From the NCBI GenBank assembly GCA_001404055.1, contig CXTY01000018.1, positions 1 through 64,000 of the forward strand: DNA of 64,000 nucleotides, written 5' to 3'. This document shows, in pieces, positions 1 through 64,000 of the stretch (positions are counted from its first letter, which is position 1; every line of letters begins with the position of its first letter). The notes below the pieces were generated by a model. That model was not told where the DNA came from. It ran no database searches and saw only the letters and a program-made list of their open reading frames with translations. The stretch is from Roseibium album. GTDB taxonomy: Bacteria > Pseudomonadota > Alphaproteobacteria > Rhizobiales > Stappiaceae. A program made the translations under genes and the position numbers.

Positions 1-153
1 CGGGACGTCCGCCCAAGGCGCACCGGTGCGCAACCGCCAGAAAATGCCATTCAGAACCCGCCGGTCATCAACACGCGCAACACCACGCACTTTGGACGGA
101 AGAAGTGGCTGGATGACAGACCACTCGAAATCGCTCAGATCAAACCGCGCCAT
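1..153 (-). mobile_element. IS5-family transposase, N-terminal 51 codons (runs off window start)
   Basis: Reading the minus strand from the ATG at 153 gives MARFDLSDFEWSVIQPLLPS and then a stretch ending RLRTGAPWADVP at base 1. This opening (FDLSDFEWSVIQPLLP, then GIFWRLRTGAPWADVP) is characteristic of the N-terminal domain of IS5-family transposases of the IS427 type. The catalytic DDE residues would lie beyond base 1, so it cannot be told whether the gene is intact. An AGGAG ribosome binding site lies six bases before the ATG. Being an insertion sequence at the edge of an accessory region, it fits the mobile character of the first 14 kb. Confidence 0.85.
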
Positions 154-159
154 GGAAAA

Positions 160-172
160 CTCCTTTTAGGAG
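160..172 (-). promoter_or_regulatory. Hairpin containing the transposase ribosome binding site
   Basis: The 13 bases CTCCTTTTAGGAG form a 5-bp stem with a 3-base loop. On the minus strand the AGGAG arm is the ribosome binding site for the transposase ATG at 153. Pairing would hide it in read-through transcripts. Sequestered translation starts are a known way for insertion sequences to limit impinging transcription; that this one acts so is inference. Confidence 0.4.
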
Positions 173-221
173 TTTGAATCACATTCGCAACTCAAAAGGA
201 ATCCCGTTTATGAGAACGTGG

Positions 222-241
222 CCTAGGGTCCAGACCCTAGG
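222..241. repeat. Perfect 9-bp inverted repeat, candidate insertion-sequence end
   Basis: CCTAGGGTC and GACCCTAGG are separated by only CA. The repeat lies about 70 bases upstream of the transposase start, where the outer end of the insertion sequence is expected. CTAG occurs on both sides, and insertion sequences of this family often target short TA-containing sites. The other IS end is outside the window, so the exact terminus and target duplication cannot be fixed here. Confidence 0.45.
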
Positions 242-289
242 TAAAGGCAAGTGAAGGCTACGGACTTCAGGTTTCCTGCTCCAACCCGG

Positions 290-988
290 TTACAGGTATG
301 GAGACCGTTGCGGTCTTAACGTCAATTCCGTCACACAGGTCGTGTTAGGCAGTGAAATCGCCGTTGCGATCATTTCAGAAATATCGGAAAGCTGGATCAT
401 CAGGGACCGATCCTTTTTGGAATCGTTCACGGAAGGCGTGTTGACAAAGCCTGGGTGTACGAGCGTAACCCGCACACCCTGTTCTCTCACGTCCTCGAAT
501 AGTGCTTTCGCGAACCCGGCTTGCGCATGCCTCAAGGCACAATGGACGGCATGGTTCTTCCATCCGAGCCATGAAGTTGGGCCGCAGATGTAGACATACG
601 CGCCCTGCGATTTCTCAATTGCGGGTAAAACATGCGCGGTCAGGCGCATTGTGGCTCGCAAAACCTGATCTATGGACCTGTCCCAGTCGTCAAATCGTTC
701 GGTCGAAACAGTCCCGTAGGTGAATTTCGCCGCGCAATGAACCAATGCATCCAATCGATCATACGAGGTTGCCCAGTTCGCCAGGGCGGCGACGTCCTCC
801 ATGTTGCCCATTTCAGCGGAAAAGCTGTCACCACTTCCGCCGGCTTCTTCGACCAGACGAAGCGTTTCCTTCAACGCACCTTCGTTGCGTCCATGTGCCA
901 GAATGTGCCAGCCCTCGGCGGCCAGCCTAATAGATGTACCCCGGCCTATGCCGCTCGAGGCGCCGGTTACCAATGCAGTCTTGCGCAT
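290..988 (-). CDS. Short-chain dehydrogenase/reductase-family protein with altered catalytic motif
   Basis: This 232-residue protein has a Rossmann fold start with the glycine motif TGASSGIG at residues 8-15, as in classical SDR enzymes that bind NAD(P)H. The usual NNAG is replaced by HCAA (near residue 85). The YxxxK active-site pair is replaced: the aligned segment reads HCALR, followed by the expected helix QAGFAKAL. The protein therefore keeps the fold and probably nucleotide binding, but conventional Tyr/Lys catalysis looks lost or changed. The ATG at 988 is preceded by GAGGAG. It sits alone on the minus strand between an IS remnant and a GNAT gene. Substrate is unknown. Confidence 0.8.
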   Translation of the reverse strand: MRKTALVTGASSGIGRGTSIRLAAEGWHILAHGRNEGALKETLRLVEEAGGSGDSFSAEMGNMEDVAALANWATSYDRLDALVHCAAKFTYGTVSTERFDDWDRSIDQVLRATMRLTAHVLPAIEKSQGAYVYICGPTSWLGWKNHAVHCALRHAQAGFAKALFEDVREQGVRVTLVHPGFVNTPSVNDSKKDRSLMIQLSDISEMIATAISLPNTTCVTELTLRPQRSPYL

Positions 989-1111
989 ATTGAACTCCTC
1001 ATATCCACGGTCACACGATGGTGTGTGCGTGATCCAATGCGGCGTATCAATCCGGCAGTGCCAGGTATCCGGCTAACTTAAGCGGGCTTAAGAGGTTCTC
1101 AATCCTGTTTC

Positions 1112-1573
1112 TCAGTCTCCGGCAACACGGTCGATTGGAATAATGTAGCTCTTTTGATGATCGGGTTCGGCGATCTTCTCATAAAGTGCGACTGCCGGCG
1201 TGTTCTTGCCGGGCACAATCCAGCGAAGATGCAGCCAGCCGCGTGATTTGCCCTCATCCACCAGCGAATCGATCATCTTGCGGCCGATGCCCTGGTTTTG
1301 ATGGTCCGGGTGAACGTAGATGTGGTCGAGCTGGCCCATGCGCAGCCCTGTGATCAGTTCTGGAAGATCGAAATAGACCGCAAAACCGATCAGTTCTTCG
1401 CCTGCGAAGGCGCCGAGAACCTCTGCGGCTTTGTCACCCAATATACGCTCTGCGTAGTATTCGTCTGGTCGGCGTGGTGCTCCGCGCCTCAGTGCCTGAG
1501 CGTTTTCAGCGATAAGTGGTGCAAGCTTATGGGCATCACCTTGCCCAATCGCCCTGATTTCCGTTGTCGTCAT
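1112..1573 (-). CDS. GNAT-family N-acetyltransferase
   Basis: A 153-residue protein with the whole GNAT fold. The acetyl-CoA binding motif A is visible as YVHPDHQNQGIGRKMID (around residues 85-101), with the Q-x-x-G-I-G/A pattern that wraps the pyrophosphate of acetyl-CoA. The segment LRWIVPGKNTPAVALYEK matches the later strand and helix where the acceptor and a general acid usually sit. The length is normal for a single-domain enzyme. The substrate cannot be read from the sequence; small-molecule amine, amino acid or toxin detoxification are all possible. It is a single gene transcribed towards the SDR gene. Confidence 0.85.
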   Translation of the reverse strand: MTTTEIRAIGQGDAHKLAPLIAENAQALRRGAPRRPDEYYAERILGDKAAEVLGAFAGEELIGFAVYFDLPELITGLRMGQLDHIYVHPDHQNQGIGRKMIDSLVDEGKSRGWLHLRWIVPGKNTPAVALYEKIAEPDHQKSYIIPIDRVAGD

Positions 1574-1726
1574 GAAATCCCCGGAAGTGGCATGTCATTG
1601 AATTGAGCCCCAACATGTCCCGAAACGGCAGCCAGGATCAAGGACCTGAATCAATTTCACCGTAAGCCTTTCGTTGTTTTTCTTTTCATGTCATGAGCGG
1701 AAACGATTTTTGAGGTGAATCTGAGC

Positions 1727-2626
1727 ATGGCAGACGCAAGGCAACTTAAAGCAACGATAATTGGGCTAAGCGCGGTCTTGATGTGGGCGACGCTTGGTTT
1801 GTTCGGTGCCGGGTCCGGTGCAGTTCCGCCGTTGCTGTTGAACGCTATCTGTTTTGGCATTTCCGGCTCTCTGGCGCTGATCTGGCTTCTGGCCAAGGGA
1901 AAGATCGCGTTGCTGCGTCAGCCTCTGAAAGTCTGGGCATTCGGAACGATTGGTCTGTTCGGATTCCATTTTTTCTATTTCACGGCGATCCGAAACGCAC
2001 CACCCGTTGAAGCCAATCTGATCAATTACACCTGGCCGCTATTGATCGTCGTGTTTTCTGCGTTTCTACCCGGCGAGCATTTGCGCTTGCATCACGTGAT
2101 CGGAACGGTTCTGGGCCTTGCTGGCGCAGCCTTGCTTATCACCGGTGGAGAAGGTATCGATTTTTCCGGCGGCTCTGCGCTCGGTTATGGTGCGGCGGTT
2201 GCCTCGTCGCTTTTCTGGTCCAGCTACTCGGTCCTCTCACGCCGTCTTGGTGCCGTGCCGACCGAAGCAGTGGCGGGGTTCTGCCTAATGACGGCACTCC
2301 TGTCCGGGATCTGCCACGTGTTTTTGGAAGAAACTGTCTGGCCGGCTGCGCCTTTGGAGTGGGCCTCGGTTATGGCGCTTGCGCTGTTTCCTATCGGACT
2401 GGCTTTTTTCACCTGGGACATTGGTGTGAAGCGCGGCGACATCCAGGTTCTGGGGGCTGCAGCCTATTCAGCCCCTCTTCTGTCAACGCTGTTGCTGATC
2501 GCCTTCGGCTTTGGTGCATTGACTGTTTCCGTTGGACTGGCCTGTGTCGCCATTACGCTTGGTGCCGTCATTGCCGCCAAGGACATGATTTTTAAAAAGC
2601 GGAAAATCCGGACCACTGGGCCCTAA
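1727..2626 (+). CDS. DMT-superfamily exporter, YddG/EamA type
   Basis: An integral inner-membrane protein of about 299 residues with ten predicted hydrophobic segments arranged as two EamA halves, the standard layout of drug/metabolite transporters. The start MWATLGLF and the internal FFYFTAIRNAPPVEANLINY and FWSSYSVLSRR segments resemble the aromatic amino acid exporter YddG. The frame opens at a GTG at 1715, but the ATG at 1727 has a GAGGT site about ten bases upstream and is preferred. Function is probably efflux of amino acids or related metabolites. It is monocistronic, 99 bases before the CitE-like gene, which has its own ribosome binding site. Confidence 0.8.
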   Translation: MADARQLKATIIGLSAVLMWATLGLFGAGSGAVPPLLLNAICFGISGSLALIWLLAKGKIALLRQPLKVWAFGTIGLFGFHFFYFTAIRNAPPVEANLINYTWPLLIVVFSAFLPGEHLRLHHVIGTVLGLAGAALLITGGEGIDFSGGSALGYGAAVASSLFWSSYSVLSRRLGAVPTEAVAGFCLMTALLSGICHVFLEETVWPAAPLEWASVMALALFPIGLAFFTWDIGVKRGDIQVLGAAAYSAPLLSTLLLIAFGFGALTVSVGLACVAITLGAVIAAKDMIFKKRKIRTTGP

Positions 2627-2725
2627 CGGGATTTTGGGAGCTTTCACCCCTTCGGAGAATTTCGAAAGGACGTCTGATCTATTAGGTTGGTCGCAAATAT
2701 CGTTTTGATTCACGGAGACCCTGCG

Positions 2726-3610
2726 ATGACCGCGCTGCTCAGACCCCGCCGATCTGCCCTCTATATGCCGGGTTCCAATGCCCGGGCCTTGGAAAAGGCG
2801 AAAACGCTCGATGTCGACTGCCTGCTACTGGACCTGGAAGATGCTGTTGCCCCGGACGCCAAGGAACTGGCGCGCAAGCAGGTCAGCGAGGCGGTAACGG
2901 CTGGCGGCTACGGTGAACGCGAAGTCGTCATCCGGATCAACGGCATGGACAGCGCCTGGGGCGAAGAGGACCTGAAGGTAGCGGTCAAAGCCAATCCGGA
3001 TGCGATCCTCGTTCCAAAGGTAAATGCACCGGCGGATTTGCAGCGCATCGCGCATCTGCTCTCCGTCTATGGCGCTTCTCACGAACTGAAACTCTGGGCG
3101 ATGATGGAAACACCCGAGGCCATGCTCAATGCAGCCGCCATCGGCGCTTGCGGCAGGGACCCTGAAGTGCGGCTTTCCTGTTTCGTCATGGGCACAAACG
3201 ACCTGGCAAAAGAAACCCGAGCTCGGCTGACGCCCGGCCGCTTTGCGATGATGCCATGGCTGATGACCTGCGTTGCAGCAGCCCGTGCCGGCGGCATTGA
3301 TATTCTCGACGGTGTCTACAACGCATTTCAGGACGAAGAAGGCTTTGCAGAAGAATGCACGCAAGGCGCTGAGATGGGTATGGACGGCAAGACGCTGATC
3401 CACCCAAAGCAGATTGCCGCCTGCCACACAGCCTTCAGCCCGTCTGACGCGGAAATCGACTGGGCGCGCAAGATCAATGACATCTTTGATCAGCCCGAAA
3501 ACGCCGACAAAGGTGCTATTCAGGTGGACGGCAAGATGGTTGAGCGGCTACATGCGGATATGGGCAAGCGGGCCATTGCCATCGCCGATGCCATTGCCGC
3601 CCGCGCTTGA
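2726..3610 (+). CDS. CitE-like CoA-ester lyase (HpcH/HpaI aldolase family)
   Basis: A 294-residue TIM-barrel protein of the HpcH/HpaI-citrate lyase beta family. Diagnostic segments are LYMPGSNARALEKA at the N-terminus, LLLDLEDAV (metal/substrate strand), ILVPKVN, MMETPEAM with the Mg-binding glutamate, and GTNDLAKE. Family members cleave or hydrolyse CoA esters such as malyl-CoA, methylmalyl-CoA or citramalyl-CoA. Without the rest of a pathway nearby the exact substrate is open. The open frame extends upstream to 2687, but the ATG at 2726 has ACGGAGA seven bases before it. DUF1737 follows after 18 bases and probably shares its transcript. Confidence 0.8.
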   Translation: MTALLRPRRSALYMPGSNARALEKAKTLDVDCLLLDLEDAVAPDAKELARKQVSEAVTAGGYGEREVVIRINGMDSAWGEEDLKVAVKANPDAILVPKVNAPADLQRIAHLLSVYGASHELKLWAMMETPEAMLNAAAIGACGRDPEVRLSCFVMGTNDLAKETRARLTPGRFAMMPWLMTCVAAARAGGIDILDGVYNAFQDEEGFAEECTQGAEMGMDGKTLIHPKQIAACHTAFSPSDAEIDWARKINDIFDQPENADKGAIQVDGKMVERLHADMGKRAIAIADAIAARA

Positions 3611-3628
3611 GAAAATTGAGAGACATCC

Positions 3629-3832
3629 ATGAAACTTTTTCGATTTATCACCGGTGTAGACGACAGCGAATTCTGCCACCGGGTCACCCAGGCCCTCAAC
3701 AAGGGTTGGGAGCTGTCCGGCTCACCGTCCCTGACCTATGACGCCACGCGCGGTGCGACCATCTGCGGTCAGGCCGTGACCAAGGAAGTTGCAGGTGAAT
3801 ATTCGCGGGATATCAAGCTCGGCGACTATTGA
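3629..3832 (+). CDS. DUF1737 family small protein
   Basis: A 67-residue protein of the DUF1737 family, recognised from the opening FRFITGVDDSEFCHRVTQAL, then the conserved GWELSGSPSL and CGQAVTKE. The family consists of short stand-alone proteins of unknown function; no catalytic residues are evident. It starts 18 bases after the CitE-like gene with a GAGAGA site and ends six bases before a strong terminator, so it closes that two-gene unit. Confidence 0.8.
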   Translation: MKLFRFITGVDDSEFCHRVTQALNKGWELSGSPSLTYDATRGATICGQAVTKEVAGEYSRDIKLGDY

Positions 3833-3837
3833 CAAAT

Positions 3838-3880
3838 AGCGCGGCGGAGGCGCAATCAATGCACTCCCTGCCGCGCTTTT
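3838..3880 (+). terminator. Rho-independent terminator of the CitE-like/DUF1737 unit
   Basis: AGCGCGGC (3838-3845) pairs perfectly with GCCGCGCT (3870-3877), extended by GGAG/CTCC across a two-base bulge, and the stem runs into TTT. It begins six bases after the DUF1737 stop codon. Confidence 0.8.
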
Positions 3881-3897
3881 GCTCCCGAGAATAAGGT

Positions 3898-3952
3898 GAG
3901 CAGCGGAATCATAATCCGCGTGTCGGGGGCTCAAGTCCCTCCTGCGCTACCA
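3898..3952 (+). repeat. tRNA(CAT) 3'-half remnant, copy 1 (attachment-site-like)
   Basis: The 55 bases run from a GAGC that looks like the 3' arm of a D stem, through an intact anticodon arm (GCGGA, loop ATCATAA, TCCGC; anticodon CAT), a variable loop, a T arm with loop CTCAAGT and a 3' end CTGCGCTACCA. The 5' acceptor strand and a normal D arm are missing: a terminator occupies the place where they should be. The sequence resembles alphaproteobacterial elongator tRNA-Met, although tRNA-Ile2 also has CAT. Such 3' fragments are the usual trace of integration into a tRNA gene. The bases from 3953 to 4201 hold no recognisable gene. Confidence 0.75.
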
Positions 3953-4201
3953 AATTTTTCAAAACAACATGTGTCTGGGCTGGGGTTTACCAGGAAATTT
4001 GCCGCCTATTTGCAGCAATGTTTTACTGAAGTTAATGCGCTGAAAATATGTAAAAAAATTCCGGACAATTCCGCCATGTCGGCTTCAGACTAAAGTTGGC
4101 CTGAAACGAATAGGCCTGGGCACACAAACTTGTCATTCCCAACCTGATTGCGCAGCTCTTGCTGCAGAGCGCTTGAATTGACGGCGAATGCTTGGACTTC
4201 A

Positions 4202-5503
4202 ATGGCTACCGTGCGAAAGAAACGGTGGGCTTGTCTGGCGCAACATCAGTGGGTACGACCACGTCGGGGGATCGGAACAATAGCAACAAGAAACTTCAAA
4301 CGACTGGTCTTTTATTTCCCCGGCTACGACCTGCGCCCTGTGCGTCAGACATTTCCTCTGATCCGAGCGGAGTGCCAGAGCTTTTTGAAGCTCCATGGGT
4401 TAGATGGAGCCTTGGGAGAGCCTTGTGAAAGTCATGAGTGCGGCAACGGTACGACGACCTGGGCAGGACATGTTGACTGGCCCGAGGGTCACGTAGAAAC
4501 CCGGTTCGTTCAGCTCGGTTGGCGGGATTTGATCCGGCCCGATTTCGAACGCTCTTGGCCGCGTACCATATTCGACGCGTTTCGCTCCTTTACACTTTAC
4601 GCCTTAGCCGGAGGCTATCGCGCTGTCTGGAAGAGCAACTGGGCTCACGCGCTATTCTGTCTTTATCCGGCAGTTGGCCTGTTGCTTTATCTGATTACCA
4701 GCTTCTTGCCGCCGCTTTTTCTAGCGTCCACAGTGCTCGGCGCGGTGGCTGCCACGTTGCCCGGTCCATATGCGGGCCTGATCTCTTGGAGCGTTTTTCT
4801 GATTGGCTGCACGCTCTGGATGGCGACGACCTATGGGTTCATGCAGTGGCTCGAACAGAAATCCTATTTCCGTTACCTTGTGAACAGCTGGTATTTCATT
4901 GAGCGGGTTGCCCGGAATGAACACGATCCAATGTTGGCACGCATCGAAGAGCATGCCGACATGATCGTTGCAATGGCGGACACGGTCGAGGATGAGGAGG
5001 TCGTGTTGGTGTCGCACAGCTGCGGCACTTTCGTCGCGATCTATATTCTCGCCGCGGTGCTGCGGCGCAATCCCGATTTCGGCACCCGTAGGGGCGGCTT
5101 CGCCTTTGTCACGCTCGGACCGGCCTTCGACTGCCTCGGCGGCTACGGTGCACAACACGGGTTCGGCGAAGCCATGGCAACGATTGCGCGCTCACGCGTC
5201 GACTGGACGGATCTCTATTCGCCTCACGATCCAATCTGCGGCGGTCGCACCCCGCCAATCGCCCGTTATGCTGCACTCACAAAAGCCGACGGCAGAAAGC
5301 CGGAACCAAGGCGTTTCAGCGTTCGCATTCCCGACCGGATGGCTCCGGCCACCTTCCGCTACCTGCGTCACCGCTTCTTCAAGCTCCACTTCTGCTATTT
5401 TCTCGCATCGGTGACCCCGGGTCTGTTTGATTTTTACCGTCTGACGCTTGGGCCAAAGCGCGCCGTAGAGCAGCTGAAGGCGTGGAACACCGGTCAGGAT
5501 TAA
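4202..5503 (+). CDS. Membrane-anchored alpha/beta-hydrolase-like protein of unknown function
   Basis: About 433 residues. The N-terminal third includes LVFYFPGYDLRPV, a typical early beta strand with an oxyanion-type loop. Two or three strong hydrophobic segments follow in the middle (FCLYPAVGLLLYLITSFLPP and the GLISWSVFLIGCTLWM region). The C-terminal part has a nucleophile elbow VVLVSHSCGTFVA (S-x-S-x-G), a later Asp in YSPHDPICGG and a His in the segment FKLHFCYF, a plausible Ser-Asp-His triad. This suggests a membrane-bound serine hydrolase, but no family name is certain. The frame opens at a TTG at 4148; the ATG at 4202 is chosen, with only a weak ribosome binding site. It directly follows the first tRNA remnant. 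Confidence 0.65.
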   Translation: MATVRKKRWACLAQHQWVRPRRGIGTIATRNFKRLVFYFPGYDLRPVRQTFPLIRAECQSFLKLHGLDGALGEPCESHECGNGTTTWAGHVDWPEGHVETRFVQLGWRDLIRPDFERSWPRTIFDAFRSFTLYALAGGYRAVWKSNWAHALFCLYPAVGLLLYLITSFLPPLFLASTVLGAVAATLPGPYAGLISWSVFLIGCTLWMATTYGFMQWLEQKSYFRYLVNSWYFIERVARNEHDPMLARIEEHADMIVAMADTVEDEEVVLVSHSCGTFVAIYILAAVLRRNPDFGTRRGGFAFVTLGPAFDCLGGYGAQHGFGEAMATIARSRVDWTDLYSPHDPICGGRTPPIARYAALTKADGRKPEPRRFSVRIPDRMAPATFRYLRHRFFKLHFCYFLASVTPGLFDFYRLTLGPKRAVEQLKAWNTGQD

Positions 5504-5662
5504 GACTTGGTTGGACCTTTTTTTCCCGTCGGCGCTAACTCTTCAATCTCCTGCGTCACTTATGATCCATGAAGAAGAGCCGCGATTTCTCCCTTGCGCA
5601 ATCGGCCTGAATGGAACCGTAGAACACGCACACCACGGAATTGTTTTTTGATTGCCAGATCT

Positions 5663-6463
5663 CTATTGCAGTTTGGTACGCAGCCAATCTGTGATGAGCT
5701 CCATAACCAGAACGATCACGAAAATCACAAGTATGATTGCCGAGGCATTCTTGTATTGAAAGAGATCAAAGGCCGCTTTCAACTCCTGCCCGATCCCACC
5801 AGCTCCAACAAGGCCAAGAACAACTGATGACCGCACCGCTTTTTCAAGTGCGAACAGGCTCGTGTTGATCATGGACGGTGCTGCATCCGGCAAAATAGCG
5901 CCAAAAAGTATGGAGACTTTGTTCGCACCTATCGCCGACAGTGCTTCTTGCGGCTCCTTATCCGCATCTTCCATTGCCTCAGCAAAGAAACGACCACAAA
6001 AACCAATCGTATCTACAACAATGGTCATGGTCCCTGCGACAGCTCCAAGTCCGACAGTCACCACAAAAAGAAGCGCCCAAACAAGATCCGGTATCGTGCG
6101 CAACAAGGACACCACAACCTTGACCAACCAGAAACCTGGACCGATCGGAGACACTTTCTTGGCAGCCAACCAACCGATGGGGAGACTGAGAATAATACCA
6201 ATCGCAGCGCCCGCCAGGGCAATTTGGAAGGTTTCAATCAAACGCAGCCCGACACGGTTCATGAAACTGGATTCCATGTTGGGCGGAAGCATGCGACCAA
6301 TCATTTTGACCATGCTCGGAACACCGTCTGCAAGCTGTGCAGGAGAAGGTGCGACGGAATTGATCGAACTCAATATGATCGCGCCCACGATGACAATCAG
6401 CACAAAGCTGATCGAAGATGAGCCGGAAAAACGGGCTCTGGCAGCGTGGTTCAACGAAGTCAA
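5663..6463 (-). CDS. phnE: Phosphonate ABC transporter permease PhnE
   Basis: A 266-residue inner-membrane permease. About six hydrophobic spans are visible, and the cytoplasmic EAA-type loop occurs in the segment EALSAIGANKVSILFGAILP, which contacts the ATPase. RTIPDLVWALLFV and GIGQELKAAFDLFQY are typical of PhnE. It imports phosphonates (or phosphate esters) with PhnC and PhnD. The start is TTG: its TTGA overlaps the phnC stop, and an AGGAGA site lies six bases upstream inside phnC, so translation is probably coupled. Only one permease gene is present, which is normal when PhnE forms a homodimer. It is the last gene of phnD-phnC-phnE. Confidence 0.9.
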   Translation of the reverse strand: MTSLNHAARARFSGSSSISFVLIVIVGAIILSSINSVAPSPAQLADGVPSMVKMIGRMLPPNMESSFMNRVGLRLIETFQIALAGAAIGIILSLPIGWLAAKKVSPIGPGFWLVKVVVSLLRTIPDLVWALLFVVTVGLGAVAGTMTIVVDTIGFCGRFFAEAMEDADKEPQEALSAIGANKVSILFGAILPDAAPSMINTSLFALEKAVRSSVVLGLVGAGGIGQELKAAFDLFQYKNASAIILVIFVIVLVMELITDWLRTKLQ

Positions 6464-7236
6464 TTGAAAGTCTCCTGCAGGTCCGTGTCGTCCACGTCAT
6501 CGGAGTCTTTGTCGAAAAGAACTTGTCCTGCCTTCAAAGCAATGATGCGGTCGGAGTAAGCTGCAGCGTGTTCCATATCGTGGCTGGTGAAGAGCAATGT
6601 AATGCCATGGGCACGCGCCAGGTCTGAAAACAGATCCATCACTTCCTTGCCGGATACCGGATCAAGGCTGGCCGCCGGTTCATCGGCAATTACGAGCTTC
6701 GGCCCTCGCACAATGGCGCGTGCAATTGCCACACGTTGCTGCTGACCGCCAGACAACGCATCTGCCCGGCTCTTTGCCTTGTCTTCAAGATGAACATCTT
6801 CGAGAGCAGAGAGCGCCTTTGTCCGCCAGTCAGAGGGCGCTGTCGCTTGCGTAAACGCGCGCCAACTTCCGGGCAATCCCAACATACCGTGAACAACGTT
6901 GGTGAGAACTGAGTGTCGCTTCACCAGACAGTGTTTTTGAAACACAAATCCTGTCTGCTTGCGCAGACGTGCGCGCTGTGTTGCAGACGGAACCTTGTTG
7001 AAGGTTTCACCGAGTGTATGGACTGAGCCCTCATTGAGTGCGTGAAGGCCAATCAGGCACTTCAATAACGTGGATTTCCCGCTACCGTTGGAACCAATTA
7101 ATGCAACCCGTTCCCCGTGACGGATAGACAGGTCGACCCCCTTCAGCACTTGCATACGGCCGTTGCTATAGGACTTTGTTAAGGCCGTTGTCGCGATTGC
7201 CACGTCGTTCTTGGCAGCAAGAGGAGATTGAAGCAC
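6460..7236 (-). CDS. phnC: Phosphonate ABC transporter ATP-binding protein PhnC
   Basis: A 258-residue ABC ATPase with Walker A GSNGSGKST (about residues 49-57), Q-loop region GFVFQKHCLVKRHSVLTNV, signature LSGGQQQR, Walker B LVIADEP and the switch histidine in FTSHDM. The Q-loop continuation (xxLVxRxSVLTNVxxG) is a signature of PhnC-type ATPases. It powers phosphonate import with PhnE. The start is a GTG at 7236 with GGAAAG upstream. The C-terminal end is acidic (DSDDVDDTD). It lies 107 bases after phnD and overlaps phnE. Confidence 0.93.
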   Translation of the reverse strand: MLQSPLAAKNDVAIATTALTKSYSNGRMQVLKGVDLSIRHGERVALIGSNGSGKSTLLKCLIGLHALNEGSVHTLGETFNKVPSATQRARLRKQTGFVFQKHCLVKRHSVLTNVVHGMLGLPGSWRAFTQATAPSDWRTKALSALEDVHLEDKAKSRADALSGGQQQRVAIARAIVRGPKLVIADEPAASLDPVSGKEVMDLFSDLARAHGITLLFTSHDMEHAAAYSDRIIALKAGQVLFDKDSDDVDDTDLQETFN

Positions 7237-7343
7237 CGAGCTTTCCTAGAGTTTTCAACTGAAATTGAAAGCGGCAGATGCGCCGCAAAAAGAAGAACGG
7301 AACGCGACATTGGTCGCGCTCCTTTTTGCTGACTATTGGATAT

Positions 7344-8195
7344 TTAGTTTCCAACGAACGAAGATGTATCCACACCGATCGTCTGGTACATGTCACGCAC
7401 GTAATTGTAGTTTTCGTCCTTCACACCGGTCAGAAAGAATCCACCACCGTATTTCTGGTTGTCTTCACCTTTCAGAACACCAGCCATCAAAGCACTGCTG
7501 TTTTCCAGGAATGCAGTCTTGATTTTCTCAAGCGCATCGCGGTCCATATCCGGACGGGCGACAAGAATATCGTTGGGCAAATCACGGCCGCGGGCAATCA
7601 CTTTGAATGCATGATCCGGGAAAGCTTTGCGGATGCCACGCAAATGACCATCGTTCATGCCAACAGCCTGAACGTCACCACGGATCAACGCTTCAGCTGC
7701 AACGTTGCGGGAGATAATTTGTGGTGTGTAGTCAGTGCCATAGGCAAGACCGAAATCGGCCAGAACCTGTGCAGGACCCAGATGCTGTGATGTGGAACCG
7801 ACACTGCCGAAGGTAACAGTCTGACCTTTCAGGTCTTGCGGACCTTCGATGCCACCTTCAGCCATGACAACAATCTGCGCGTAGTAGTTTGGACGCTGCC
7901 AGGCCACCACGATTTCCGCGTTGGTCAATTCCTTCATAACGACGTATTCCGCCGGGCCAGTCAAAACCAGATCAACTTTACTCTGGTTCAAGGATTCAAC
8001 TGCGGACGTCCGGGAGCTGACTGGGAAAAGCTCGATCTCCAATCCAGTTGAATTTTCCAGAGCTTTTTCGAAGGCAGCAAATTCCTGCTGCAGTGCTTCC
8101 AGGCCTTCAATATCCGTAACAGCAAAGCGAACCGGCTCAGCGGCAACGGGCAAGGCGAAAATCATTGCAGCAGCAGCAATAGCAGAGCGTAGCAT
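7344..8195 (-). CDS. phnD: Phosphonate-binding periplasmic protein PhnD
   Basis: A 283-residue secreted binding protein. The N-terminus MLRSAIAAAAMIFALPVAA is a signal peptide ending at an A-x-A-type site. The mature part carries PhnD/SsuA-like motifs, including VDLVLTGPAEYVV and VTFGSVGSTSQHLGP, where backbone and serine groups hold the phosphonate group. The frame opens 12 codons earlier at 8231, but the ATG at 8195 has GGAGATC seven bases upstream. It captures phosphonate in the periplasm for PhnEC. It heads the minus-strand operon and diverges from phnM across a 126-base intergenic region containing a strong palindrome. Confidence 0.9.
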   Translation of the reverse strand: MLRSAIAAAAMIFALPVAAEPVRFAVTDIEGLEALQQEFAAFEKALENSTGLEIELFPVSSRTSAVESLNQSKVDLVLTGPAEYVVMKELTNAEIVVAWQRPNYYAQIVVMAEGGIEGPQDLKGQTVTFGSVGSTSQHLGPAQVLADFGLAYGTDYTPQIISRNVAAEALIRGDVQAVGMNDGHLRGIRKAFPDHAFKVIARGRDLPNDILVARPDMDRDALEKIKTAFLENSSALMAGVLKGEDNQKYGGGFFLTGVKDENYNYVRDMYQTIGVDTSSFVGN

Positions 8196-8219
8196 TTTGA
8201 GATCTCCATATGGGGCTAT

Positions 8220-8235
8220 TCCTGTGTACACAGGA
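8220..8235. promoter_or_regulatory. 16-bp palindrome, candidate PhnF operator
   Basis: TCCTGTGTACACAGGA is a perfect palindrome 25 bases upstream of the phnD ATG in the phnD-phnM intergenic region. GntR regulators of the HutC subfamily, to which PhnF belongs, bind palindromes of this shape (TGT..ACA half-sites). A bound repressor here would block phnD transcription or its leader. The assignment to PhnF is inference from position and symmetry. Confidence 0.6.
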
Positions 8236-8321
8236 GTGTCACACAGTTTCTCTATAGATCGCCTTCGGTAACGATTTCATGACGCTCTTCTGGCATTTTT
8301 CTAATATTCGAGGGAAAAAAT

Positions 8322-9443
8322 TTGAGAGAAATAAGTATAAAGGGAGGTATATCACTCATAAATGGTGAATTAATTCATGAGCCGGTTAATATAAATTCCG
8401 GACTTTTTGTTGGTTCATCAACTGAAAACGCCAGAACTATTGACGCAACCAATTGCTTTGTGCTTCCAGGTATTGTGGATGTACATGGTGACGCCTTTGA
8501 AAGGGCAATCCAGCCACGTGCAAATGTCGACTTCCCGCTGCACCTTGCTTTAAAGGATGTGGACTGTCAGTTGATTGCCAACGGGATTACCACGGCCTAT
8601 CACGGTCTGACGGTCTCATGGGAACCTGGGCTGCGCAGCTATGAAGCCGCACTGGCTTTCAAAACCCAGTTAAAAGCCCTGCGCTCAAGCTTTGCTTGCG
8701 ATATGCATCTGAATATCCGCTGGGAAACCTTCGCCATGGATTATGTCGAGCAAATGATTGAGTGGATTCAAGACGATCCAAAATCAATCTTTTCTCTCAA
8801 CGACCACACAACAATCTATGTTGATCTGCCCAAAGGGTCTTCAAAAATCAGCCGCATGGCTGGTCGCTCCGGCTTGTCTGAAGACGACTGCCTGATCCTT
8901 ATTGGTGAAAAATGGGAACAACGACACAAAGTTCCAGCGGCAATTGAAGCGGTTTGTGCCGGCGCGAGAGCGGCAGGCTGTGCAATCTTTGCACATGATG
9001 AACTCACCCCGGAAATGCGCGCGAAACATCGTGCCCTCGGCGTTGCTGTTTCAGAGTTTCCAATGACTGTCGAAACGGCTAAAAGTGCAGCATCCAAGAA
9101 GGAGCATGTCGTTCTAGGCGCCCCAAACATTGTGCGGGGTGGCTCCCAGAACAATGCAATCGATGCGCGGGAGAGCATAGAGCAGGAACACTGCAGCGTT
9201 CTTGCATCGGATTACTATTATCCCGCTCCTCTCGCTGCTGCATTCAAGCTGACGGATGATGGGGTTCTTCCCTTGGAAAAAGCCTGGAACTTGATCTCGA
9301 AAAATGCAGCCGCTGCTGCAAATCTCTCAGATCGAGGACAAATCCGTGATGGACTGCGTGCAGATGTCATACTAGTCGACAAGGATACTCGAAGTGTCCG
9401 CACCGTTATTGTCAAAGGCCAGTTGTCGTACACGTTCAGGTAA
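8322..9443 (+). CDS. phnM: PhnM-type amidohydrolase (ribose-1-phosphonate triphosphate diphosphatase family)
   Basis: A 373-residue amidohydrolase-superfamily protein. The metal-binding motif VLPGIVDVHGDAFER, the segment IQPRANVDFPLHLALKD and the later FAHDELTPEM match PhnM, which hydrolyses alpha-D-ribose-1-alkylphosphonate-5-triphosphate to the monophosphate and pyrophosphate in the C-P lyase route. The start is TTG at 8322 with a GAGGGA site seven bases away. It is divergent from phnD and is followed 10 bases later by phnF. The genes for the C-P lyase core (phnG-L) are not in the window, so this copy either serves a distant operon or acts on another substrate. Confidence 0.85.
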   Translation: MREISIKGGISLINGELIHEPVNINSGLFVGSSTENARTIDATNCFVLPGIVDVHGDAFERAIQPRANVDFPLHLALKDVDCQLIANGITTAYHGLTVSWEPGLRSYEAALAFKTQLKALRSSFACDMHLNIRWETFAMDYVEQMIEWIQDDPKSIFSLNDHTTIYVDLPKGSSKISRMAGRSGLSEDDCLILIGEKWEQRHKVPAAIEAVCAGARAAGCAIFAHDELTPEMRAKHRALGVAVSEFPMTVETAKSAASKKEHVVLGAPNIVRGGSQNNAIDARESIEQEHCSVLASDYYYPAPLAAAFKLTDDGVLPLEKAWNLISKNAAAAANLSDRGQIRDGLRADVILVDKDTRSVRTVIVKGQLSYTFR

Positions 9444-9453
9444 ATCAACAAAA

Positions 9454-10275
9454 TTGATCGAGCCAGTTGTGACTGATCCGGACCTATTTCATTCCCTTGC
9501 TCGTGAGCCTTATCGAGCAAAAGCCGAACGAGCCATATGGCTGCAAATTTGTGATCGTCTGCAATGTGCTTACGAAAATGGCGAGCTGATGCCTGGCCTC
9601 AAACTTCCAGGAGAAATTCATCTGGCAGAAATCTTTCAGGTCAGCCGCATCACAATGCGCCGTGCTCTTTCCAAGCTGCAACAGGAAGGCCACCTGCAAG
9701 CCCGCAAAGGAGTAGGCATCTTTGTTCGCCGAAGGCCAGAGCGTTATGAAGTCGAAAGCAACATGCGTTTTATTGACGGCTTCAAGGTTGCCAATGAGCG
9801 CCTAACCAGCGAAACCCTGTCTCTGTCGCGAGATAAAGTATCCTTTGATGGCAGCAAGGCTCTGGGCATTCCGATAGGCAGCCAGGTCATAAGGTTGGTA
9901 AGGCGGAGAATTCTTGACGGCGAGCCAATCTATCTGACGATAAAAGAATTCCCAGGCAAACGGTTTCCCGAATTTGAACCTATCTATAAAAAAACTATGT
10001 CTGTTACAGACGTGTATCTGGCTCATGGCATCGAACGTCATGAAAGATTCGAAACACGCATCACGGGTGGATTTGCCAATGCGCAACAATCGGAGGGGCT
10101 GAAACTGACCCCGCGAACGCCTGTTCTGGAAGTCGTTGCCATCAACGGTGATCCGTCGGGAACAGCTGTGGAATACAACACCGGCTGCTGGCCGCTTTCC
10201 AGCGTCGAAATCGCTTTTTCCGGTTCTGCTGTTGGAGTGACACAGCCAAGGGACCGCCCCCTTCGTCAGCGATGA
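9454..10275 (+). CDS. phnF: GntR-family regulator, PhnF/HutC subfamily
   Basis: The N-terminal winged helix-turn-helix includes GLKLPGEIHLAEIFQVSRIT and MRRALSKLQQEGHLQARKG, the standard GntR DNA-binding core. It is followed by a UTRA effector-binding domain from about residue 95 to 245, recognisable in IRLVRRRILDGEPIYLT and ERFETRITGGFANAQQSEGL. This HutC-type layout is that of PhnF, which represses phosphonate genes. The start is uncertain: TTG at 9454 (10 bases after the phnM stop) is chosen, GTG at 9394 within phnM or GTG at 9469 are alternatives. No gene is seen between 10276 and 10495. Confidence 0.82.
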   Translation: MIEPVVTDPDLFHSLAREPYRAKAERAIWLQICDRLQCAYENGELMPGLKLPGEIHLAEIFQVSRITMRRALSKLQQEGHLQARKGVGIFVRRRPERYEVESNMRFIDGFKVANERLTSETLSLSRDKVSFDGSKALGIPIGSQVIRLVRRRILDGEPIYLTIKEFPGKRFPEFEPIYKKTMSVTDVYLAHGIERHERFETRITGGFANAQQSEGLKLTPRTPVLEVVAINGDPSGTAVEYNTGCWPLSSVEIAFSGSAVGVTQPRDRPLRQR

Positions 10276-10495
10276 TGACGCACGACTAGCAAAATAAGAT
10301 ACAACCTCTCCGCGCGGCCAAGCTTCCACACAGTCTGTTGCAAGCCAAGATTCTAGGTCGACAACTTCACTTTCTTATCGAAGTACACCAAGGCCGAAGC
10401 TTTCCAACGCCGGTAAAATTGTTCCAGGCGACTCTCTTTGGTATCAAGTCTGAAAATGTGATAAGTGCGAGCAAAACAACACTGGGAATGCACCA

Positions 10496-10729
10496 TTGAG
10501 CGAACTCACTGTAGCGGATGCAACGAACCACATTTATCAATCTCTCCAGGCGGACAATGAGGAGATTGACCAGCATATCGCGGCACTCAAGGCAGTGTTG
10601 AAGCGTGAAGGCTTGAAAGAGGTCGTCCTGGACCCGGTCAAGCTCGTCCAGAACAACCGCACTGGCCGCAAGCTGCTGCAGGCCTACTTTCGCCAGCGTG
10701 GTGTGAAGGTCTCATTCTCGACTTCGTAA
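10496..10729 (+). CDS. Small hypothetical protein, 77 residues
   Basis: A short alpha-helical protein with a mixed-charge N-terminal half (ADNEEIDQHIAALKAVLKRE) and a basic C-terminal half (NNRTGRKLLQAYFRQRGVKV). It is not recognised as a known family. The TTG start has GGGA nine bases upstream. It lies between phnF and the second tRNA remnant, the last gene of that segment. The composition would suit a small DNA- or RNA-associated protein, but nothing proves it. Confidence 0.5.
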   Translation: MSELTVADATNHIYQSLQADNEEIDQHIAALKAVLKREGLKEVVLDPVKLVQNNRTGRKLLQAYFRQRGVKVSFSTS

Positions 10730-10874
10730 CGCGAAGCTGTCTTAGACCTGCCGACGAGCCGTCTTCACCTCGAAGACAAAAAAGCAGCCAATTGCAAATA
10801 GCTATGCTGAATCCATCAGCATCAAATGGCTAATCTTTCTGCTGATCAGCTAGACAATCGTGTCTCGTATATCC

Positions 10875-10925
10875 GGCGGAATCATAATCCGCGTGTAGGA
10901 GGCTCAAGTCCCTCCTCCGCCACCA
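10875..10925 (+). repeat. tRNA(CAT) 3'-half remnant, copy 2 (attachment-site-like)
   Basis: GGCGGAATCATAATCCGCGT opens this 51-base copy, which shares the anticodon arm with copy 1 and then diverges only slightly. The T loop CTCAAGT and the 3' end CCTCCTCCGCCACCA are kept. There is no 5' half: the sequence before 10875 is unrelated to a tRNA and to the sequence before copy 1. It divides the phosphonate segment from the orphan binding protein. Apart from it, the bases between 10730 and 11034 show no gene. Confidence 0.75.
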
Positions 10926-11034
10926 ATTCCTGAAAGTATTCATGATGTAATTTTGGCGCGATGCAGCACAAGCTTCGGACGCGTGCCGCCCCATGCGCCT
11001 GTGATTGCGTGACTTCGTCGACAGGACCTGGTTG

Positions 11035-11898
11035 TTAGTATGCGGCCTCGGTCTCATTACCGTCGTGCCAGAAACGGTCGTCGATAGCCAGCGTTTCGGC
11101 AGACATGTTCGGGTTCGGCAATTCGAATCTGCGCCTGGTATCCAACTGAACATTCGAAAAAACATCTCGTATCGTTGGATGAGTATTGAAATAGGCCATG
11201 AAACTATCGTCATTGTATGCGGCCCGAAGACCCTGCTCGATCGCGGCGGCAGCCTCGGGCCGCTTTGGAGAGACGAAGAACAGGGCTGCATAGGGGTAAA
11301 CAATCATGAGATCGCGTTCGACCGCCAACTCGGAACCTTCCGACCGATTGACAACCTCCGCATGGGCCTCGGTGACGCCGCGCAAGAAACAGTCAAATCT
11401 CTCCGCAGCCGCCATGCCAAACAGTGACGAATAAGGTGCGGTTTTGACGGTAAAGCCTGCGCCTTCCAGTATCCGGACGTCAGGCCAGTCCGCCCCCTGT
11501 CCGATTAGTTTTTTGCGGAAATCTTCAAGGGTTCGGATTGGTGAAAAACGGTCCTGTGTGCCTTTTGCAATGATGCAGATGCGATGTCCGAGAAGGCCAC
11601 GCATAAGGGGAAGCCGCACCGGCAACAATGTCGCTTCCAGTTCACGAGATGTTCCGAACCACCCGACGGTCAGATCCCCGGATTTGAGCAAAGCAATATT
11701 TCGCGCTTGAGTAATACCGCCATCGGCAGGGATAAGTTCGTACGGCACATCGGACTTGCTCAGGCCAAGTTCAAGAAGTCCCAATGCGTAGTCTCCGATA
11801 TCGGGAGAATACCGAACCTCCAATGTGGTTGCAGCACACAATTGCGCAGAACCCAGCAACGCCATCGCGTATAACAAAGCACATCTAGCCAGAGCCAT
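11035..11898 (-). CDS. Orphan periplasmic solute-binding protein
   Basis: A 287-residue secreted protein. The N-terminus MALARCALLYAMALLGSAQL with CAA after it is a signal peptide. The body looks like a family-3-type periplasmic binding domain: early strand TLEVRYSP, then GDLTVGWFGTSRELEATLLP, and the hinge-like LMIVYPYAALFFVSPKRPEA. The frame opens at a TTG at 11934, but the ATG at 11898 has GAGGTG five bases before it. No permease or ATPase gene is nearby, so it may serve a distant transporter, a sensor kinase or a diguanylate cyclase. It is the only gene between tRNA remnants 2 and 3. Confidence 0.7.
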   Translation of the reverse strand: MALARCALLYAMALLGSAQLCAATTLEVRYSPDIGDYALGLLELGLSKSDVPYELIPADGGITQARNIALLKSGDLTVGWFGTSRELEATLLPVRLPLMRGLLGHRICIIAKGTQDRFSPIRTLEDFRKKLIGQGADWPDVRILEGAGFTVKTAPYSSLFGMAAAERFDCFLRGVTEAHAEVVNRSEGSELAVERDLMIVYPYAALFFVSPKRPEAAAAIEQGLRAAYNDDSFMAYFNTHPTIRDVFSNVQLDTRRRFELPNPNMSAETLAIDDRFWHDGNETEAAY

Positions 11899-12062
11899 AG
11901 TACACCTCGCCACCACGCCATTTCTTTGTGTCAATTAGAGTAAAAATAGGTAAAGGCGTTCAAGTACATTATATTCACATCTTAGCGGCAACAACACTTG
12001 ACGCAACGGAATAATATTTGCCTTAACAAGTTGGATTCACGTTAATATCGGGTCTTTCCGAT

Positions 12063-12100
12063 GGAATCATAATCCGCGTGTCGGAGGTTCAAATCGCTCC
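12063..12100 (+). repeat. tRNA(CAT) 3'-half remnant, copy 3 (most decayed)
   Basis: GGAATCATAATCCGCGTGTC is identical to copy 1 over 20 bases and is followed by a T arm with the loop TTCAAAT. The 5' side of the anticodon stem is damaged (GATGGA in place of AGCGGA), and after about 12100 the acceptor sequence and CCA have drifted away. It is the oldest-looking of the three copies. Confidence 0.65.
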
Positions 12101-12181
12101 CTTTCACGGATCACTCATCCGTTAATGTCAGTTGATGTGGTGGCAAGACATACTGGCGGCGAATTTGTTCCGGGGGCTAAT

Positions 12182-12739
12182 ATGGTTCGTATGCTTGCGT
12201 TGTTGTGTTTTTGTGTGCTGGTGGTTGCGCCTGCGGCCGCGACAGTGATCAACGGTGAAGTTCTGCGCCAGAACGGCAACGGCAAGTTCACATTGCTTGA
12301 TACGTCCGTGCCCTTTTCCGTTGGCCATGACAACTTCAATACGGACAATCTTTATGCGTTCGATGAAGATCAGAATATTCTTCTATCTGAACCGATAAGG
12401 GTCGATATCGGCGGTGATCGCGGAATGATCGCCCAGGGAAAAATCGTGGCGAGCCACTATGTCTTTTTTGACAGCTACTCGGGAATTCACGAAGGCTATG
12501 TGGATTTTGATGCACCGATTCTGGGAATTGCAGCGCTTCAGGAAACGCTGGCCGCGACCGATTTTCTGGCAAACAACTCGGTGAATTACATCAGTACAGA
12601 GCTAAGGGGCCTGGAACCTGGAGACTATGTCTGGGTGGACCCGGATGATCCGTTTCGCCTTTGGGTCTTTTGGGCTGGCTCTTCTCCGGGCGACTATATC
12701 CGGGTCTTCACTGAAAAATCCCTTGGGGCGATGATGTAG
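12182..12739 (+). CDS. Secreted hypothetical protein
   Basis: A 185-residue protein whose N-terminus MVRMLALLCFCVLVVAPAAA is a clear signal peptide. The mature part is rich in aspartate and aromatic residues (VDFDAPILGIA, GDYVWVDPDDPFRLWVFWAG) and suggests an all-beta extracellular domain. No family is recognised. The frame opens at 12125, but the ATG at 12182 gives the signal peptide directly. No C-terminal sorting motif is visible. It follows tRNA remnant 3 and converges on the unknown 12814-14037 gene. Confidence 0.6.
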   Translation: MVRMLALLCFCVLVVAPAAATVINGEVLRQNGNGKFTLLDTSVPFSVGHDNFNTDNLYAFDEDQNILLSEPIRVDIGGDRGMIAQGKIVASHYVFFDSYSGIHEGYVDFDAPILGIAALQETLAATDFLANNSVNYISTELRGLEPGDYVWVDPDDPFRLWVFWAGSSPGDYIRVFTEKSLGAMM

Positions 12740-12813
12740 CTTCCACAAATCGATGCCATATCCTGATGAGACAAATCCGGAATCGCTAACGGGCAAACGT
12801 GGGTTTCGCGACT

Positions 12814-14037
12814 TCACGGCCATTTATGTGGTCCGGTGCCATATCCGGCGCTGTGCCCACCCTTGATATTTCCAAGTATCGTCCCTTTGGGTTGAGGAAC
12901 ATAGCGGACCATTTTGAGCTCGGCTTGGGAAATACCTTCCTTCTTGGCATAATCGCGAACCAGTCGTTCGGCTGCCTCGTATCGCGCTTCCTGGCTTATT
13001 GCCTTGCTGCCGCCGGCACGCAAAGCCTTGATGCCGACGCCGACCCCGGTGACCAGCAACACGACCTCGGCCACCTGGCCGGCGGTTTTGGCGACTTTCA
13101 GGATTTTGACCGCCGATTCTGCGCCGCCGATCGTGTTTTCGAGATAGTCCGCAAGCCGTTGGGCGTTGTACTCGACCAGATGGGTCGCGATCAGCAAGTA
13201 GACTTGAGCCTTGACCACATCACCTCCGGCATTGGCGTCCCACGCCTTCATTCTCATCTTGTGCGCGCGGTTCCAGATATCGGTGCTGGGAAAGCTGGCA
13301 CCGCCCAGCCAGTCGGACACTCTGGTAACGCCGGGTGCAGCGCTGTGGCGGTTGCGCATGAGGTCGACGTGGAAATCCCATCCCCTGTCGTATTGAGCGT
13401 CGAAGCGCTCGAAGGAGCGTTTGAGTTTCGTCTGGACATGCCCTGTGAGCACGGCCGTGTAAAAGCCTGCACCCAGCATCGTGGTGCCGAGCAATTCTTC
13501 CCGGTTGATGATCGCGTCGTCGGTCTCGATGGTGTCACCGTCATAGCCGAGCGAGAACCAGAACTCCCAAACGGTGGGATCGCGCCCCTTCGGGTTCCAA
13601 GGTTGGCCTAGTCGCAGCCAGACACCCTTGCGGTTGAGGATTTCACGCACTTTTAGAAGATAGTCGGCTTCATCAGGATTGTTGGTGAGCGGAACCAGGG
13701 CGTCGGCAGTCAGCATCTTGTTGTGATCGACCCGAATGAAAGCGTCGTTTTTGGAAACCCGTACGCGTTTTTGAAGTATCTTTTTGGCTTTCCGCTCTTT
13801 CATCCGGTCACGCAGGACCAGGTTGCCGGAACGCGCGATCACCGATGCCTTCATGGCCTTTTGGTACGCCTCCACGTACATGGGGTTGAGTACCTCTGCG
13901 TCGAGCACGTTCTGAATCTGCGCGACCTGTTCCTTTGAAAGCAATCGCGCCAGGTGGGGAACGGTGGCGATGAGCGCTTCGGCTTCAGGCGCGCCCAGTT
14001 CACTTGCTTTACGGCGGTTGCGTGCTTCCAATCCCAT
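12814..14037 (-). CDS. Unknown ~407-residue multi-part protein, possible effector-like architecture
   Basis: The ATG at 14037 has AGGAGA eight bases upstream, so this start is preferred over the frame opening at 14097. The first ~100 residues are helical and charged (KASELGAPEAEALIATVPHL, then a basic KERKAKKILQKRVRVSK). The middle contains many tryptophans (WLRLGQPWNPKG, TVWEFWFSLGYDG, SDWLGGASFPSTDIWN). A helical region (LIATHLVEYNAQRLADYLEN) follows, then one hydrophobic span VAEVVLLVTGVGVGIKALRA. A short polar tail ends HSAGYGTGPHKWP. No homologous family is recognised. The modular layout, with a hydrophobic segment before a small C-terminal domain, resembles delivered toxins, but this is speculative and no immunity gene is evident. 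Confidence 0.55.
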   Translation of the reverse strand: MGLEARNRRKASELGAPEAEALIATVPHLARLLSKEQVAQIQNVLDAEVLNPMYVEAYQKAMKASVIARSGNLVLRDRMKERKAKKILQKRVRVSKNDAFIRVDHNKMLTADALVPLTNNPDEADYLLKVREILNRKGVWLRLGQPWNPKGRDPTVWEFWFSLGYDGDTIETDDAIINREELLGTTMLGAGFYTAVLTGHVQTKLKRSFERFDAQYDRGWDFHVDLMRNRHSAAPGVTRVSDWLGGASFPSTDIWNRAHKMRMKAWDANAGGDVVKAQVYLLIATHLVEYNAQRLADYLENTIGGAESAVKILKVAKTAGQVAEVVLLVTGVGVGIKALRAGGSKAISQEARYEAAERLVRDYAKKEGISQAELKMVRYVPQPKGTILGNIKGGHSAGYGTGPHKWP

Positions 14038-14244
14038 CTCAAATTCTCCTGTGAATCTGACACTGATATCAAATTGGCAGCCGTCTGATTTCATCAAGAC
14101 GGACGCTGCCTTTTTCTCAGTGTCATTCAGGAGTTATATGCCTGGTTCTCGCTGATTTTCTCTGTGCCGAAGGTCACAAATCTTTCCTATTGGCAGAGAT
14201 CCTGCCGTTCGACCTTGTGTGAGATCGCGGTCAACAGCTTGGCA

Positions 14245-14931
14245 TTAATGTCGTTCTGCCATCGCCGTTTCCCAGCCCTTCACCAGGATTGCACGGCGTC
14301 CCGGGTATTTACCCTCCAGCACTTCCAGTGCTCGAACCCGGTCTGTTCTGAAATGCCGGTAGTCCTGTCTGGTTTCGCACCAGGCGACGATAAACCGAAC
14401 CCGATCCAGGTAAGCGATAAGAAGTGGCCAAATCACACGCGTGGTGAGTGTGTCATTTTGATCTTTGTACGCCAACTGCAGCCTGGACCGGTCTCGAATT
14501 GCACGTCTCAAGGCAGCGCCGTCGAACTGTTCCTGAATTTTTGACTGAGGAAAGATTGACCTGGAGCTTGCATCTAAAACGATTGGACGGAGTTCCTGGG
14601 GTATTGCGTCCGACAGTTTTGTAACCAGGTCTCTGGCAGAGCGTGCAAGCGAAGGATCAGCTTGGGTCACAACCCAGGCTGCACCAAGCGCTGCTGCTTC
14701 CAACTCATCCGCCGTCAGCATCAGAGGTGGCATGTCGTATCCGTCGTCAAGGACGTAGCCTGTACCGGCTTCACCGGTGATCGGAACGCGTTGTGCGATA
14801 AGTTCGGCCATGTCACGGTATAAAGTGCGGAGAGAAATTTCCAATTCCTCTGCAAGGCTCCGCCCGGTCACTGGAGACCGGTTTGCCCTAAGAATCTGGA
14901 TGATCTGGAAAAGACGTTCAGTACGACGCAT
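14245..14931 (-). CDS. YafY-type transcriptional regulator (HTH + WYL domain)
   Basis: A 228-residue regulator. The N-terminal helix-turn-helix is RTERLFQIIQILRAN, then TGRSLAEELEISLRTLYRDM, typical of the HTH_11/DeoR-like fold of YafY proteins. From about residue 125 the WYL-domain pattern RDRSRLQLAYKDQNDTLTTR and RVIWPLLIAYLDRVRFIVAW follows; this domain senses ligands or nucleic acid. The frame opens at 14961; the ATG at 14931 with AGGAG six bases upstream fits better. It diverges from an SRPBCC gene, and a perfect 12-bp inverted repeat lies between them, which suggests control of both genes. Confidence 0.87.
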   Translation of the reverse strand: MRRTERLFQIIQILRANRSPVTGRSLAEELEISLRTLYRDMAELIAQRVPITGEAGTGYVLDDGYDMPPLMLTADELEAAALGAAWVVTQADPSLARSARDLVTKLSDAIPQELRPIVLDASSRSIFPQSKIQEQFDGAALRRAIRDRSRLQLAYKDQNDTLTTRVIWPLLIAYLDRVRFIVAWCETRQDYRHFRTDRVRALEVLEGKYPGRRAILVKGWETAMAERH

Positions 14932-14938
14932 TTCTTTC

Positions 14939-14977
14939 TCCTGCTGACACACTACTGCCATAACGGTGTCAGCAGGA
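14939..14977. promoter_or_regulatory. 12-bp perfect inverted repeat, likely operator of the WYL regulator
   Basis: TCCTGCTGACAC (14939-14950) and GTGTCAGCAGGA (14966-14977) are exact reverse complements with a 15-base spacer. The repeat starts eight bases upstream of the regulator ATG and overlaps its ribosome binding site; the divergent SRPBCC gene begins about 70 bases on the other side. Autoregulation and control of the partner gene are inferred. Confidence 0.65.
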
Positions 14978-15044
14978 CAACTTTATCAGGGTGCCAACAC
15001 CAAGGAGCTGCAGCGGCTCACTTGCCAGGAATGAGGAAATGGAA

Positions 15045-15518
15045 ATGATACGACACCAGCGAACTCTCGTGATCGACGCCAGTCCTGATGCGGTCTGGGA
15101 GGTTCTCGGCCAATTTATGCATATCGACGCGTTTGCACCGCTCGTAAAGTCGGTTGATGCGCTGACTGACGGTGAAGACCAGGTTGGTTCAAAGCGTCGT
15201 TGCAACTTTGATGACGGTAACTCCGTTGTCGAAGAGGTGACAGAGTGGGAAGCAGGTCGCGGGTATCGCGTTCGATTGTCGGAAACAGACCCCATGCCGC
15301 TTGAAGAAGCCTATGCGGAGTTGCGCATCAAACCACAGGGTTCAGCGCAAACGCTTGTGGAGTGGAGCATGGACTATCGCGTGAAGTATGGTCCATTTGG
15401 ATGGTTGCTGGGCCAGACCATGATGAAAGTCATGATGAGCAAGATACTTGATGGAAATCTGAAAGGATTGGCTGACAAGGTCCTGTCAAATCGAACAGCA
15501 GCAGCGCGTACGGCCTGA
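15045..15518 (+). CDS. SRPBCC-family protein (START-like lipid/ligand binding fold)
   Basis: A 157-residue protein with the polyketide cyclase/SRPBCC opening VIDASPDAVWEVLGQF and the conserved VKSVDALTDGEDQVGSKRRC and VEEVTEWEAGRGYRVRLSE strands. The fold forms a deep hydrophobic cavity; members bind lipids, polyketides or aromatic ligands. The long C-terminal helix includes GWLLGQTMMKVMMSKILDGN. Start choice is between ATG 15039 and ATG 15045; GAGGA seven bases before 15045 favours the latter. It is the only gene on this side of the shared inverted repeat, so the WYL regulator probably controls it. Confidence 0.8.
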   Translation: MIRHQRTLVIDASPDAVWEVLGQFMHIDAFAPLVKSVDALTDGEDQVGSKRRCNFDDGNSVVEEVTEWEAGRGYRVRLSETDPMPLEEAYAELRIKPQGSAQTLVEWSMDYRVKYGPFGWLLGQTMMKVMMSKILDGNLKGLADKVLSNRTAAARTA

Positions 15519-15603
15519 TTTGATCGGAGGCTTATCCAGTCGCCCGGACCGCTGGATATGTGTGCGTCGCAGACGGCAGTTGTTGGCGTACCAATACGCC
15601 TGC

Positions 15604-16584
15604 TCACTGAGCAACGCCGTCCTTCAGAAAGGCAGTCTCAAAAATCTTCTGGTAGATTCGTTCAACAATCTCGGCCTCTTTCGGTCCCTGACGAGATAAA
15701 TTGCTGAGACCCGGCGCGGCGTTGACTTCCAACACGATGGCCGGCGACACGTGATCGACATCATCGCGGATGATCAGATCTACACCCGCGTATCGAAGAC
15801 CAAGTGTTTGAACGGCTTTGCATGCGATTGATCCGACATCCGGCGAAAGATCGTCAGTGACAAATCTGGCTGAGCCGCCTGACGACAAGTTGGTTACTGG
15901 CAGTACAGCCACCTGTCTGCCTTCGGCGGGAATGCACGCGATCGTAAGGCTCTGCCGAAATAGTTCGCTTTCGATCCGGAGGTCATGCCTGTCGACCATT
16001 GGCTGACCTTCAAGCAGTTCACCGATGTCACGCACGCCATCGCCAGTAACCTGCGGTGGGCAACGCTCAATTGCACACAGGATTTCGTCGTCAAGAACGA
16101 CGATCCGAAGTTCCTGACCGGCAACGCCTTCCTGAAGAAGCAGCTGCTCATGTTTCGCGGCCAGGTGACCAAGCTCTGCCTGGAGCTGTTGATCAGTATC
16201 GACCCGAACCACATCTAACCCTTCCTGCCCAATATTGGGTTTGAGGTAGAGTGGATAACCAGTGTTTTCAGAAAACTCGAGACTATCGGCGAAGAGAGAA
16301 CTGTCCTCGCGTATGGCTGAGGTTTGCACAAGATAGCTGGCAGGAATGGGCACACCATTATCGGCTAAAAATTTCGCCGCATAGGCCTTGTCGTTGGCGA
16401 TTTCCGACGCGCCAAGCGTGTTCAGATCAAACCGCGTTCCCTTGAAAAACCAGCGCTTGCCGGATGTGTCTTCGACCATGCCGGCGTGGCCATGGGGATC
16501 ACCGGAAGTCAGCTTCAGATCATTTTGCGCGCAGAACCGTTCAAGCAGTTGAATAACGAGAGATCTTTTTGCCGGGGATGTCAC
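15604..16584 (-). CDS. ATP-grasp ligase-like protein
   Basis: About 326 residues with the ATP-grasp core. NDKAYAAKFLADNGVPIPAS is the lead-in helix, YPLYLKPNIGQEGLDV is the ATP-binding lysine strand and glycine loop, and LLLQEGVAGQELRIVVLDDE is the adenine-contact strand. LRYAGVDLIIRDDVD and VLEVNAAPGLSNL carry the Mg-binding Asp/Glu/Asn. The closest general resemblance is to the glutathione synthetase/cyanophycin synthetase type of ATP-grasp, which joins amino acids by peptide-like bonds; the substrate is unknown. A GTG start at 16584 with AGAGGGA upstream, 20 bases after the lolA stop, indicates co-transcription with ftsK-lolA. Confidence 0.75.
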   Translation of the reverse strand: MTSPAKRSLVIQLLERFCAQNDLKLTSGDPHGHAGMVEDTSGKRWFFKGTRFDLNTLGASEIANDKAYAAKFLADNGVPIPASYLVQTSAIREDSSLFADSLEFSENTGYPLYLKPNIGQEGLDVVRVDTDQQLQAELGHLAAKHEQLLLQEGVAGQELRIVVLDDEILCAIERCPPQVTGDGVRDIGELLEGQPMVDRHDLRIESELFRQSLTIACIPAEGRQVAVLPVTNLSSGGSARFVTDDLSPDVGSIACKAVQTLGLRYAGVDLIIRDDVDHVSPAIVLEVNAAPGLSNLSRQGPKEAEIVERIYQKIFETAFLKDGVAQ

Positions 16585-16603
16585 GATGACATTCCCTCTG
16601 CGG

Positions 16604-17251
16604 TCAATTCCTGTCCTGGCGCGCGTTTGCCAGATAGTCGATCTTGAAGAGATCCGGATTGGTCGGTCCGTTTGAAACGACATTATAAACCGCGACTGAC
16701 GTGTCATAACCCTGCTGGTCGGTGACGGTCCATTGCTTGAGCGCAAAGTCCTTGGCGTCAAAAATCAGCGTCAATGTGCCGGAATTGAACTTTGTCTTGT
16801 CGAAAATTGTTACCGTGACAAGGTCTTCTTCAACAAGGACATTCGTGACGTTGGTATCTTTTTGCAGGTCGATCGTGTCGGAAAGCAGGAAGCGCAAGGG
16901 TGTCTGGCCGAGTGGCCAGATGTCCTGGGTGTTCAGTTTACGGTCGCGTACAGACACGGATGTTCCGTCGGCGACAATGTCCAGAACCGAGGGTTTGTTG
17001 TAATAAAAACGCACCTTGCCCGGGCGGGCCATGTAAAATTTTCCATCGGTCTGACTGCCGTCTGGACCGAATTGGATGAAATCGCCGTGCATGGTCTTCA
17101 CGGCGTTGAAATAGCTGTTCAGTTCCTGAAGGGTCTTTTGCTCCTGGTCTGTCAGTGCTTGTGCCGGCAGCAAAGCAGTCAATGACAGGGCCGCCGCCAG
17201 AGTTGCGACGCCCATGTGCTTTAAAAGGCGATGAGCAAAGCTTTTCAGCAT
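16604..17251 (-). CDS. lolA: Outer-membrane lipoprotein carrier LolA family protein
   Basis: A 215-residue secreted protein. MGVATLAAALSLTALLPAQA forms the signal peptide core. The mature part has the LolA pattern LNSYFNAVKTMHGDFIQF, GKFYMARPGKVRFYYNKP, then IVADGTSVSVRDRKLN and PLRFLLSDTIDL. LolA ferries lipoproteins across the periplasm from the LolCDE complex to the outer membrane. The preferred ATG at 17251 is preceded by AGGA. It lies 97 bases after ftsK, an order common in alphaproteobacteria. Confidence 0.9.
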   Translation of the reverse strand: MLKSFAHRLLKHMGVATLAAALSLTALLPAQALTDQEQKTLQELNSYFNAVKTMHGDFIQFGPDGSQTDGKFYMARPGKVRFYYNKPSVLDIVADGTSVSVRDRKLNTQDIWPLGQTPLRFLLSDTIDLQKDTNVTNVLVEEDLVTVTIFDKTKFNSGTLTLIFDAKDFALKQWTVTDQQGYDTSVAVYNVVSNGPTNPDLFKIDYLANARQDRN

Positions 17252-17348
17252 GATGCAATGTCCTAAATCGTTGGTGCCACAAGGCATTGGATCCCAAGGT
17301 CAGGCCCTAGCTAAACCCCGTGTGTGGCGAAGCTTTGGCATTTCAGGA

Positions 17349-20117
17349 TCAAAAATCTTCTTCAACACCATTTTGCACGAGAATTTCGCGTTTTCCAGCA
17401 TGGTTTGCAGAACTGATCAGACCTTCCTGCTCCATGCGTTCAATTAGCGAGGCCGCGCGGTTGTAGCCGATCGACAGCCGACGCTGGACATAAGAGGTTG
17501 AAGCCTTCTTGTCGCGCAGCACAATGGCGACCGCCTTGTCGTAAAGCTCGTTGCCCTCGCCGCCGCCCGCAAGACCGCCATCATAGGGGCTTTCAGCTTC
17601 TTCTTCTTCCTCAGTGACTGCTTCCAGATATTGCGGTGTGCCTTGCACCTTCAGGTGTTTGACGATTTCTTCAACTTCCTCGTCGGCGACAAACGGGCCA
17701 TGGACACGCTGGATGCGGCCACCACCGGCCATGTATAGCATATCCCCCATGCCGAGCAGCTGTTCTGCTCCCATCTCGCCGAGGATCGTCCGACTGTCGA
17801 TCTTTGAGGTAACCTGGAAGGAAATACGGGTCGGGAAGTTTGCCTTGATGGTACCGGTTATGACATCCACGGACGGTCGCTGCGTCGCCATGATCAGGTG
17901 AATTCCGGCAGCACGCGCCATCTGCGCCAGACGTTGAATCGCGCCTTCGATGTCCTTGCCGGCGACCATCATCAGGTCTGCCATTTCATCAACAACCACG
18001 ACGATGTACGGCATGGTCTCGAGCGGCAGGTCCTCTTCCTCGTAGATCGGCTGGCCGGTGTCGCGATCAAAACCGGTCTGCACTGTACGGGTAAAACTTT
18101 CACCCTTTTCGAGGGCCTGGGTGATGCGGGTGTTGTAACCGTCAATGTTGCGGACGCCCATCTTGGACATCTTCTTGTAACGGTCCTCCATTTCCCGGAC
18201 CGTCCATTTCAGTGCAACGACGGCTTTCTTCGGGTCTGTCACGACGGGTGTCAGGAGATGCGGAATGCCATCGTAAATTGACAGTTCAAGCATCTTCGGA
18301 TCGATCATGATCATTTTGCACTGATCCGGTGTTAGCCGGTAGAGCAGCGACAAGATCATGGTGTTGATCGAAACGGATTTACCTGAACCGGTGGTACCGG
18401 CTACCAGCAGGTGCGGCATACGTGCCAGGTCAGCTACAACGCTTTCACCGTTGATGGTTTTCCCAAGCGCGAGCGCCAATTTGGCCTTGGCTTTTTCAAA
18501 GTCCTGAGCGGCGAGCAATTCGCGAAGATATACCGTTTCGCGGCGCGCATTTGGCAATTCGATGCCGATTGCGTTCTTGCCCGGGATCACGGCAACACGC
18601 GCAGAAATTGCACTCATTGAACGTGCGATGTCATCGGCAAGGCCAATCACCCGGGATGATTTGATACCCGGAGCCGGTTCCAGTTCATAGAGCGTTACAA
18701 CGGGACCAGGACGGACTTCAATGATCTCACCGCGCACACCAAAGTCTTCCAGAACGCCCTCAAGAATGCGGGCATTCTGTTCCAGGGCATCGGCAGACAG
18801 GCCGGGGACCTTCCCGCCGGTCTTGGGTTCTTCCAGCAATCGTAGCGGCGGCAACTCATAATCCTCAGGAGCGCCAAGGAACGAAGGCTGTGCCTCCTGC
18901 ATTGCACGCTTGCTCTGTTTCGGGCGCGGTGCTCGCGGAATAACGCGGCCAGCGGGTGCTTCGAGTGCTTCGGGAGCAGTTTCTTCATAGGGCTGATCTG
19001 GTGCAGCAATGCCAATCGGAACAGCAGGAGCGCCGGATACTGGACCCTTGTCGATCAGGAATTCGGCGGGATCGAAGGATTCTCCCAATTCGCCATAGGG
19101 GCTTTCTGGAATCGGCTCGAGGAGCTCTTCGCCCTCGTGAGAACGACCTCGCTCGTAGAATTCTTCCAGACCATCATCGTCTTCTTTTTTGAGGCGACCG
19201 GTCAGGGCGCGGCGGAATGCCTTCAGGCGACCGCCGGTCTGAGCGTCATGAGCTTCAAGGTCTTCTTCGTGATCTTCGTCTTCCCAAACGTCCTCTTCCG
19301 GATCAAGCCGGGTACGCTTGAGACCGGTCAGGCGGCGGATTTGCGCACCAGCCAGCAGTCCCAAATGCCCAATCTGGCCAACGAAGGCACTGGTGATCAG
19401 ATCAAGTCTGGATTCACTGTCATCTTCATCGAGACCGAGATCTTCTTCAATTGATTTTCCGTGTCCTTTGGGCGTGCCCTTCGAGGTTCTCGTCGGTTCC
19501 ACGCGTACGGGTGGTTGACCTGCGGAACCGAGCCAGCCGGCCGCGGCAAGCAGGAACAAGATGGCCGGGACACCAAGGCCCAGTCCACCGACGATTGTAG
19601 CCGCGCCACTGGTCAGGTTGGATGTAATCACAGCGGGAACACGATGAACCGTGTCGCCGAAGAAACCGCCAAGGCCGGTTGGCAAAGGCCAGCTGTCCGG
19701 AACAGGTAGCGCCGCAAGTGCACCGGCTGCGAGTGCGGAACCAACAATCCAGAACAAGAGCCGCTTTCGGCCGACGCCAAGCGCATGGCCGGTCAACAGT
19801 CTCCAGCCCCAAAGAACGAGCGGCACAAGAAATACCGCCGTCGCCAGGCCAATGGACTGCATCAAAATGTCAGCCATGACTGCGCCGGGCGTGCCTAGTG
19901 CGTTGCGAACGGGTCCACTTGTTGCATGGTTCAGGCTTGGGTCACTCACCGACCATGTTGCAAGGGAGGCAGCAAGCATTGCTGTCAGCGCAATGATGCC
20001 AAGGCCCGTCGCGCCAACAAGATTGCGCCTGAGAAAGCGTTTGAGCGGGCTTTCCGTGTCCAGAAGGTCTGCCGAAGACCGGCGGCCGGAGCCGCGTACT
20101 GCGCTGGCCCGTCTCAT
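17349..20117 (-). CDS. ftsK: DNA translocase FtsK
   Basis: A 922-residue protein. The N-terminal ~200 residues contain four membrane spans (for example [20 protein letters not shown] and [18 protein letters not shown]). A proline- and acidic-rich linker covers about residues 210-440. The motor domain follows with Walker [17 protein letters not shown] and Walker [15 protein letters not shown]. The C-terminal gamma domain ([20 protein letters not shown]) reads polar sequences and contacts XerD. It pumps chromosome ends during division and activates dimer resolution. Its ATGA overlaps the stop of the upstream aminotransferase gene, and GGGAGAAAAGG serves as ribosome binding site. Confidence 0.97.
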
Positions 20118-21337
20118 GCCTTTTCTCCCAACCAGTTTGCCAAGCGTTCAAGGGCGATTTCGGTTTGTTCCAGGGGGGCGACCAAGCCGACCCGTATGTA
20201 ATTCTTTCCGGGATTGCTGCCGTCCGATTGGTTTGACGCCAAGAAGCTGCCTGGCAAAACCTTGACCCCGATGTCACGCCAAAGGTCCTTTGTGACCGAA
20301 ACGGCGTCACCCCATTTTTCAATATTGAGCCACAGGAAGAAACCGGCTTCCGGCGTTACCGGTCCAAGGATCGGACCAAGCAGGCGTTCTGCCACTTCGA
20401 ATTTTTCGTTGTAAAGGCGCCGGTTCTCAATGACGTGCGCCTCGTCCTGATAGGCCCGGACGGCCACAGCCTGTGCGGGCAAGGGAACCTGTGGTGCGGC
20501 AAGGCCGCGGAACTTCACCCACTTTTTCAAGAATGCGGGATCGCCGGCTGCAAAACCGCAGCGCAGACCGGCGAGATTCGAGCGTTTGGAGAGTGAATTC
20601 AAAACAATAATGTTTGAAAAATCAAAACCCATCGCCTTGGCGGCTTCCAGTATTCCCGGAGGTGGCGTATCGCGATAGATCTCCGAATAGCATTCGTCGG
20701 CGAAAATGAAAAATCTGTGCTTGCGGGCCATGCCGATGAGCCGTTGCCAATAGGCAATATCAGCAACATAGCCTTCCGGGTTTGTCGGCGATGCCACGTA
20801 GAAGGCAGCTGTCTGGTCAAGCAGACCGGCGTCAAGACCATCCAGATCAGGAAGGAAATTGTTGCCGGCAATGGCATCAAGCAGGACGGCTTCACCGTCT
20901 GCCACATGGGCCGCTGCTGCGTAGGTCTGGTAGAACGGATTTGGCAGGATCACGGCAGGATGGTCGAGGCCCTTGTCAAGCTGATCACGGGCCGCAATGG
21001 CACCGAAGGATAAGCCTTCCCGGGAACCGTTGAGCGGCAGGACGCCGTGTTCGGGATCGATCATGCCGTCCAGATGGTAGCGCCTGTCGAGCCAGCCAGC
21101 GATTGTTTCACGAAACTCCGGTGAACCTGCAATCGGTGGGTATCGCCGGAAGCCAGCCATGTTTTCGGCCAAGACTTCCGCTGTAAAATCAGGAATAGCG
21201 TGCTGTGGTTCACCGATTGTCATGACAATCGGGTCAAGACCTGGCGTCTCGCCGGCGAGCAGCTCGGCAAGGCGTTGAAATGGATTGGAGCTCGGCAGGG
21301 ACGCGCCGCGCTGATAGGCTTTTTGGCTGGCAATCAT
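20114..21337 (-). CDS. Class I/II pyridoxal-phosphate aminotransferase
   Basis: A 407-residue fold-type I aminotransferase. The substrate and cofactor regions are visible: [39 protein letters not shown] and [16 protein letters not shown], in which the lysine of SLSKRS binds PLP. Such genes next to ftsK in alphaproteobacteria resemble succinyldiaminopimelate transaminases (DapC), which would fit lysine and peptidoglycan synthesis, but other aliphatic or aromatic amino acids are possible. It is translationally coupled to ftsK by a 4-base overlap. The start ATG has only a weak ribosome binding site. Confidence 0.85.
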
Positions 21338-21488
21338 GAATGATCCAACAGTCGTTACGCATAACTTTGACCAGACCCTATCGCCTGCTTGGTAAATCTC
21401 TTATTAACCAAACGGTCCGTGGGAGTTTATTTCCTGCTATTGACCGGTCTAAATTCACTTGTGCGTGCATTTTGATAAGGAAATTCTC

Positions 21489-22148
21489 ATGTCGGGTGAA
21501 AATGATCCGATCTCGGTAGTTTGTTTTGGCGATTCATTGACCTGGGGTTTCAACCCTGTGGACAAATCCCGCTATGGTCATGACGTCCGCTGGACGCGTC
21601 TGTTGCAAAAGGAACTTGGGGAAGCGTTTCACCTCGTCGAGGAAGGTGTGAACGGCAGAACAACCGTGTTTGAAGATCCGATACGGGGAGACAAGAACGG
21701 CTTTGAACATCTTGCGACTGTTCGCAAGACACATATGCCGATCGATATTCTGATCATCATGTTGGGGACAAACGATCTTCAGGACCGGTTTCAGATGAGT
21801 GCTGATGCAATTGGGCGTGCCATGGGCCGTATTCTATTCGCTGCAACGCAAGCTACTGATGATGTGGAGGGTCGTGCGCCGAAGGTTCTGCTCATGTCTC
21901 CGCCGCCCCTTGGCGATTTCACAGGCAAGGAATTAGGGGGCGTGTTCTCAAATGAACACGGTGGTACACAGTCAAAATTGCTTGCAGGTGTCTATTCGCA
22001 ACTCGCCTTAGACTATGGCGTGGCCTTCTTCGATACAGGAACGGTCATTTCGACCTGTGAGATCGATGCGGTTCATTTTGAGGCAGAACCGCAGGCGGGT
22101 TTAGCGAAGGCAATTGCTGCCGAAGTGCAGAAGCTCACAGCGACTTGA
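21489..22148 (+). CDS. SGNH/GDSL-family hydrolase
   Basis: A 219-residue esterase-type protein with all SGNH blocks: VVCFGDSLTWGFNP (nucleophile serine), EGVNGRTTVFEDP (glycine and following Asn-like region), IIMLGTNDLQ (asparagine of the oxyanion hole) and IDAVHFEAE (the catalytic Asp-x-x-His). The spacing matches the aryl-esterase/arylesterase-like subfamily. It has no signal peptide, so it likely acts in the cytoplasm on an acyl or acetyl ester. The frame opens at 21459, but the ATG at 21489 has AAGGAA eight bases upstream. It diverges from the aminotransferase gene. Confidence 0.87.
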   Translation: MSGENDPISVVCFGDSLTWGFNPVDKSRYGHDVRWTRLLQKELGEAFHLVEEGVNGRTTVFEDPIRGDKNGFEHLATVRKTHMPIDILIIMLGTNDLQDRFQMSADAIGRAMGRILFAATQATDDVEGRAPKVLLMSPPPLGDFTGKELGGVFSNEHGGTQSKLLAGVYSQLALDYGVAFFDTGTVISTCEIDAVHFEAEPQAGLAKAIAAEVQKLTAT

Positions 22149-22256
22149 ATCAACGCTTCAGTTTTTGAAGTGCCTTGCGAATCCGAACCTTGATCGAACC
22201 GGCATTTTCATGCCGCTGGGCGTTCTCAAGAATTTCCAGGGTGTCTTTCAATCCGG

Positions 22257-22520
22257 TCAAAAGTCGACCGTCAAACCCTTGATTTCCCAATCGTCGTAAC
22301 GGGTCGGCTCCAGGCCGCCGCGCCCGTTGACTTCGTCCTGCATGGTTGCTTGTTTGGCATCGATTTCCGTGCGGCGCTCTTCGGCCTCTTTCAACGCGCG
22401 CTGGGCCGCAGGCGACAAGTCCTCAAATCGCTTCTTCGAGTTCGTATCAACATCGTTCTTCAACGATGGGACTTCAGTTTGTGAATATTGGCTTGTCGGA
22501 TTTTGAGGTGTGTCTGTCAT
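22257..22520 (-). CDS. DUF1674 / SDHAF4-like protein
   Basis: An 87-residue protein with a low-complexity N-terminus and the conserved C-terminal signature GRGGLEPTRYDDWEIKGLTV of the DUF1674 family. The mitochondrial member SDHAF4 helps insert FAD-containing SdhA into succinate dehydrogenase, so a role in respiratory complex II assembly is likely but not shown by context. It diverges from htpX. Confidence 0.88.
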   Translation of the reverse strand: MTDTPQNPTSQYSQTEVPSLKNDVDTNSKKRFEDLSPAAQRALKEAEERRTEIDAKQATMQDEVNGRGGLEPTRYDDWEIKGLTVDF

Positions 22521-22673
22521 TTGTCACTGCTGGTTCAGATTACGCCTTTGTCACGTTATATAAGCTAAACTTGTCAAGAATGGCAGCAATCACCATCTTC
22601 AAATCTGGATTGCGCTTGAATGGCGCTGGACCAGTGTTGAACCAGACGGAACAGGAAACGGATTAAAGCGGCA

Positions 22674-23633
22674 ATGAACTATATTCGCACAGCGATGCTT
22701 CTGGCGGCGATGACCGCTCTTTTTATGGGTATTGGATTCATGATCGGCGGTCAGGCTGGCATGATGATCGCCTTGGCCATTGCCGCGACCATGAACCTGT
22801 TCAGTTACTGGAACGCGGACAAGATGGTCTTGCGCATGCATCATGCGAAAGAGGTTGATGAACGTTCGGCGCCTGAATTCTACCGCATTGTGCAACGCCT
22901 GTCGCAAAATGCCGAATTGCCGATGCCCAAGGTGTATCTCATAAATAATCCGCAGCCCAACGCATTTGCAACGGGACGAAACCCGCAAAATGCAGCCGTA
23001 GCCGCCACAACCGGATTATTGGACATACTGTCCCCGGAAGAGATTGCTGGCGTGATGGCGCATGAGCTTGCCCACGTGAAAAACCATGACACCCTGATCA
23101 TGACCATCACGGCAACGATAGCCGGTGCGATCTCGATGCTGGCGAACTTCGCGTTTTTCTTTGGCGGAAACCGAAACAACCCGCTGGGCATCGTTGGCAT
23201 GCTGCTGATGATGATCGTAGCGCCGATGGCGGCCATGGTTGTGCAGATGGCCATCTCGCGGACACGCGAATATGCGGCCGACCGAATGGGCGCCCAGATT
23301 TGCGGCGAACCGATCTGGCTGGCAACTGCGCTTGATAAGATTGCCGGTGGCGTCGCGCGTGTGCATAACCCGGATGCAGAGGCAAATCCTGCAACGGCTC
23401 ACATGTTCATCATGAATCCGCTTTCCGGGGAGCGGATGGACAGTCTCTTTTCCACCCACCCCAATACGCAGAACCGGATCGATGAATTGCACAAGCTGTC
23501 CGATGCCGGTCTTGGGTCTGGTGGGCGGTCTTCCTTTGGACGCGGTGCCGCGTCCCAGTCCGGTCCATGGAGTGGTGCAAGCAACCCGCCTCAATCGCGT
23601 GAACCGCAAAGAACCAAAGGACCGTGGGGGTAA
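22674..23633 (+). CDS. htpX: Membrane zinc metalloprotease HtpX
   Basis: A 319-residue inner-membrane M48 peptidase. Two N-terminal spans ([19 protein letters not shown] and [15 protein letters not shown]) are followed by the zinc motif [13 protein letters not shown] (HExxH) near residue 130. Two further spans ([36 protein letters not shown]) and the glutamate ligand region [10 protein letters not shown] follow. HtpX degrades misfolded membrane proteins with FtsH. The C-terminal tail is a low-complexity serine/glycine/proline region. A long palindromic terminator follows. Confidence 0.95.
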
Positions 23634-23699
23634 TTCCAGGCGGACGAGACTAAAAAACATCTTTTCCCCGAGCGTTGCTCGGCTTAGAATGTACGCATT

Positions 23700-23738
23700 G
23701 CGCCGCAGCCGGTAGACCGGTCTGCGGCGCTTGATTTT
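23700..23738 (+). terminator. Rho-independent terminator after htpX
   Basis: GCGCCGCAG (23700-23708) pairs with CTGCGGCGC (23722-23730), extended by CCGG/CCGG inside with one bulged base, and TTGATTTT follows. It lies between htpX and the rRNA methyltransferase start. Confidence 0.7.
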
Positions 23739-23757
23739 CCTAGGTTAGGATATTTCC

Positions 23758-25134
23758 TTGAATAAACGGCCGAATAATGCTCCGAAGTCTTCGGACACAC
23801 CCCGGGCTGAGAGAACTGAAAAACCCGGATTTGCCGCGCGGAAAGTCGCTGCGGACATTTTGGGAAATGTGGTTCACAAGAAACGTCCGCTGGATGGTGA
23901 ATTCGACCCGGCCTCCGGTCACTCAGGCTATCGGGTTCTCGCTGGCAATGATCGCTCGCTTGTGCGCGCAATTGTCGGTTCGTCTCTGCGTCATCGTGGT
24001 GAAATATCCGAAATTCTAAACCGGTTGCTCGATCGTCATATCCCGGAAAAGACCGGGCGTGTGCTGGACATCCTGCATGTCGCCATCGCCCAGATGCTCT
24101 ATCTGGATATTCCGGACCGGGCGTCCGTATCCCTGGCTGTTGACCATGCGGGGATGGATCGGCGGGCAAGGCCCTATAAAGGGCTGGTGAACGGGATACT
24201 CCGCCGCCTCGGCCGGGAACAGCAGGAGATCACTGCGGATCTGGATCCGGATCTTCTGAATACCCCGGAGTGGCTTATGGAAAGCTGGCGGGATGCATAT
24301 GGCGACGAGACTGCACGCGCGATCTCAAAAGCGCATCAGAGTGAGGCGGCATTGGATCTGACCGTGAAGTCGGATGCACAGGGGTGGGCTGAAAAACTTG
24401 ACGGCCAGGTTGTCGGTGCAGGAAGTGTGCGCCTCGTGAAAAAGGGCGCAGTTGACAAACTGGAAGGATATGAGGAGGGAAGCTGGTGGGTGCAGGATGC
24501 TGCGGCAACATTACCTGCCCGCCTTCTTGGAGATGTTCAGGGGCTGAAGGTTGCCGATCTCTGTGCCGCACCGGGCGGCAAGACCGCTCAGCTTGCGGCG
24601 GCTGGGGCCGATGTAACAGCGATAGATATTTCAAAAAACCGTTTGAAGCGGCTGGATGAGAACATGACGCGGCTGGGATTGTCAGTAACGACGATTGCTT
24701 CCGATCTCCGAAAATTTGAACCTGAAGATCTGTTCGACGCCATTTTGCTCGACGCACCCTGCAGTGCCACTGGTACGATCCGCCGGCACCCGGATGTGCC
24801 GTGGATCAAGTCTGCGTATGACGTTGAAAAACTGAGTGAAATTCAAAAGGAATTGCTCGAGAAAGTCATCGTCTGGGTCAAGCCAGGCGGCCTGATTATC
24901 TATTGCACCTGCTCGCTTGAACCTGCTGAAGGTGAAGCGCAGGTTGAGGCTTTTTTGAAAAACCAGACCGGAAACACAGAGTTGGTGCCGGTGGTCGCAG
25001 AAGAAATTGGTAACCTCAGTCACTGCATCACAAAAGAGGGTTATCTTCGGTGCCTACCATTCCATGAAGCGGGTCAAACGTCTGATTCAAAAGGCATGGA
25101 TGGCTTTTTCGCAGCCCGATTCAGGCGGTCTTAA
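23758..25134 (+). CDS. RsmB/NOP-family rRNA (cytosine-5)-methyltransferase
   Basis: A 458-residue protein. The N-terminal half (about 20-165) is a NusB-like RNA-binding domain (LDILHVAIAQMLYLDIPDRA). The C-terminal half is the SAM-dependent catalytic domain: LCAAPGGKTAQLAAAG, LLDAPCSATGTIRRHPDVPW with the release cysteine, and IYCTCSLEPAEGE with the catalytic cysteine. This layout is that of RsmB, which makes m5C967 in 16S rRNA. The start is TTG at 23758 with AGGA eight bases upstream. Confidence 0.92.
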   Translation: MNKRPNNAPKSSDTPRAERTEKPGFAARKVAADILGNVVHKKRPLDGEFDPASGHSGYRVLAGNDRSLVRAIVGSSLRHRGEISEILNRLLDRHIPEKTGRVLDILHVAIAQMLYLDIPDRASVSLAVDHAGMDRRARPYKGLVNGILRRLGREQQEITADLDPDLLNTPEWLMESWRDAYGDETARAISKAHQSEAALDLTVKSDAQGWAEKLDGQVVGAGSVRLVKKGAVDKLEGYEEGSWWVQDAAATLPARLLGDVQGLKVADLCAAPGGKTAQLAAAGADVTAIDISKNRLKRLDENMTRLGLSVTTIASDLRKFEPEDLFDAILLDAPCSATGTIRRHPDVPWIKSAYDVEKLSEIQKELLEKVIVWVKPGGLIIYCTCSLEPAEGEAQVEAFLKNQTGNTELVPVVAEEIGNLSHCITKEGYLRCLPFHEAGQTSDSKGMDGFFAARFRRS

Positions 25135-25262
25135 CGTGGCATAAAGGGTTCATTTGCAATGATTCTATAAAAGAAATGCTAACCTTAATGGTTCGTTTCT
25201 GGATTTAGTAATCGGAGAGTACCCATAGTCGCGCGTAGACCATCGGTGTTGGGGATGGTGGG

Positions 25263-27020
25263 GTGAATATCGCAAGTCTTTCTGAAAGAAGCCGAATCTG
25301 GCGTCTTGTGGGACTGCATGTTTGGCAACGTACCCTGAAGTGGATGCATGGCGGACCAGTGTTTCGCATGCGGCCGTTTTCGGCTGTGCCATCGCGACTG
25401 TTGATCGCCCCACAAGACTTGCGAACCGCAGACGCGACAAACGCAGCTGATATTTATGGTGGGCGCTTTCTTTTTTCAGGGCATCTTGTTGAAACGCAGG
25501 GCCGGTCGCCCTTTGAACTGAAGGCCGTGCATGAAGACTGGCAACGGGAGTTGCACGGGTTCGGCTGGCTCAGGGACCTGCGTGCCTCCGACAGTCAGAT
25601 TGCCCGGCAGAATGCGCGTGCTTTGGTCGAAGACTGGATCAGGCATAGCGGCCGCTGGCATGATATCGGTTGGGAAGCCCCCGTCATCACAAGGCGTGTT
25701 CTATCTTGGTTGGCGCACTCTCCGTTTGTCTTGCAGGACGGAGACCACGAATTTTATCGAAATTTCGTCAAATCTCTTGCGCGTCAGGTCCGCTATCTCC
25801 GCCAGACCATCAATGAAACCGATGATGGTGTAGAGCGGCTGCACGCCGCCCTGGCCATTACATCAGCCTGTATCTCCATGGCAGGTCAGGGGCGTTTCGC
25901 GCGTCAGAGTTTTCGTCGTCTTGATCATGAGCTGACACGGCAGATCCTCCCGGATGGGGGTCATATATCGCGCAATCCACGTGCGCTGATTGATATTCTG
26001 GCGGACCTTCTTCCAATCCGTCAGGCCTTTGTCAGCCAAGGCCTGGAAATGCCTGCCTCCATGCTTCAATCTGTTGACCGGATGATGCCGCTTCTGCGGT
26101 TCTTTCGTCACGGGGACGGGGCACTCGCGCATTTCAACGGAATGGGATCAACGCCGAGTGACCTTGTGGCGACCATTCTTGCCTATGACGATGCCCGTGG
26201 CGCGCCGCCAGTCAATGCGCCTCATTCCGGCTATCAACGGCTGAGTGGCGGAACGTCTGTCGTCCTGTTCGATACTGGCACGGCCCCAGCGCTTGCTGTT
26301 TCTGGGCATGCGCATGCCGGGTGTCTTTCTTTTGAGTTTTCTTCCGGCATAAACCGGCTGGTCGTCAATTGCGGCGTTTCTTCAAAATCGAACCCGCTTT
26401 GGCGCAAGGTCAGCCGGTCGACCGCAGCGCATTCGACAGTTTCGATCGAAGATACGTCGTCTTGCCGATTTCTCTCCGACAAACCGTTCGGGCACCTGCT
26501 GGGTGCACCTATTATTTCCGGTCCGACACATGTTCCGGTGGAGCGGGAAGATGACAAGACCGGCAGCAGGGTTACGGCCTCACACGACGGGTATGCCTCG
26601 GAATACCGGGTTCTGCACGAACGGGACATGCGCCTTTCGGGAGATGGAACCGTTCTGGATGCCATTGATACCTTCCGAGCTGTCGGAAATGTTTCACCCG
26701 AACATCGATATGCCATTCGCTTCCATCTTCATCCCGGCTTGAGGACTTCTCTCTTGAGGGGTGGCTCCGCCATTCTCCTGGTCTGCCGTGACGGCGAAGC
26801 CTGGGAGTTTGAGGCGCCTGGGTGTGAACTCGTTCTGGAAGAGAGCATTTACCTGTCGGATGTTTTTGGCCACCGCAAGACAGAACAGATTGTGGTTTCG
26901 GGCGCGCTCCTGGAAACCCCGTCTGTCGGCTGGCAGTTCCGTAAAACGGCAACAGCCAAACTCAGCCGCCGTGGTACCAGTGATTTTGATGACGTAGAGC
27001 AACTTCCTCTCGAAGAATAA
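25263..27020 (+). CDS. Heparinase II/III family protein
   Basis: A 585-residue protein. The N-terminal part is an alpha-toroid-type helical domain (SDSQIARQNARALVEDWIRH, RVLSWLAHSPFVL, LHAALAITSACISMAGQG). The C-terminal part is the beta-sandwich heparinase II/III-like domain, recognised from ALAVSGHAHAGCLSFEFSSG with its conserved histidines and INRLVVNCGVSS. Family members are polysaccharide lyases; in alphaproteobacteria this gene is regularly next to the RsmB-type methyltransferase and purH. No signal peptide is seen, so its polymer substrate is unclear. The start is GTG at 25263. Confidence 0.88.
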   Translation: MNIASLSERSRIWRLVGLHVWQRTLKWMHGGPVFRMRPFSAVPSRLLIAPQDLRTADATNAADIYGGRFLFSGHLVETQGRSPFELKAVHEDWQRELHGFGWLRDLRASDSQIARQNARALVEDWIRHSGRWHDIGWEAPVITRRVLSWLAHSPFVLQDGDHEFYRNFVKSLARQVRYLRQTINETDDGVERLHAALAITSACISMAGQGRFARQSFRRLDHELTRQILPDGGHISRNPRALIDILADLLPIRQAFVSQGLEMPASMLQSVDRMMPLLRFFRHGDGALAHFNGMGSTPSDLVATILAYDDARGAPPVNAPHSGYQRLSGGTSVVLFDTGTAPALAVSGHAHAGCLSFEFSSGINRLVVNCGVSSKSNPLWRKVSRSTAAHSTVSIEDTSSCRFLSDKPFGHLLGAPIISGPTHVPVEREDDKTGSRVTASHDGYASEYRVLHERDMRLSGDGTVLDAIDTFRAVGNVSPEHRYAIRFHLHPGLRTSLLRGGSAILLVCRDGEAWEFEAPGCELVLEESIYLSDVFGHRKTEQIVVSGALLETPSVGWQFRKTATAKLSRRGTSDFDDVEQLPLEE

Positions 27021-27114
27021 CGGGAGATTCCGCCAGATACCTTCCGATTTGCCTGAAGACGTGATAGGGCCACGCCGAGATCCGACATCCCGTCCCTAAT
27101 TGCGAGGCAAACTG

Positions 27115-28731
27115 ATGGCCATTGTGTCCAAAGCCGTTCCTGTTCCCGAATTGGTTCCCGTTAAACGCGCGCTTCTTTCAGTCTTCGACAAGACCGGTCT
27201 GGTCGAATTCGCCAAGGCGCTGGCGGAACGCGGTGTTGAGCTGGTTTCCACGGGCGGGTCCTACAAGGCTTTGAAGGATGCGGGCCTTGCGGTTCTGGAC
27301 ATTTCAGAGGTGACGAATTTTCCCGAAATCATGGACGGTCGGGTCAAGACGCTTCATCCGAGTGTCCACGGTGGCCTTCTTGCTATTCGCGGTGATGCGG
27401 ACCACCAGTCGGCGATGAGTGAACACGGAATTACCGGGATCGACCTGTTCTGCGGAAACCTCTACCCATTTGAGCAGGTTGTTGCGTCAGGCGCCGACTA
27501 TGCGACCGGAATCGAGAACATCGACATTGGCGGCCCGGCGATGACACGCGCTGCTGCCAAGAACCACGCCTATGTGACTGTTGTCACCGATCCGGGCGAC
27601 TATGACAGCGTCATTGCCGAAATGGATGCCAGCAATGGTCAGTCACCGATTGCACTGCGCAAGAAACTGGCACTAAAAGCATTTGCCCGAACGGCTGCCT
27701 ACGACGCGGCGGTCTCCAACTGGATGGCGGATCAGCTTGACGAGGCAACGCCCGCGCACCGCGCGGTTGGCGGAGAGCTGGCTGAAGTCATGCGTTACGG
27801 CGAAAATCCGCATCAAACAGCAGGTTTTTACAAGACCGGCGAAAACCGTCCAGGGGTCGCCACCGCCAGACAACTCCAGGGCAAAACACTATCCTATAAC
27901 AACATCAACGACACGGACGCCGCTTTTGAACTCGTCAGTGAGTTTGATCCGGAGCGCACCAGTGCCGTTGCCATCATCAAGCATGCCAACCCGTGTGGTG
28001 TGGCGGAAGGTGCGAGCCTGAAAGAGGCTTATGCGAATGCTTTGCGTTGTGACCCGGTGTCGGCGTTTGGTGGGATTGTTGCCCTGAACAAGACGCTGGA
28101 TGCCGCTGCAGCAGAAGAAATAGTCAAGGTCTTCACCGAAGTCATCATTGCGCCGGACGTTGATGATGCGGCCCGTGAGATCATTGCTGCAAAGAAAAAC
28201 CTGCGACTTCTGGTGACCGGTGGCCTCGCTGACGCGCGTGCAAAAGGCCTATTCGTGAAATCCGTGTCAGGTGGCCTCCTTGTTCAGTCGCGGGACAATG
28301 GTGTTGTCGATGACCTCGACCTGAAAGTTGTCACCAAACGTGCACCAAGCGCGCAGGAACTGGCTGATCTGAAGTTTGCCTTCCGGGTTGCAAAGCACGT
28401 GAAGTCCAATGCGATTGTTTATGTGAAGGACGGCGCAACGGTCGGTGTCGGCGCGGGCCAGATGAGCCGCGTGGATTCAGCCCGTATCGCTGCGCGCAAG
28501 GCCCTGGACGCAACAGAAGCTGCCGGTTTGACAGAACCGCTCACCAAGGGCTGTGTGGTCGCTTCAGATGCGTTCTTCCCGTTTGCAGATGGCTTGCTGT
28601 CGGCGGCAGAGGCAGGGGCAACAGCCGTCATTCAGCCTGGCGGGTCCATGCGTGATGACGATGTTATCGCAGCTGCCGATGAAGCAGGTCTGGCGATGGT
28701 CATGACAGGGATGCGCCATTTCCGGCACTGA
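27115..28731 (+). CDS. purH: Bifunctional AICAR formyltransferase / IMP cyclohydrolase PurH
   Basis: A 538-residue enzyme for the last two steps of IMP synthesis. The N-terminal MGS-like cyclohydrolase domain ([48 protein letters not shown]) is followed by the transformylase domain with [12 protein letters not shown], the KHANPCGVA motif carrying the catalytic Lys/His, and [14 protein letters not shown]. The frame opens at 27100, but the ATG at 27115 has GAGG seven bases upstream. It stands alone between the heparinase-like gene and a convergent transporter. Confidence 0.97.
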
Positions 28732-28778
28732 TCGGAAGGCTGAGCTAAAATTCAGGAAAAGGGAGCGAACTGAGGTTC

Positions 28779-30167
28779 TCAGGTCGCCTCCTCATGCCGG
28801 GGTTCCCTGACCAGCAGCAACACAAACAGGGCAACCACAAAAAATACGATTATTACTGACATGCCGGCACGCTGGCTGGCCGTCAGCGCTGTGACCACGC
28901 CGAGCGCAAGAGGTCCGAGGAAACTTGTCGACTTTCCGGAAAATGCAAGCAAACCGAAATACTGCGTCATGTGTTCCTTGGGTGCCAGGCGCACCAGAAA
29001 ACTGCGGCAGGATGCTTGCAAAGGTCCGGAAACGGCGCCAATCAGAGCACCTAATCCGATGAATATCTGCTCCGGCAGGGAAGCGAACATGGCGCCTTCC
29101 GGCGCTGCTTCAACCTTGATTACGAAAAGCACCGTTGTCTCATCGACAGAGATCATGCCAATGCTGCAGATGATCAACACTAGAAGCGAGAAAATGAGCA
29201 CGGGCTTAGCGCCAAGCCTGTCGTCCATCGGGCCCCCGAGGATCAGGCCAAGGGTGCCGGTGATGGTAAGGATTATGCCGAAGATCCCGATCTCTATCGT
29301 GGTCCAGCCGAGTTGTCCCTCGGCGTAGATGCCGCCAAAGGCAAAAAGCGCGACCAGTCCATCCTTCAAGGACAGATTAGCGATCAGGAACAGGAAGATG
29401 TTCCTGTTGGACCGTGCCTGAGACAGGCTTTCAGCCAGGTCGGCAAGGCCTTTTTTGATTGCAGGGCCGATTTTGGAACGCTGGGGAGAATCCTGAACAA
29501 AGAGGAACATCGGTAAAGCGAAAACGAGGTACCAGAGCGCAGAAAACGGTCCGACGACCCGGTCGCCTTCCTGCGTGGCAGCGTCCAGACCAAAGAGCGG
29601 TTCATGTCCGAGCAGTGTGACGCCGGTGGTCGGATTCGCTGCAAAAAAACCAAGCGTGAAAAGAAGCGTCACCAAGCCGCTTACATAGCCAACGCCCCAT
29701 CCAAAGCTTGAGAGCGTGCCGAGATGTTTTTTGGGTACGAGCGTCGGCATCATGGCGTTGTTGAAGACGGTTGCAACCTCAATTGACAAGGTGCCAATTG
29801 TGAACGCGATCAGCGCAATGGCAATCGCGTGTGGTGCGCCGGGCGCAGCGTACCAGAAAGCCCAGCAACAGATGACGTAGGGGATCGAGAAAACCAGAAT
29901 CCAGAATTTTCGTCGGCCCGTAGCATCTGCGATCGAACCGAGGATGGGAGCTGAGATCGCAATACAAATGCCGGCAGTCGCTGTCGCGAACGCCCAAAGC
30001 GTTTGCCCCTCTTCTGGAGATGATGCCAACGCTGATGCGAAATAGGGTGCGAAGATAAACGTCGTGATCAGAGTGAAGAAGGGCTGCGCCGCCCAATCGT
30101 AGAATGACCAGGAGAGAATTGCGCGGGTATCCATCTTGTCGTGCGATGTATCGGAGCTGGCTGTCAT
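28779..30167 (-). CDS. UMF1-type major facilitator transporter
   Basis: A 462-residue inner-membrane protein with about twelve spans. The opening LSWSFYDWAAQPFFTLITTF is characteristic of the UMF1/Atg22-like branch of the major facilitator superfamily, and SIADATGRRKFWI is the loop 2-3 motif. PMDDRLGAKPVLIFSLLVL is its counterpart in the second half. Substrates of bacterial UMF1 proteins are unknown; the yeast relative Atg22 exports amino acids from the vacuole. It follows the glutamate dehydrogenase gene on the same strand beyond a strong terminator, so it is expressed separately. Confidence 0.88.
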   Translation of the reverse strand: MTASSDTSHDKMDTRAILSWSFYDWAAQPFFTLITTFIFAPYFASALASSPEEGQTLWAFATATAGICIAISAPILGSIADATGRRKFWILVFSIPYVICCWAFWYAAPGAPHAIAIALIAFTIGTLSIEVATVFNNAMMPTLVPKKHLGTLSSFGWGVGYVSGLVTLLFTLGFFAANPTTGVTLLGHEPLFGLDAATQEGDRVVGPFSALWYLVFALPMFLFVQDSPQRSKIGPAIKKGLADLAESLSQARSNRNIFLFLIANLSLKDGLVALFAFGGIYAEGQLGWTTIEIGIFGIILTITGTLGLILGGPMDDRLGAKPVLIFSLLVLIICSIGMISVDETTVLFVIKVEAAPEGAMFASLPEQIFIGLGALIGAVSGPLQASCRSFLVRLAPKEHMTQYFGLLAFSGKSTSFLGPLALGVVTALTASQRAGMSVIIVFFVVALFVLLLVREPRHEEAT

Positions 30168-30190
30168 GCTGAACCCTATCCCGGGTTGGA

Positions 30191-30221
30191 AAAAGGCCGG
30201 CAGCTGAACTGCCGGCCTTTT
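30191..30221 (-). terminator. Strong terminator of the glutamate dehydrogenase gene
   Basis: AAAAGGCCGGCAG and CTGCCGGCCTTTT pair perfectly over 13 bp around the loop CTGAA. On the minus strand the stem ends in TTTT, 25 bases after the dehydrogenase stop codon. Confidence 0.88.
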
Positions 30222-30245
30222 GATGTCATTGCAGGCCTGAGACGA

Positions 30246-33200
30246 TCAGGCGGTTCCGCAGATTTCGGCCAGAAGGCTGGCGGCTACGGAGAACTTCGAT
30301 ACGCTGAGGCCGCCGTCGAGGATTTCGTTTACCGAACGCATGGTTCTGGCGACTTCCACCTCGTGCATTTCCAGCCATTCGCCAAATTTTCCCGACCGAA
30401 CCGCATCGATTGCAATTGCGCGGTGCGCCGAGACTAGCGTTGCTCGTGCACGGTCGAGCGCCAGACCATCATAGTAATCCTGCACATCCAGATTGTTGGC
30501 GAGGGTGTGCATGGCACCGATCTGGAAGTGATGCGCGACTTCGTAATAAGCCGTTGCTGCCGTATTGAGGTCAGCTTCGGTTTCCTCCGATACGATGACG
30601 ATGTCCGGAATTGCGCGTTCCGCAAGCATCCAGGAGATCCGCTTGGCAAGTGCTTCCGGGACGCCCCGTTCCACATAGGCTGCAACGCGTTCGTTCAAGA
30701 GAGCGGCAGGTTCTTCCGGCAGCAGGCTTTCCAGGCGACCACGCAAGTCGGCAATGCCAGTGCGGAATCGTTCGACAACAGCGGATAGACCCTTGTCAAA
30801 GCTGACGTTCCGTTTGAACCAGACAACACGCTCCAGAAGCAAGGACTGCACTTCGGAATAAAGCTCGAGTTGCAGGTCACCATCGATTTTGGTGTCGAGC
30901 GCGTCGATCTCGTTGTTCAAATCTGTCAGGTCATAGCTGTTTCGAACGGCGACGAACCCTTGCGCAATTTCAGTCGGGGTAGCGCCGGTCTGGTCCATCA
31001 GGCGTGTCAGGAAGGTCGCACCACCGCGGTTGATCATGGAGTTGGCCAACATGGTCGCGATGATTTCACGCCGCAGACGGTGGCCGTTGATTTCATCCTC
31101 GTAGGTGGATGCCATCTGATCGGGGAAATAACGGAAGAGTTCGCGGGCGAGATAATCGTCGTCCGGAACCGAGCTTTCCAAAAGCGCGTCGTAAAGTGTG
31201 AGTTTGGAGTAGGCGAGGAGTACGCCGAGCTCAGCACGCGTCAATAGCTGGCCTGCCTTGCTCATTTCTTCCATTGCGGCTTCATCCGGCAATTCTTCAA
31301 CCACACGGTCAAGCAGTCCAGCGTGTTCAAGCTGGCGCATCATGCGTGCCTGGTAACCGAAATCCTCCATTCCGCGCAGGTGCATCATGGAAATCGCCAG
31401 CGTTTGCAGATAGTTGTTTCTAAGAACAAGGTCTGCAACTTCGTCGGTCATATCCGCCAGCAATTCATTGCGATCATCCAGCGATAGCTTCTGAGCTTTG
31501 ACGGCGGCTCCGAGCGCGATCTTGATGTTGACCTCCATATCGGAGGAATTCACACCAGCGGAATTGTCGATTGCATCAGAGTTGCAGCGTCCACCCTTTT
31601 TGCTGAACTCGATACGGGCGAGCTGAGTAAGGCCCAGGTTCGCGCCTTCTCCGATCACCTTTGCTCCCAACTGAGGCGCTGTGATGCGGATAGGGTCGTT
31701 GGCCCGGTCACCCGCATCGGCATCCGTCTCGGTTGTCGCGCGAATATACGTACCGATGCCACCGAACCACAGCAGGTCTATGTCCATTCTCAGGATGGCA
31801 ATCATGACTTCCTGAGGCGTGGCATTAACCTTCGGAATAGACAGGCGCGCCTGAATTTCCTTTGACAGCGGAATCGATTTCAACTGCCGGGAAAAGACAC
31901 CGCCGCCCTTGGAGATCAGGTCGGTATTGTAGTCTTTCCAGGACGAGCGCCCCATGTCGAACAGTCGTTTGCGTTCTTTCCAGGTCTTCACCGGATCCGG
32001 GTTCGGATCAATGAAAATGTCCCGATGATCGAATGCAGCGATGAGCTTGGTGGCCTTCGACAACAGCATGCCGTTGCCGAAAACGTCTCCTGACATGTCG
32101 CCGACACCAGCTGCGGTGAAGGGTTCAGTCTGGATGTCCCGGTTCATTTCGCGGAAATGGCGTTTCACTGCTTCCCAGGCACCGCGAGCCGTAATGCCCA
32201 TCTTCTTGTGGTCGTAACCCGCAGAGCCACCGGACGCAAACGCATCGCCAAGCCAGAAATTTCGTCCTTCGGAAAGGCCATTGGCGGTATCTGAGAAAGT
32301 TGCGGTTCCTTTGTCAGCTGCAACAACGAGATAAGGGTCATCACCGTCAAAACGCTGAACCCGCTCGGGCGGCAGGACCTGGTCCTCGTCCAGATTGTCG
32401 GTCACATCCAGCAGCGCATTGATGAAGATCTTGTAGCTTTCCGTGCCTTCCTTGAACCAGGCCTCGCGGTCGCTCATGGGCGGCAGGCGTTTGGGAACAA
32501 ACCCGCCTTTTGCGCCAACTGGAACGATGACGGCGTTTTTGACCTGCTGGGCCTTGACCAGGCCGAGGACTTCGGTTCGGAAATCCTGCGGTCGGTCCGA
32601 CCAGCGCAAACCGCCGCGGGCAACCATGCCAAAACGCAGATGAACACCTTCGACCCGGGGACTGTAGACGGAAATTTCGCGGAAGGGCCGCGGCTGCGGC
32701 AGATCGTCGATCTTCCGGCTGTCGATCTTGAAGGCAAAAGTCTGCTTCGGCTGACCGTCTTTGTCCAGCTGGTAGAAGTTGGTTCGCAGCACCGATTCAA
32801 TGGCGTTCTGGAAACGGCGCAGGATGCGGTCGTCATCGAGACTGGATACTTCTTCCAGGGCGGCTGTGAGCTCACTTTCCAGACGTTCGGTTCCAGGTTC
32901 CCGGATGGCATCCGTCACTTCGGGATTGAAGCGCAGGTGGAACAACTCAACCAGCTTCGTCGCGATCGCAGGATAATTGTTCAGTGTCGTCCACATGTAG
33001 TCTTCGGAAAAACGAACACCCGCCTGACGCAGGTATTTTGAAAGAGCGCGGATTACGGCAACGTCACGCCATGCAAGATCGGCTGTAAGAACAAGACGGT
33101 TGTAACCGTCATCCTCAGCGTTGCCGGTCCAGACAGCCATGAACATGCTTTCAAGCCGGCTTTGCATTTCACTGCAAAAGACGAAGTCTTCCCCAGACCG

Positions 33201-35057
33201 GGCTTCAAGGGTCATCTCGTGAAGATAGGAAAGCAACGCCCCGTCTGGCGTAACCCGGTAGGTCCGTTCGTTGATAACCTTGAAACCCATGTTCTCAAGC
33301 AGGGGTACGCGCGCGGACAACGCGATGGGCGAACCGCAATGATAGACTTTCAGCGCCAGACGGTCTTCTGTCGAACCTGCAGCGCGCATGAATGTGATCG
33401 TTGTGTCGTGATGATCGGAGAGTGTTTCAAGCTTGACGATGTCCGAGAGTGCGGACTGGGGACTGTAAACTTCCTTGTAGCCGCCGTGGAAGGACAGAGC
33501 ATAACGATCTGCGAGTTTGCGAGCCTGAACCGGTGCAAATTCCTTGTTCAGAGCATCGCGAACGCTGTCAGACCAGGATCGGACCATATCGGCAACGGCG
33601 GTTTCCAGCTCCGCGCGATCCGGCTCAGGCGTTTCACCTTTGTCGCGACCGATAATGTAATGCACTCTCGCAAGAGGGCCTTCCGGATAGGTTACATACC
33701 AGGCGGAAAGCCGGCCTTCGTAGACCGAGGCCATATAGGTTCCGATATTGATCCGGACTTCCGTGGAATAACGGTCGCGCGGCACGAACACGAGGATGGA
33801 GACGTAACGGTCGAATTTGTCCGGACGGGCGAGCACGCGAATCCGCGGGCGCTCATCGAGCTGCAGGATCGCAATCGAAAATTCGTAAAGTCGGTCTCGT
33901 TCGATCTGAAACAGTTCGTCGCGCGGAAAGGCTTCAAGGACATTGCTGAGCGCGCGCCCGGAATGGCTGGCTGAATCGTATCCGGCGCGCGCCAGGACAC
34001 TGGCGACCTTGCGGCGCAAGAATGGAATTGTGCTGGTCGGTTCCGTGTAGGCGGTCGAGGCAAACAGACCGACAATGCGAAGTTCGCCGATCATCTTGCC
34101 GTCGTCGTCATAGAGTTTGGCACCGACATAATCCATGTGGACCCGGCGATGGACCGTGCTCTTCACATTTGCCTTGGCAATGATGAGTGGTTCCGGCTTT
34201 TGCAGAAATTCACGGATTTCGGGTGTGATCTGAACAAATTCCGAGCCGCGACGCAGCACCCTGACGTCCGGGTCAGTTAAAAGACCGAGGCCAGTCCCTT
34301 CGTGCGGCGAAAGTTCGCCTTCTTCGACACCGCCCTCGAACTTGTACTCGCGCATGCCCAGGAAGATGAAATTGTCTTTCTCCATCCACTCAAGAAAATG
34401 AATGGCTTCCCACAATTCATCGCTGCTGCCAGGGATCTGCGTGGTTTTGTAGGTGTCAATTGCCTCGCCAAGACGTTCCTGCATTGGTTTGAAGTCATTG
34501 ACCACCGAACGAACAGAATTCAGAACCTGGTCCATTCGCTGCTGGAGCATCGCCCGGGTTTCTTCGGAATCGATCCGCGTGACGTGAATATGGATCACGC
34601 TTTCCTGGCGATCCTTGCGCCGTGGTGGTTTTTTCCGTCCCTTTGCGGATATCAGTTTGCCGTCTTCTCCCCGCTCAACTATGAAGATCGGGTGCAGAAC
34701 CAGGTGCACTTCCAGTTTGCTGTCCTGCAACTCGTCCATAACCGAGTCAACCAGGAAGGGCATGTTGTCATTGACGATTTCAATGACCGACAGTCCCTTT
34801 GCCTTTTTCCCTTTGGCCTTGAATGTGGGGTCTGAAATGCTGACCCGGTGTGTTCCAAGGTCGTGTTGCTGAAAATCCTGCCAGGCGTTCCTGGCGAAAC
34901 CCATCAGCTCGTCAGCTGTATAGGTGACCAGGTCTTCTGCCGCACCCCGGTCGTAAAATGCGCGGGAGAACTCGGCGAGTGCAGGATCTTCCTTGTTCAG
35001 GTTAGCGTGGACCGCGTCGATGAGCTTGAGTTTCTCGACGTCGTGTTTGTCCGGCAT
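30246..35057 (-). CDS. NAD-specific glutamate dehydrogenase, large (180-kDa) class
   Basis: About 1,603 residues, the size of the large NAD-GDH family of proteobacteria and actinobacteria. The N-terminal ~700 residues hold ACT-like regulatory domains. The catalytic region near residues 800-1,000 contains VARGGLRWSDRPQDFRTE and IVPVGAKGGFVPKRLP, with the substrate lysines. Further on are VVAADKGTATFSDTAN, FASGGSAGYDHKKMGI and FGNGMLLS. It oxidises glutamate to 2-oxoglutarate and ammonia with NAD and is mainly catabolic. The frame opens at 35123; the ATG at 35057 has GGGGA five bases upstream. It diverges from an AhpD-like gene. Confidence 0.97.
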   Translation of the reverse strand: MPDKHDVEKLKLIDAVHANLNKEDPALAEFSRAFYDRGAAEDLVTYTADELMGFARNAWQDFQQHDLGTHRVSISDPTFKAKGKKAKGLSVIEIVNDNMPFLVDSVMDELQDSKLEVHLVLHPIFIVERGEDGKLISAKGRKKPPRRKDRQESVIHIHVTRIDSEETRAMLQQRMDQVLNSVRSVVNDFKPMQERLGEAIDTYKTTQIPGSSDELWEAIHFLEWMEKDNFIFLGMREYKFEGGVEEGELSPHEGTGLGLLTDPDVRVLRRGSEFVQITPEIREFLQKPEPLIIAKANVKSTVHRRVHMDYVGAKLYDDDGKMIGELRIVGLFASTAYTEPTSTIPFLRRKVASVLARAGYDSASHSGRALSNVLEAFPRDELFQIERDRLYEFSIAILQLDERPRIRVLARPDKFDRYVSILVFVPRDRYSTEVRINIGTYMASVYEGRLSAWYVTYPEGPLARVHYIIGRDKGETPEPDRAELETAVADMVRSWSDSVRDALNKEFAPVQARKLADRYALSFHGGYKEVYSPQSALSDIVKLETLSDHHDTTITFMRAAGSTEDRLALKVYHCGSPIALSARVPLLENMGFKVINERTYRVTPDGALLSYLHEMTLEARSGEDFVFCSEMQSRLESMFMAVWTGNAEDDGYNRLVLTADLAWRDVAVIRALSKYLRQAGVRFSEDYMWTTLNNYPAIATKLVELFHLRFNPEVTDAIREPGTERLESELTAALEEVSSLDDDRILRRFQNAIESVLRTNFYQLDKDGQPKQTFAFKIDSRKIDDLPQPRPFREISVYSPRVEGVHLRFGMVARGGLRWSDRPQDFRTEVLGLVKAQQVKNAVIVPVGAKGGFVPKRLPPMSDREAWFKEGTESYKIFINALLDVTDNLDEDQVLPPERVQRFDGDDPYLVVAADKGTATFSDTANGLSEGRNFWLGDAFASGGSAGYDHKKMGITARGAWEAVKRHFREMNRDIQTEPFTAAGVGDMSGDVFGNGMLLSKATKLIAAFDHRDIFIDPNPDPVKTWKERKRLFDMGRSSWKDYNTDLISKGGGVFSRQLKSIPLSKEIQARLSIPKVNATPQEVMIAILRMDIDLLWFGGIGTYIRATTETDADAGDRANDPIRITAPQLGAKVIGEGANLGLTQLARIEFSKKGGRCNSDAIDNSAGVNSSDMEVNIKIALGAAVKAQKLSLDDRNELLADMTDEVADLVLRNNYLQTLAISMMHLRGMEDFGYQARMMRQLEHAGLLDRVVEELPDEAAMEEMSKAGQLLTRAELGVLLAYSKLTLYDALLESSVPDDDYLARELFRYFPDQMASTYEDEINGHRLRREIIATMLANSMINRGGATFLTRLMDQTGATPTEIAQGFVAVRNSYDLTDLNNEIDALDTKIDGDLQLELYSEVQSLLLERVVWFKRNVSFDKGLSAVVERFRTGIADLRGRLESLLPEEPAALLNERVAAYVERGVPEALAKRISWMLAERAIPDIVIVSEETEADLNTAATAYYEVAHHFQIGAMHTLANNLDVQDYYDGLALDRARATLVSAHRAIAIDAVRSGKFGEWLEMHEVEVARTMRSVNEILDGGLSVSKFSVAASLLAEICGTA

Positions 35058-35150
35058 TTTGATCCCCTTAGACGGTCTTATGTTGTGGCTCTGTCGCGTG
35101 GTATCGTTTTTTTCCAGCGACATAAAATGTTTCAGGACGGGAGGTGGGAA

Positions 35151-35717
35151 TTGTCAAGTAAAGTCACGGCCTTGCAAATCGATTCAATTGAATCTTTAAG
35201 CGAAAAAACGCAGGCGTACTTCGATTTGTGTGAGGAAAAGCTCGGTTTGGTGCCAAATGTGCTCAAGGCCTATTCCTTTGATGAAACGAAAATGCGTGCC
35301 TTCACCGATATGTACAACGACCTCATGCTATCAGATTCGGGACTGACCAAGCTTGAGCGTGAGATGATTGCCGTAGCGGTATCTTCCGTCAATCATTGTT
35401 TTTATTGTTTAACAGCTCACGGTGCTGCAGTGCGTGAGCTTTCTGGCGATCCTGTACTGGGTGAGCTGATGGTAATGAACTATCGTGTGGCGGATTTGAG
35501 CGAACGTCAGCGGGCTATGCTTGAGTTTGCGATCAAACTGACGGAAAAACCAGCGGAAATTGTCGAAAAAGACAGGCAGACCTTGCGAGATGCCGGTTTC
35601 AGCGATCGCGATATCTGGGATATCTCCTCTGTTGCCGCCTTTTTCAACATGACAAACCGGGTAGCGGCGGCAACCGACATGCGACCCAATGATGAGTATC
35701 ACTCAATGGCCCGTTGA
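35151..35717 (+). CDS. AhpD-like carboxymuconolactone decarboxylase-family protein (peroxidase-related)
   Basis: A 188-residue helical protein. LEREMIAVAVSSVNHCFYCL and then TAHG contain the Cys-x-x-Cys and downstream histidine of AhpD-type peroxidases, which use the cysteine pair to reduce hydroperoxides. The LGLVPNVLKAYS and RDIWDISSVAAFFNMTNRVA segments match the peroxidase-related enzyme subfamily. TTG at 35151 is preferred because GGAGGTG lies just before it; an in-frame ATG at 35127 lacks such a site. It diverges from glutamate dehydrogenase. Confidence 0.85.
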   Translation: MSSKVTALQIDSIESLSEKTQAYFDLCEEKLGLVPNVLKAYSFDETKMRAFTDMYNDLMLSDSGLTKLEREMIAVAVSSVNHCFYCLTAHGAAVRELSGDPVLGELMVMNYRVADLSERQRAMLEFAIKLTEKPAEIVEKDRQTLRDAGFSDRDIWDISSVAAFFNMTNRVAAATDMRPNDEYHSMAR

Positions 35718-35813
35718 GCTCTTGCCACATGCGTCAGCGGTGACAAGTCGTATAATTGGGTGTATGACGCATCCGAATTTTGCAAATCCCGCAAACGAGG
35801 AGAGGAACGAGCA

Positions 35814-36764
35814 ATGGTTGCGCGCGTATTCATAGATGGTGAAGCTGGCACGACGGGTTTACAGATCCGCGAGCGCCTCGCCATGCGCCGCGATCTTGAG
35901 CTTATCTCGATTCCAGACGAAAGCCGGAAGGATCCGGCGGCACGGGCCGAGCATCTCAACATGGCCGATGTTGCCATTCTCTGCCTGCCTGATACGGCAG
36001 CAAAGGAAAGCGTGGCGCTGATCGAAAACGATACGACCCGCGTGATTGATGCCTCCAGCGCGCACCGGGTTGCTCCGGATTGGGCTTATGGTTTTGCCGA
36101 AATTGATGCCGACCAAGGTGATATCATTGCCGCTGCCATGCGGGTGACCAATCCTGGATGTTGGCCGCAGGGCCTGATTGCCTCTGTCCGTCCGCTCATA
36201 GCGGCCGAATTGTTACCGGCTGATATTGCGGTCAATTATCACGGCATTTCCGGTTACTCCGGCGGTGGCAAGGGCATGATTGCCGATTACGAGGGCCGTG
36301 GGAACGAAGCCAATGTGTTCGCTCCCTATGCGCTTGGGTTCAATCATAAGCACTTGCCGGAAATGACCGAATATACGCTTCTTGAATCGGCGCCTTTGTT
36401 CACGCCAACGGTGGGCAACTATTACAAGGGCATGCTCACCGTTCTGCCGTTGAACCTTTCGGGGCTTGAGCAAGTTCCGACAGGCGAACAACTTCACGCC
36501 GCGCTTGCGGATCATTTTGCCGGCAGCACGGACGGATTTGTTGAAGTTGCACCACTTGAAGCGCTGGAGCGCGCGGACGACCTTGATCCGCAGGCGCTCA
36601 ATGATACCAACAAGCTGCGTTTGCATGTGTTTGCAAATGACGCGCGCGCACAGGCGGCCGTGATCGCGGTTTACGACAACCTGGGTAAGGGCGCATCGGG
36701 TGCCGCTGTCCAGAACCTCAACCTTATGCTCGGCGTCGATCAGACCACAAGCCTGGCGGCTTGA
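35814..36764 (+). CDS. argC: N-acetyl-gamma-glutamyl-phosphate reductase, type 2
   Basis: A 316-residue enzyme of arginine synthesis that reduces N-acetylglutamyl-phosphate to the semialdehyde with NADPH. The short opening VFIDGEAGTTGLQIRERL is the nucleotide-binding loop. VTNPGCWPQG holds the catalytic cysteine, and HGISGYSGGGKGMI is typical of the shorter type 2 ArgC. The histidine region FNHKHLPEM is also present. The frame opens at 35760; the ATG at 35814 with GAGAGGAA upstream is chosen. leuD follows 40 bases later. Confidence 0.95.
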   Translation: MVARVFIDGEAGTTGLQIRERLAMRRDLELISIPDESRKDPAARAEHLNMADVAILCLPDTAAKESVALIENDTTRVIDASSAHRVAPDWAYGFAEIDADQGDIIAAAMRVTNPGCWPQGLIASVRPLIAAELLPADIAVNYHGISGYSGGGKGMIADYEGRGNEANVFAPYALGFNHKHLPEMTEYTLLESAPLFTPTVGNYYKGMLTVLPLNLSGLEQVPTGEQLHAALADHFAGSTDGFVEVAPLEALERADDLDPQALNDTNKLRLHVFANDARAQAAVIAVYDNLGKGASGAAVQNLNLMLGVDQTTSLAA

Positions 36765-36804
36765 TGCGGGTGATTTGGGCTTGACCTCTCAGGAGACACG
36801 ATAA

Positions 36805-37410
36805 ATGGAAAAATTTAATACCCTGACCGGTGTCGCGGCTCCGATGCCGATCGTGAACATCGACACGGACATGATCATCCCGAAGCAGTTTTTGAAGACC
36901 ATCAAACGGACAGGTCTCGGCACGGCGCTTTTTCACGAAATGCGATCCAATGACGACGGTTCGGAAAACGTGGATTTCGTTTTGAACAAGGCGGCCTACC
37001 GGGACGCCAAGATCCTGATTGCCGGTGACAATTTCGGCTGCGGGTCTTCTCGCGAACATGCGCCTTGGGCGCTGCTCGATTTCGGTATCCGCTGTGTGAT
37101 TTCAACGTCTTTTGCCGACATCTTCTACAACAACTGCTTCAAGAACGGCATCCTGCCGATCGAGGTCTCTGAAGACGAGCTTGAAACGCTGTTGCATGCA
37201 TCTGAACGCGGATCCAACTTCACCCTGACAATTGACCTGGAAAACCAGGAAATTCAGGGCCTTGAAAGCGGTGACATCGCATTCAAGATTGATCATTTCC
37301 GCAAGCATTGCCTGATCAATGGTCTCGACGATATCGGCCTGACTATGGCCAAATCGGAACAGATCGACACGTTTGAAGGCAAGATGGGGGAGAGCCGCCC
37401 CTGGGTTTAA
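36805..37410 (+). CDS. leuD: 3-isopropylmalate dehydratase small subunit LeuD
   Basis: A 201-residue protein of leucine synthesis. It opens with the family start [20 protein letters not shown] and carries [16 protein letters not shown]. The conserved [17 protein letters not shown] swivelling-domain motif lies near residue 75. LeuD pairs with the iron-sulfur subunit LeuC to isomerise isopropylmalate. leuC is not adjacent and must lie elsewhere. CAGGAGA upstream supports the start. It ends at a terminator shared with no other plus-strand gene. Confidence 0.96.
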
Positions 37411-37433
37411 GTCCCCGCTACAAAACTACCAGG

Positions 37434-37463
37434 AAAACCCGGTGCAATCGCGCCGGGTTTTTT
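37434..37463 (+). terminator. Rho-independent terminator after leuD
   Basis: AAACCCGG pairs with CCGGGTTT around a ten-base loop and runs into TTTTTT, 24 bases after leuD. It abuts the stop codon of the convergent cyclic-nucleotide-binding gene. Confidence 0.85.
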
Positions 37464-37466
37464 CGT

Positions 37467-37970
37467 TCAGCTTTGTGAATCATCCCGGACGCGCCGTTCC
37501 GCGTTGAGTTGCTCCAGTTCGGCCATTTTATCGCCGATTGGGCGAAGCGCGGCGACAGTATGCCGATAACGGCTGACGTGTTGTTCGAGCAGGCGCTGTG
37601 CGAGTTCCGGATATTCCTGGATCATTCGTTTGAACAAGGCCCGGCGGATGCGGATGACCCGCACGCCTTCGACGGCTTCAGCCCTGCACGGTCGTTTGTT
37701 TTCTGCAAGAAGAGCTGTTTCACCCAGCAGGGTTCCTTCGCCGACACGGTCGACTTCCGCAAACTCTTCGTCTTTTTTGGTTTGAAGGCTGACAATGCCG
37801 CTGGTAATCACCAAACCGCCATCAGCGCGCTCTCCCTGATCGAAGAGGCGCTGGCCGTTTTGGTAATCCATACTTTCGGCGCTGAACGCAAGCAATCGAA
37901 GCTGATCGTCCTGAAAGTCCGAAAGCATCGGGATTTGCTTGAGAATCGCAATATCTTGGGCAAGGCTCAT
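37467..37970 (-). CDS. Cyclic-nucleotide-binding-domain protein without DNA-binding domain
   Basis: A 167-residue protein made of a single cNMP-binding beta-barrel (residues ~10-125: YQNGQRLFDQGERADGGLVI, VGEGTLLGETALLAENKRPC, RAEAVEGVRVIRIRRALF) plus a C-terminal helix. The phosphate-binding cassette FGE-type loop appears as LLGETALL. It ends before any Crp-type helix-turn-helix, so it is a stand-alone sensor rather than a transcription factor. Upstream of either possible start (37976 TTG, 37970 ATG) the ribosome binding site is weak. The OmpR-type regulator gene lies 26 bases upstream on the same strand. Confidence 0.83.
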   Translation of the reverse strand: MSLAQDIAILKQIPMLSDFQDDQLRLLAFSAESMDYQNGQRLFDQGERADGGLVITSGIVSLQTKKDEEFAEVDRVGEGTLLGETALLAENKRPCRAEAVEGVRVIRIRRALFKRMIQEYPELAQRLLEQHVSRYRHTVAALRPIGDKMAELEQLNAERRVRDDSQS

Positions 37971-37995
37971 GCCCAAGATTTACGCTGATTACCCG

Positions 37996-38679
37996 TCAGG
38001 GCACAAGCTTATATCCACCGGCTTCTGTCACAAGAAGCTCGGCATTGGACGGATCGCGCTCAATTTTTTGCCTGAGACGATAAATATGGGTTTCAAGCGT
38101 GTGGGTCGTGACGCCTGAATTATAGCCCCAGACTTCGTGCAGCAGGACGTCGCGTGTCACCGGCTTTTCACCAGCCCGGTATAGAAACTTCAAGATGGAG
38201 GTTTCTTTTTCGGTCAACCGCACTTTTGAACCGCCGTCATCCTGCATCACCTTGGCTGCAGGGCGGAACGAGTACCGGCCGATTGCGAATGTTGCATCTT
38301 CGCTTTGTTCATGCTGACGCAGATGTGCACGGACGCGCGCGAGCAGAACAGCAAACTTGAACGGCTTGGTCACATAGTCATTGGCGCCAGCTTCGAGGCC
38401 AAGGATCGTGTCGCTATCGCCATCATGTCCGGTGAGCATGATGATGGGCGCCTTGAAACCACCTTTTCTCAGAAGTTTGACTGCCTCGCGACCGTCAATA
38501 TCCGGTAGCCCGACATCCATGAGCAGCAGGTCGATATGCTCATCCTTGGCAAGACCAATTCCGGTGGTGGCCGAGTCTGCCTGAATGGTTTCGAACTCGT
38601 CATATAGCGAGAGCTGTTCAACCAGCGCCTCGCGCAGCTCGGTGTCGTCGTCGACAATCAAAATCGTGCGGGCGGTCAT
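37996..38679 (-). CDS. OmpR-family response regulator
   Basis: A 227-residue two-domain regulator. The receiver domain has ILIVDDDTELREALVEQL (acidic pocket), phosphorylation Asp in LLLMDVGLPDIDG, the Thr in IIMLTGHDGD and the Lys in YVTKPFKFAVL. The C-terminal winged helix contains VRLTEKETSILKFLYRAG and THTLETHIYRLRQKIERD. No sensor kinase gene is next to it, so its partner lies elsewhere. GAGGAATG precedes the ATG at 38679 and is a better site than at 38706. It probably shares a transcript with the downstream cyclic-nucleotide-binding gene. Confidence 0.92.
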   Translation of the reverse strand: MTARTILIVDDDTELREALVEQLSLYDEFETIQADSATTGIGLAKDEHIDLLLMDVGLPDIDGREAVKLLRKGGFKAPIIMLTGHDGDSDTILGLEAGANDYVTKPFKFAVLLARVRAHLRQHEQSEDATFAIGRYSFRPAAKVMQDDGGSKVRLTEKETSILKFLYRAGEKPVTRDVLLHEVWGYNSGVTTHTLETHIYRLRQKIERDPSNAELLVTEAGGYKLVP

Positions 38680-38874
38680 CGTTGCATTCCTCGCCAAGTG
38701 TCTCAAATCCGTTCACGCCAACTTGTGCATCAAACACATGCGTGTTCCTGCTTCTATGTGCGTGGGAAATTCTCGCCATACAAGCCACTGTTCGTCAATT
38801 CTTCTTCACGCGGGGTTTAAAGCTGGTTTATCAATGTTTTCCAAAGGCGTGAAAAAAGCGAGACCTAAAAAACA

Positions 38875-39411
38875 ATGAAACTTCAAAAAGTGGCTGATTG
38901 CCTGGAAGTTCGTGCGCTGACGCGAGACAGGACAAAGGGAATTCTGCGCTTAGGGCAGATCACGGTTCCGTGTGCCCTTGGGAGATCGGGCATTGTCGCA
39001 CGCAAGAAAGAAGGTGACGGCGCGACGCCAACAGGCCGTTTTGACCTGCTACACGTTTATTATCGTGCCGACCGGTCCTTGCCGCCTTCAACATCGTTAC
39101 CTTTGGAACCGTTGACGCCGTTGTCAGGATGGTGCGACGACCCGGCGCATCGCCTTTACAATCGCCCGGTAAGCCTTCCGTTTCCAGCCAGCCACGAAAA
39201 AATGTGGCGTGACGACCGGCTTTACGACGTCGTTGTCGTGCTGGATTGCAACATGCATCCGGCTGTTAAGGGCAGGGGCAGCGCAATCTTTTTTCACATC
39301 GCGCGCGAAGATTATCGCCCGACCGAGGGCTGTGTCGCGATCGCGCCGGAGCATATGCGGCTCATCCTTTCAAAGGTCGGCGTGGGCGCGGCCATGCTGA
39401 TCCACGCCTGA
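38875..39411 (+). CDS. L,D-transpeptidase (YkuD family) catalytic-domain protein
   Basis: A 178-residue protein consisting of the YkuD fold. The catalytic motif is FFHIAREDYRPTEGCVAIAP, giving the H-x(9)-T-x-G-C-V order with the nucleophilic cysteine. The earlier GRSGIVARKKEGDGATPTGR matches the conserved substrate-entry strand. Family members cross-link peptidoglycan (3-3 links) or anchor lipoproteins. No signal peptide or anchor is visible, as in many short single-domain members. It stands alone on the plus strand, with a weak ribosome binding site. Confidence 0.9.
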   Translation: MKLQKVADCLEVRALTRDRTKGILRLGQITVPCALGRSGIVARKKEGDGATPTGRFDLLHVYYRADRSLPPSTSLPLEPLTPLSGWCDDPAHRLYNRPVSLPFPASHEKMWRDDRLYDVVVVLDCNMHPAVKGRGSAIFFHIAREDYRPTEGCVAIAPEHMRLILSKVGVGAAMLIHA

Positions 39412-39427
39412 GCACGCGATCTTGTCC

Positions 39428-39913
39428 TCAGTCAGACGCAGCGGCCTGCGGACGGTAGATGATGAAACTTCCACTGACAGTGACAGTGGTCGTCGTCCCG
39501 CCTTCGGTCGATGTTGCGGTTCGCACGCGCAAACTATTTCGTTGAACGTTGCGGTCGTTGTTCACATTGCTTTCCAGAAAAGTCGCGTTGCCATTGGCGT
39601 CGATGCTTTCAAGAATTGCTGTATGCCGTGGCGCACCGCGAGAATCCGTGCGTTCGGACCAGCCTCCGTCAGAGGACTCCTCTCTTACGGTGACCTGGAA
39701 TTGCGAAAATTGAAACACATCGCCGGGTCTTGCGCCGCTGAGCTGATCGACAACGCGGCCCCAGGCATAAATGGCTGAAGGTTTATGAAAACCAACACTC
39801 TCAAAGCCGTTGTTGACCAATGTCCAGCATTCGCCATTTCCTTCGACTTGCCCAAGGCGCTGTACCGCAAATGCGATCAGTTGTTGGGCCTGTTGTTCGG
39901 TAACATCGGGCAT
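39428..39913 (-). CDS. NlpC/P60-like cysteine peptidase-fold protein, divergent
   Basis: About 161 residues. GQVEGNGECWTLVNNGF has a cysteine at the N-terminus of a helix, RPGDVFQFSQFQVTV is a beta strand of the type before the catalytic histidine, and RGAPRHTAILESIDANGNAT gives the histidine strand, then FLESNVNNDR. The C-then-H order and spacing fit an NlpC/P60 or CHAP-like peptidase or amidase. The C-terminal half is rich in threonine (TATSTEGGTTTTVTVSG). The ATG at 39913 with AGGAAC upstream is chosen over the 40093 frame opening, since the added N-terminus would look non-coding. Cytoplasmic location is suggested by the lack of a signal peptide. Confidence 0.6.
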   Translation of the reverse strand: MPDVTEQQAQQLIAFAVQRLGQVEGNGECWTLVNNGFESVGFHKPSAIYAWGRVVDQLSGARPGDVFQFSQFQVTVREESSDGGWSERTDSRGAPRHTAILESIDANGNATFLESNVNNDRNVQRNSLRVRTATSTEGGTTTTVTVSGSFIIYRPQAAASD

Positions 39914-40120
39914 GTGCAGGTTCCTTTGATCGGTATCCTCAGCTATTAACCTTACGTCAAGTTTCCGTGATAAGGATGTTATCTGTGTCACAGGTTTGTC
40001 GTTGCCAACCCTGAAACAAGAGAAGATCTGGTAATTCGGCTTGAATTCCGCCATATAGAGGCGAATGATCGTGTTGGTGCGATCAGTTCCCAATCACCTT
40101 TTTGAAGAAGTGCACACGGT

Positions 40121-41032
40121 ATGGCGTCTGAAACCAGACCCTTTTTGAAGATGAATGGCCTTGGCAATGACTTCGTGGTCTGGGACGCACGGGACGAACC
40201 GCTGCGTCTTTCAAAGGATGCGATTGCCAAATTGGGCGATAGGGAAAACGGCATCGGGTTTGACCAGATGATCACCGTTGAGCGGTCTTCATTGGGCGTT
40301 GACGCCTTCATGCGCATCCATAACCGCGACGGCGGCGAGGTTGAGGCCTGTGGTAATGCCACACGCTGCATCGGCCGCCTTTTGATGGAAGAACACGGCA
40401 AGGATCTTGTGACAATCGAGACAAGCGCCGGTCTGCTACATGCAACGGATGCAGCAGGTCAACGGAACGTCACGGTCGATATGGGCAAGCCGCGCCTGGA
40501 ATGGGATCAGATCCCACTAGCGGAGGAGTTTGCCGACACGCGTGCGATCGAACTCCAGATCGGGCCGATTGATGATCCAATCCTGCACACGCCAGCAGTC
40601 GCCAACATGGGTAACCCGCACGCGATTTTCTGGGTTGATGACATTGAAGCTTATGATCTGGCGCGTGTCGGCCCTCTGCTGGAGCACCATCCGGTCTTTC
40701 CGGAAGGAGCCAATATTTCGCTGGCCCATATTTTCGATGAGGATCAGATCCGGGTGAAAGTCTGGGAACGCGGCGTTGGTCTGACACTTGCCTGCGGAAC
40801 AGCAGCCTGTGCCGTTGGCGTTGCAGCTGCGCGCGACACAAGGACTGGGCGTAAAACCACTATTCATCTACCGGGCGGTCCGATAGGAATCGAGTGGCGT
40901 GAAAGCGACGATCATGTGCTGATGACCGGGCTGACGGAGGTTGAATTCGAAGGCGAAGTCGATATCGAAACCCTGGATTGGCGTGAAACCTCCAAAGGTG
41001 ACGGTCCATTGGAGACCGAGGCGGCTTCATGA
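40121..41032 (+). CDS. dapF: Diaminopimelate epimerase DapF
   Basis: A 303-residue enzyme that interconverts LL- and meso-diaminopimelate for lysine and peptidoglycan. It opens with FLKMNGLGNDFVVWDARD. The two active-site cysteines are in GGEVEACGNATRCIGR (about residue 80) and GLTLACGTAACAVG (about 225). ANMGNPHAIFW is also conserved. Its last four bases (ATGA) overlap the start of mtaB, so the two are co-translated. The start at 40121 has a weak ribosome binding site. Confidence 0.96.
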   Translation: MASETRPFLKMNGLGNDFVVWDARDEPLRLSKDAIAKLGDRENGIGFDQMITVERSSLGVDAFMRIHNRDGGEVEACGNATRCIGRLLMEEHGKDLVTIETSAGLLHATDAAGQRNVTVDMGKPRLEWDQIPLAEEFADTRAIELQIGPIDDPILHTPAVANMGNPHAIFWVDDIEAYDLARVGPLLEHHPVFPEGANISLAHIFDEDQIRVKVWERGVGLTLACGTAACAVGVAAARDTRTGRKTTIHLPGGPIGIEWRESDDHVLMTGLTEVEFEGEVDIETLDWRETSKGDGPLETEAAS

Positions 41033-42297
41033 GCATTGATGTCGTAACATTTGGCTGTCGGCTCAATTCGTACGAGTCCGAGGTGATGAAGCGCGAGGCG
41101 GAGGCCGCAGGCCTCAAGGACGCCATCCTCATCAACACCTGTGCGGTGACCAACGAAGCGGTTCGACAGGCACGTCAGGCAGTGCGCAAAGCCAAACGCG
41201 ACAATCCTGATGCGCGGGTAATTGTCACCGGCTGCGCCGCTCAGACCGAAACCGACACTTTTTCCGCCATGGACGAAGTTGACCTGGTGCTTGGCAACAC
41301 GGAAAAACTCGAGCGCAAATCCTATCAGGACGTAGCCGCTTTCGGCATTTCCGAAACCGAGAAAGTGCGCGTCAACGACATCATGAGCGTTGAAGAGACG
41401 GCTGGCCATCTGATCGATGGCCTGACCGGGCGCGCTCGTGCGTTTGTCCAGATCCAGAATGGCTGCGACCACCGGTGCACTTTCTGCATCATTCCCTATG
41501 GCCGCGGCAATTCCCGGTCCGTTCCGATGGGCGTCGTGATTGATCAGATCAAGCGTCTGGTCGACAATGGCTACAACGAGATCGTCCTGACCGGCGTTGA
41601 CATCACATCCTACGGTGCCGACCTGCCGGGCGCGCCGAAGCTTGGTACATTGACGGCGAAAATCCTGAAAATGGCGCCGGTCCTGAAGCGGTTGCGCCTG
41701 TCCTCCATCGATTCCATCGAGGCAGATGACGACCTGATGCGGGTCATTGCCGAAGATGAGCGGCTGATGCCGCATTTTCATCTGTCACTGCAGGCAGGTG
41801 ACAACATGATCCTCAAGCGCATGAAACGACGTCATTTGCGCGACGATACCATCCGTTTTTGCGAGGACGTTCGGCGGATGCGGCCAGATGTTGTCTTTGG
41901 GGCAGATATTATCGCCGGATTTCCGACGGAAACCGAAGAGATGTTCCAGAACTCTCTGAAGATCGTCGATGAATGCGGACTGACGCATCTCCACGTGTTT
42001 CCGTTCTCAGCGCGACCAGGCACACCTGCAGCGCGCATGCCGCAATTGCCACGCCCTGTCGTCAAGGAACGCGGTGCGCGTCTCAGAGCCAAGGGCGCAG
42101 AAGCGTTGGTACAACACCTTGCCGATGAAGTCGGCAAGGTTCGTCCTGTGCTGATTGAAAAGGAAGGTCTTGGCCGGACAGAGCAGTTCACCCAGGTTGA
42201 GCTGAATGGTGGATTGGCTGGTGACATTGTCGAGACCAGAATTATCGGTCATACCGGGCGTCATCTTCTGGGCGAAGCCCTTTCAAAAGCCGCCTGA
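41029..42297 (+). CDS. mtaB: tRNA t6A37 methylthiotransferase MtaB
   Basis: A 422-residue radical-SAM enzyme that adds the methylthio group to N6-threonylcarbamoyl-adenosine 37 of tRNAs. The N-terminal UPF0004 domain (VVTFGCRLNSYESEVMKREA, NTCAVTNEAVRQAR, VTGCAAQTE) carries three cysteines for the auxiliary cluster. The radical-SAM motif is CDHRCTFCIIPYGRG. The C-terminal TRAM-like region is around LIEKEGLGRTEQFTQVELNG. It overlaps dapF and is followed by ftsY 99 bases later, a common alphaproteobacterial order. Confidence 0.95.
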   Translation: MSIDVVTFGCRLNSYESEVMKREAEAAGLKDAILINTCAVTNEAVRQARQAVRKAKRDNPDARVIVTGCAAQTETDTFSAMDEVDLVLGNTEKLERKSYQDVAAFGISETEKVRVNDIMSVEETAGHLIDGLTGRARAFVQIQNGCDHRCTFCIIPYGRGNSRSVPMGVVIDQIKRLVDNGYNEIVLTGVDITSYGADLPGAPKLGTLTAKILKMAPVLKRLRLSSIDSIEADDDLMRVIAEDERLMPHFHLSLQAGDNMILKRMKRRHLRDDTIRFCEDVRRMRPDVVFGADIIAGFPTETEEMFQNSLKIVDECGLTHLHVFPFSARPGTPAARMPQLPRPVVKERGARLRAKGAEALVQHLADEVGKVRPVLIEKEGLGRTEQFTQVELNGGLAGDIVETRIIGHTGRHLLGEALSKAA

Positions 42298-42396
42298 GCG
42301 GCAGTATAAGCTTTAGAGATGGTTGACCCGCCAGACACAGGCTCGGCCACAGTTCAGATAAAGCAGCAAACCAACTGGATTTCTTAAGGCGATTTC

Positions 42397-43752
<1,356 letters not shown>

Positions 43753-43775
43753 TTCTCAACCGAGTAGGCGAAATA

Positions 43776-44294
43776 TTAGATTTGCCCGGAACCTTTCTGG
43801 GTGCCGGGCTTTTTAGTCAGGCTGCCCTTATAGTAACTGGAATGCCATCCCAGGCCGGCAAATCGTCCTGATATACGCCAATAAACATATCCGCCCAAAG
43901 CGCCAAATGGACCAAAAATCAATGTTGCAATCAGCAAGATGGCAACAAACTGCATTGGCTGGCTAACATTGGGCAGCATCGCGATTGGAAGGAAGGCGCC
44001 TGCAAGACCACCTGAAAGTGCTGCAGCGACCACGTAGTGGGATTTCTTTCGAAATGATCCGATTTCGGTTATCAGAACGACAATCAGGAACGGCAATAGG
44101 GTGAGGAAGAAAATGAACGGAAACGTGAGCAGCGGACTCATCATTACGTGAAGGAGATTTTTAAGCTCGAAAAATAGTATCCCACTCGCGATGTCCTGTA
44201 CCAGGACGACTAGCGCATAGGCCAAACTGACCACTGCGCAGGACAACAAGTAACCGATCAATATTCTGCCAAACAAGGGCCAGGGAACGAACAT
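43776..44294 (-). CDS. Hypothetical inner-membrane protein
   Basis: About 172 residues with four hydrophobic spans (FGRILIGYLLSCAVVSLAYA, LTFPFIFFLTLLPFLIVVLI, VAAALSGGLAGAFLPIAML, FVAILLIATLIFGPFGALGG) and a basic, glycine-rich tail (YYKGSLTKKPGTQKGSGQ). No family is recognised. GAGAGA upstream of the ATG at 44294 is the best start signal; an in-frame ATG at 44333 has none. Its last codons contain the ftsY terminator on the other strand. The bases from 44295 to 44530 show no gene. Confidence 0.65.
   Translation of the reverse strand: MFVPWPLFGRILIGYLLSCAVVSLAYALVVLVQDIASGILFFELKNLLHVMMSPLLTFPFIFFLTLLPFLIVVLITEIGSFRKKSHYVVAAALSGGLAGAFLPIAMLPNVSQPMQFVAILLIATLIFGPFGALGGYVYWRISGRFAGLGWHSSYYKGSLTKKPGTQKGSGQI
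43784..43814 (+). terminator. Rho-independent terminator of ftsY
   Basis: GCCCGG (43784-43789) pairs with CCGGGC (43804-43809), with further pairing inside (ACC/GGGT), and a run of T follows. It lies within the 3' end of the convergent membrane-protein gene. Confidence 0.75.
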
Positions 44295-44530
44295 AGTCTC
44301 TCTCAAGATAGCGGGAGTGTTACAGGCCAGCATGTTCTAACCAACTCTCGTTGCACAAGAGTTTAAGATTTTTTCGCTTCTATCCCAGTTTGGCGCAAGC
44401 CAAGATCGGGATTTGGTAACCAGAGAGGTCAGAAAATTCGTCTGATGGACTGCCGCCAAAGGGATACCTGCCGGAATTTTTGCCCGCGCAAGCGGGTGCA
44501 GAATGGCAATTTGAGGCACTGGAATTCCAA

Positions 44531-44980
44531 CTATCGCGCCTCCGTCGGCTCCCATCCCTCCGGCGCCATGACAAAGCCTTCAAACTGAAATCCTGGCGCC
44601 ACTGTGCAGCCAACGAGCGTCCAGGCGCCAAGCGAGCGGGCCTGTTGCCAGCCGTCGCGAGGGACGACGCCCTGCGGTCGTTGGCCGGCAAGTAGATCGT
44701 TTCCCAGAGCTAATACGTTTTTTGAAGTTCCATCTGCGCTGATGGAAAGTTCCAGCGGGCTTCCTGCGTACCAGTGCCAGGTTTCAACTGCGTCAACGCG
44801 GTGCCAGCGTGACAGGATGCCATCGGGTATGAGAAAATAAATCAGCGTGGAGGCGGCGCGTCCGTTTTTGTCGGTAAAATCATCGCGAAAAGTCTCGGCG
44901 TAAAAGCCACCTTCCGGATGTGGCTGCATATTCAACAATTCAACGACCGTGTCGGCCGTCAGATCGGACGTAATCGGCAT
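44531..44980 (-). CDS. Cupin-like DUF985 family protein
   Basis: A 149-residue beta-barrel protein of the DUF985 cupin superfamily. LLNMQPHPEGGFYAETFRDD is the family's signature opening. LIYFLIPDGILSRWHRVDAV and ETWHWYAGSPLEL carry possible metal-binding histidines, and GWTLVGCTVAPGFQFEGFVM-like residues close the barrel (read here as WTLVGCTVAPGFQFEGFVMA). The biochemical role is unknown. AGGGAAG lies before the ATG. It is single, between two small genes. Confidence 0.88.
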   Translation of the reverse strand: MPITSDLTADTVVELLNMQPHPEGGFYAETFRDDFTDKNGRAASTLIYFLIPDGILSRWHRVDAVETWHWYAGSPLELSISADGTSKNVLALGNDLLAGQRPQGVVPRDGWQQARSLGAWTLVGCTVAPGFQFEGFVMAPEGWEPTEAR

Positions 44981-45028
44981 CAGGCTTCCCTAAAATTGAT
45001 GTAGTGACCTGACGCGTGTGAAATTACG

Positions 45029-45244
45029 TCAAGGTGTTTTGTTATCTGAACAATAAGCCAGATCGTCAATCGTTTCGCGCAGAGCGGCCACAACCTCTTC
45101 GTAGAGAATCTGCATATCCAGCTTATGTCCGCCACCGATTTGTACAGGGATTGCCTCGGCCTGGCTGACGATGCGGTTGACCACGTCTTGTGCGCGCTGT
45201 TCCGCTGTCCGGCGGGTAAGCGCTTCGGTACTTGCAAGTGTCAT
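45029..45244 (-). CDS. Small hypothetical protein, 71 residues
   Basis: A short protein rich in helix-forming residues: RRTAEQRAQDVVNRIVSQAE followed by LDMQILYEEVVAALRETIDD. No family is recognised. The ATG at 45244 with AAGGGG upstream is preferred to the frame opening at 45289. It lies between the DUF985 gene and gloB, all on the minus strand. Confidence 0.6.
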   Translation of the reverse strand: MTLASTEALTRRTAEQRAQDVVNRIVSQAEAIPVQIGGGHKLDMQILYEEVVAALRETIDDLAYCSDNKTP

Positions 45245-45367
45245 GGTTTCTGCCCCTTCATGATCACAATAATGAGGATATGGGGGCAAATACCGAGGTT
45301 TTAAGCCTTAGGTCGCAGAAAAGCAGGTTTCTGCGACCGTTGGTCCTGTTTTTACAAGGAATACGCC

Positions 45368-46150
45368 TCAGGCGTTGTCCTTGCGCGTACGGATCTCGGT
45401 GAAGACCTCTGTCGCAGATTTTCCTTCCATGCCAAGCGCTTTGGCGACGGATGCTTCGCCAGCCCGCAGGAACGGGTTGGTCGCTTTTTCTTGTCCCATC
45501 GTTGTAGGCAATGTCGCCTTGCCGTTTGCCCTCAGATCGAAAACTTCCCTGGCGCGGGCCTGCAAGGCCGTGTTGTCCGGCTCAATGGTCAGAGAAAATT
45601 TTGCATTGGCTTCCGTGTACTCGTGGCCGCAGTAAATCGCGGTTTCGTCAGGCAACATTCTCAAGAGCTTGGCGAGCGAAGACCACATCATCTCCTTGTC
45701 ACCTTCAAAAACACGGCCACAACCAAGCGAGAAAAGCGTGTCACCAGTGTGGGCGAAGTTGACGGCTGGAATGTACCAGGAGATCTGATCCAGCGTGTGT
45801 CCGGGAGTGCTAATCGCCTTGACCTCGTAAGGGCCACATATAACGTCGTCACCATCTTCGACCGTGCGTTCAAGCTCGGAGATTTTTTGCCGAGACCGCT
45901 CAGGTCCGATAACGGTGGCGCCGGTTTTTTGCTTCAGTTCGCCAAGGCCCTGCACATGATCCCAATGGTGATGAGTGACCAGAATATGGGTCAGTTTCCA
46001 GCCGGTTTGCTCCAATGCCCGCTCGTAGGCCCCTGCATGGGGAACATCGATAGCAATGGTGGTTCCACTGTCCGTGTCGTGGACAAGGACGCCGAAATTG
46101 TCATCGAGGCAAGTGAACTGGAAAATTTCAGTGGTGTCGCTCAAGGCCAT
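45368..46150 (-). CDS. gloB: Hydroxyacylglutathione hydrolase (glyoxalase II)
   Basis: A 260-residue metallo-beta-lactamase-fold enzyme that hydrolyses S-lactoylglutathione in methylglyoxal detoxification. THHHWDHVQGLGELK is the double-metal motif (residues ~55-69). TPGHTLDQISWYI, VNFAHTGDTLFSLGCGRVFE and YCGHEYTEANAKF provide the other ligands and glutathione contacts. The C-terminal NPFLRAGE segment is diagnostic for GloB. AAGGAGCC supports the ATG. It diverges from the methyltransferase gene. Confidence 0.95.
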   Translation of the reverse strand: MALSDTTEIFQFTCLDDNFGVLVHDTDSGTTIAIDVPHAGAYERALEQTGWKLTHILVTHHHWDHVQGLGELKQKTGATVIGPERSRQKISELERTVEDGDDVICGPYEVKAISTPGHTLDQISWYIPAVNFAHTGDTLFSLGCGRVFEGDKEMMWSSLAKLLRMLPDETAIYCGHEYTEANAKFSLTIEPDNTALQARAREVFDLRANGKATLPTTMGQEKATNPFLRAGEASVAKALGMEGKSATEVFTEIRTRKDNA

Positions 46151-46301
46151 GAAAAGGCTCCTTGCAGTGATTGAATAAGGAAAGATCCCTCGTTAAAACG
46201 CACAGTGGCAAAGAGACTGCGTGAGGGCAAGATATGAGTTCTTGCTCTTTGGGTTCGTTCCCTGTTCAATCGCCTTCAACACCACCGCCGAGCGGAATTA
46301 C

Positions 46302-47090
46302 ATGTATCTCGACGTCGTCCATTTGCGAGCCTTTTATGATTTGCCGCTCGGGCGGCTTCTGCGTGGTCTGATCGGCGCGCCTATCCGTGAAATGTGGCCG
46401 GATCTCACGGGGCAGAGCCTTCTGGGTGTCGGTTATGCAGGGCCCTTCATGCGTCCTTATCTGGACCAGGCAGAGCGCGCGATTGCAGCCATGCCTGCGC
46501 CTCAAGGAGCCGTGCCCTGGCCACGTGAACGCAATAGTTCCTGCGCGCTGGTTGAAGATCAGATCCTGCCATTCAATGACAATTGCTTTGATCGGGTGAT
46601 GCTCGTGCATGCACTTGATCATTGCTTCGATCCAGAAGTGGTCTTGAGAGAAGCCTGGCGAGTGCTGGTGCCCGGTGGCCGGTTGATCGCCGTCGTTCCG
46701 AACAGACGCGGCCTGTGGGCGCAGTCGGAATTGTCGCCCTTCGGCTATGGTCGGCCCTATTCAGGACGCCAGCTCAAGGACCTTTTGAAAAACTGCCAGT
46801 TCAACCTTCTGGAGGACAAGGAGGCCTTGTTCATGCCGCCGTCCAAGGCGCGTTATATTTTGCGGGCCGCCCGAACGTGGGAAGGTATCGGACGCAGAAT
46901 CTGGCCGGCATTTGGCGGCGTTCTTGTTATTGAAGCCGAAAAAGTTGTCTACCAAAGCCTGCCGGCGGACGGAAAAAAGAGCCGGTTGAAAGTTCTTCGA
47001 CCCGTGTTCATCCCGGAAGGCGTTCCAACGGGACTAAAGCCGGTACGGGTTACATCGGCAAACCGTATTCATGGCCCTGCAAGAAAGTAG
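46302..47090 (+). CDS. Class I SAM-dependent methyltransferase
   Basis: About 262 residues. The motif I region SLLGVGYAGPFMRPYLDQAE, the acidic/aromatic DQILPFNDNCFDRVMLVHAL and LREAWRVLVPGGRLIAVVPN (motif post-III) identify a methyltransferase of the methyltransferase-11 type. Between gloB and metW such genes are common in alphaproteobacteria, but the substrate is unknown. The frame opens at 46221; the ATG at 46302 gives the normal family start MYLDVVHLRAFYD. Confidence 0.85.
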   Translation: MYLDVVHLRAFYDLPLGRLLRGLIGAPIREMWPDLTGQSLLGVGYAGPFMRPYLDQAERAIAAMPAPQGAVPWPRERNSSCALVEDQILPFNDNCFDRVMLVHALDHCFDPEVVLREAWRVLVPGGRLIAVVPNRRGLWAQSELSPFGYGRPYSGRQLKDLLKNCQFNLLEDKEALFMPPSKARYILRAARTWEGIGRRIWPAFGGVLVIEAEKVVYQSLPADGKKSRLKVLRPVFIPEGVPTGLKPVRVTSANRIHGPARK

Positions 47091-47120
47091 ACTCGCGGTA
47101 CCGGACAGCGGTTGCCGTCT

Positions 47121-47753
47121 CTAACGCTTCAATAAAAACACGGCCTGTTCCGCGACAATGTTCCAGACCCACCAGGGCGCGCTTACCGGGATTTCGTTCC
47201 CCATGGCGCTGAGTGCGATGGCTTTTTCGACGTCCGCGTCCAGTTCGCGGCATAGGTCGACAAAATCTCGCAGGGAACAGAAGTGGATGTTCGGCGTGTC
47301 ATACCACTCAAAAGGCAGATATTTTGTCACCGGCATGCGCCCCTTGAAGAGCAACTGCATCCGGTTTCGCCAGTGCGCAAAATTCGGTATCGAGACGACG
47401 ACCTGTTTGCCGATACGCAGCAATTCGCTCATCACTTCTTTCGGTGCCCGGGTTGCCTGAAGCGTCTGGCTGAGAATGACAACGTCAAACGCATGGTCCG
47501 GGTAGTCAGAAAGATCCGTGTCTGCATCACCCTGGATAACGGACAGACCGCGGGCAACACAGCGGTTCACACCCATTTGCGAGAGCTCTATTCCGCGGCC
47601 GTCGACCTGGCGCTCCTTGACCAGCAGGTCGAGCAGGGCGCCATCTTCTGACCCGATGTCGAGAACGCGGGCACCATGCGGCACGAGCGATGCGACAACC
47701 TTGTGATCGCCGCGAACTTCACCAGGTCGATTTTGTCTGGGTGCAAGGTTCAT
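47121..47753 (-). CDS. metW: Methionine biosynthesis protein MetW
   Basis: A 210-residue methyltransferase-fold protein. VLDIGSEDGALLDLLVKERQ is the SAM-binding strand, GRGIELSQMGVNRCVARGL and VVILSQTLQATRAPKEVMSE follow as in MetW. MetW assists homoserine O-acyltransferase MetX; in several bacteria both are required. It begins three bases after the metX stop and shares its transcript. Confidence 0.93.
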   Translation of the reverse strand: MNLAPRQNRPGEVRGDHKVVASLVPHGARVLDIGSEDGALLDLLVKERQVDGRGIELSQMGVNRCVARGLSVIQGDADTDLSDYPDHAFDVVILSQTLQATRAPKEVMSELLRIGKQVVVSIPNFAHWRNRMQLLFKGRMPVTKYLPFEWYDTPNIHFCSLRDFVDLCRELDADVEKAIALSAMGNEIPVSAPWWVWNIVAEQAVFLLKR

Positions 47754-47756
47754 CGT

Positions 47757-48959
47757 CTAGGTTTTCTCCCCGGGAGCCGGGATACCACGGGCGCGCGCAG
47801 CCCCTGTCAGAAAACCGCTTATTGTTTCAAACATTTCCGGCACATTCAGCAGAAAGGAATCGTGGCCGCGATCACTGTCGATTTCCACGAAGGAGACGTT
47901 GGCAGCAGCAGCGTTCAATGCCTTGACCACACTGCGGCTTTCCGATGTTGGAAAGAGCCAGTCAGAGGTGAAGGACATGATGCAGAACCTTGTATCGGTG
48001 CCCTTGAAGGCGTTGGCAAGTGAGCCATTGAACTCCTCCGTCAGGTCGAAATAGTCCATGGCTCTCGTAACATAGAGATAGGAATTTGCGTCGAATCGGT
48101 CGACGAAAGTCATGCCCTGGTGACGCAAATAACTTTCAATCTGGAAATCAGCGTCAAATCCGAAAGTCAGGTTATCGCGGTCCTGCAGATTGCGTCCGAA
48201 TTTCTGATGCAGGGATTCGTCCGACATGTAGGTGACGTGAGCGGCCATGCGTGCAACTGCGAGGCCTTTGGTCGGTCGGACGTCTTCCTGAATGTAGTTG
48301 CCGGACCGCCAGTTGGGATCTGCCATGATCGCCTGGCGCCCGACTTCGTGAAAGGCAATATTCTGGGATGTATGGCGTGCTGCGGCAGCGATTGGAATGG
48401 ATGCGAACACCCGCTCAGGATAACTGGCGGCCCATTGCAGAGCCTGCATGCCTCCCATGGAACCACCAATGACTGCAAAGAGGGTATCGATCCCCAGATG
48501 ATCAACCAGCCGCGCCTGGGCACGCACCATGTCGCGGATGGTCACGACAGGCAGATCTAGGCCATAGGCGTTGCCAGTTGCGGGGTTGACCGTCGCCGGA
48601 CCTGTTGTGCCGAGACAACCTCCGAGAACATTGGCGCAGATGACGAAATAATGGTTGGTGTCGATCGGTTTGCCCGGTCCGACCATCAAGCTCCACCATC
48701 CGGGTTTTCCGGTAACAGGATTGGTCGACGCAACGTATTGGTCACCGGTCAGTGCGTGACACACCAAAACTGTGTTGGATTTGTCCGTGTTCAGCGTGCC
48801 GTAGGTTTCATAAGCAATCTGCCAGGGTCCAAGCTTTGCACCAGAATCCAGTTCCAGCGGTTCATCTGCGGAAAATTGGACAAGTTTGCTCGAAGGCGAT
48901 TCACTTTCTGATGCCTTCAGACCCTCGGATTTGGTTGGCTTTGGTGTTTCAGCATTCAT
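47757..48959 (-). CDS. metX: Homoserine O-acetyltransferase MetX
   Basis: A 400-residue alpha/beta-hydrolase-fold enzyme of methionine synthesis. The nucleophile elbow is [17 protein letters not shown], the acid/histidine are in [14 protein letters not shown], and [15 protein letters not shown] and [20 protein letters not shown] are conserved MetX regions. It activates homoserine (acetyl- or succinyl-transfer cannot be told). The ATG at 48959 gives a normal start after a short unstructured N-terminus; the frame opens at GTG 49016. metW lies directly downstream. No SAM-II-type riboswitch was recognised upstream. Confidence 0.93.
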
Positions 48960-49029
48960 GGCTCTAGCGGTTTGTTCTTCTCTTCCCGGTCTGGAATTGC
49001 CGATTGAATGCGACACCTTGAAGCGCTGC

Positions 49030-49043
49030 CATCGCTAGCGATG
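49030..49043. promoter_or_regulatory. 14-bp palindrome upstream of metX
   Basis: CATCGCTAGCGATG is a perfect palindrome 71 bases upstream of the metX ATG, in the metX/chorismate mutase divergent region. Such a site could bind a dimeric repressor of methionine genes. Function is a guess from symmetry and position alone. Confidence 0.3.
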
Positions 49044-49188
49044 TTAGCTTCCCTTGCCGAACCGCGCATCTGACAGACTGGCGACCTAGCCGCGTGAAGC
49101 TTGTCGAGTCAATGATTTCTTTTGCCTTTGGACGATCACATGCCTATGACTATGCGCCGCTGAACCCAAACAAAGGCCGGAGCCAGAC

Positions 49189-50079
49189 ATGTCTCAATTC
49201 CCGGGAAACGGGATGTCTCCAGACGAATTGCGTGATCGTATCGAAGAGATCGATGCGCGGATTCATGACGCATTGATTGAACGGGCGAGCACAGAAACTG
49301 ATCTTGTCTCCGCTAATGCGACGACGGGAGAAATGACACCATTGTTTCGTCCGGAACGGGACGCGGATCTGATGCGCCGGATGGTGGAACGTCACACGGG
49401 TGAACTGCCGCTTTCAACAGTTGAACATATCTGGCGAGACATTATCTGTGCCTGCACCAACTTACGGGCCGATACCGCAATCCATCTCGATGGGAGCGCC
49501 GAACTGATCGAGATGCTGGACCTTGCAAGGTTCTATTTCGGATTCTCGGTCGAGTTGGTGCCTGGTAGCGATGCTTCGGACGTTGTCGGGGCTGTCGCCG
49601 ATTCAAAAAACGACCTTGGGATCGTCGCTCTCGCTGACCGCGCGGATTTGCCGTGGTGGCGTGGCTTGAACGAGGCTGGTGCACGTGTCAGGGCACGCTT
49701 GCCTTTCGTTGTTCTGGAAGAACGGCCGGCGGACCTGCCGGCGCTTGTCCTTGCAAAGGTCGACAGTCTTATGGACGCAGTTGACATGGCGGTCTATGAC
49801 GCCCGCTGGTCTGACCGCCTTCCGGTCAAGTTGATGGACCAGGGCATAGAGGTGCTCAGCTTCTACCGCTCTGCGAGCGGCGTTGATGCCTTACTGGCAA
49901 TTTCCGGTGATCTTTCAGAGGAAGATGTAATGACCGCTTGTGCGGCAGCAGGTGCGAGACCTGATGTGTTGAGATGTGTTGGTGGATATGCAGCCCCCAT
50001 TGATGGTGAGGGTGATCTGGATGAAGCCTTTGAGTCCCCTGGAGTTTCCACTTCCGGGGAAGGAGAGCCTCAGGAATGA
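49189..50079 (+). CDS. Chorismate mutase with C-terminal prephenate-dehydratase-like domain
   Basis: A 296-residue protein. Residues ~9-90 form an AroQ-type helical chorismate mutase domain ([53 protein letters not shown]). From about 100 on, the sequence resembles a prephenate dehydratase/periplasmic-binding-type fold ([37 protein letters not shown]) but the usual dehydratase catalytic TRF motif is not visible. It converts chorismate to prephenate. Its ATGA overlaps the start of hisC; tyrC follows, so the operon covers tyrosine/phenylalanine and histidine-type transamination. Confidence 0.85.
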
Positions 50080-51212
50080 ACGAGATGACGAGTGTAAAAC
50101 AAGCTGATGCGACCCGGTCCGACCGTCCGCAGCCAAAGCCGGGTGTTCTTGACATCGCTGTTTATGTTCCGGGTAAGTCCAAGGGAAGTCACGGCAAGAC
50201 CGTGCACAAGCTTTCCTCGAACGAGACGCCGCTTGGAACCAGTGCTGATGCAAAGGAAGCAATGGAAGCGGTCGCGCGGAACCTTGAACTCTATCCAGAC
50301 GGCGCAGCCACCGAATTGCGTGCAGCGATCGGGGATGTGTACGGTCTCAATCCGGACCGGATTATTTGCGGCGCAGGCTCCGACGAAGTCTTGAGCATGC
50401 TTGCCTATGGCTACCTGGGTCCGGGTGATGAGGCAATTTACAGCGAACACGGTTTTCTTGTTTACGAGATTGCGATCCGTGCCGCCGGGGCTACACCCGT
50501 GATCGCGCCGGAAAAAAACCTGACAACCGATGTTGATGCAATCCTGGCGCGGGTGACCGAAAAGACCAAAATGGTTTTTGTTGCCAACCCGAACAATCCG
50601 ACCGGTACCTATCTGCCATTTGAAGAAGTGCGGCGCTTGCACGAGAATCTGCCTGCGCATGTGCTGCTCGTTCTTGACGCTGCTTATGGCGAATATGTTC
50701 GCCGCAATGACTATGAGAGCGGCATTGAACTTGCTGCAACGTCGGACAACGTGTTCATGACCCGGACGTTTTCAAAAATCTACGGCCTGGCAAACCTTCG
50801 GGTCGGCTGGGGTTTTGGTCCTGCGCACATTATTGATGCATTAAACCGCATACGTGGACCGTTTAATATTTCAGGTGTTGGGATTGCAGCCGGTATTGCT
50901 TCGGTCCGTGACCGGGATTTTGTTGCGCAGTCTGTCGAACACAATGAAAAGTGGCTCCCCTGGGTGACGGCTGAGCTGGAAAAACTTGGCCTCAAGGTCA
51001 CGCCGAGTGTCGGCAATTTCGTGCTGGTCCATTTTCCTGATGAAGATGGCAAGCGTGCAAAGGATGCCGACGCGTATTTGCTGGAGCGTGGCTGCGTATT
51101 GCGCATGGTTGGCAATTATGGCCTGCCCAATTCCATTCGCATGACAATTGGTTCAGAAGAAGCAAACCGGACCGTTGTTTCGCATCTGGCACAGTTTCTG
51201 GGACAGGCTTGA
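50076..51212 (+). CDS. hisC: Histidinol-phosphate/aromatic aminotransferase HisC
   Basis: A 378-residue PLP-dependent enzyme. [56 protein letters not shown] and [20 protein letters not shown] (with the PLP lysine in FSKIYGL) identify the HisC family. Located between chorismate mutase and a tyrosine-type dehydrogenase, it probably also works on prephenate or aromatic keto acids, as many HisC2 proteins do. Its start overlaps the chorismate mutase stop by four bases with AGGA upstream. Confidence 0.92.
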
Positions 51213-51229
51213 GAAAAGAACGAGAACAC

Positions 51230-52174
51230 ATGACTGCTGCTCCCATTTTTGAGCGTATGGCCCTTATCGGGATCGGGTTGATCGGGTCGTCCCTTGCGCA
51301 GGTCGCCCGCCAACGTGGATTGGTCAGGGAAATTGCGATTTCCACCCGTTCATCAGCGACATTGCAGCGTGCAGAAGAGCTGGGACTGGGAGATACCTAT
51401 GCGCTTGATGCTGCTGAAGCAGTAGAGGGCGCGGATCTCGTCGTTCTGTGTGTGCCGGTGGGCGCAAATGAAGCGGTTGCGAAATGGATTGCGCCGGCAC
51501 TCAAATCAGGAGCTGTCCTTACTGATGTCGGCTCAACCAAAGAGTCGGTCGTGGATCAGGTCAGTCCTTATATCCCTGATGGTGTGCATTTCATCCCGGG
51601 TCACCCGATCGCAGGGACTGAGCAATCTGGTCCCGACGCCGGTTTTTCAACGCTTTTCGATCAACGCTGGTGCATTCTAACCCCTCCCGAAAACGTCGAC
51701 CAGGTGGCGCTGGATAGGCTTACGGCGTTCTGGCAGGGATGCGGTTCGAATGTGGACCAGATGGATCCGAAGCATCACGACCTGGTGCTGGCGATCGTCT
51801 CGCATCTACCGCATCTGATTGCCTACAACATCGTGGGTACCGCGGATGATCTGGAAACTGTCACCAAGTCAGAGGTGATCAAGTATTCGGCGTCCGGTTT
51901 CCGTGACTTTACCCGCCTTGCGGCTTCTGACCCGACCATGTGGCGGGATGTTTGCCTCAACAACAAAGAAGCCATCCTTGAGATGCTGTCGCGGTTCTCG
52001 GAGGATTTGTCAGCCCTGCAACGCGCAATCCGCTGGGGCGACGGCGATAAGTTGTTTGATCTGTTCACACATACGCGCAGCATCCGCAGTTCAATCATCG
52101 AAGCTGGTCAGGAAACCGATGCGCCTGACTTTGGGCGACATGCCAAGGAAGACGTCGTCAACTCTTCCGATTGA
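51230..52174 (+). CDS. Prephenate/arogenate dehydrogenase
   Basis: A 314-residue NAD-binding enzyme of tyrosine synthesis (TyrA/TyrC type). The opening MALIGIGLIGSSLAQVARQR is the nucleotide loop. The substrate region FIPGHPIAGTEQSGPDAG carries the catalytic histidine, and HHDLVLAIVSHLPHLIAYNI is conserved. ATG 51230 is chosen; a TTG at 51209 overlapping the hisC stop is possible. It ends 17 bases into the convergent ispA gene. Confidence 0.9.
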   Translation: MTAAPIFERMALIGIGLIGSSLAQVARQRGLVREIAISTRSSATLQRAEELGLGDTYALDAAEAVEGADLVVLCVPVGANEAVAKWIAPALKSGAVLTDVGSTKESVVDQVSPYIPDGVHFIPGHPIAGTEQSGPDAGFSTLFDQRWCILTPPENVDQVALDRLTAFWQGCGSNVDQMDPKHHDLVLAIVSHLPHLIAYNIVGTADDLETVTKSEVIKYSASGFRDFTRLAASDPTMWRDVCLNNKEAILEMLSRFSEDLSALQRAIRWGDGDKLFDLFTHTRSIRSSIIEAGQETDAPDFGRHAKEDVVNSSD

Positions 52175-53063
52175 CAATGAACTGAGCCAGCGCGCTCAAT
52201 TTTTCCGCAGCGGGGCCGTAGGGCTCCAGCAGGGTGTCCGCTTCATTCAGCAGGTGAGTGAGTTCCTGCCGGGTCTGGTCGGCGCCCAGCAGGCCGACCA
52301 ATGTCGCCTTGCCGGCTTCAGCGTCTTTCCCGGTGGCCTTGCCCATGTCTTCAGGGCTCGCTTCAACGTCAAGCAAGTCATCGGCGAGTTGGAAGGCCAA
52401 CCCAACCACTTCACCAAAGCGGGTCATGCGTTCCACATCCAGTTCCGGAGCATTTGCCAAAAGTGCGCCCGCGCGGCTTGCGTATCGCAAGAGTGCACCT
52501 GTCTTCATCGATTGTAGCCGACGGATTTCCGCTTCGGTTCTGTCGCGATGCTCTGATTCCAGGTCAAGCATCTGACCACCTGCCATGCCGCCAATTCCGG
52601 ACGCGCGCGACAACTCCCTTGAAAGGCGCAGGCGGATTGTGGCGTCGGAATGCACCGCCTCTTCTGCAACTACGTCGAATGCCAATGTGAGCAGCGCATC
52701 ACCGGCGAGTATTGCTGTGGCTTCGTCGTAGGCCTTGTGAACAGTCGGCTGTCCGCGGCGCAGATCGTCGTCGTCCATGGCAGGAAGATCGTCATGCACC
52801 AGCGAATAACAATGGATGAGTTCAAGCGCGCAAGCCGCCTGACAGACGCCCTCATCAGCGCGGCCGAACAGGTTAGCGGTTTCCATGACGAGTATCGGTC
52901 GAAGCCGCTTGCCGCCGTTCAGAGCCCCGTGGCGCATGGCAGCGAGAAGTCGCGGGGGGCGTGTAATTTCGGCTTCCAGCGGCGGTTCGCTCAACAGGCG
53001 CTTCAGAACGATCTCAACCTTCGTGGCTTGATCTGTCAGATGCTGCTTCAGTTCAAAAGTCAC
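52158..53063 (-). CDS. ispA: Farnesyl/geranylgeranyl diphosphate synthase
   Basis: A 301-residue isoprenyl diphosphate synthase. The first aspartate-rich motif is LVHDDLPAMDDDDLRRG (residues ~85-101) and the second is GLAFQLADDLLDVEAS. GKRLRPILVMETANLFG and ATILAGDALLTLAFDV are also conserved. Short-chain products (C15) are expected from the residues before the first motif, but chain length was not determined. It makes precursors for quinones, hopanoids or undecaprenyl phosphate. The start is GTG with GGAG seven bases upstream. Confidence 0.92.
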   Translation of the reverse strand: MTFELKQHLTDQATKVEIVLKRLLSEPPLEAEITRPPRLLAAMRHGALNGGKRLRPILVMETANLFGRADEGVCQAACALELIHCYSLVHDDLPAMDDDDLRRGQPTVHKAYDEATAILAGDALLTLAFDVVAEEAVHSDATIRLRLSRELSRASGIGGMAGGQMLDLESEHRDRTEAEIRRLQSMKTGALLRYASRAGALLANAPELDVERMTRFGEVVGLAFQLADDLLDVEASPEDMGKATGKDAEAGKATLVGLLGADQTRQELTHLLNEADTLLEPYGPAAEKLSALAQFIVNRKS

Positions 53064-53209
53064 AATGTGCTCCGGGCCGGAAAAACTTTTTCAAAGTTCG
53101 GGTTTCCCTGAAACCAATTCGCTGTATCGTCAAGACACAAAATTGAAAAATTGACCAATGTATCGATTGCCATGGGGTTTACAGCCCGAATGATCCGGAG
53201 AATTGCCAT

Positions 53210-54430
53210 ATGAAACTGCTGTCGAGCCTGCTTCGTTCCTTTATCAAGCGCGGCTGCATGCGCGTTTATGATGTCACCGGTGGCCTGCATGAATTTGGAA
53301 CCGGAGAAGACGGGCCGACGGTAACCATCAGGCTTCATGACAAAAAGCTCTACCGCTCGTTGTTCTTTAATCCGGAACTTGCTGCGGGTGAAGCCTACAT
53401 GGACGGCAGCCTGACCATGGAAGAAGGCTCGACCTGTTACGACTTCATGTTTCTGTTTTCGATCAACAGGGCGCCACTCGGGGCAAATCCGGTCCAGAGC
53501 CTCCTGCGCAAGGGCTGGAAGCTCTTTCGGAGGCACCAGCAGAAGAACAGCGTCGAGCGCGCCAAGAAACAGGCGCGCCACCACTACGACCTTTCCACGG
53601 ACCTCTACCGGCTGTTTCTGGACGAGGGTCTGAATTACAGCTGCGCCTATTACGCAAGTCCGGATGAAACTCTTGAAGCTGCGCAGGATGCCAAGCTGAC
53701 CCATCTGGTTGCCAAACTTGATCTGAAGCCCGACATGAAGGTCCTGGAGATCGGAGGCGGCTGGGGCTCGCTCGCAATTCGCATGGCACAGGCGGGTGCG
53801 CAGGTCACATCGCTGAATGTGTCGCCGGAACAAGTCAAGATCGCAGAGGAACGCGTCAAGGCGGCTGGTGTCGAAGACCGGGTGACATTTGTGTTGAAGG
53901 ACTACCGAGAGTTCGAGGATGAGTTCGACAGGGTCATTTCCGTCGGCATGATGGAGCATGTCGGTATCGGCCATCTGGATGAGTATTTTGGCAAAATCAG
54001 GTCCTGCCTCACTGACAGCGGCTATGCGGTCATTCATTCCGTTGGGCGCATGACTCCTCCCGGAACAACGGGTCCTTTCATTCGCAAATATATCTTCCCT
54101 GGCGGCTATGTTCCGGCATTGTCTGAAGTCTTTGCATCTACTGAGCGACTTGGGTTATGGGTCTGCGACACTGAAATTCTGCGATTGCACTATTACTACA
54201 CAATCCGTGACTGGCGGGTGCGTTTTGAGCAAAAGCGCGATGCGGCGGCTGGCCTTTATGACGAAGCTTTCTGCAGGATGTGGGAATTTTATCTTTGTGC
54301 AGTGGAACTCGGGTTTCTGCACGGGTCCAACATGGTCTTCCAACTGCTCCTCTCCAAGGAGCGTGACGCCGTGCCAATCATGCGTGACTTTATTGTCGAC
54401 AACGAACGGGACATGAATGGCAAGAGTTAA
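53210..54430 (+). CDS. Cyclopropane-fatty-acyl-phospholipid synthase family methyltransferase
   Basis: A 406-residue enzyme. The N-terminal ~130 residues are the family-specific lipid-binding part (LFFNPELAAGEAYMDGSLTM). The catalytic domain has MKVLEIGGGWGSLAIRMAQ (SAM loop), VISVGMMEHVGIGHLDEYF (the E-H pair binding bicarbonate) and GPFIRKYIFPGGYVPALSE. It adds a methylene bridge to unsaturated acyl chains of membrane lipids. Its 3' end overlaps mtgA by 14 bases, so the pair is co-transcribed. Confidence 0.93.
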   Translation: MKLLSSLLRSFIKRGCMRVYDVTGGLHEFGTGEDGPTVTIRLHDKKLYRSLFFNPELAAGEAYMDGSLTMEEGSTCYDFMFLFSINRAPLGANPVQSLLRKGWKLFRRHQQKNSVERAKKQARHHYDLSTDLYRLFLDEGLNYSCAYYASPDETLEAAQDAKLTHLVAKLDLKPDMKVLEIGGGWGSLAIRMAQAGAQVTSLNVSPEQVKIAEERVKAAGVEDRVTFVLKDYREFEDEFDRVISVGMMEHVGIGHLDEYFGKIRSCLTDSGYAVIHSVGRMTPPGTTGPFIRKYIFPGGYVPALSEVFASTERLGLWVCDTEILRLHYYYTIRDWRVRFEQKRDAAAGLYDEAFCRMWEFYLCAVELGFLHGSNMVFQLLLSKERDAVPIMRDFIVDNERDMNGKS

Positions 54431-55160
54431 GCCTGCGACGAGGAGGGAGCCCGGAACTGGCAGAACGTCTCGCAAGAAACGCTCGTTCTGGCAGGTAGTT
54501 CGCAGCCGTATACTTCAGCTGGTGTTGGTGGTGATTCTGTTGCCGCCGTTCCTCACGGTCATTTATTCCGTGGTCCCGCCGGTCAGTACCTTGATGATCG
54601 GACGTTATGTTCAGTTCTTGTGGGTCGACAGACAATGGGTGCCGCTGGACGAAATTTCGCCCAACCTGATCAGGTCCGTTATCACGTCGGAAGACAGCGG
54701 CTATTGCAAAAACCACGGTGTGGAATGGGATGCATTGCAGGATCAGGTCGAAGCCTTGAGCGAAGGGGAGCGTCCGCGCGGAGCGAGTACGATCACGATG
54801 CAGACCGCCAAGAATCTTTTTTTGTGGGGTGAGCGGTCATACCTTCGAAAAGGACTGGAATTGCCACTTGCCTTGATGCTGGATGCGATCCTCTCCAAAA
54901 AACGGATTCTGGAAATCTATCTGAACATCGCTGAGTGGGGGGAAGGCATTTTCGGAGCCGAGGCCGCTGCCCAGGCGTGGTTCGGCAAACCGGCCAAAGA
55001 TCTGACGCGCGCGGAAGCAGCCCGACTGGCGACTTCGCTGCCAAATCCATTGGGTCGAAACTCGGCAAATCCATCATCCGGGCACCGGCGCCTCGCGGCG
55101 AAAAACCTCGCGCGGGTCAAGGCCGCAGGCCCAATTTTCGGCTGTGTGTTAGCCAAATAA
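54417..55160 (+). CDS. mtgA: Monofunctional peptidoglycan transglycosylase MtgA
   Basis: A 247-residue glycosyltransferase-51 enzyme. One N-terminal anchor ([20 protein letters not shown]) holds it in the inner membrane. The donor-site glutamate is in [19 protein letters not shown], and [20 protein letters not shown] and [20 protein letters not shown] are the other conserved motifs. It polymerises lipid II into glycan strands. It overlaps the lipid synthase gene. Confidence 0.95.
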
Positions 55161-55183
55161 CGATGTAACAATGGAGCACCTTT

Positions 55184-55217
55184 TTGGTCTATTCTGTTTA
55201 GACCAAGAATTTTTTGT
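55184..55217 (+). terminator. Probable terminator after mtgA
   Basis: TTGGTCTA and TAGACCAA pair perfectly around TTCTGTT, followed by GAATTTTTT. The stem is short (8 bp, AT-containing), so efficiency is uncertain; it also precedes rpmF. Confidence 0.5.
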
Positions 55218-55341
55218 CTTTGGGGTGGCAAAACGTTGGCGTTGCCTGTATAACGCCGCGCATTCGAACACGTTGCGTGATGCCACGCCCCGGGCTAACC
55301 CGGTCCGGGCTGCGCGGTTATTTACGACGGAGAAAAACAAA

Positions 55342-55527
55342 ATGGCCGTTCCAAAGAGAAAAACCTCGCGCATGAAGCGCGGTTTTCGTCGTTCCACGGA
55401 CGCCCTGAAGCAGCCGACTTACGTCGAAGACAAGGATTCTGGCGAACTGCGTCGCCCGCATCACGTTGATCTGAAGACCGGCATGTATCGGGGCCGTCAG
55501 ATCCTGTCCGCTAAGGACGACGCTTAA
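55342..55527 (+). CDS. rpmF: 50S ribosomal protein L32
   Basis: A 61-residue protein with the L32 opening [20 protein letters not shown] and [16 protein letters not shown] at the end. It binds the large ribosomal subunit near the peptidyl transferase centre. The zinc-binding cysteines of some L32 forms are absent here, so it is of the cysteine-free type. ACGGAG lies before the ATG. A strong terminator follows. Confidence 0.96.
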
Positions 55528-55610
55528 AGATCAACTGGCTTTCAAGTGCGTGCATCTGAAAGCTGAAGAGTTGTTCTGAAAGCCGGATCTCCGGAAGACA
55601 ATCCAAGATT

Positions 55611-55650
55611 GAGGCTGGCCTTGTTCCGACAGGCCGGCCTTTTTCTTTTT
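55611..55650 (+). terminator. Rho-independent terminator downstream of rpmF
   Basis: GGCTGGCCT (55613-55621) pairs with AGGCCGGCC (55631-55639) with one G-T pair, followed by TTTTTCTTTTT. Confidence 0.85.
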
Positions 55651-55728
55651 GCCTTGAAATCACCCGCCTGTTCGTGTCAGCTCCCCCTCATTCCGCCTGC
55701 CCAGGCCTGTTTAATCCGGAGCTGCTCC

Positions 55729-56154
55729 ATGCGTCTGTTTTCTGCCATTCCTTTCACGCTTTTCACGTTTCTCATCTACAACGCCATCGCGTTTACATCC
55801 GGGGCAAGCAATCCAAACCTCTGGTCAGATCCTGTCTTCACCATTGCCATGGTTTCGGGTGCAACATTCGAACTGCTCTCCAGCGATCTCCTGATCGCTG
55901 TCGGCTTGTTCTTTCTTTTCATTGAAATTCTGAAAGCAACGCGCATCGGCACAGCGGCCCTGCTGGACCACATGTTTTCCGTGCTCGTCTTCGTCGCCTA
56001 CCTGGTGGAGTTTCTCGTGCTGCCGCAGGCCGCAACGTCACTGTTCTTCGTGCTGACCGTGATTTCGCTGATCGACGTGATCGCGGGCTTCTCGATTTCC
56101 ATCACCGGTGCGCGCCGGGATGTGTCCTTCGGGCATGGCATGGACCCGCACTAG
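55729..56154 (+). CDS. Hypothetical four-helix membrane protein
   Basis: A 141-residue inner-membrane protein. Spans are FTLFTFLIYNAIAFTSG, LLIAVGLFFLFIEILKA, MFSVLVFVAYLVEFLVLP and ATSLFFVLTVISLIDVIAGF. The family resembles uncharacterised conserved membrane proteins of alphaproteobacteria; no function is known. The ATG at 55729 with GGAG eight bases upstream is preferred over the 55609 frame opening. Confidence 0.75.
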   Translation: MRLFSAIPFTLFTFLIYNAIAFTSGASNPNLWSDPVFTIAMVSGATFELLSSDLLIAVGLFFLFIEILKATRIGTAALLDHMFSVLVFVAYLVEFLVLPQAATSLFFVLTVISLIDVIAGFSISITGARRDVSFGHGMDPH

Positions 56155-56155
56155 G

Positions 56156-56777
56156 TTTCTAGCCGCGTCATTCCCGACAAGTGAGATGTAATCGAACGCT
56201 GATTCGGAGGATCGATAGGCATTGTATTGATTTCATGTAACCAAACCCTCACCCTGTGCCATCCCGGCCTAGAGCCGGGACCAAAGCCAGTGTAGTGAGG
56301 CCCCGGCTCGGAGGCCGGGGCGGAGCAGACTTAATTCTACGGCGACGAATATTGAAGCAGCAGCTTACGTTCGCAGCAAAAGAACTAGTACTTGGCACCA
56401 GCGGAGTGTGTCTCAGGCGTCCTTGCCTTCCATCTCGCCATCAATTTGATTTACAGGTCCCCGGTAGCGCCGCAATAACCTTGCCGCCCCGGTCTCGAAC
56501 CGGGGCCTTATCCTTGAGGCGAGCAAATTGGTCGCGGATCAGGTCTGGGACAGCGACGCGACTGGAGAGCAGTACTAGCCACACTGTTGTCATCCTGGCT
56601 GAAGCGAAGCGGAAGGCCGGGATCCAGTAACCAGCAGCAGTAGTGGGTGGGTAAAATCAGACGTCAGCGAATACTGGGTCCCTGCCTGCGCAGGGACGAC
56701 AATCAGTTTTGATGAGAGCCTTGAGTCAAACTCCGGATGACGGTCGTTGCATAACCTGGCTTACCGGGACAGCGCGC
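56156..56777. repeat. Palindrome-rich intergenic region, four hairpin elements
   Basis: No gene is seen in these ~600 bases. Perfect hairpins lie at 56262-56280 (TCCCGGC/GCCGGGA), 56300-56321 (GCCCCGGC/GCCGGGGC), 56486-56506 (GCCCCGG/CCGGGGC) and 56678-56697 (GTCCCTGC/GCAGGGAC). A diverged copy of the first type is at 56590-56629. Similar GTCATCCCGGC...GCCGGGATCCAG-type repeats are scattered between genes in many alphaproteobacteria. They look like REP/BIME-like elements from several families stacked in one spot. Confidence 0.65.
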
Positions 56778-57419
56778 TCAGGCGTCCTTGCTGTCTTCGA
56801 CGAGTGCGTATTTCTGAATGAGAGGCAGTTGGGTCAGGGTGAATACCAGGGTGATGGGCATGACGCCGAAGACCTTGAAATTGACCCAGAAATCGGTCGA
56901 AAAGCTGCGCCAGACAATCTCGTTGATGATGGCCAGCACAAAGAAAAACAGGCCCCAGCGGAACGTGAGTTTGCGCCAGCCTTCGTCCGTCAGTTTGAAG
57001 GCGCTGTCGAACACATAACCAAGCAGGGATTTTCCGAAAAGCAATCCGCCCAGAAGGATGGAGCCAAACAGGCAGTTCACGATTGTCGGCTTGAGCTTGA
57101 TGAAAAGCTCGTCATGCAGCCAGAGGGTCAGCGCACCAAAAACAAGAACGACGACGCCGGAAACCAGTGGCATGATCGGCAGGCGCTTGGTCAGGTACAG
57201 GGACGCAACGAGTGACACCGTGATCGCCACCATGAAAGCGGCCGTTGCCAAAAAGATCGGCTGGCCGACGGCCTGCAGGATCGGAAATGCTTCGGCGATC
57301 CGCTCGCCTCTGGCATTGAACAGGAAGAACACACCAAGTGGACCCAGTTCCAGCGCCAGCTTCAGGAGTGGCGAAAGCTCTTTACGGGTCGGATCGTTCG
57401 GGGCGTGTTCGAATTCCAT
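56778..57419 (-). CDS. YciB/septation-protein-A-family inner-membrane protein
   Basis: A 213-residue membrane protein with five to six spans. [20 protein letters not shown] is the family-specific opening, [20 protein letters not shown] and [20 protein letters not shown] (with the conserved K-P-T) follow, then [19 protein letters not shown]. Members (YciB/IspZ) are linked to envelope synthesis and septation. The ATG at 57419 is chosen over the 57479 frame opening. Confidence 0.88.
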
Positions 57420-57553
57420 GCGTCTTCTTCTCCACATCGGGTTAATCGGGACATAGGGTGTTGGGCCCGCACTGGTCAAGTGCAGGGGTCATGATAAGTA
57501 TTGAAAGATGCCGATTTTCGCCAAAGTCGAACGCTACAGAATGATGCGAGGAG

Positions 57554-58285
57554 ATGCATTACGTGAAAACTTTCATTGTCTTTTTTGCAGCCTTGCTGCT
57601 CTGGATGCCGCCGGCGCAAGCGGTCACGCCTGTTGCATGGCAGGATCTCAAGGATCCGATATCGGCTGAATTTGATGATCCTTTTGCAGCGCTCAGCATT
57701 CGCGAGCTTCGGTCCCTGGGCAAAGTCCTGCAATTCCGACGGCAACTTGAACAGCCTGGATTGGCAGAAGCGTCACGCCCGGACATCGAGCATCAGCTTC
57801 GAAATGAAGAAGCCAAATTGGCGGCAGCCGGTGTTCAGACCGACTGGCTTTTGTCTCAACGCAAGGAGATTGGCAAGCAACGCGCGAAATCCGCGCTTTC
57901 CGGCAATGCGGATCTTGCAGGCGAGGAAATCTCGATCACGGGTTACGTTATTCCCGTGCAGTCTGCTGATAGCGATCAGGTCGTGACCGGATATTTGGTT
58001 CCGGAAGCAGGTATGTGCAGCCACATGCCAGCGCCTGATCCCAACCAGATGATCCGCTACAAGCTGGCTACCGACTATGTCTCGAATGACATATACGAGC
58101 CAGTGGAATTGACGGGTCGTTTGTCACTGAAGATGAACCGGCAGGAAATCACGCTCTTGGACGGGCAAGTGGAAATGCTGGCTGCGTTTGAAATGGATGT
58201 CACCAATGTGCGGCGTCTGGAGGAACAGGCGCAGCCGGTTGGCAGTCGTTTCCTGAGGTTCTTCAAGGGTAAACAAAGCCCATAG
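57554..58285 (+). CDS. DUF3299 family exported protein
   Basis: A 243-residue protein with signal peptide VKTFIVFFAALLLWMPPAQA. The C-terminal part has the DUF3299 pattern EISITGYVIPVQSADSDQVV, then YLVPEAGMCSHMPAPDPNQM and YEPVELTGRLSLKM. In characterised gene neighbourhoods such proteins accompany membrane transport systems, but none is adjacent here. The middle (residues ~50-110) is helical. The conserved cysteine in GMCSH may bind metal. A shared terminator follows. Confidence 0.82.
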   Translation: MHYVKTFIVFFAALLLWMPPAQAVTPVAWQDLKDPISAEFDDPFAALSIRELRSLGKVLQFRRQLEQPGLAEASRPDIEHQLRNEEAKLAAAGVQTDWLLSQRKEIGKQRAKSALSGNADLAGEEISITGYVIPVQSADSDQVVTGYLVPEAGMCSHMPAPDPNQMIRYKLATDYVSNDIYEPVELTGRLSLKMNRQEITLLDGQVEMLAAFEMDVTNVRRLEEQAQPVGSRFLRFFKGKQSP

Positions 58286-58304
58286 ACCGGTGCTCACCAA
58301 TAAA

Positions 58305-58328
58305 AAAGGCGCCCGGTGAGGCGCCTTT
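58305..58328. terminator. Bidirectional terminator between DUF3299 and phaB genes
   Basis: AAAGGCGCC and GGCGCCTTT pair perfectly around CGGTGA, with A and T tracts on both sides, so the stem can end both convergent transcripts. Confidence 0.85.
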
Positions 58329-58352
58329 CCAATCTTCGAATTTCAGTCGTCA

Positions 58353-59081
58353 TCAGCCGTTGGCGATGTACTGGCCACCGTTGATGGTCATGACAGCGCC
58401 GGTCATGAAAGCGGCAGCGTCTGAGGACAGGTAAACAACGGTCTGGGCGATTTCTTCCGGATGGCCGAGACGGCCGACTGGAATATTCGACACGATGGAT
58501 TCCAGAACCTTTTCCGGCATGGCGGCAACCATGTCGGTATTGATGTAGCCGGGGCAAACGCAGTTGACTGTGATGCCCTTGAAGGCATTTTCCTGAGCCA
58601 AGGCCTTGGTAAAGCCAATCACGCCGGCCTTTGCGGCGGAGTAGTTGGACTGACCCATCTGACCCTTTTGGCCATTGATGGAGGAAATGTTGATAATCCG
58701 GCCTGAACCGCGACTGCGCATGCCGTTGATCACCGGATGGGTCATGGTAAACATGCTATCGAGGTTGGTGGACAGAACGGCGCGCCACTGGTCGAAGCTC
58801 ATCTTGTGGAACATGCCGTCACGGGTAATGCCGGCATTGTTGACCAGCACTTCAACCGGGCCCAGCTCGCTTTCAACCTGTGCGATACCGGCTGCGCAGG
58901 CTTCAGGATCAGATACGTCCCATTTGAAGACGTGAATGCCCGTATCAGCCTTGAATGCCTCGGCTTTCTCTGTGTTTCCGGCATAAGTGGCCGCCACGGT
59001 GTAGCCTGCATCCTTGAGACCGCGCGAAATGGATTCGCCAATTCCCCGTGTACCACCTGTGACCAGTGCGACCTTGCTCAT
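58353..59081 (-). CDS. phaB: Acetoacetyl-CoA reductase PhaB
   Basis: A 242-residue SDR enzyme that makes (R)-3-hydroxybutyryl-CoA for polyhydroxybutyrate. The cofactor loop is VALVTGGTRGIGESISRGL, the structural NNAG is in VLVNNAGITRDGMFHKM, and catalytic residues are Ser in IINISSINGQKGQ and Tyr/Lys in SNYSAAKAGVIGFTKALAQ. The C-terminus INGGQYIANG is typical for PhaB. ATG 59081 has GGAGGAACGG upstream. It follows phaA on the same strand. Confidence 0.96.
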   Translation of the reverse strand: MSKVALVTGGTRGIGESISRGLKDAGYTVAATYAGNTEKAEAFKADTGIHVFKWDVSDPEACAAGIAQVESELGPVEVLVNNAGITRDGMFHKMSFDQWRAVLSTNLDSMFTMTHPVINGMRSRGSGRIINISSINGQKGQMGQSNYSAAKAGVIGFTKALAQENAFKGITVNCVCPGYINTDMVAAMPEKVLESIVSNIPVGRLGHPEEIAQTVVYLSSDAAAFMTGAVMTINGGQYIANG

Positions 59082-59204
59082 TCCCGTTCCTCCCGACATT
59101 CAGTTCAAGGCCCGTTTATCTGTTCCGGGCTCTTCGAGGGTTGTTAAATTTCAGGGCCTCGGCCAATGCATTGACCAGCCGAGACCCATTTTGATCAAAT
59201 CGTC

Positions 59205-60386
59205 TTAGCGCTCCAGGCACATGGCGACGCCCATGCCGCCGCCGATGCACAGGGTCGCGAGGCCTTTTTTGGCGTCGCGGCGGCCCATTTCATGAAGCAG
59301 CGTGGTGAGGATGCGGGCACCGGAAGCGCCGATCGGGTGACCGAGCGCAATGGCGCCACCATTGACGTTGACGATATCCGGGTTCCAGCCCATGTCCTTG
59401 TTGACCGCACAGGCCTGCGCCGCAAAAGCTTCGTTTGCTTCAACCAGATCCAGGTCAGCAGCATCCCAGCCGGCTTTTTCAAGTGCCTTGCGGGAGGCCG
59501 GGATCGGGCCCGATCCCATGATTGCCGGATCAACACCAGCGGTTGCCCAGGACGCGATACGCGCAAGCGGCTTCAAGCCGCGCTTTTCAGCTTCTGCCGC
59601 GCTCATGACGAGGATTGCCGCTGCGCCGTCATTGAGGCCGGAGGCGTTGGCTGCGGTGACCGATCCTTCCTTTGCGAAGGCGGGGCGGAGCTTGGCTACA
59701 CTATCAAGGGTAGCGCCGTGACGAATATACTCATCATCTTCAACCACACGCTCGGAGCGGCGTTCCTTGACGGTCACAGGCGTGATCTCGTCCTTGAACT
59801 TGCCGGCTTTCTGCGCAGCTTCCGCCTTGTTCTGGGAAGCAACAGCGAATTCGTCTTGCTGGGCGCGGTTGATCTGCCACTTTTCAGCAACGTTCTCGGC
59901 GGTCTGGCCCATGTGGTAGCCATTGAAGGCATCCCACAAACCGTCCTTAATCATGGTGTCGATCATTTTGTAATCGCCCATCTTGTAGCCGGAGCGCATA
60001 TGAGCGCAGTGCGGCGACATGGACATGTTTTCCTGCCCGCCAGCCATTACAATCGTCGCGTCTCCGGTCTGGATTTGCTGCGCTGCAATGGCAACGGTGC
60101 GCAAGCCCGAACCGCAAACCTGATTAAGCGTCCAGGCAGAGGAGCTCTCTGCGATCCCCGCATTGATAGCAGCCTGACGTGCTGGATTTTGGCCCTGACC
60201 AGCTGTCAGAACCTGGCCGAAGACGACTTCGTCGACATCGCTGCCTTCTACGCCAGTCTTCTCCAGTGCGGACTTCATCACAAGTGCGCCCAGGTCATGT
60301 GCTGGAACATTGGCGAAAGAACCGTTGAATGTGCCAACGGGGGTGCGGGTTGCACAGACAATTACGACATCGGTGGAAGCGCTCAT
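59205..60386 (-). CDS. phaA: Acetyl-CoA acetyltransferase PhaA
   Basis: A 393-residue thiolase that condenses two acetyl-CoA. The acyl-accepting cysteine is in [20 protein letters not shown], the histidine in [20 protein letters not shown] and the second cysteine in [19 protein letters not shown]. The C-terminal GG-x-G and biosynthetic-thiolase spacing agree with the PHB role and the phaB neighbour. ATG 60386 with GGAGAG five bases upstream is chosen over the TTG at 60398. Confidence 0.96.
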
Positions 60387-60897
60387 ATTACTCTCCAAGG
60401 CATAGGCCGAATGGCCGTAGAGGGCTGGTGCCCCAAGGGCACCTTTGATCTTATTTGTCGGAGGACTAGAGACTGCGGGGACATTTGTGTCAACAGCATC
60501 TGAGCATATCAGACCCGCGTTTTTCGCATTTGCGGCATTATCCTTTCGTCACTGCACACAAAAAGGGTGGCATGACCCGATACGATTGGCTTAGTCTCTT
60601 AGTTGGAGGAGATGACAGGTCTGCGAAAGCCTTGTCGTCAAATGGTAAACCAGAGCGAGGTGAGTTTAGGTTGAATCAATTGAAGGCGGAATGCGAGCAA
60701 GCGGCGCAACATTGCCGAAGGGTTGCATTTCTCCAGCTAGAGGCCGGGCTTTTGCCCGCTGACTTTGCGGGATTGCGCATTAGGTGAGCGACACCAAGGT
60801 GCGATCTGCCACGTCGGCAGACAGAGACATTCCGGTCAAATTGTTCAAGTTGAATTCATTTCGTTCTAGCCGTAAGGCTGACAGGCGGAAGTAACGG
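60387..60897. other. Long phaA-phaR intergenic region
   Basis: About 510 bases separate the divergent phaA and phaR starts. A plus-strand frame from 60485 to 60787 is open, but its codons look random and it has no ribosome binding site, so it is not called. The region must hold both promoters and probably PhaR binding sites, of which TTGCATTT near 60723 is one candidate. Confidence 0.5.
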
Positions 60898-61491
60898 ATG
60901 GCAAAGACCAGCGAGCCAACAATCATCAAGAAATACGCCAACAGGCGGCTCTACAATACGGGCACCAGTACCTACGTCACGCTTGAAGACCTGGCGGTAA
61001 TGGTGAAGGGGGAAGAGGATTTTGTCGTCTATGACGCCAAGTCGGGTGACGAAATAACCCGGTCGGTTCTGACCCAGATCATTTTTGAGCAGGAAAGTAA
61101 GGGGCAAAACCTTCTGCCGGTGCCGTTTTTGCGGCAGCTGATTCGCTTCTACGGAGACAGCATGCAGGGTCTGGTTCCCAGTTTCCTGGAATACTCCATG
61201 ACATCGCTGACCAACGAGCAGGAAAAACTGCGTTCACAGATGAGCGAAACATTCGGGGCAACCGCGTTTGACGCCATCGAGGACCAGGTCAAACGGAACA
61301 CGGAAATGTTCGAGCGGGCAATGAAAATGTTCATGCCGTTTCCTGCTGGTGAATCGGGTGACCCGTCTGGCGCTGCCATGCCTGGGGGCCAAGCGAAATC
61401 CGAGGCAACCGAAGTGACTGATCTGGATGACATGAAACGTCAACTGGAACAAATGCAGAAGACGATAAACAAGCTTTCCGATAAGTCCTGA
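60898..61491 (+). CDS. phaR: Polyhydroxyalkanoate synthesis repressor PhaR
   Basis: A 197-residue regulator. The DNA-binding N-terminal domain IIKKYANRRLYNTGTSTYVT and the accumulation-regulator domain (QESKGQNLLPVPFLRQLIRF, YGDSMQGLVPSFLEYSM) are diagnostic. PhaR represses phasin and other PHB genes, and binds the polymer to sense its amount. The C-terminal third is coiled-coil rich (MKRQLEQMQKTINKLS). It diverges from phaA-phaB. Confidence 0.95.
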   Translation: MAKTSEPTIIKKYANRRLYNTGTSTYVTLEDLAVMVKGEEDFVVYDAKSGDEITRSVLTQIIFEQESKGQNLLPVPFLRQLIRFYGDSMQGLVPSFLEYSMTSLTNEQEKLRSQMSETFGATAFDAIEDQVKRNTEMFERAMKMFMPFPAGESGDPSGAAMPGGQAKSEATEVTDLDDMKRQLEQMQKTINKLSDKS

Positions 61492-61526
61492 TATCCGCGC
61501 AAATTTATTAGGGACATTAGCTCACC

Positions 61527-62000
61527 GTGGTCGCGATCCGGACCGTTCACCTGGAGGATTTGCCGAGCGCAGTCGAGCAAATCCAGAAGTGGTACCTTCA
61601 CGAATGGCCCGCCTGGTATGGGCCTGGTGGACCTGGAGACGCGCAAAGCGATCTGGTGAATTGCGTCTCCACGCCAGGCAAGCTGCCAAAGTGTCTGGTC
61701 GCAATTGATGACCGCGACCAACTGCTTGGCACAGCTTCCTTGAAGTTTAAATCTCCTGGTTCGGATCAGTATCCCGGAGCCTGGTTGACCGCTCTTCTCG
61801 TTCCTTCAAAACATCGGGGGTCTGGTATCGGAACAGCGCTCGTGGCTGCGGCCGAGTGTGAAGCAAAGCATCTCACGTTTTCATCAATCCATGCGTCGAC
61901 AACAACGGCTCATTCCCTGCTGAAACGCAATGGATGGGCTCATATCGATGCGATTTGGTCTTCCGGTATTCGTCTGGAAATCTACCGGAAATTGCTTTAA
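61527..62000 (+). CDS. GNAT-family N-acetyltransferase
   Basis: A 157-residue acetyltransferase. WLTALLVPSKHRGSGIGTAL (R-x-x-G-x-G/A) is the acetyl-CoA loop, followed by a helix LVAAAECEAKHL and the strand with HASTTTAHSLLKRNGWAHID. The substrate is unknown. The GTG start at 61527 has AGGGA thirteen bases upstream, a rather long spacing. It follows phaR by 35 bases and may be in its transcript. Confidence 0.8.
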   Translation: MVAIRTVHLEDLPSAVEQIQKWYLHEWPAWYGPGGPGDAQSDLVNCVSTPGKLPKCLVAIDDRDQLLGTASLKFKSPGSDQYPGAWLTALLVPSKHRGSGIGTALVAAAECEAKHLTFSSIHASTTTAHSLLKRNGWAHIDAIWSSGIRLEIYRKLL

Positions 62001-62004
62001 CCGG

Positions 62005-62436
62005 TCAGCCGCAATCCGCGATCAACCCAGCTGCCTCGATGCCAGCAACAGCACAAGCTTCGTCATTGTCGGATGTATCTCCGGTAACTCCGACCGCGCC
62101 GAGTGTTTCGCCGTCTTCGTTCTTGATCAGCACGCCGCCGGGTACGGGAACAATTGCACCGCCGGAAACCCCATTCAGCGCATTGACGAAATGAGGCCGG
62201 GTCTCTGCGTTTGCATTGAGCCATCTTGTTCCGGTGCCAACGGCTAGTGCACCAATGGCTTTTCCAGAAGCAATCTGCGGTCGCATGATAGATGAACCAT
62301 CCTGTCTTTTGAGAAGTGTCGTGTGGCCGCCCGCATCGAGTACGGCTACCGTCAAGGGTTTCAAACCCAGACTTGCAGCCTTGTCCAATGCGTTGGAAGT
62401 GATGGTCTCTGCCGTTGAAAGTGTGAGTTTGCGCAT
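62005..62436 (-). CDS. GlcG/HbpS-family heme-binding-type protein
   Basis: A 143-residue protein of the GlcG/HbpS family. ALDKAASLGLKPLTVAVLDA, GGHTTLLKRQDGSS and GGVLIKNEDGETLGAVGVTG are the conserved strands. Members bind heme or cobalamin-type ligands, or act beside glycolate oxidase; no such neighbour exists here. AAGGAG precedes the ATG at 62436. The minus-strand frame that continues to 63144 opposes the ggt gene and is not coding. It diverges from the ggt gene. Confidence 0.87.
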   Translation of the reverse strand: MRKLTLSTAETITSNALDKAASLGLKPLTVAVLDAGGHTTLLKRQDGSSIMRPQIASGKAIGALAVGTGTRWLNANAETRPHFVNALNGVSGGAIVPVPGGVLIKNEDGETLGAVGVTGDTSDNDEACAVAGIEAAGLIADCG

Positions 62437-62571
62437 TTTGCCAGTTCTCCTTAAGGTGCAGCCGCGTTGCTGATTTGCTAGCAGAGCAGGGTGTTGGCGA
62501 ATAGGCGACATTTCCGAGAAGCTATTACGGCGATTTGGAAAAAGTGAAAGAAATCGGGTGGGAGTAAAGCA

Positions 62572-64000
62572 GTGAAGCGGGATTTTCAGGCACCAGGCAG
62601 GTCTCCGGTTTTTGCGCGGGAGGCAGCTGCGGCGACCTCGCACCCTTTGGCCACCAGTGCTGCGCTTGAAGTCCTTCAGGAAGGCGGTAATGCCGTTGAT
62701 GCGGCGATTGCTGCTGTTGCCGTTCAGTGTGTTGTCGAACCACACATGACGGGTGTCGGCGGTGACTGTTTTGCCATTGTCATGGAGTCGGACGGACGCC
62801 TTACCGGCTTTAACGGGTCGGGCGCTGCCCCGCGCGCTGCAACGCCTGAAAAACTTGCCGAGCTCGGTGTAACTGAAATTACCGACACTTCCCCGCATGC
62901 CGTGACAGTTCCAGGTGCCGTCAGAGCCTGGGAAACACTTCTCAAGGCGCATGGCACCAGAGATTTCAAGACGCTTTTTAAACGCGCTGTCCAGTATGCA
63001 CGTGAAGGGTTTCCTGTTGCGCCACGCGTTGCCTACGATTGGGCAAAGGACGTTGAGAAACTTGCGGGCGACCCCGTTACCGCTGCAAGGTACCTGATCG
63101 ATGGAGAGGCTCCTGAAGTTGGTGCAATTCTGAAGTTCCCTCATCTGGCCGAGACACTGGAAGCCATCGGTGAAAGAGGCTCAGACGCGATCTACGCTGG
63201 CAAGATCGCCGAGGATATCGTTTCAGCAGTGCGGGCTCGCGGCGGTCTTATGACCAAGGACGACCTGGCCTCCTGTCACACAACAGCCGTTTCGCCTGTC
63301 ATGCGCGACTACCGGGGCCATACCGTTGCCGAGTTGCCGCCCAACGGCCAGGGTATCATTGCACTGGTGATCCTCGGAATTCTGGAACATTTCGATCTGG
63401 CCAGCATGGACCCACTCGGACCGGAGCGGTTCCATCTTGAGATGGAAGCCGCCCGCGTTGCCTATACGGTACGGGACAGGTTCGTTACAGATCCAGGGTA
63501 TATGGATGTCTGCCACTCCGGGCTCATCGGCGATGACTATATCAGTGAGCTTGCAAAACAGATTTCTGTCGACAAGCGTATGGATACCGTGCCTGAATCC
63601 GCTCTGGTACCGCAGACCGACACCGTTTACCTGACGGTTGTCGACAAGGATGGACTGGCGGTTTCGTTCATCAATTCACTGTTCAGCGATTTTGGCAGCG
63701 GCATCATTGCACCTGAAAGCGGTGTCTTGCTGCACTGCCGGGGCAAGTCTTTCAAGGCGGAAGCCGGGCACGCAAACTCGATTGATGGTGGTAAGCGCCC
63801 GATGCACACCATCATCCCGGCAATGGTGTTGAAAGACGGCGCTCCGTGGCTGTCCTTTGGTGTGATGGGGGGGCAATACCAAGCCTGCGGGCATGCCCAT
63901 CTGCTGACCAACATCATCGACTATGGCATGGACGTGCAGGCGGCGATTGATTTTCCGCGCATGTTCTTTGATCTGAACAGCCATCACCTGCAGGCAGAAA
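62572..64000 (+). CDS. Gamma-glutamyltransferase-family protein (3' end outside window)
   Basis: At least 476 residues of an Ntn-hydrolase. ATSHPLATSAALEVLQEGGN and AVDAAIAAVAVQCVVEPHMT, then GVGGDCFAIV, form the large subunit start. VAELPPNGQGIIALVILGIL and FVTDPGYMDV follow. The autoprocessing threonine is expected in TDTVYLTVVDKDGLAVSFIN, followed by LFSDFGSGIIAPESG, and the glycine pair is in MGGQYQACGHAHLL. The pattern matches the YwrD-like branch more than classical periplasmic GGT, and no signal peptide is seen. The start is GTG with GGAG seven bases upstream. Confidence 0.9.
   Translation, partial: MKRDFQAPGRSPVFAREAAAATSHPLATSAALEVLQEGGNAVDAAIAAVAVQCVVEPHMTGVGGDCFAIVMESDGRLTGFNGSGAAPRAATPEKLAELGVTEITDTSPHAVTVPGAVRAWETLLKAHGTRDFKTLFKRAVQYAREGFPVAPRVAYDWAKDVEKLAGDPVTAARYLIDGEAPEVGAILKFPHLAETLEAIGERGSDAIYAGKIAEDIVSAVRARGGLMTKDDLASCHTTAVSPVMRDYRGHTVAELPPNGQGIIALVILGILEHFDLASMDPLGPERFHLEMEAARVAYTVRDRFVTDPGYMDVCHSGLIGDDYISELAKQISVDKRMDTVPESALVPQTDTVYLTVVDKDGLAVSFINSLFSDFGSGIIAPESGVLLHCRGKSFKAEAGHANSIDGGKRPMHTIIPAMVLKDGAPWLSFGVMGGQYQACGHAHLLTNIIDYGMDVQAAIDFPRMFFDLNSHHLQAE

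Follow-up and report, generated by a model that had tools for sequence, protein, structure and literature searches.

Organization of the insert

The window, i.e., the whole stretch of 64,000 nucleotides analyzed, carries an insert between two blocks of core genes, and within this insert we identified three near-identical 3' halves of a tRNA-Met(CAT), each on the + strand. The features are as follows (identities of the halves are to the intact tRNA).

1112-3833: core left of the insert, comprising GNAT, EamA, an HpcH/HpaI-type lyase and a small gene (synteny with relatives, Pfam)
3898-3955, + strand: copy 1 (W1), 97% identity over 3898-3957, with CCA; the insert begins here on its left side
3956-10770: unit 1, between copies 1 and 2
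4148-5503: 451-aa hydrolase-like ORF, unit 1
5663-6463, - strand: ABC permease, unit 1
6460-7236, - strand: ABC ATPase, unit 1
7344-8231, - strand: phosphonate-type binding protein, unit 1
8322-9443: PhnM-like, unit 1
9394-10275: GntR, unit 1
10499-10729: 76-aa ORF, unit 1
10876-10926, + strand: copy 2 (W2), 92% identity, with CCA
11035-11934, - strand: 299-aa ORF of unit 2, periplasmic-binding-protein-like by eye; no match in Pfam or NCBIfam
11905-12062, + strand: left arm belonging to copy 3; arms of this family also occur at C2:24332 and C8:86021
12063-12100, + strand: copy 3 (W3), 92% identity, decayed; similarity stops in the T arm, hence no CCA
12109-15518: remainder of the insert, after copy 3
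12125-12739: 204-aa ORF, remainder of the insert
12814-14097, - strand: 427-aa ORF, remainder of the insert
14245-14961, - strand: WYL regulator, remainder of the insert
14991-15518: ORF, remainder of the insert
15604-20117, - strand: core right of the insert, comprising a RimK-like ATP-grasp protein, LolA and FtsK

The first-pass annotation had reported these halves, on one strand at 3898, 10875 and 12063, with CCA retained in copies 1 and 2 and lost from copy 3, and all of this was confirmed to within one base. When up to two mismatches are permitted, the window contains exactly three occurrences of the 19-mer GGAATCATAATCCGCGTGT, and 100 shuffles contained none. ARAGORN returned no tRNA over the window and Rfam no match at gathering score, so that no intact tRNA, tmRNA or known RNA family was found there, and an RNA function of the halves was set aside because the decay differs in degree among the copies. 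The sequences 5' of copies 1, 2 and 3 are mutually unrelated, as had been claimed, but this holds among these three copies only, since the arm family of copy 3 also precedes the remnants at C2:24500 and C8:86199 (the profile match spans 11905-12100 including the half, and the profile's 12 sequences include the window's own).

The stretches 3898-10926 and 10876-12100 each consist of cargo between two att halves, with no integrase or transfer genes among the Pfam matches (PF00589 for the integrase). No integrase was found by Pfam among the 20 window ORFs submitted, a subset of all ORFs, and a genome-wide PF00589 search gave no match within bases 1-64000 of contig C18. The earlier statement that no integrase remains thus stands for the window but not for the genome, where the integrase gene IntM is located at C2:21951-22889. 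A search for unit 1 on plasmids yielded 54 records matching 4148-11934, none of which covers 80% of it, and eight short plasmid matches exceed 80% identity.

A core insertion hotspot

The small core gene ends near 3831, after which comes a hairpin that by eye resembles a terminator, and copy 1 begins at the core edge. By synteny, relatives join the core at 1112-3833, directly left of copy 1, to the core at 16376-20000. From the half onwards, window positions 3901-5518 match G006:C40:27926-29545, a segment located 9 kb behind the tRNA-Met of relative G006, and relatives have homologs of unit 1 in the region downstream of their tRNA-Met. The same hotspot holds other DNA without any Met half in several relatives, indicating that insertion there does not need a half, and the empty sites read from relatives showed no tRNA-like sequence by eye. 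The inserts at the window and on contigs C3 and C6 are pieces of 5-12 kb within otherwise colinear core; not every insert has a Met half at its edge, as the halves lie ~0.3 kb (C3) and ~0.6 kb (C6) inside.

Dispersal of tRNA-Met halves in the genome and the genus

The first-pass annotation had proposed looking upstream of the window for an intact tRNA with the matching 3' half, and one intact tRNA-Met(CAT) gene was found by genome search, at C3:109716, together with 11 dispersed remnants, three of which lie in the window. The window halves are 3' copies of a tRNA that is intact in the same genome and they start near the anticodon; the earlier reading, in which all three derive from the 3' side of a single tRNA and are of the kind that tyrosine-integrase elements leave behind, was upheld. 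Compared to the 11 remnants here, 44 other genomes of the genus carry 0-4 each. In the relatives, 15 of 23 remnants are located downstream of the tRNA-Met, on its own contig and strand and within 70 kb, whereas none of the 11 in this genome has the position expected of an attR, downstream of the intact tRNA-Met on the same strand. In relatives this tRNA is an integration target, and serial same-direction insertion at it, as had been suggested for the window, occurs in the genus; the window's three halves belong to a dispersed set. Halves of Arg and Pro tRNAs were noted as well.

Remnants in relatives start at or near the anticodon loop and have distinct left arms, some with a sharp start at ATCATAATCC (G008 at 92868 and 151366, and G013). 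The scattered remnants are found where one block of ordinary genes meets the next. Separately, we observed a Met half at the far end of element D, which was found behind two different tRNA-Ser genes.

Gene order at the tRNA-Met locus was also compared. The 76-aa ORF is contiguous in G006 and G011 with a small gene that is found here behind tRNA-Met, at C3:109908, and this order was thus either broken here or joined in theirs. The idea that a unit ending in the 76-aa ORF had left a clean excision scar at tRNA-Met was dropped, since ~92 bp of dispersed, IS-like sequence separates tRNA-Met from this small gene, and since in G003 a homolog of the small gene lies near one of the window's 204-aa ORF.

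Probable exchange at the halves and a putative integrase

One clean empty site was identified in relatives, in G004 compared to G008. The flank directly behind the G004 tRNA matches that behind the remnant at G008:C25:92868 (91% over 280 bp), the match recurs in colinear order at 4.5 kb, and the G004 flank has no match to the 11 kb separating tRNA and remnant in G008. The exact absence of a single window unit was not found in any relative, nor was a circular form seen, so that the predicted empty sites were recovered in one exact case but not for the window's own units. Among the 31 remnants compared, flank homology was one-sided in 25 of 26 pairs, indicating that the tRNA half acts as a joint for exchange. 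In six of 19 left-sided pairs, however, the BLAST alignment ends 28-174 bases before reaching the half, and its start is not at the half in three of six right-sided pairs.

IntM is a tyrosine integrase gene located 1.6 kb before the C2 remnant on the same strand. Six relatives of IntM (82-85% identity) each lie 0.86-0.89 kb before a remnant, likewise on the same strand, and one further remnant is adjoined by a 42% IntM relative. By this association with remnants, a putative integrase for tRNA-Met appears to be present in the lineage. Searches against plasmids and phages (753 and 2100 records) gave only matches below 60% identity to IntM.

Origin of the insert

On balance we favor, with moderate confidence, the explanation that the insert consists of integrase-less cassettes whose joints are tRNA-Met attachment halves, placed in an insertion hotspot that is not a tRNA gene. 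Its observed basis comprises the halves together with their donor tRNA, the core on both sides, the integrase family tied to the halves, the exact empty site in relatives and the one-sided flank homology. The three halves would be junctions of the attR type, derived from elements with a tyrosine integrase that recognizes the tRNA-Met(CAT) gene and crosses over at the anticodon loop. The stretches between them would be cis-mobilizable cassettes that lack an integrase and for which the halves are the points of addition and exchange, probably with an integrase supplied in trans; they are placed between the small core gene and RimK/LolA/FtsK, away from the tRNA. We infer that the cassettes in the window were moved by an IntM-family integrase and that halves distant from the tRNA act as landing sites; the first half may have entered such sites by secondary integration, by carriage on another element or by passive import. 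Against this explanation, IntM-type genes adjoin only seven of 31 examined remnants (one of 11 in this genome, six of 20 in relatives) and none in the window. The half-free insertions in the hotspot of relatives, the position of the halves inside the C3 and C6 inserts, the empty sites devoid of tRNA-like sequence, the failure to see a circular form or the exact absence of a window unit, and the BLAST alignments that do not meet the half also count against it.

Passive import, in which DNA carrying halves came from tRNA-Met islands of other strains by homologous recombination in flanking genes, with no integrase at work here, is possible though rather unlikely. It agrees with the variation of the hotspot in many relatives without Met halves and with some cargo being closer to relatives than the core is: the hydrolase is 89% identical to G011 (core 75-77%) and the arginase block at C8 86% to G006 (core ~78-81%). 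However, import alone leaves unexplained both the one-sided flank homology at the halves and the 11 remnants here against at most four elsewhere. We consider it improbable that a large array once stood behind tRNA-Met and that rearrangement, through IS elements or otherwise, split it and carried the remnants away. The differing adjacency of the 76-aa ORF and the small gene, with IS-like sequence at the joint, would suit such a rearrangement, and an inversion is reported to have parted partial and full tRNA copies in Thermococcus (PMC9897764, as excerpted), but at the window, C3 and C6 the core is colinear apart from the short inserts.

Serial insertion at an intact tRNA just left of base 1, as first predicted, fits the same-strand order of the copies and the arrays seen in relatives, yet it is highly improbable: the left neighbor of copy 1 is conserved core that is continuous with the right-hand core in relatives, and the intact gene is found on contig C3, where its upstream neighbors are conserved in their turn. 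The window starts at a contig end, and synteny refutes this model unless a second intact copy lies past that end. An assembly artifact at short repeats is scarcely credible, since, although this is a 41-contig draft and the halves at C19 and C2 have 49-53 identical bases in common with the intact tRNA, the longest identical run between copy 1 and the tRNA is at most ~32 bases, core resumes past the inserts, and other assemblies too carry remnants on other contigs.

Beyond the exchange of cassettes at halves in this hotspot, we speculate, with considerable doubt, that tRNA-Met 3' halves could be portable attachment sites in this lineage, riding on other elements and gene blocks and seeding non-tRNA core sites. 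One tRNA-Met integrase family might then shuffle phosphonate, arginase and PPK2 operons as half-bounded cassettes among several chromosomal stations, with the tRNA half in an attC-like role.

Comparison with known systems

Repeats of a tRNA 3' end are usually taken to delimit an island adjacent to that tRNA. In this genome they are scattered and found at gene-block joints, and so offer a handle on the way in which core hotspots that show no mobile element gain cargo without mobility genes. The pair of IntM and tRNA-Met half is small enough for direct testing. At the level of titles and abstract openings, with few subscription papers covered, the literature held no report of the halves of one tRNA dispersed over non-tRNA core sites. 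As regards the integrase, an integron cassette array is not supported: IntM scores 66.7 bits against the TIGR02249 cut-off of 265, and the window has no integrase.

In cis-mobilizable elements and accretion, cargo lies between attachment halves and recombination genes are absent. The window units appear to belong here (term as in the excerpted PMC3146451), being half-bounded cargo without integrase, other recombination or transfer genes, but they lie away from the primary target and their mobility is putative. The ssrA genomic islands of Dehalococcoides, as excerpted in PMC3146451, are serial, with repeats of the 3' end of a single RNA gene at their boundaries; for 15 of them, which have no integration module, the authors consider that they may be cis-mobilizable elements, and accretion is invoked. 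Our units resemble them in both respects. In contrast, all Dehalococcoides repeats in that account fall downstream of ssrA, at distances of up to 100 kb, and the integrase is Ccr-like, whereas the enzyme here is of the tyrosine type and the contig with the intact tRNA has no remnant downstream of it. The tycheposons of Methylophilaceae, in the excerpts of PMC10872708, are cargo islands with a tyrosine recombinase and a tRNA at the border, including tRNA-Met(cat); the window does not fit this description, having halves only and neither border tRNA nor recombinase. Finally, SGI1 integrates site-specifically but can also occupy a secondary site between genes, where it builds up arrays (PMC2297512, as excerpted). 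It resembles our units in this, but it is a complete element with an integrase, as established by experiment, whereas the pieces described here are integrase-less and located at several loci.

tRNA-Met halves in the window and across the genus

Three tRNA(CAT) fragments in the same direction had been claimed in the first-pass annotation, and these were confirmed on the plus strand, the third without CCA; a 19-mer common to the copies occurs three times in the window compared to 0 expected. The most similar intact gene is tRNA-Met(CAT) at C3:109716, a CAT gene that may be of the initiator, elongator or Ile type, and a search of the R. album assembly (G000; 5.99 Mb in 41 contigs, of which C18 begins with the 64 kb of the window) at E <= 1e-7 returned this gene and 11 remnants consisting of its 3' part.

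Remnants of tRNA-Met(CAT) in G000; (-) denotes minus strand
C18:3898-3955, plus strand, copy 1
C18:10876-10926, plus strand, copy 2
C18:12063-12100, plus strand, copy 3, without CCA
C18:147314(-), remnant
C8:80397 and C8:86199, remnants
C6:103055, remnant
C3:8506(-), remnant
C19:10217(-), remnant
C2:24500, remnant
C35:205778, remnant

We surveyed 45 genomes of the genus (G000 and 44 others) and assigned the best match in each as the tRNA gene; for G000 and 12 of the relatives, the sequence itself confirmed this. A half cut at a contig end in G054 was left out, as were three matches (G016:C11, G015:C11 and G022:C5; 85% over 48 bases) that the control described below suggests are probably tRNA-Phe. 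The other genomes contained 23 remnants, distributed over 18 of the 44 and at most four in one genome (G008). Fifteen were located downstream of the tRNA on its contig and strand within 70 kb, one (G017) had the same contig, strand and side at a distance of 1.04 Mb, and seven were on other contigs. None of the 11 remnants in G000 lies downstream on the contig and strand of the tRNA.

Insertion site and cargo

Window positions 1112-3833 are core sequence that in relatives runs on into about 16376-20000 across a variable gap, indicating that roughly 3.9-15.5 kb is an insert in a hotspot that is not a tRNA gene. Among 15 genomes of the genus, six (G001, G003, G004, G007, G008, G014) had a gap of 0.7-1.04 kb between the matched core blocks, five (G002, G006, G011, G012, G013) one of 2.2-7.2 kb, two (G005, G010) one of about 15.7 kb and G009 one of about 40 kb; the two core sides of G015 were on separate contigs. 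The short gap of G007 is a diverged RimK-like gene, and a gene of this kind was present at the same position in six relatives whose sequence was read. No Met half fell in the gap among the half matches listed for the 15 genomes.

Remnants in G000 are also carried by inserts in colinear core at C3:3916-8866 (4.95 kb compared to about 41 bp in G006), with a terminator-like hairpin at either side as judged by eye, and at C6:102434-114623 (12.2 kb compared to 0.35 kb in G006). The region of C8 with two halves (about 75.9-90.6 kb) is less tightly resolved against the core. A MITE-like repeat of 269 bp with inverted ends of about 33 bp was observed at C6:103605-103873 (L051:10605-10873 in the extracted locus), with eight further copies listed in G000 and many in relatives.

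Within the window, the genes at 5663-10275 encode a phosphonate transporter together with a PhnM-like diphosphatase and a regulator of the GntR type, and no C-P lyase core gene was found among the scanned neighbouring ORFs. A hydrolase-like ORF of 451 aa (4148-5503), with a catalytic-elbow motif recognized by eye, matched no Pfam or NCBIfam family and shared 82% protein identity with its G006 counterpart. The repeat at 1-231 recurs at eight further places in G000, seven at contig ends, and is probably an insertion sequence that caused the assembly break.

The half as a joint

We compared 300-bp flanks of 31 remnants, 11 from G000 and 20 of the 23 from relatives (without G015, G052 and G058). 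At E <= 1e-3, homology was one-sided in 25 of 26 pairs (19 left only, 6 right only, 1 on both sides), the pairs being non-independent as they represent few arm families. Of the 19 left alignments, 13 ended no more than 5 bases from the half and the other six stopped earlier; three of the six right alignments began within 5 bases and three did not. A left arm of 72-77 bp is common to C8:80397, C6 and C3, whose right sides lack homology, and 124 bp of right flank are common to C6 and C19, whose left sides lack homology. Likewise, the hydrolase is shared from the half onward between window 3901-5518 and G006:C40:27926-29545, with unrelated left sides. Sequence similar to the C6 and C19 right flanks occurs a short distance past the intact tRNA of G013 and G047, as expected if further elements start there. 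Two right-hand pairs (C2 with C18:147314 and C2 with G053) have one IS-like sequence in common; its start lies between a few and about 45 bases past the tRNA-Met halves at C2:24549, C18:147314(-) and G053:C5:158785.

As a control, 3' 50-mers of 27 distinct tRNAs, taken from 30 of 44 tRNA loci, were searched against 718 kb of G000 picked around the Met copies and hence biased toward Met, giving 11 remnants for Met, two each for Arg(CCT) and Pro(CGG), and none for the remaining 24 tRNAs. The tRNA-Phe 50-mer gave weak cross-matches onto the Met copies. The Arg(CCT) and Pro(CGG) halves are paired on contigs without their intact genes, each pair near an integrase.

Pairs of Arg(CCT) and Pro(CGG) 3' halves in G000
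C18:116127-116171 and C18:147510-147558
C6:135564-135609 and C6:146426-146472

Halves far from the home gene are thus also left by other tRNAs.

Integrases associated with the halves

A tyrosine integrase, IntM, is encoded 1.6 kb before the remnant at C2:24500.

C2:21951-22889, IntM, 312 aa

Relatives with 82-85% identity were found at six more places in the loci examined (G003, G004, G008 twice, G018 and G050), all 0.86-0.89 kb before a remnant and on its strand, so that an IntM-type gene adjoins seven of the 31 remnants. In addition, G023 has a 42% relative about 0.1 kb before a remnant, and G003 a 41-aa fragment about 7 kb from one. Comparison of G004 with G008 revealed a clean empty site, the only one that clear among the 31 remnants.

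A second segment, element D, is present in two copies.

Element D in G000 (coordinates of the extracted loci in brackets)
C19:10219-15240 (L054:10219-15240), copy 1, starts at tRNA-Ser(CGA)
C35:200818-205835 (L140:5819-10836), copy 2, starts at tRNA-Ser(GCT)

The copies are 81% identical over 5.06 kb, their integrases 95%, and the far end of both falls exactly on a tRNA-Met half, at its CCA, indicating that a Met half can travel at the tip of a segment with another target. Related integrases immediately follow tRNA-Ser in G008 and, among eight loci found, on two SAR116 contigs. The far end showed no remnant of tRNA-Ser, and the right end at the Met half is a provisional boundary.

Origin of the halves and comparison with known systems

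With moderate confidence, we favor as the best explanation that an IntM-type integrase would be both maker and user of the tRNA-Met halves, at which integrase-less cargo would have accreted; for the window we infer the same. Passive import accounts about equally well for the location of the insert in a gap that varies widely among relatives.

Dehalococcoides is known to carry serial islands in which the 3' end of an RNA gene is repeated and some members lack an integrase (PMC3146451), and a secondary site plus tandem arrays are known for SGI1 (PMC2297512). G000 differs from these in dispersal: it has 11 halves derived from a single tRNA, no copy follows that gene, and at least three inserts lie within colinear core.
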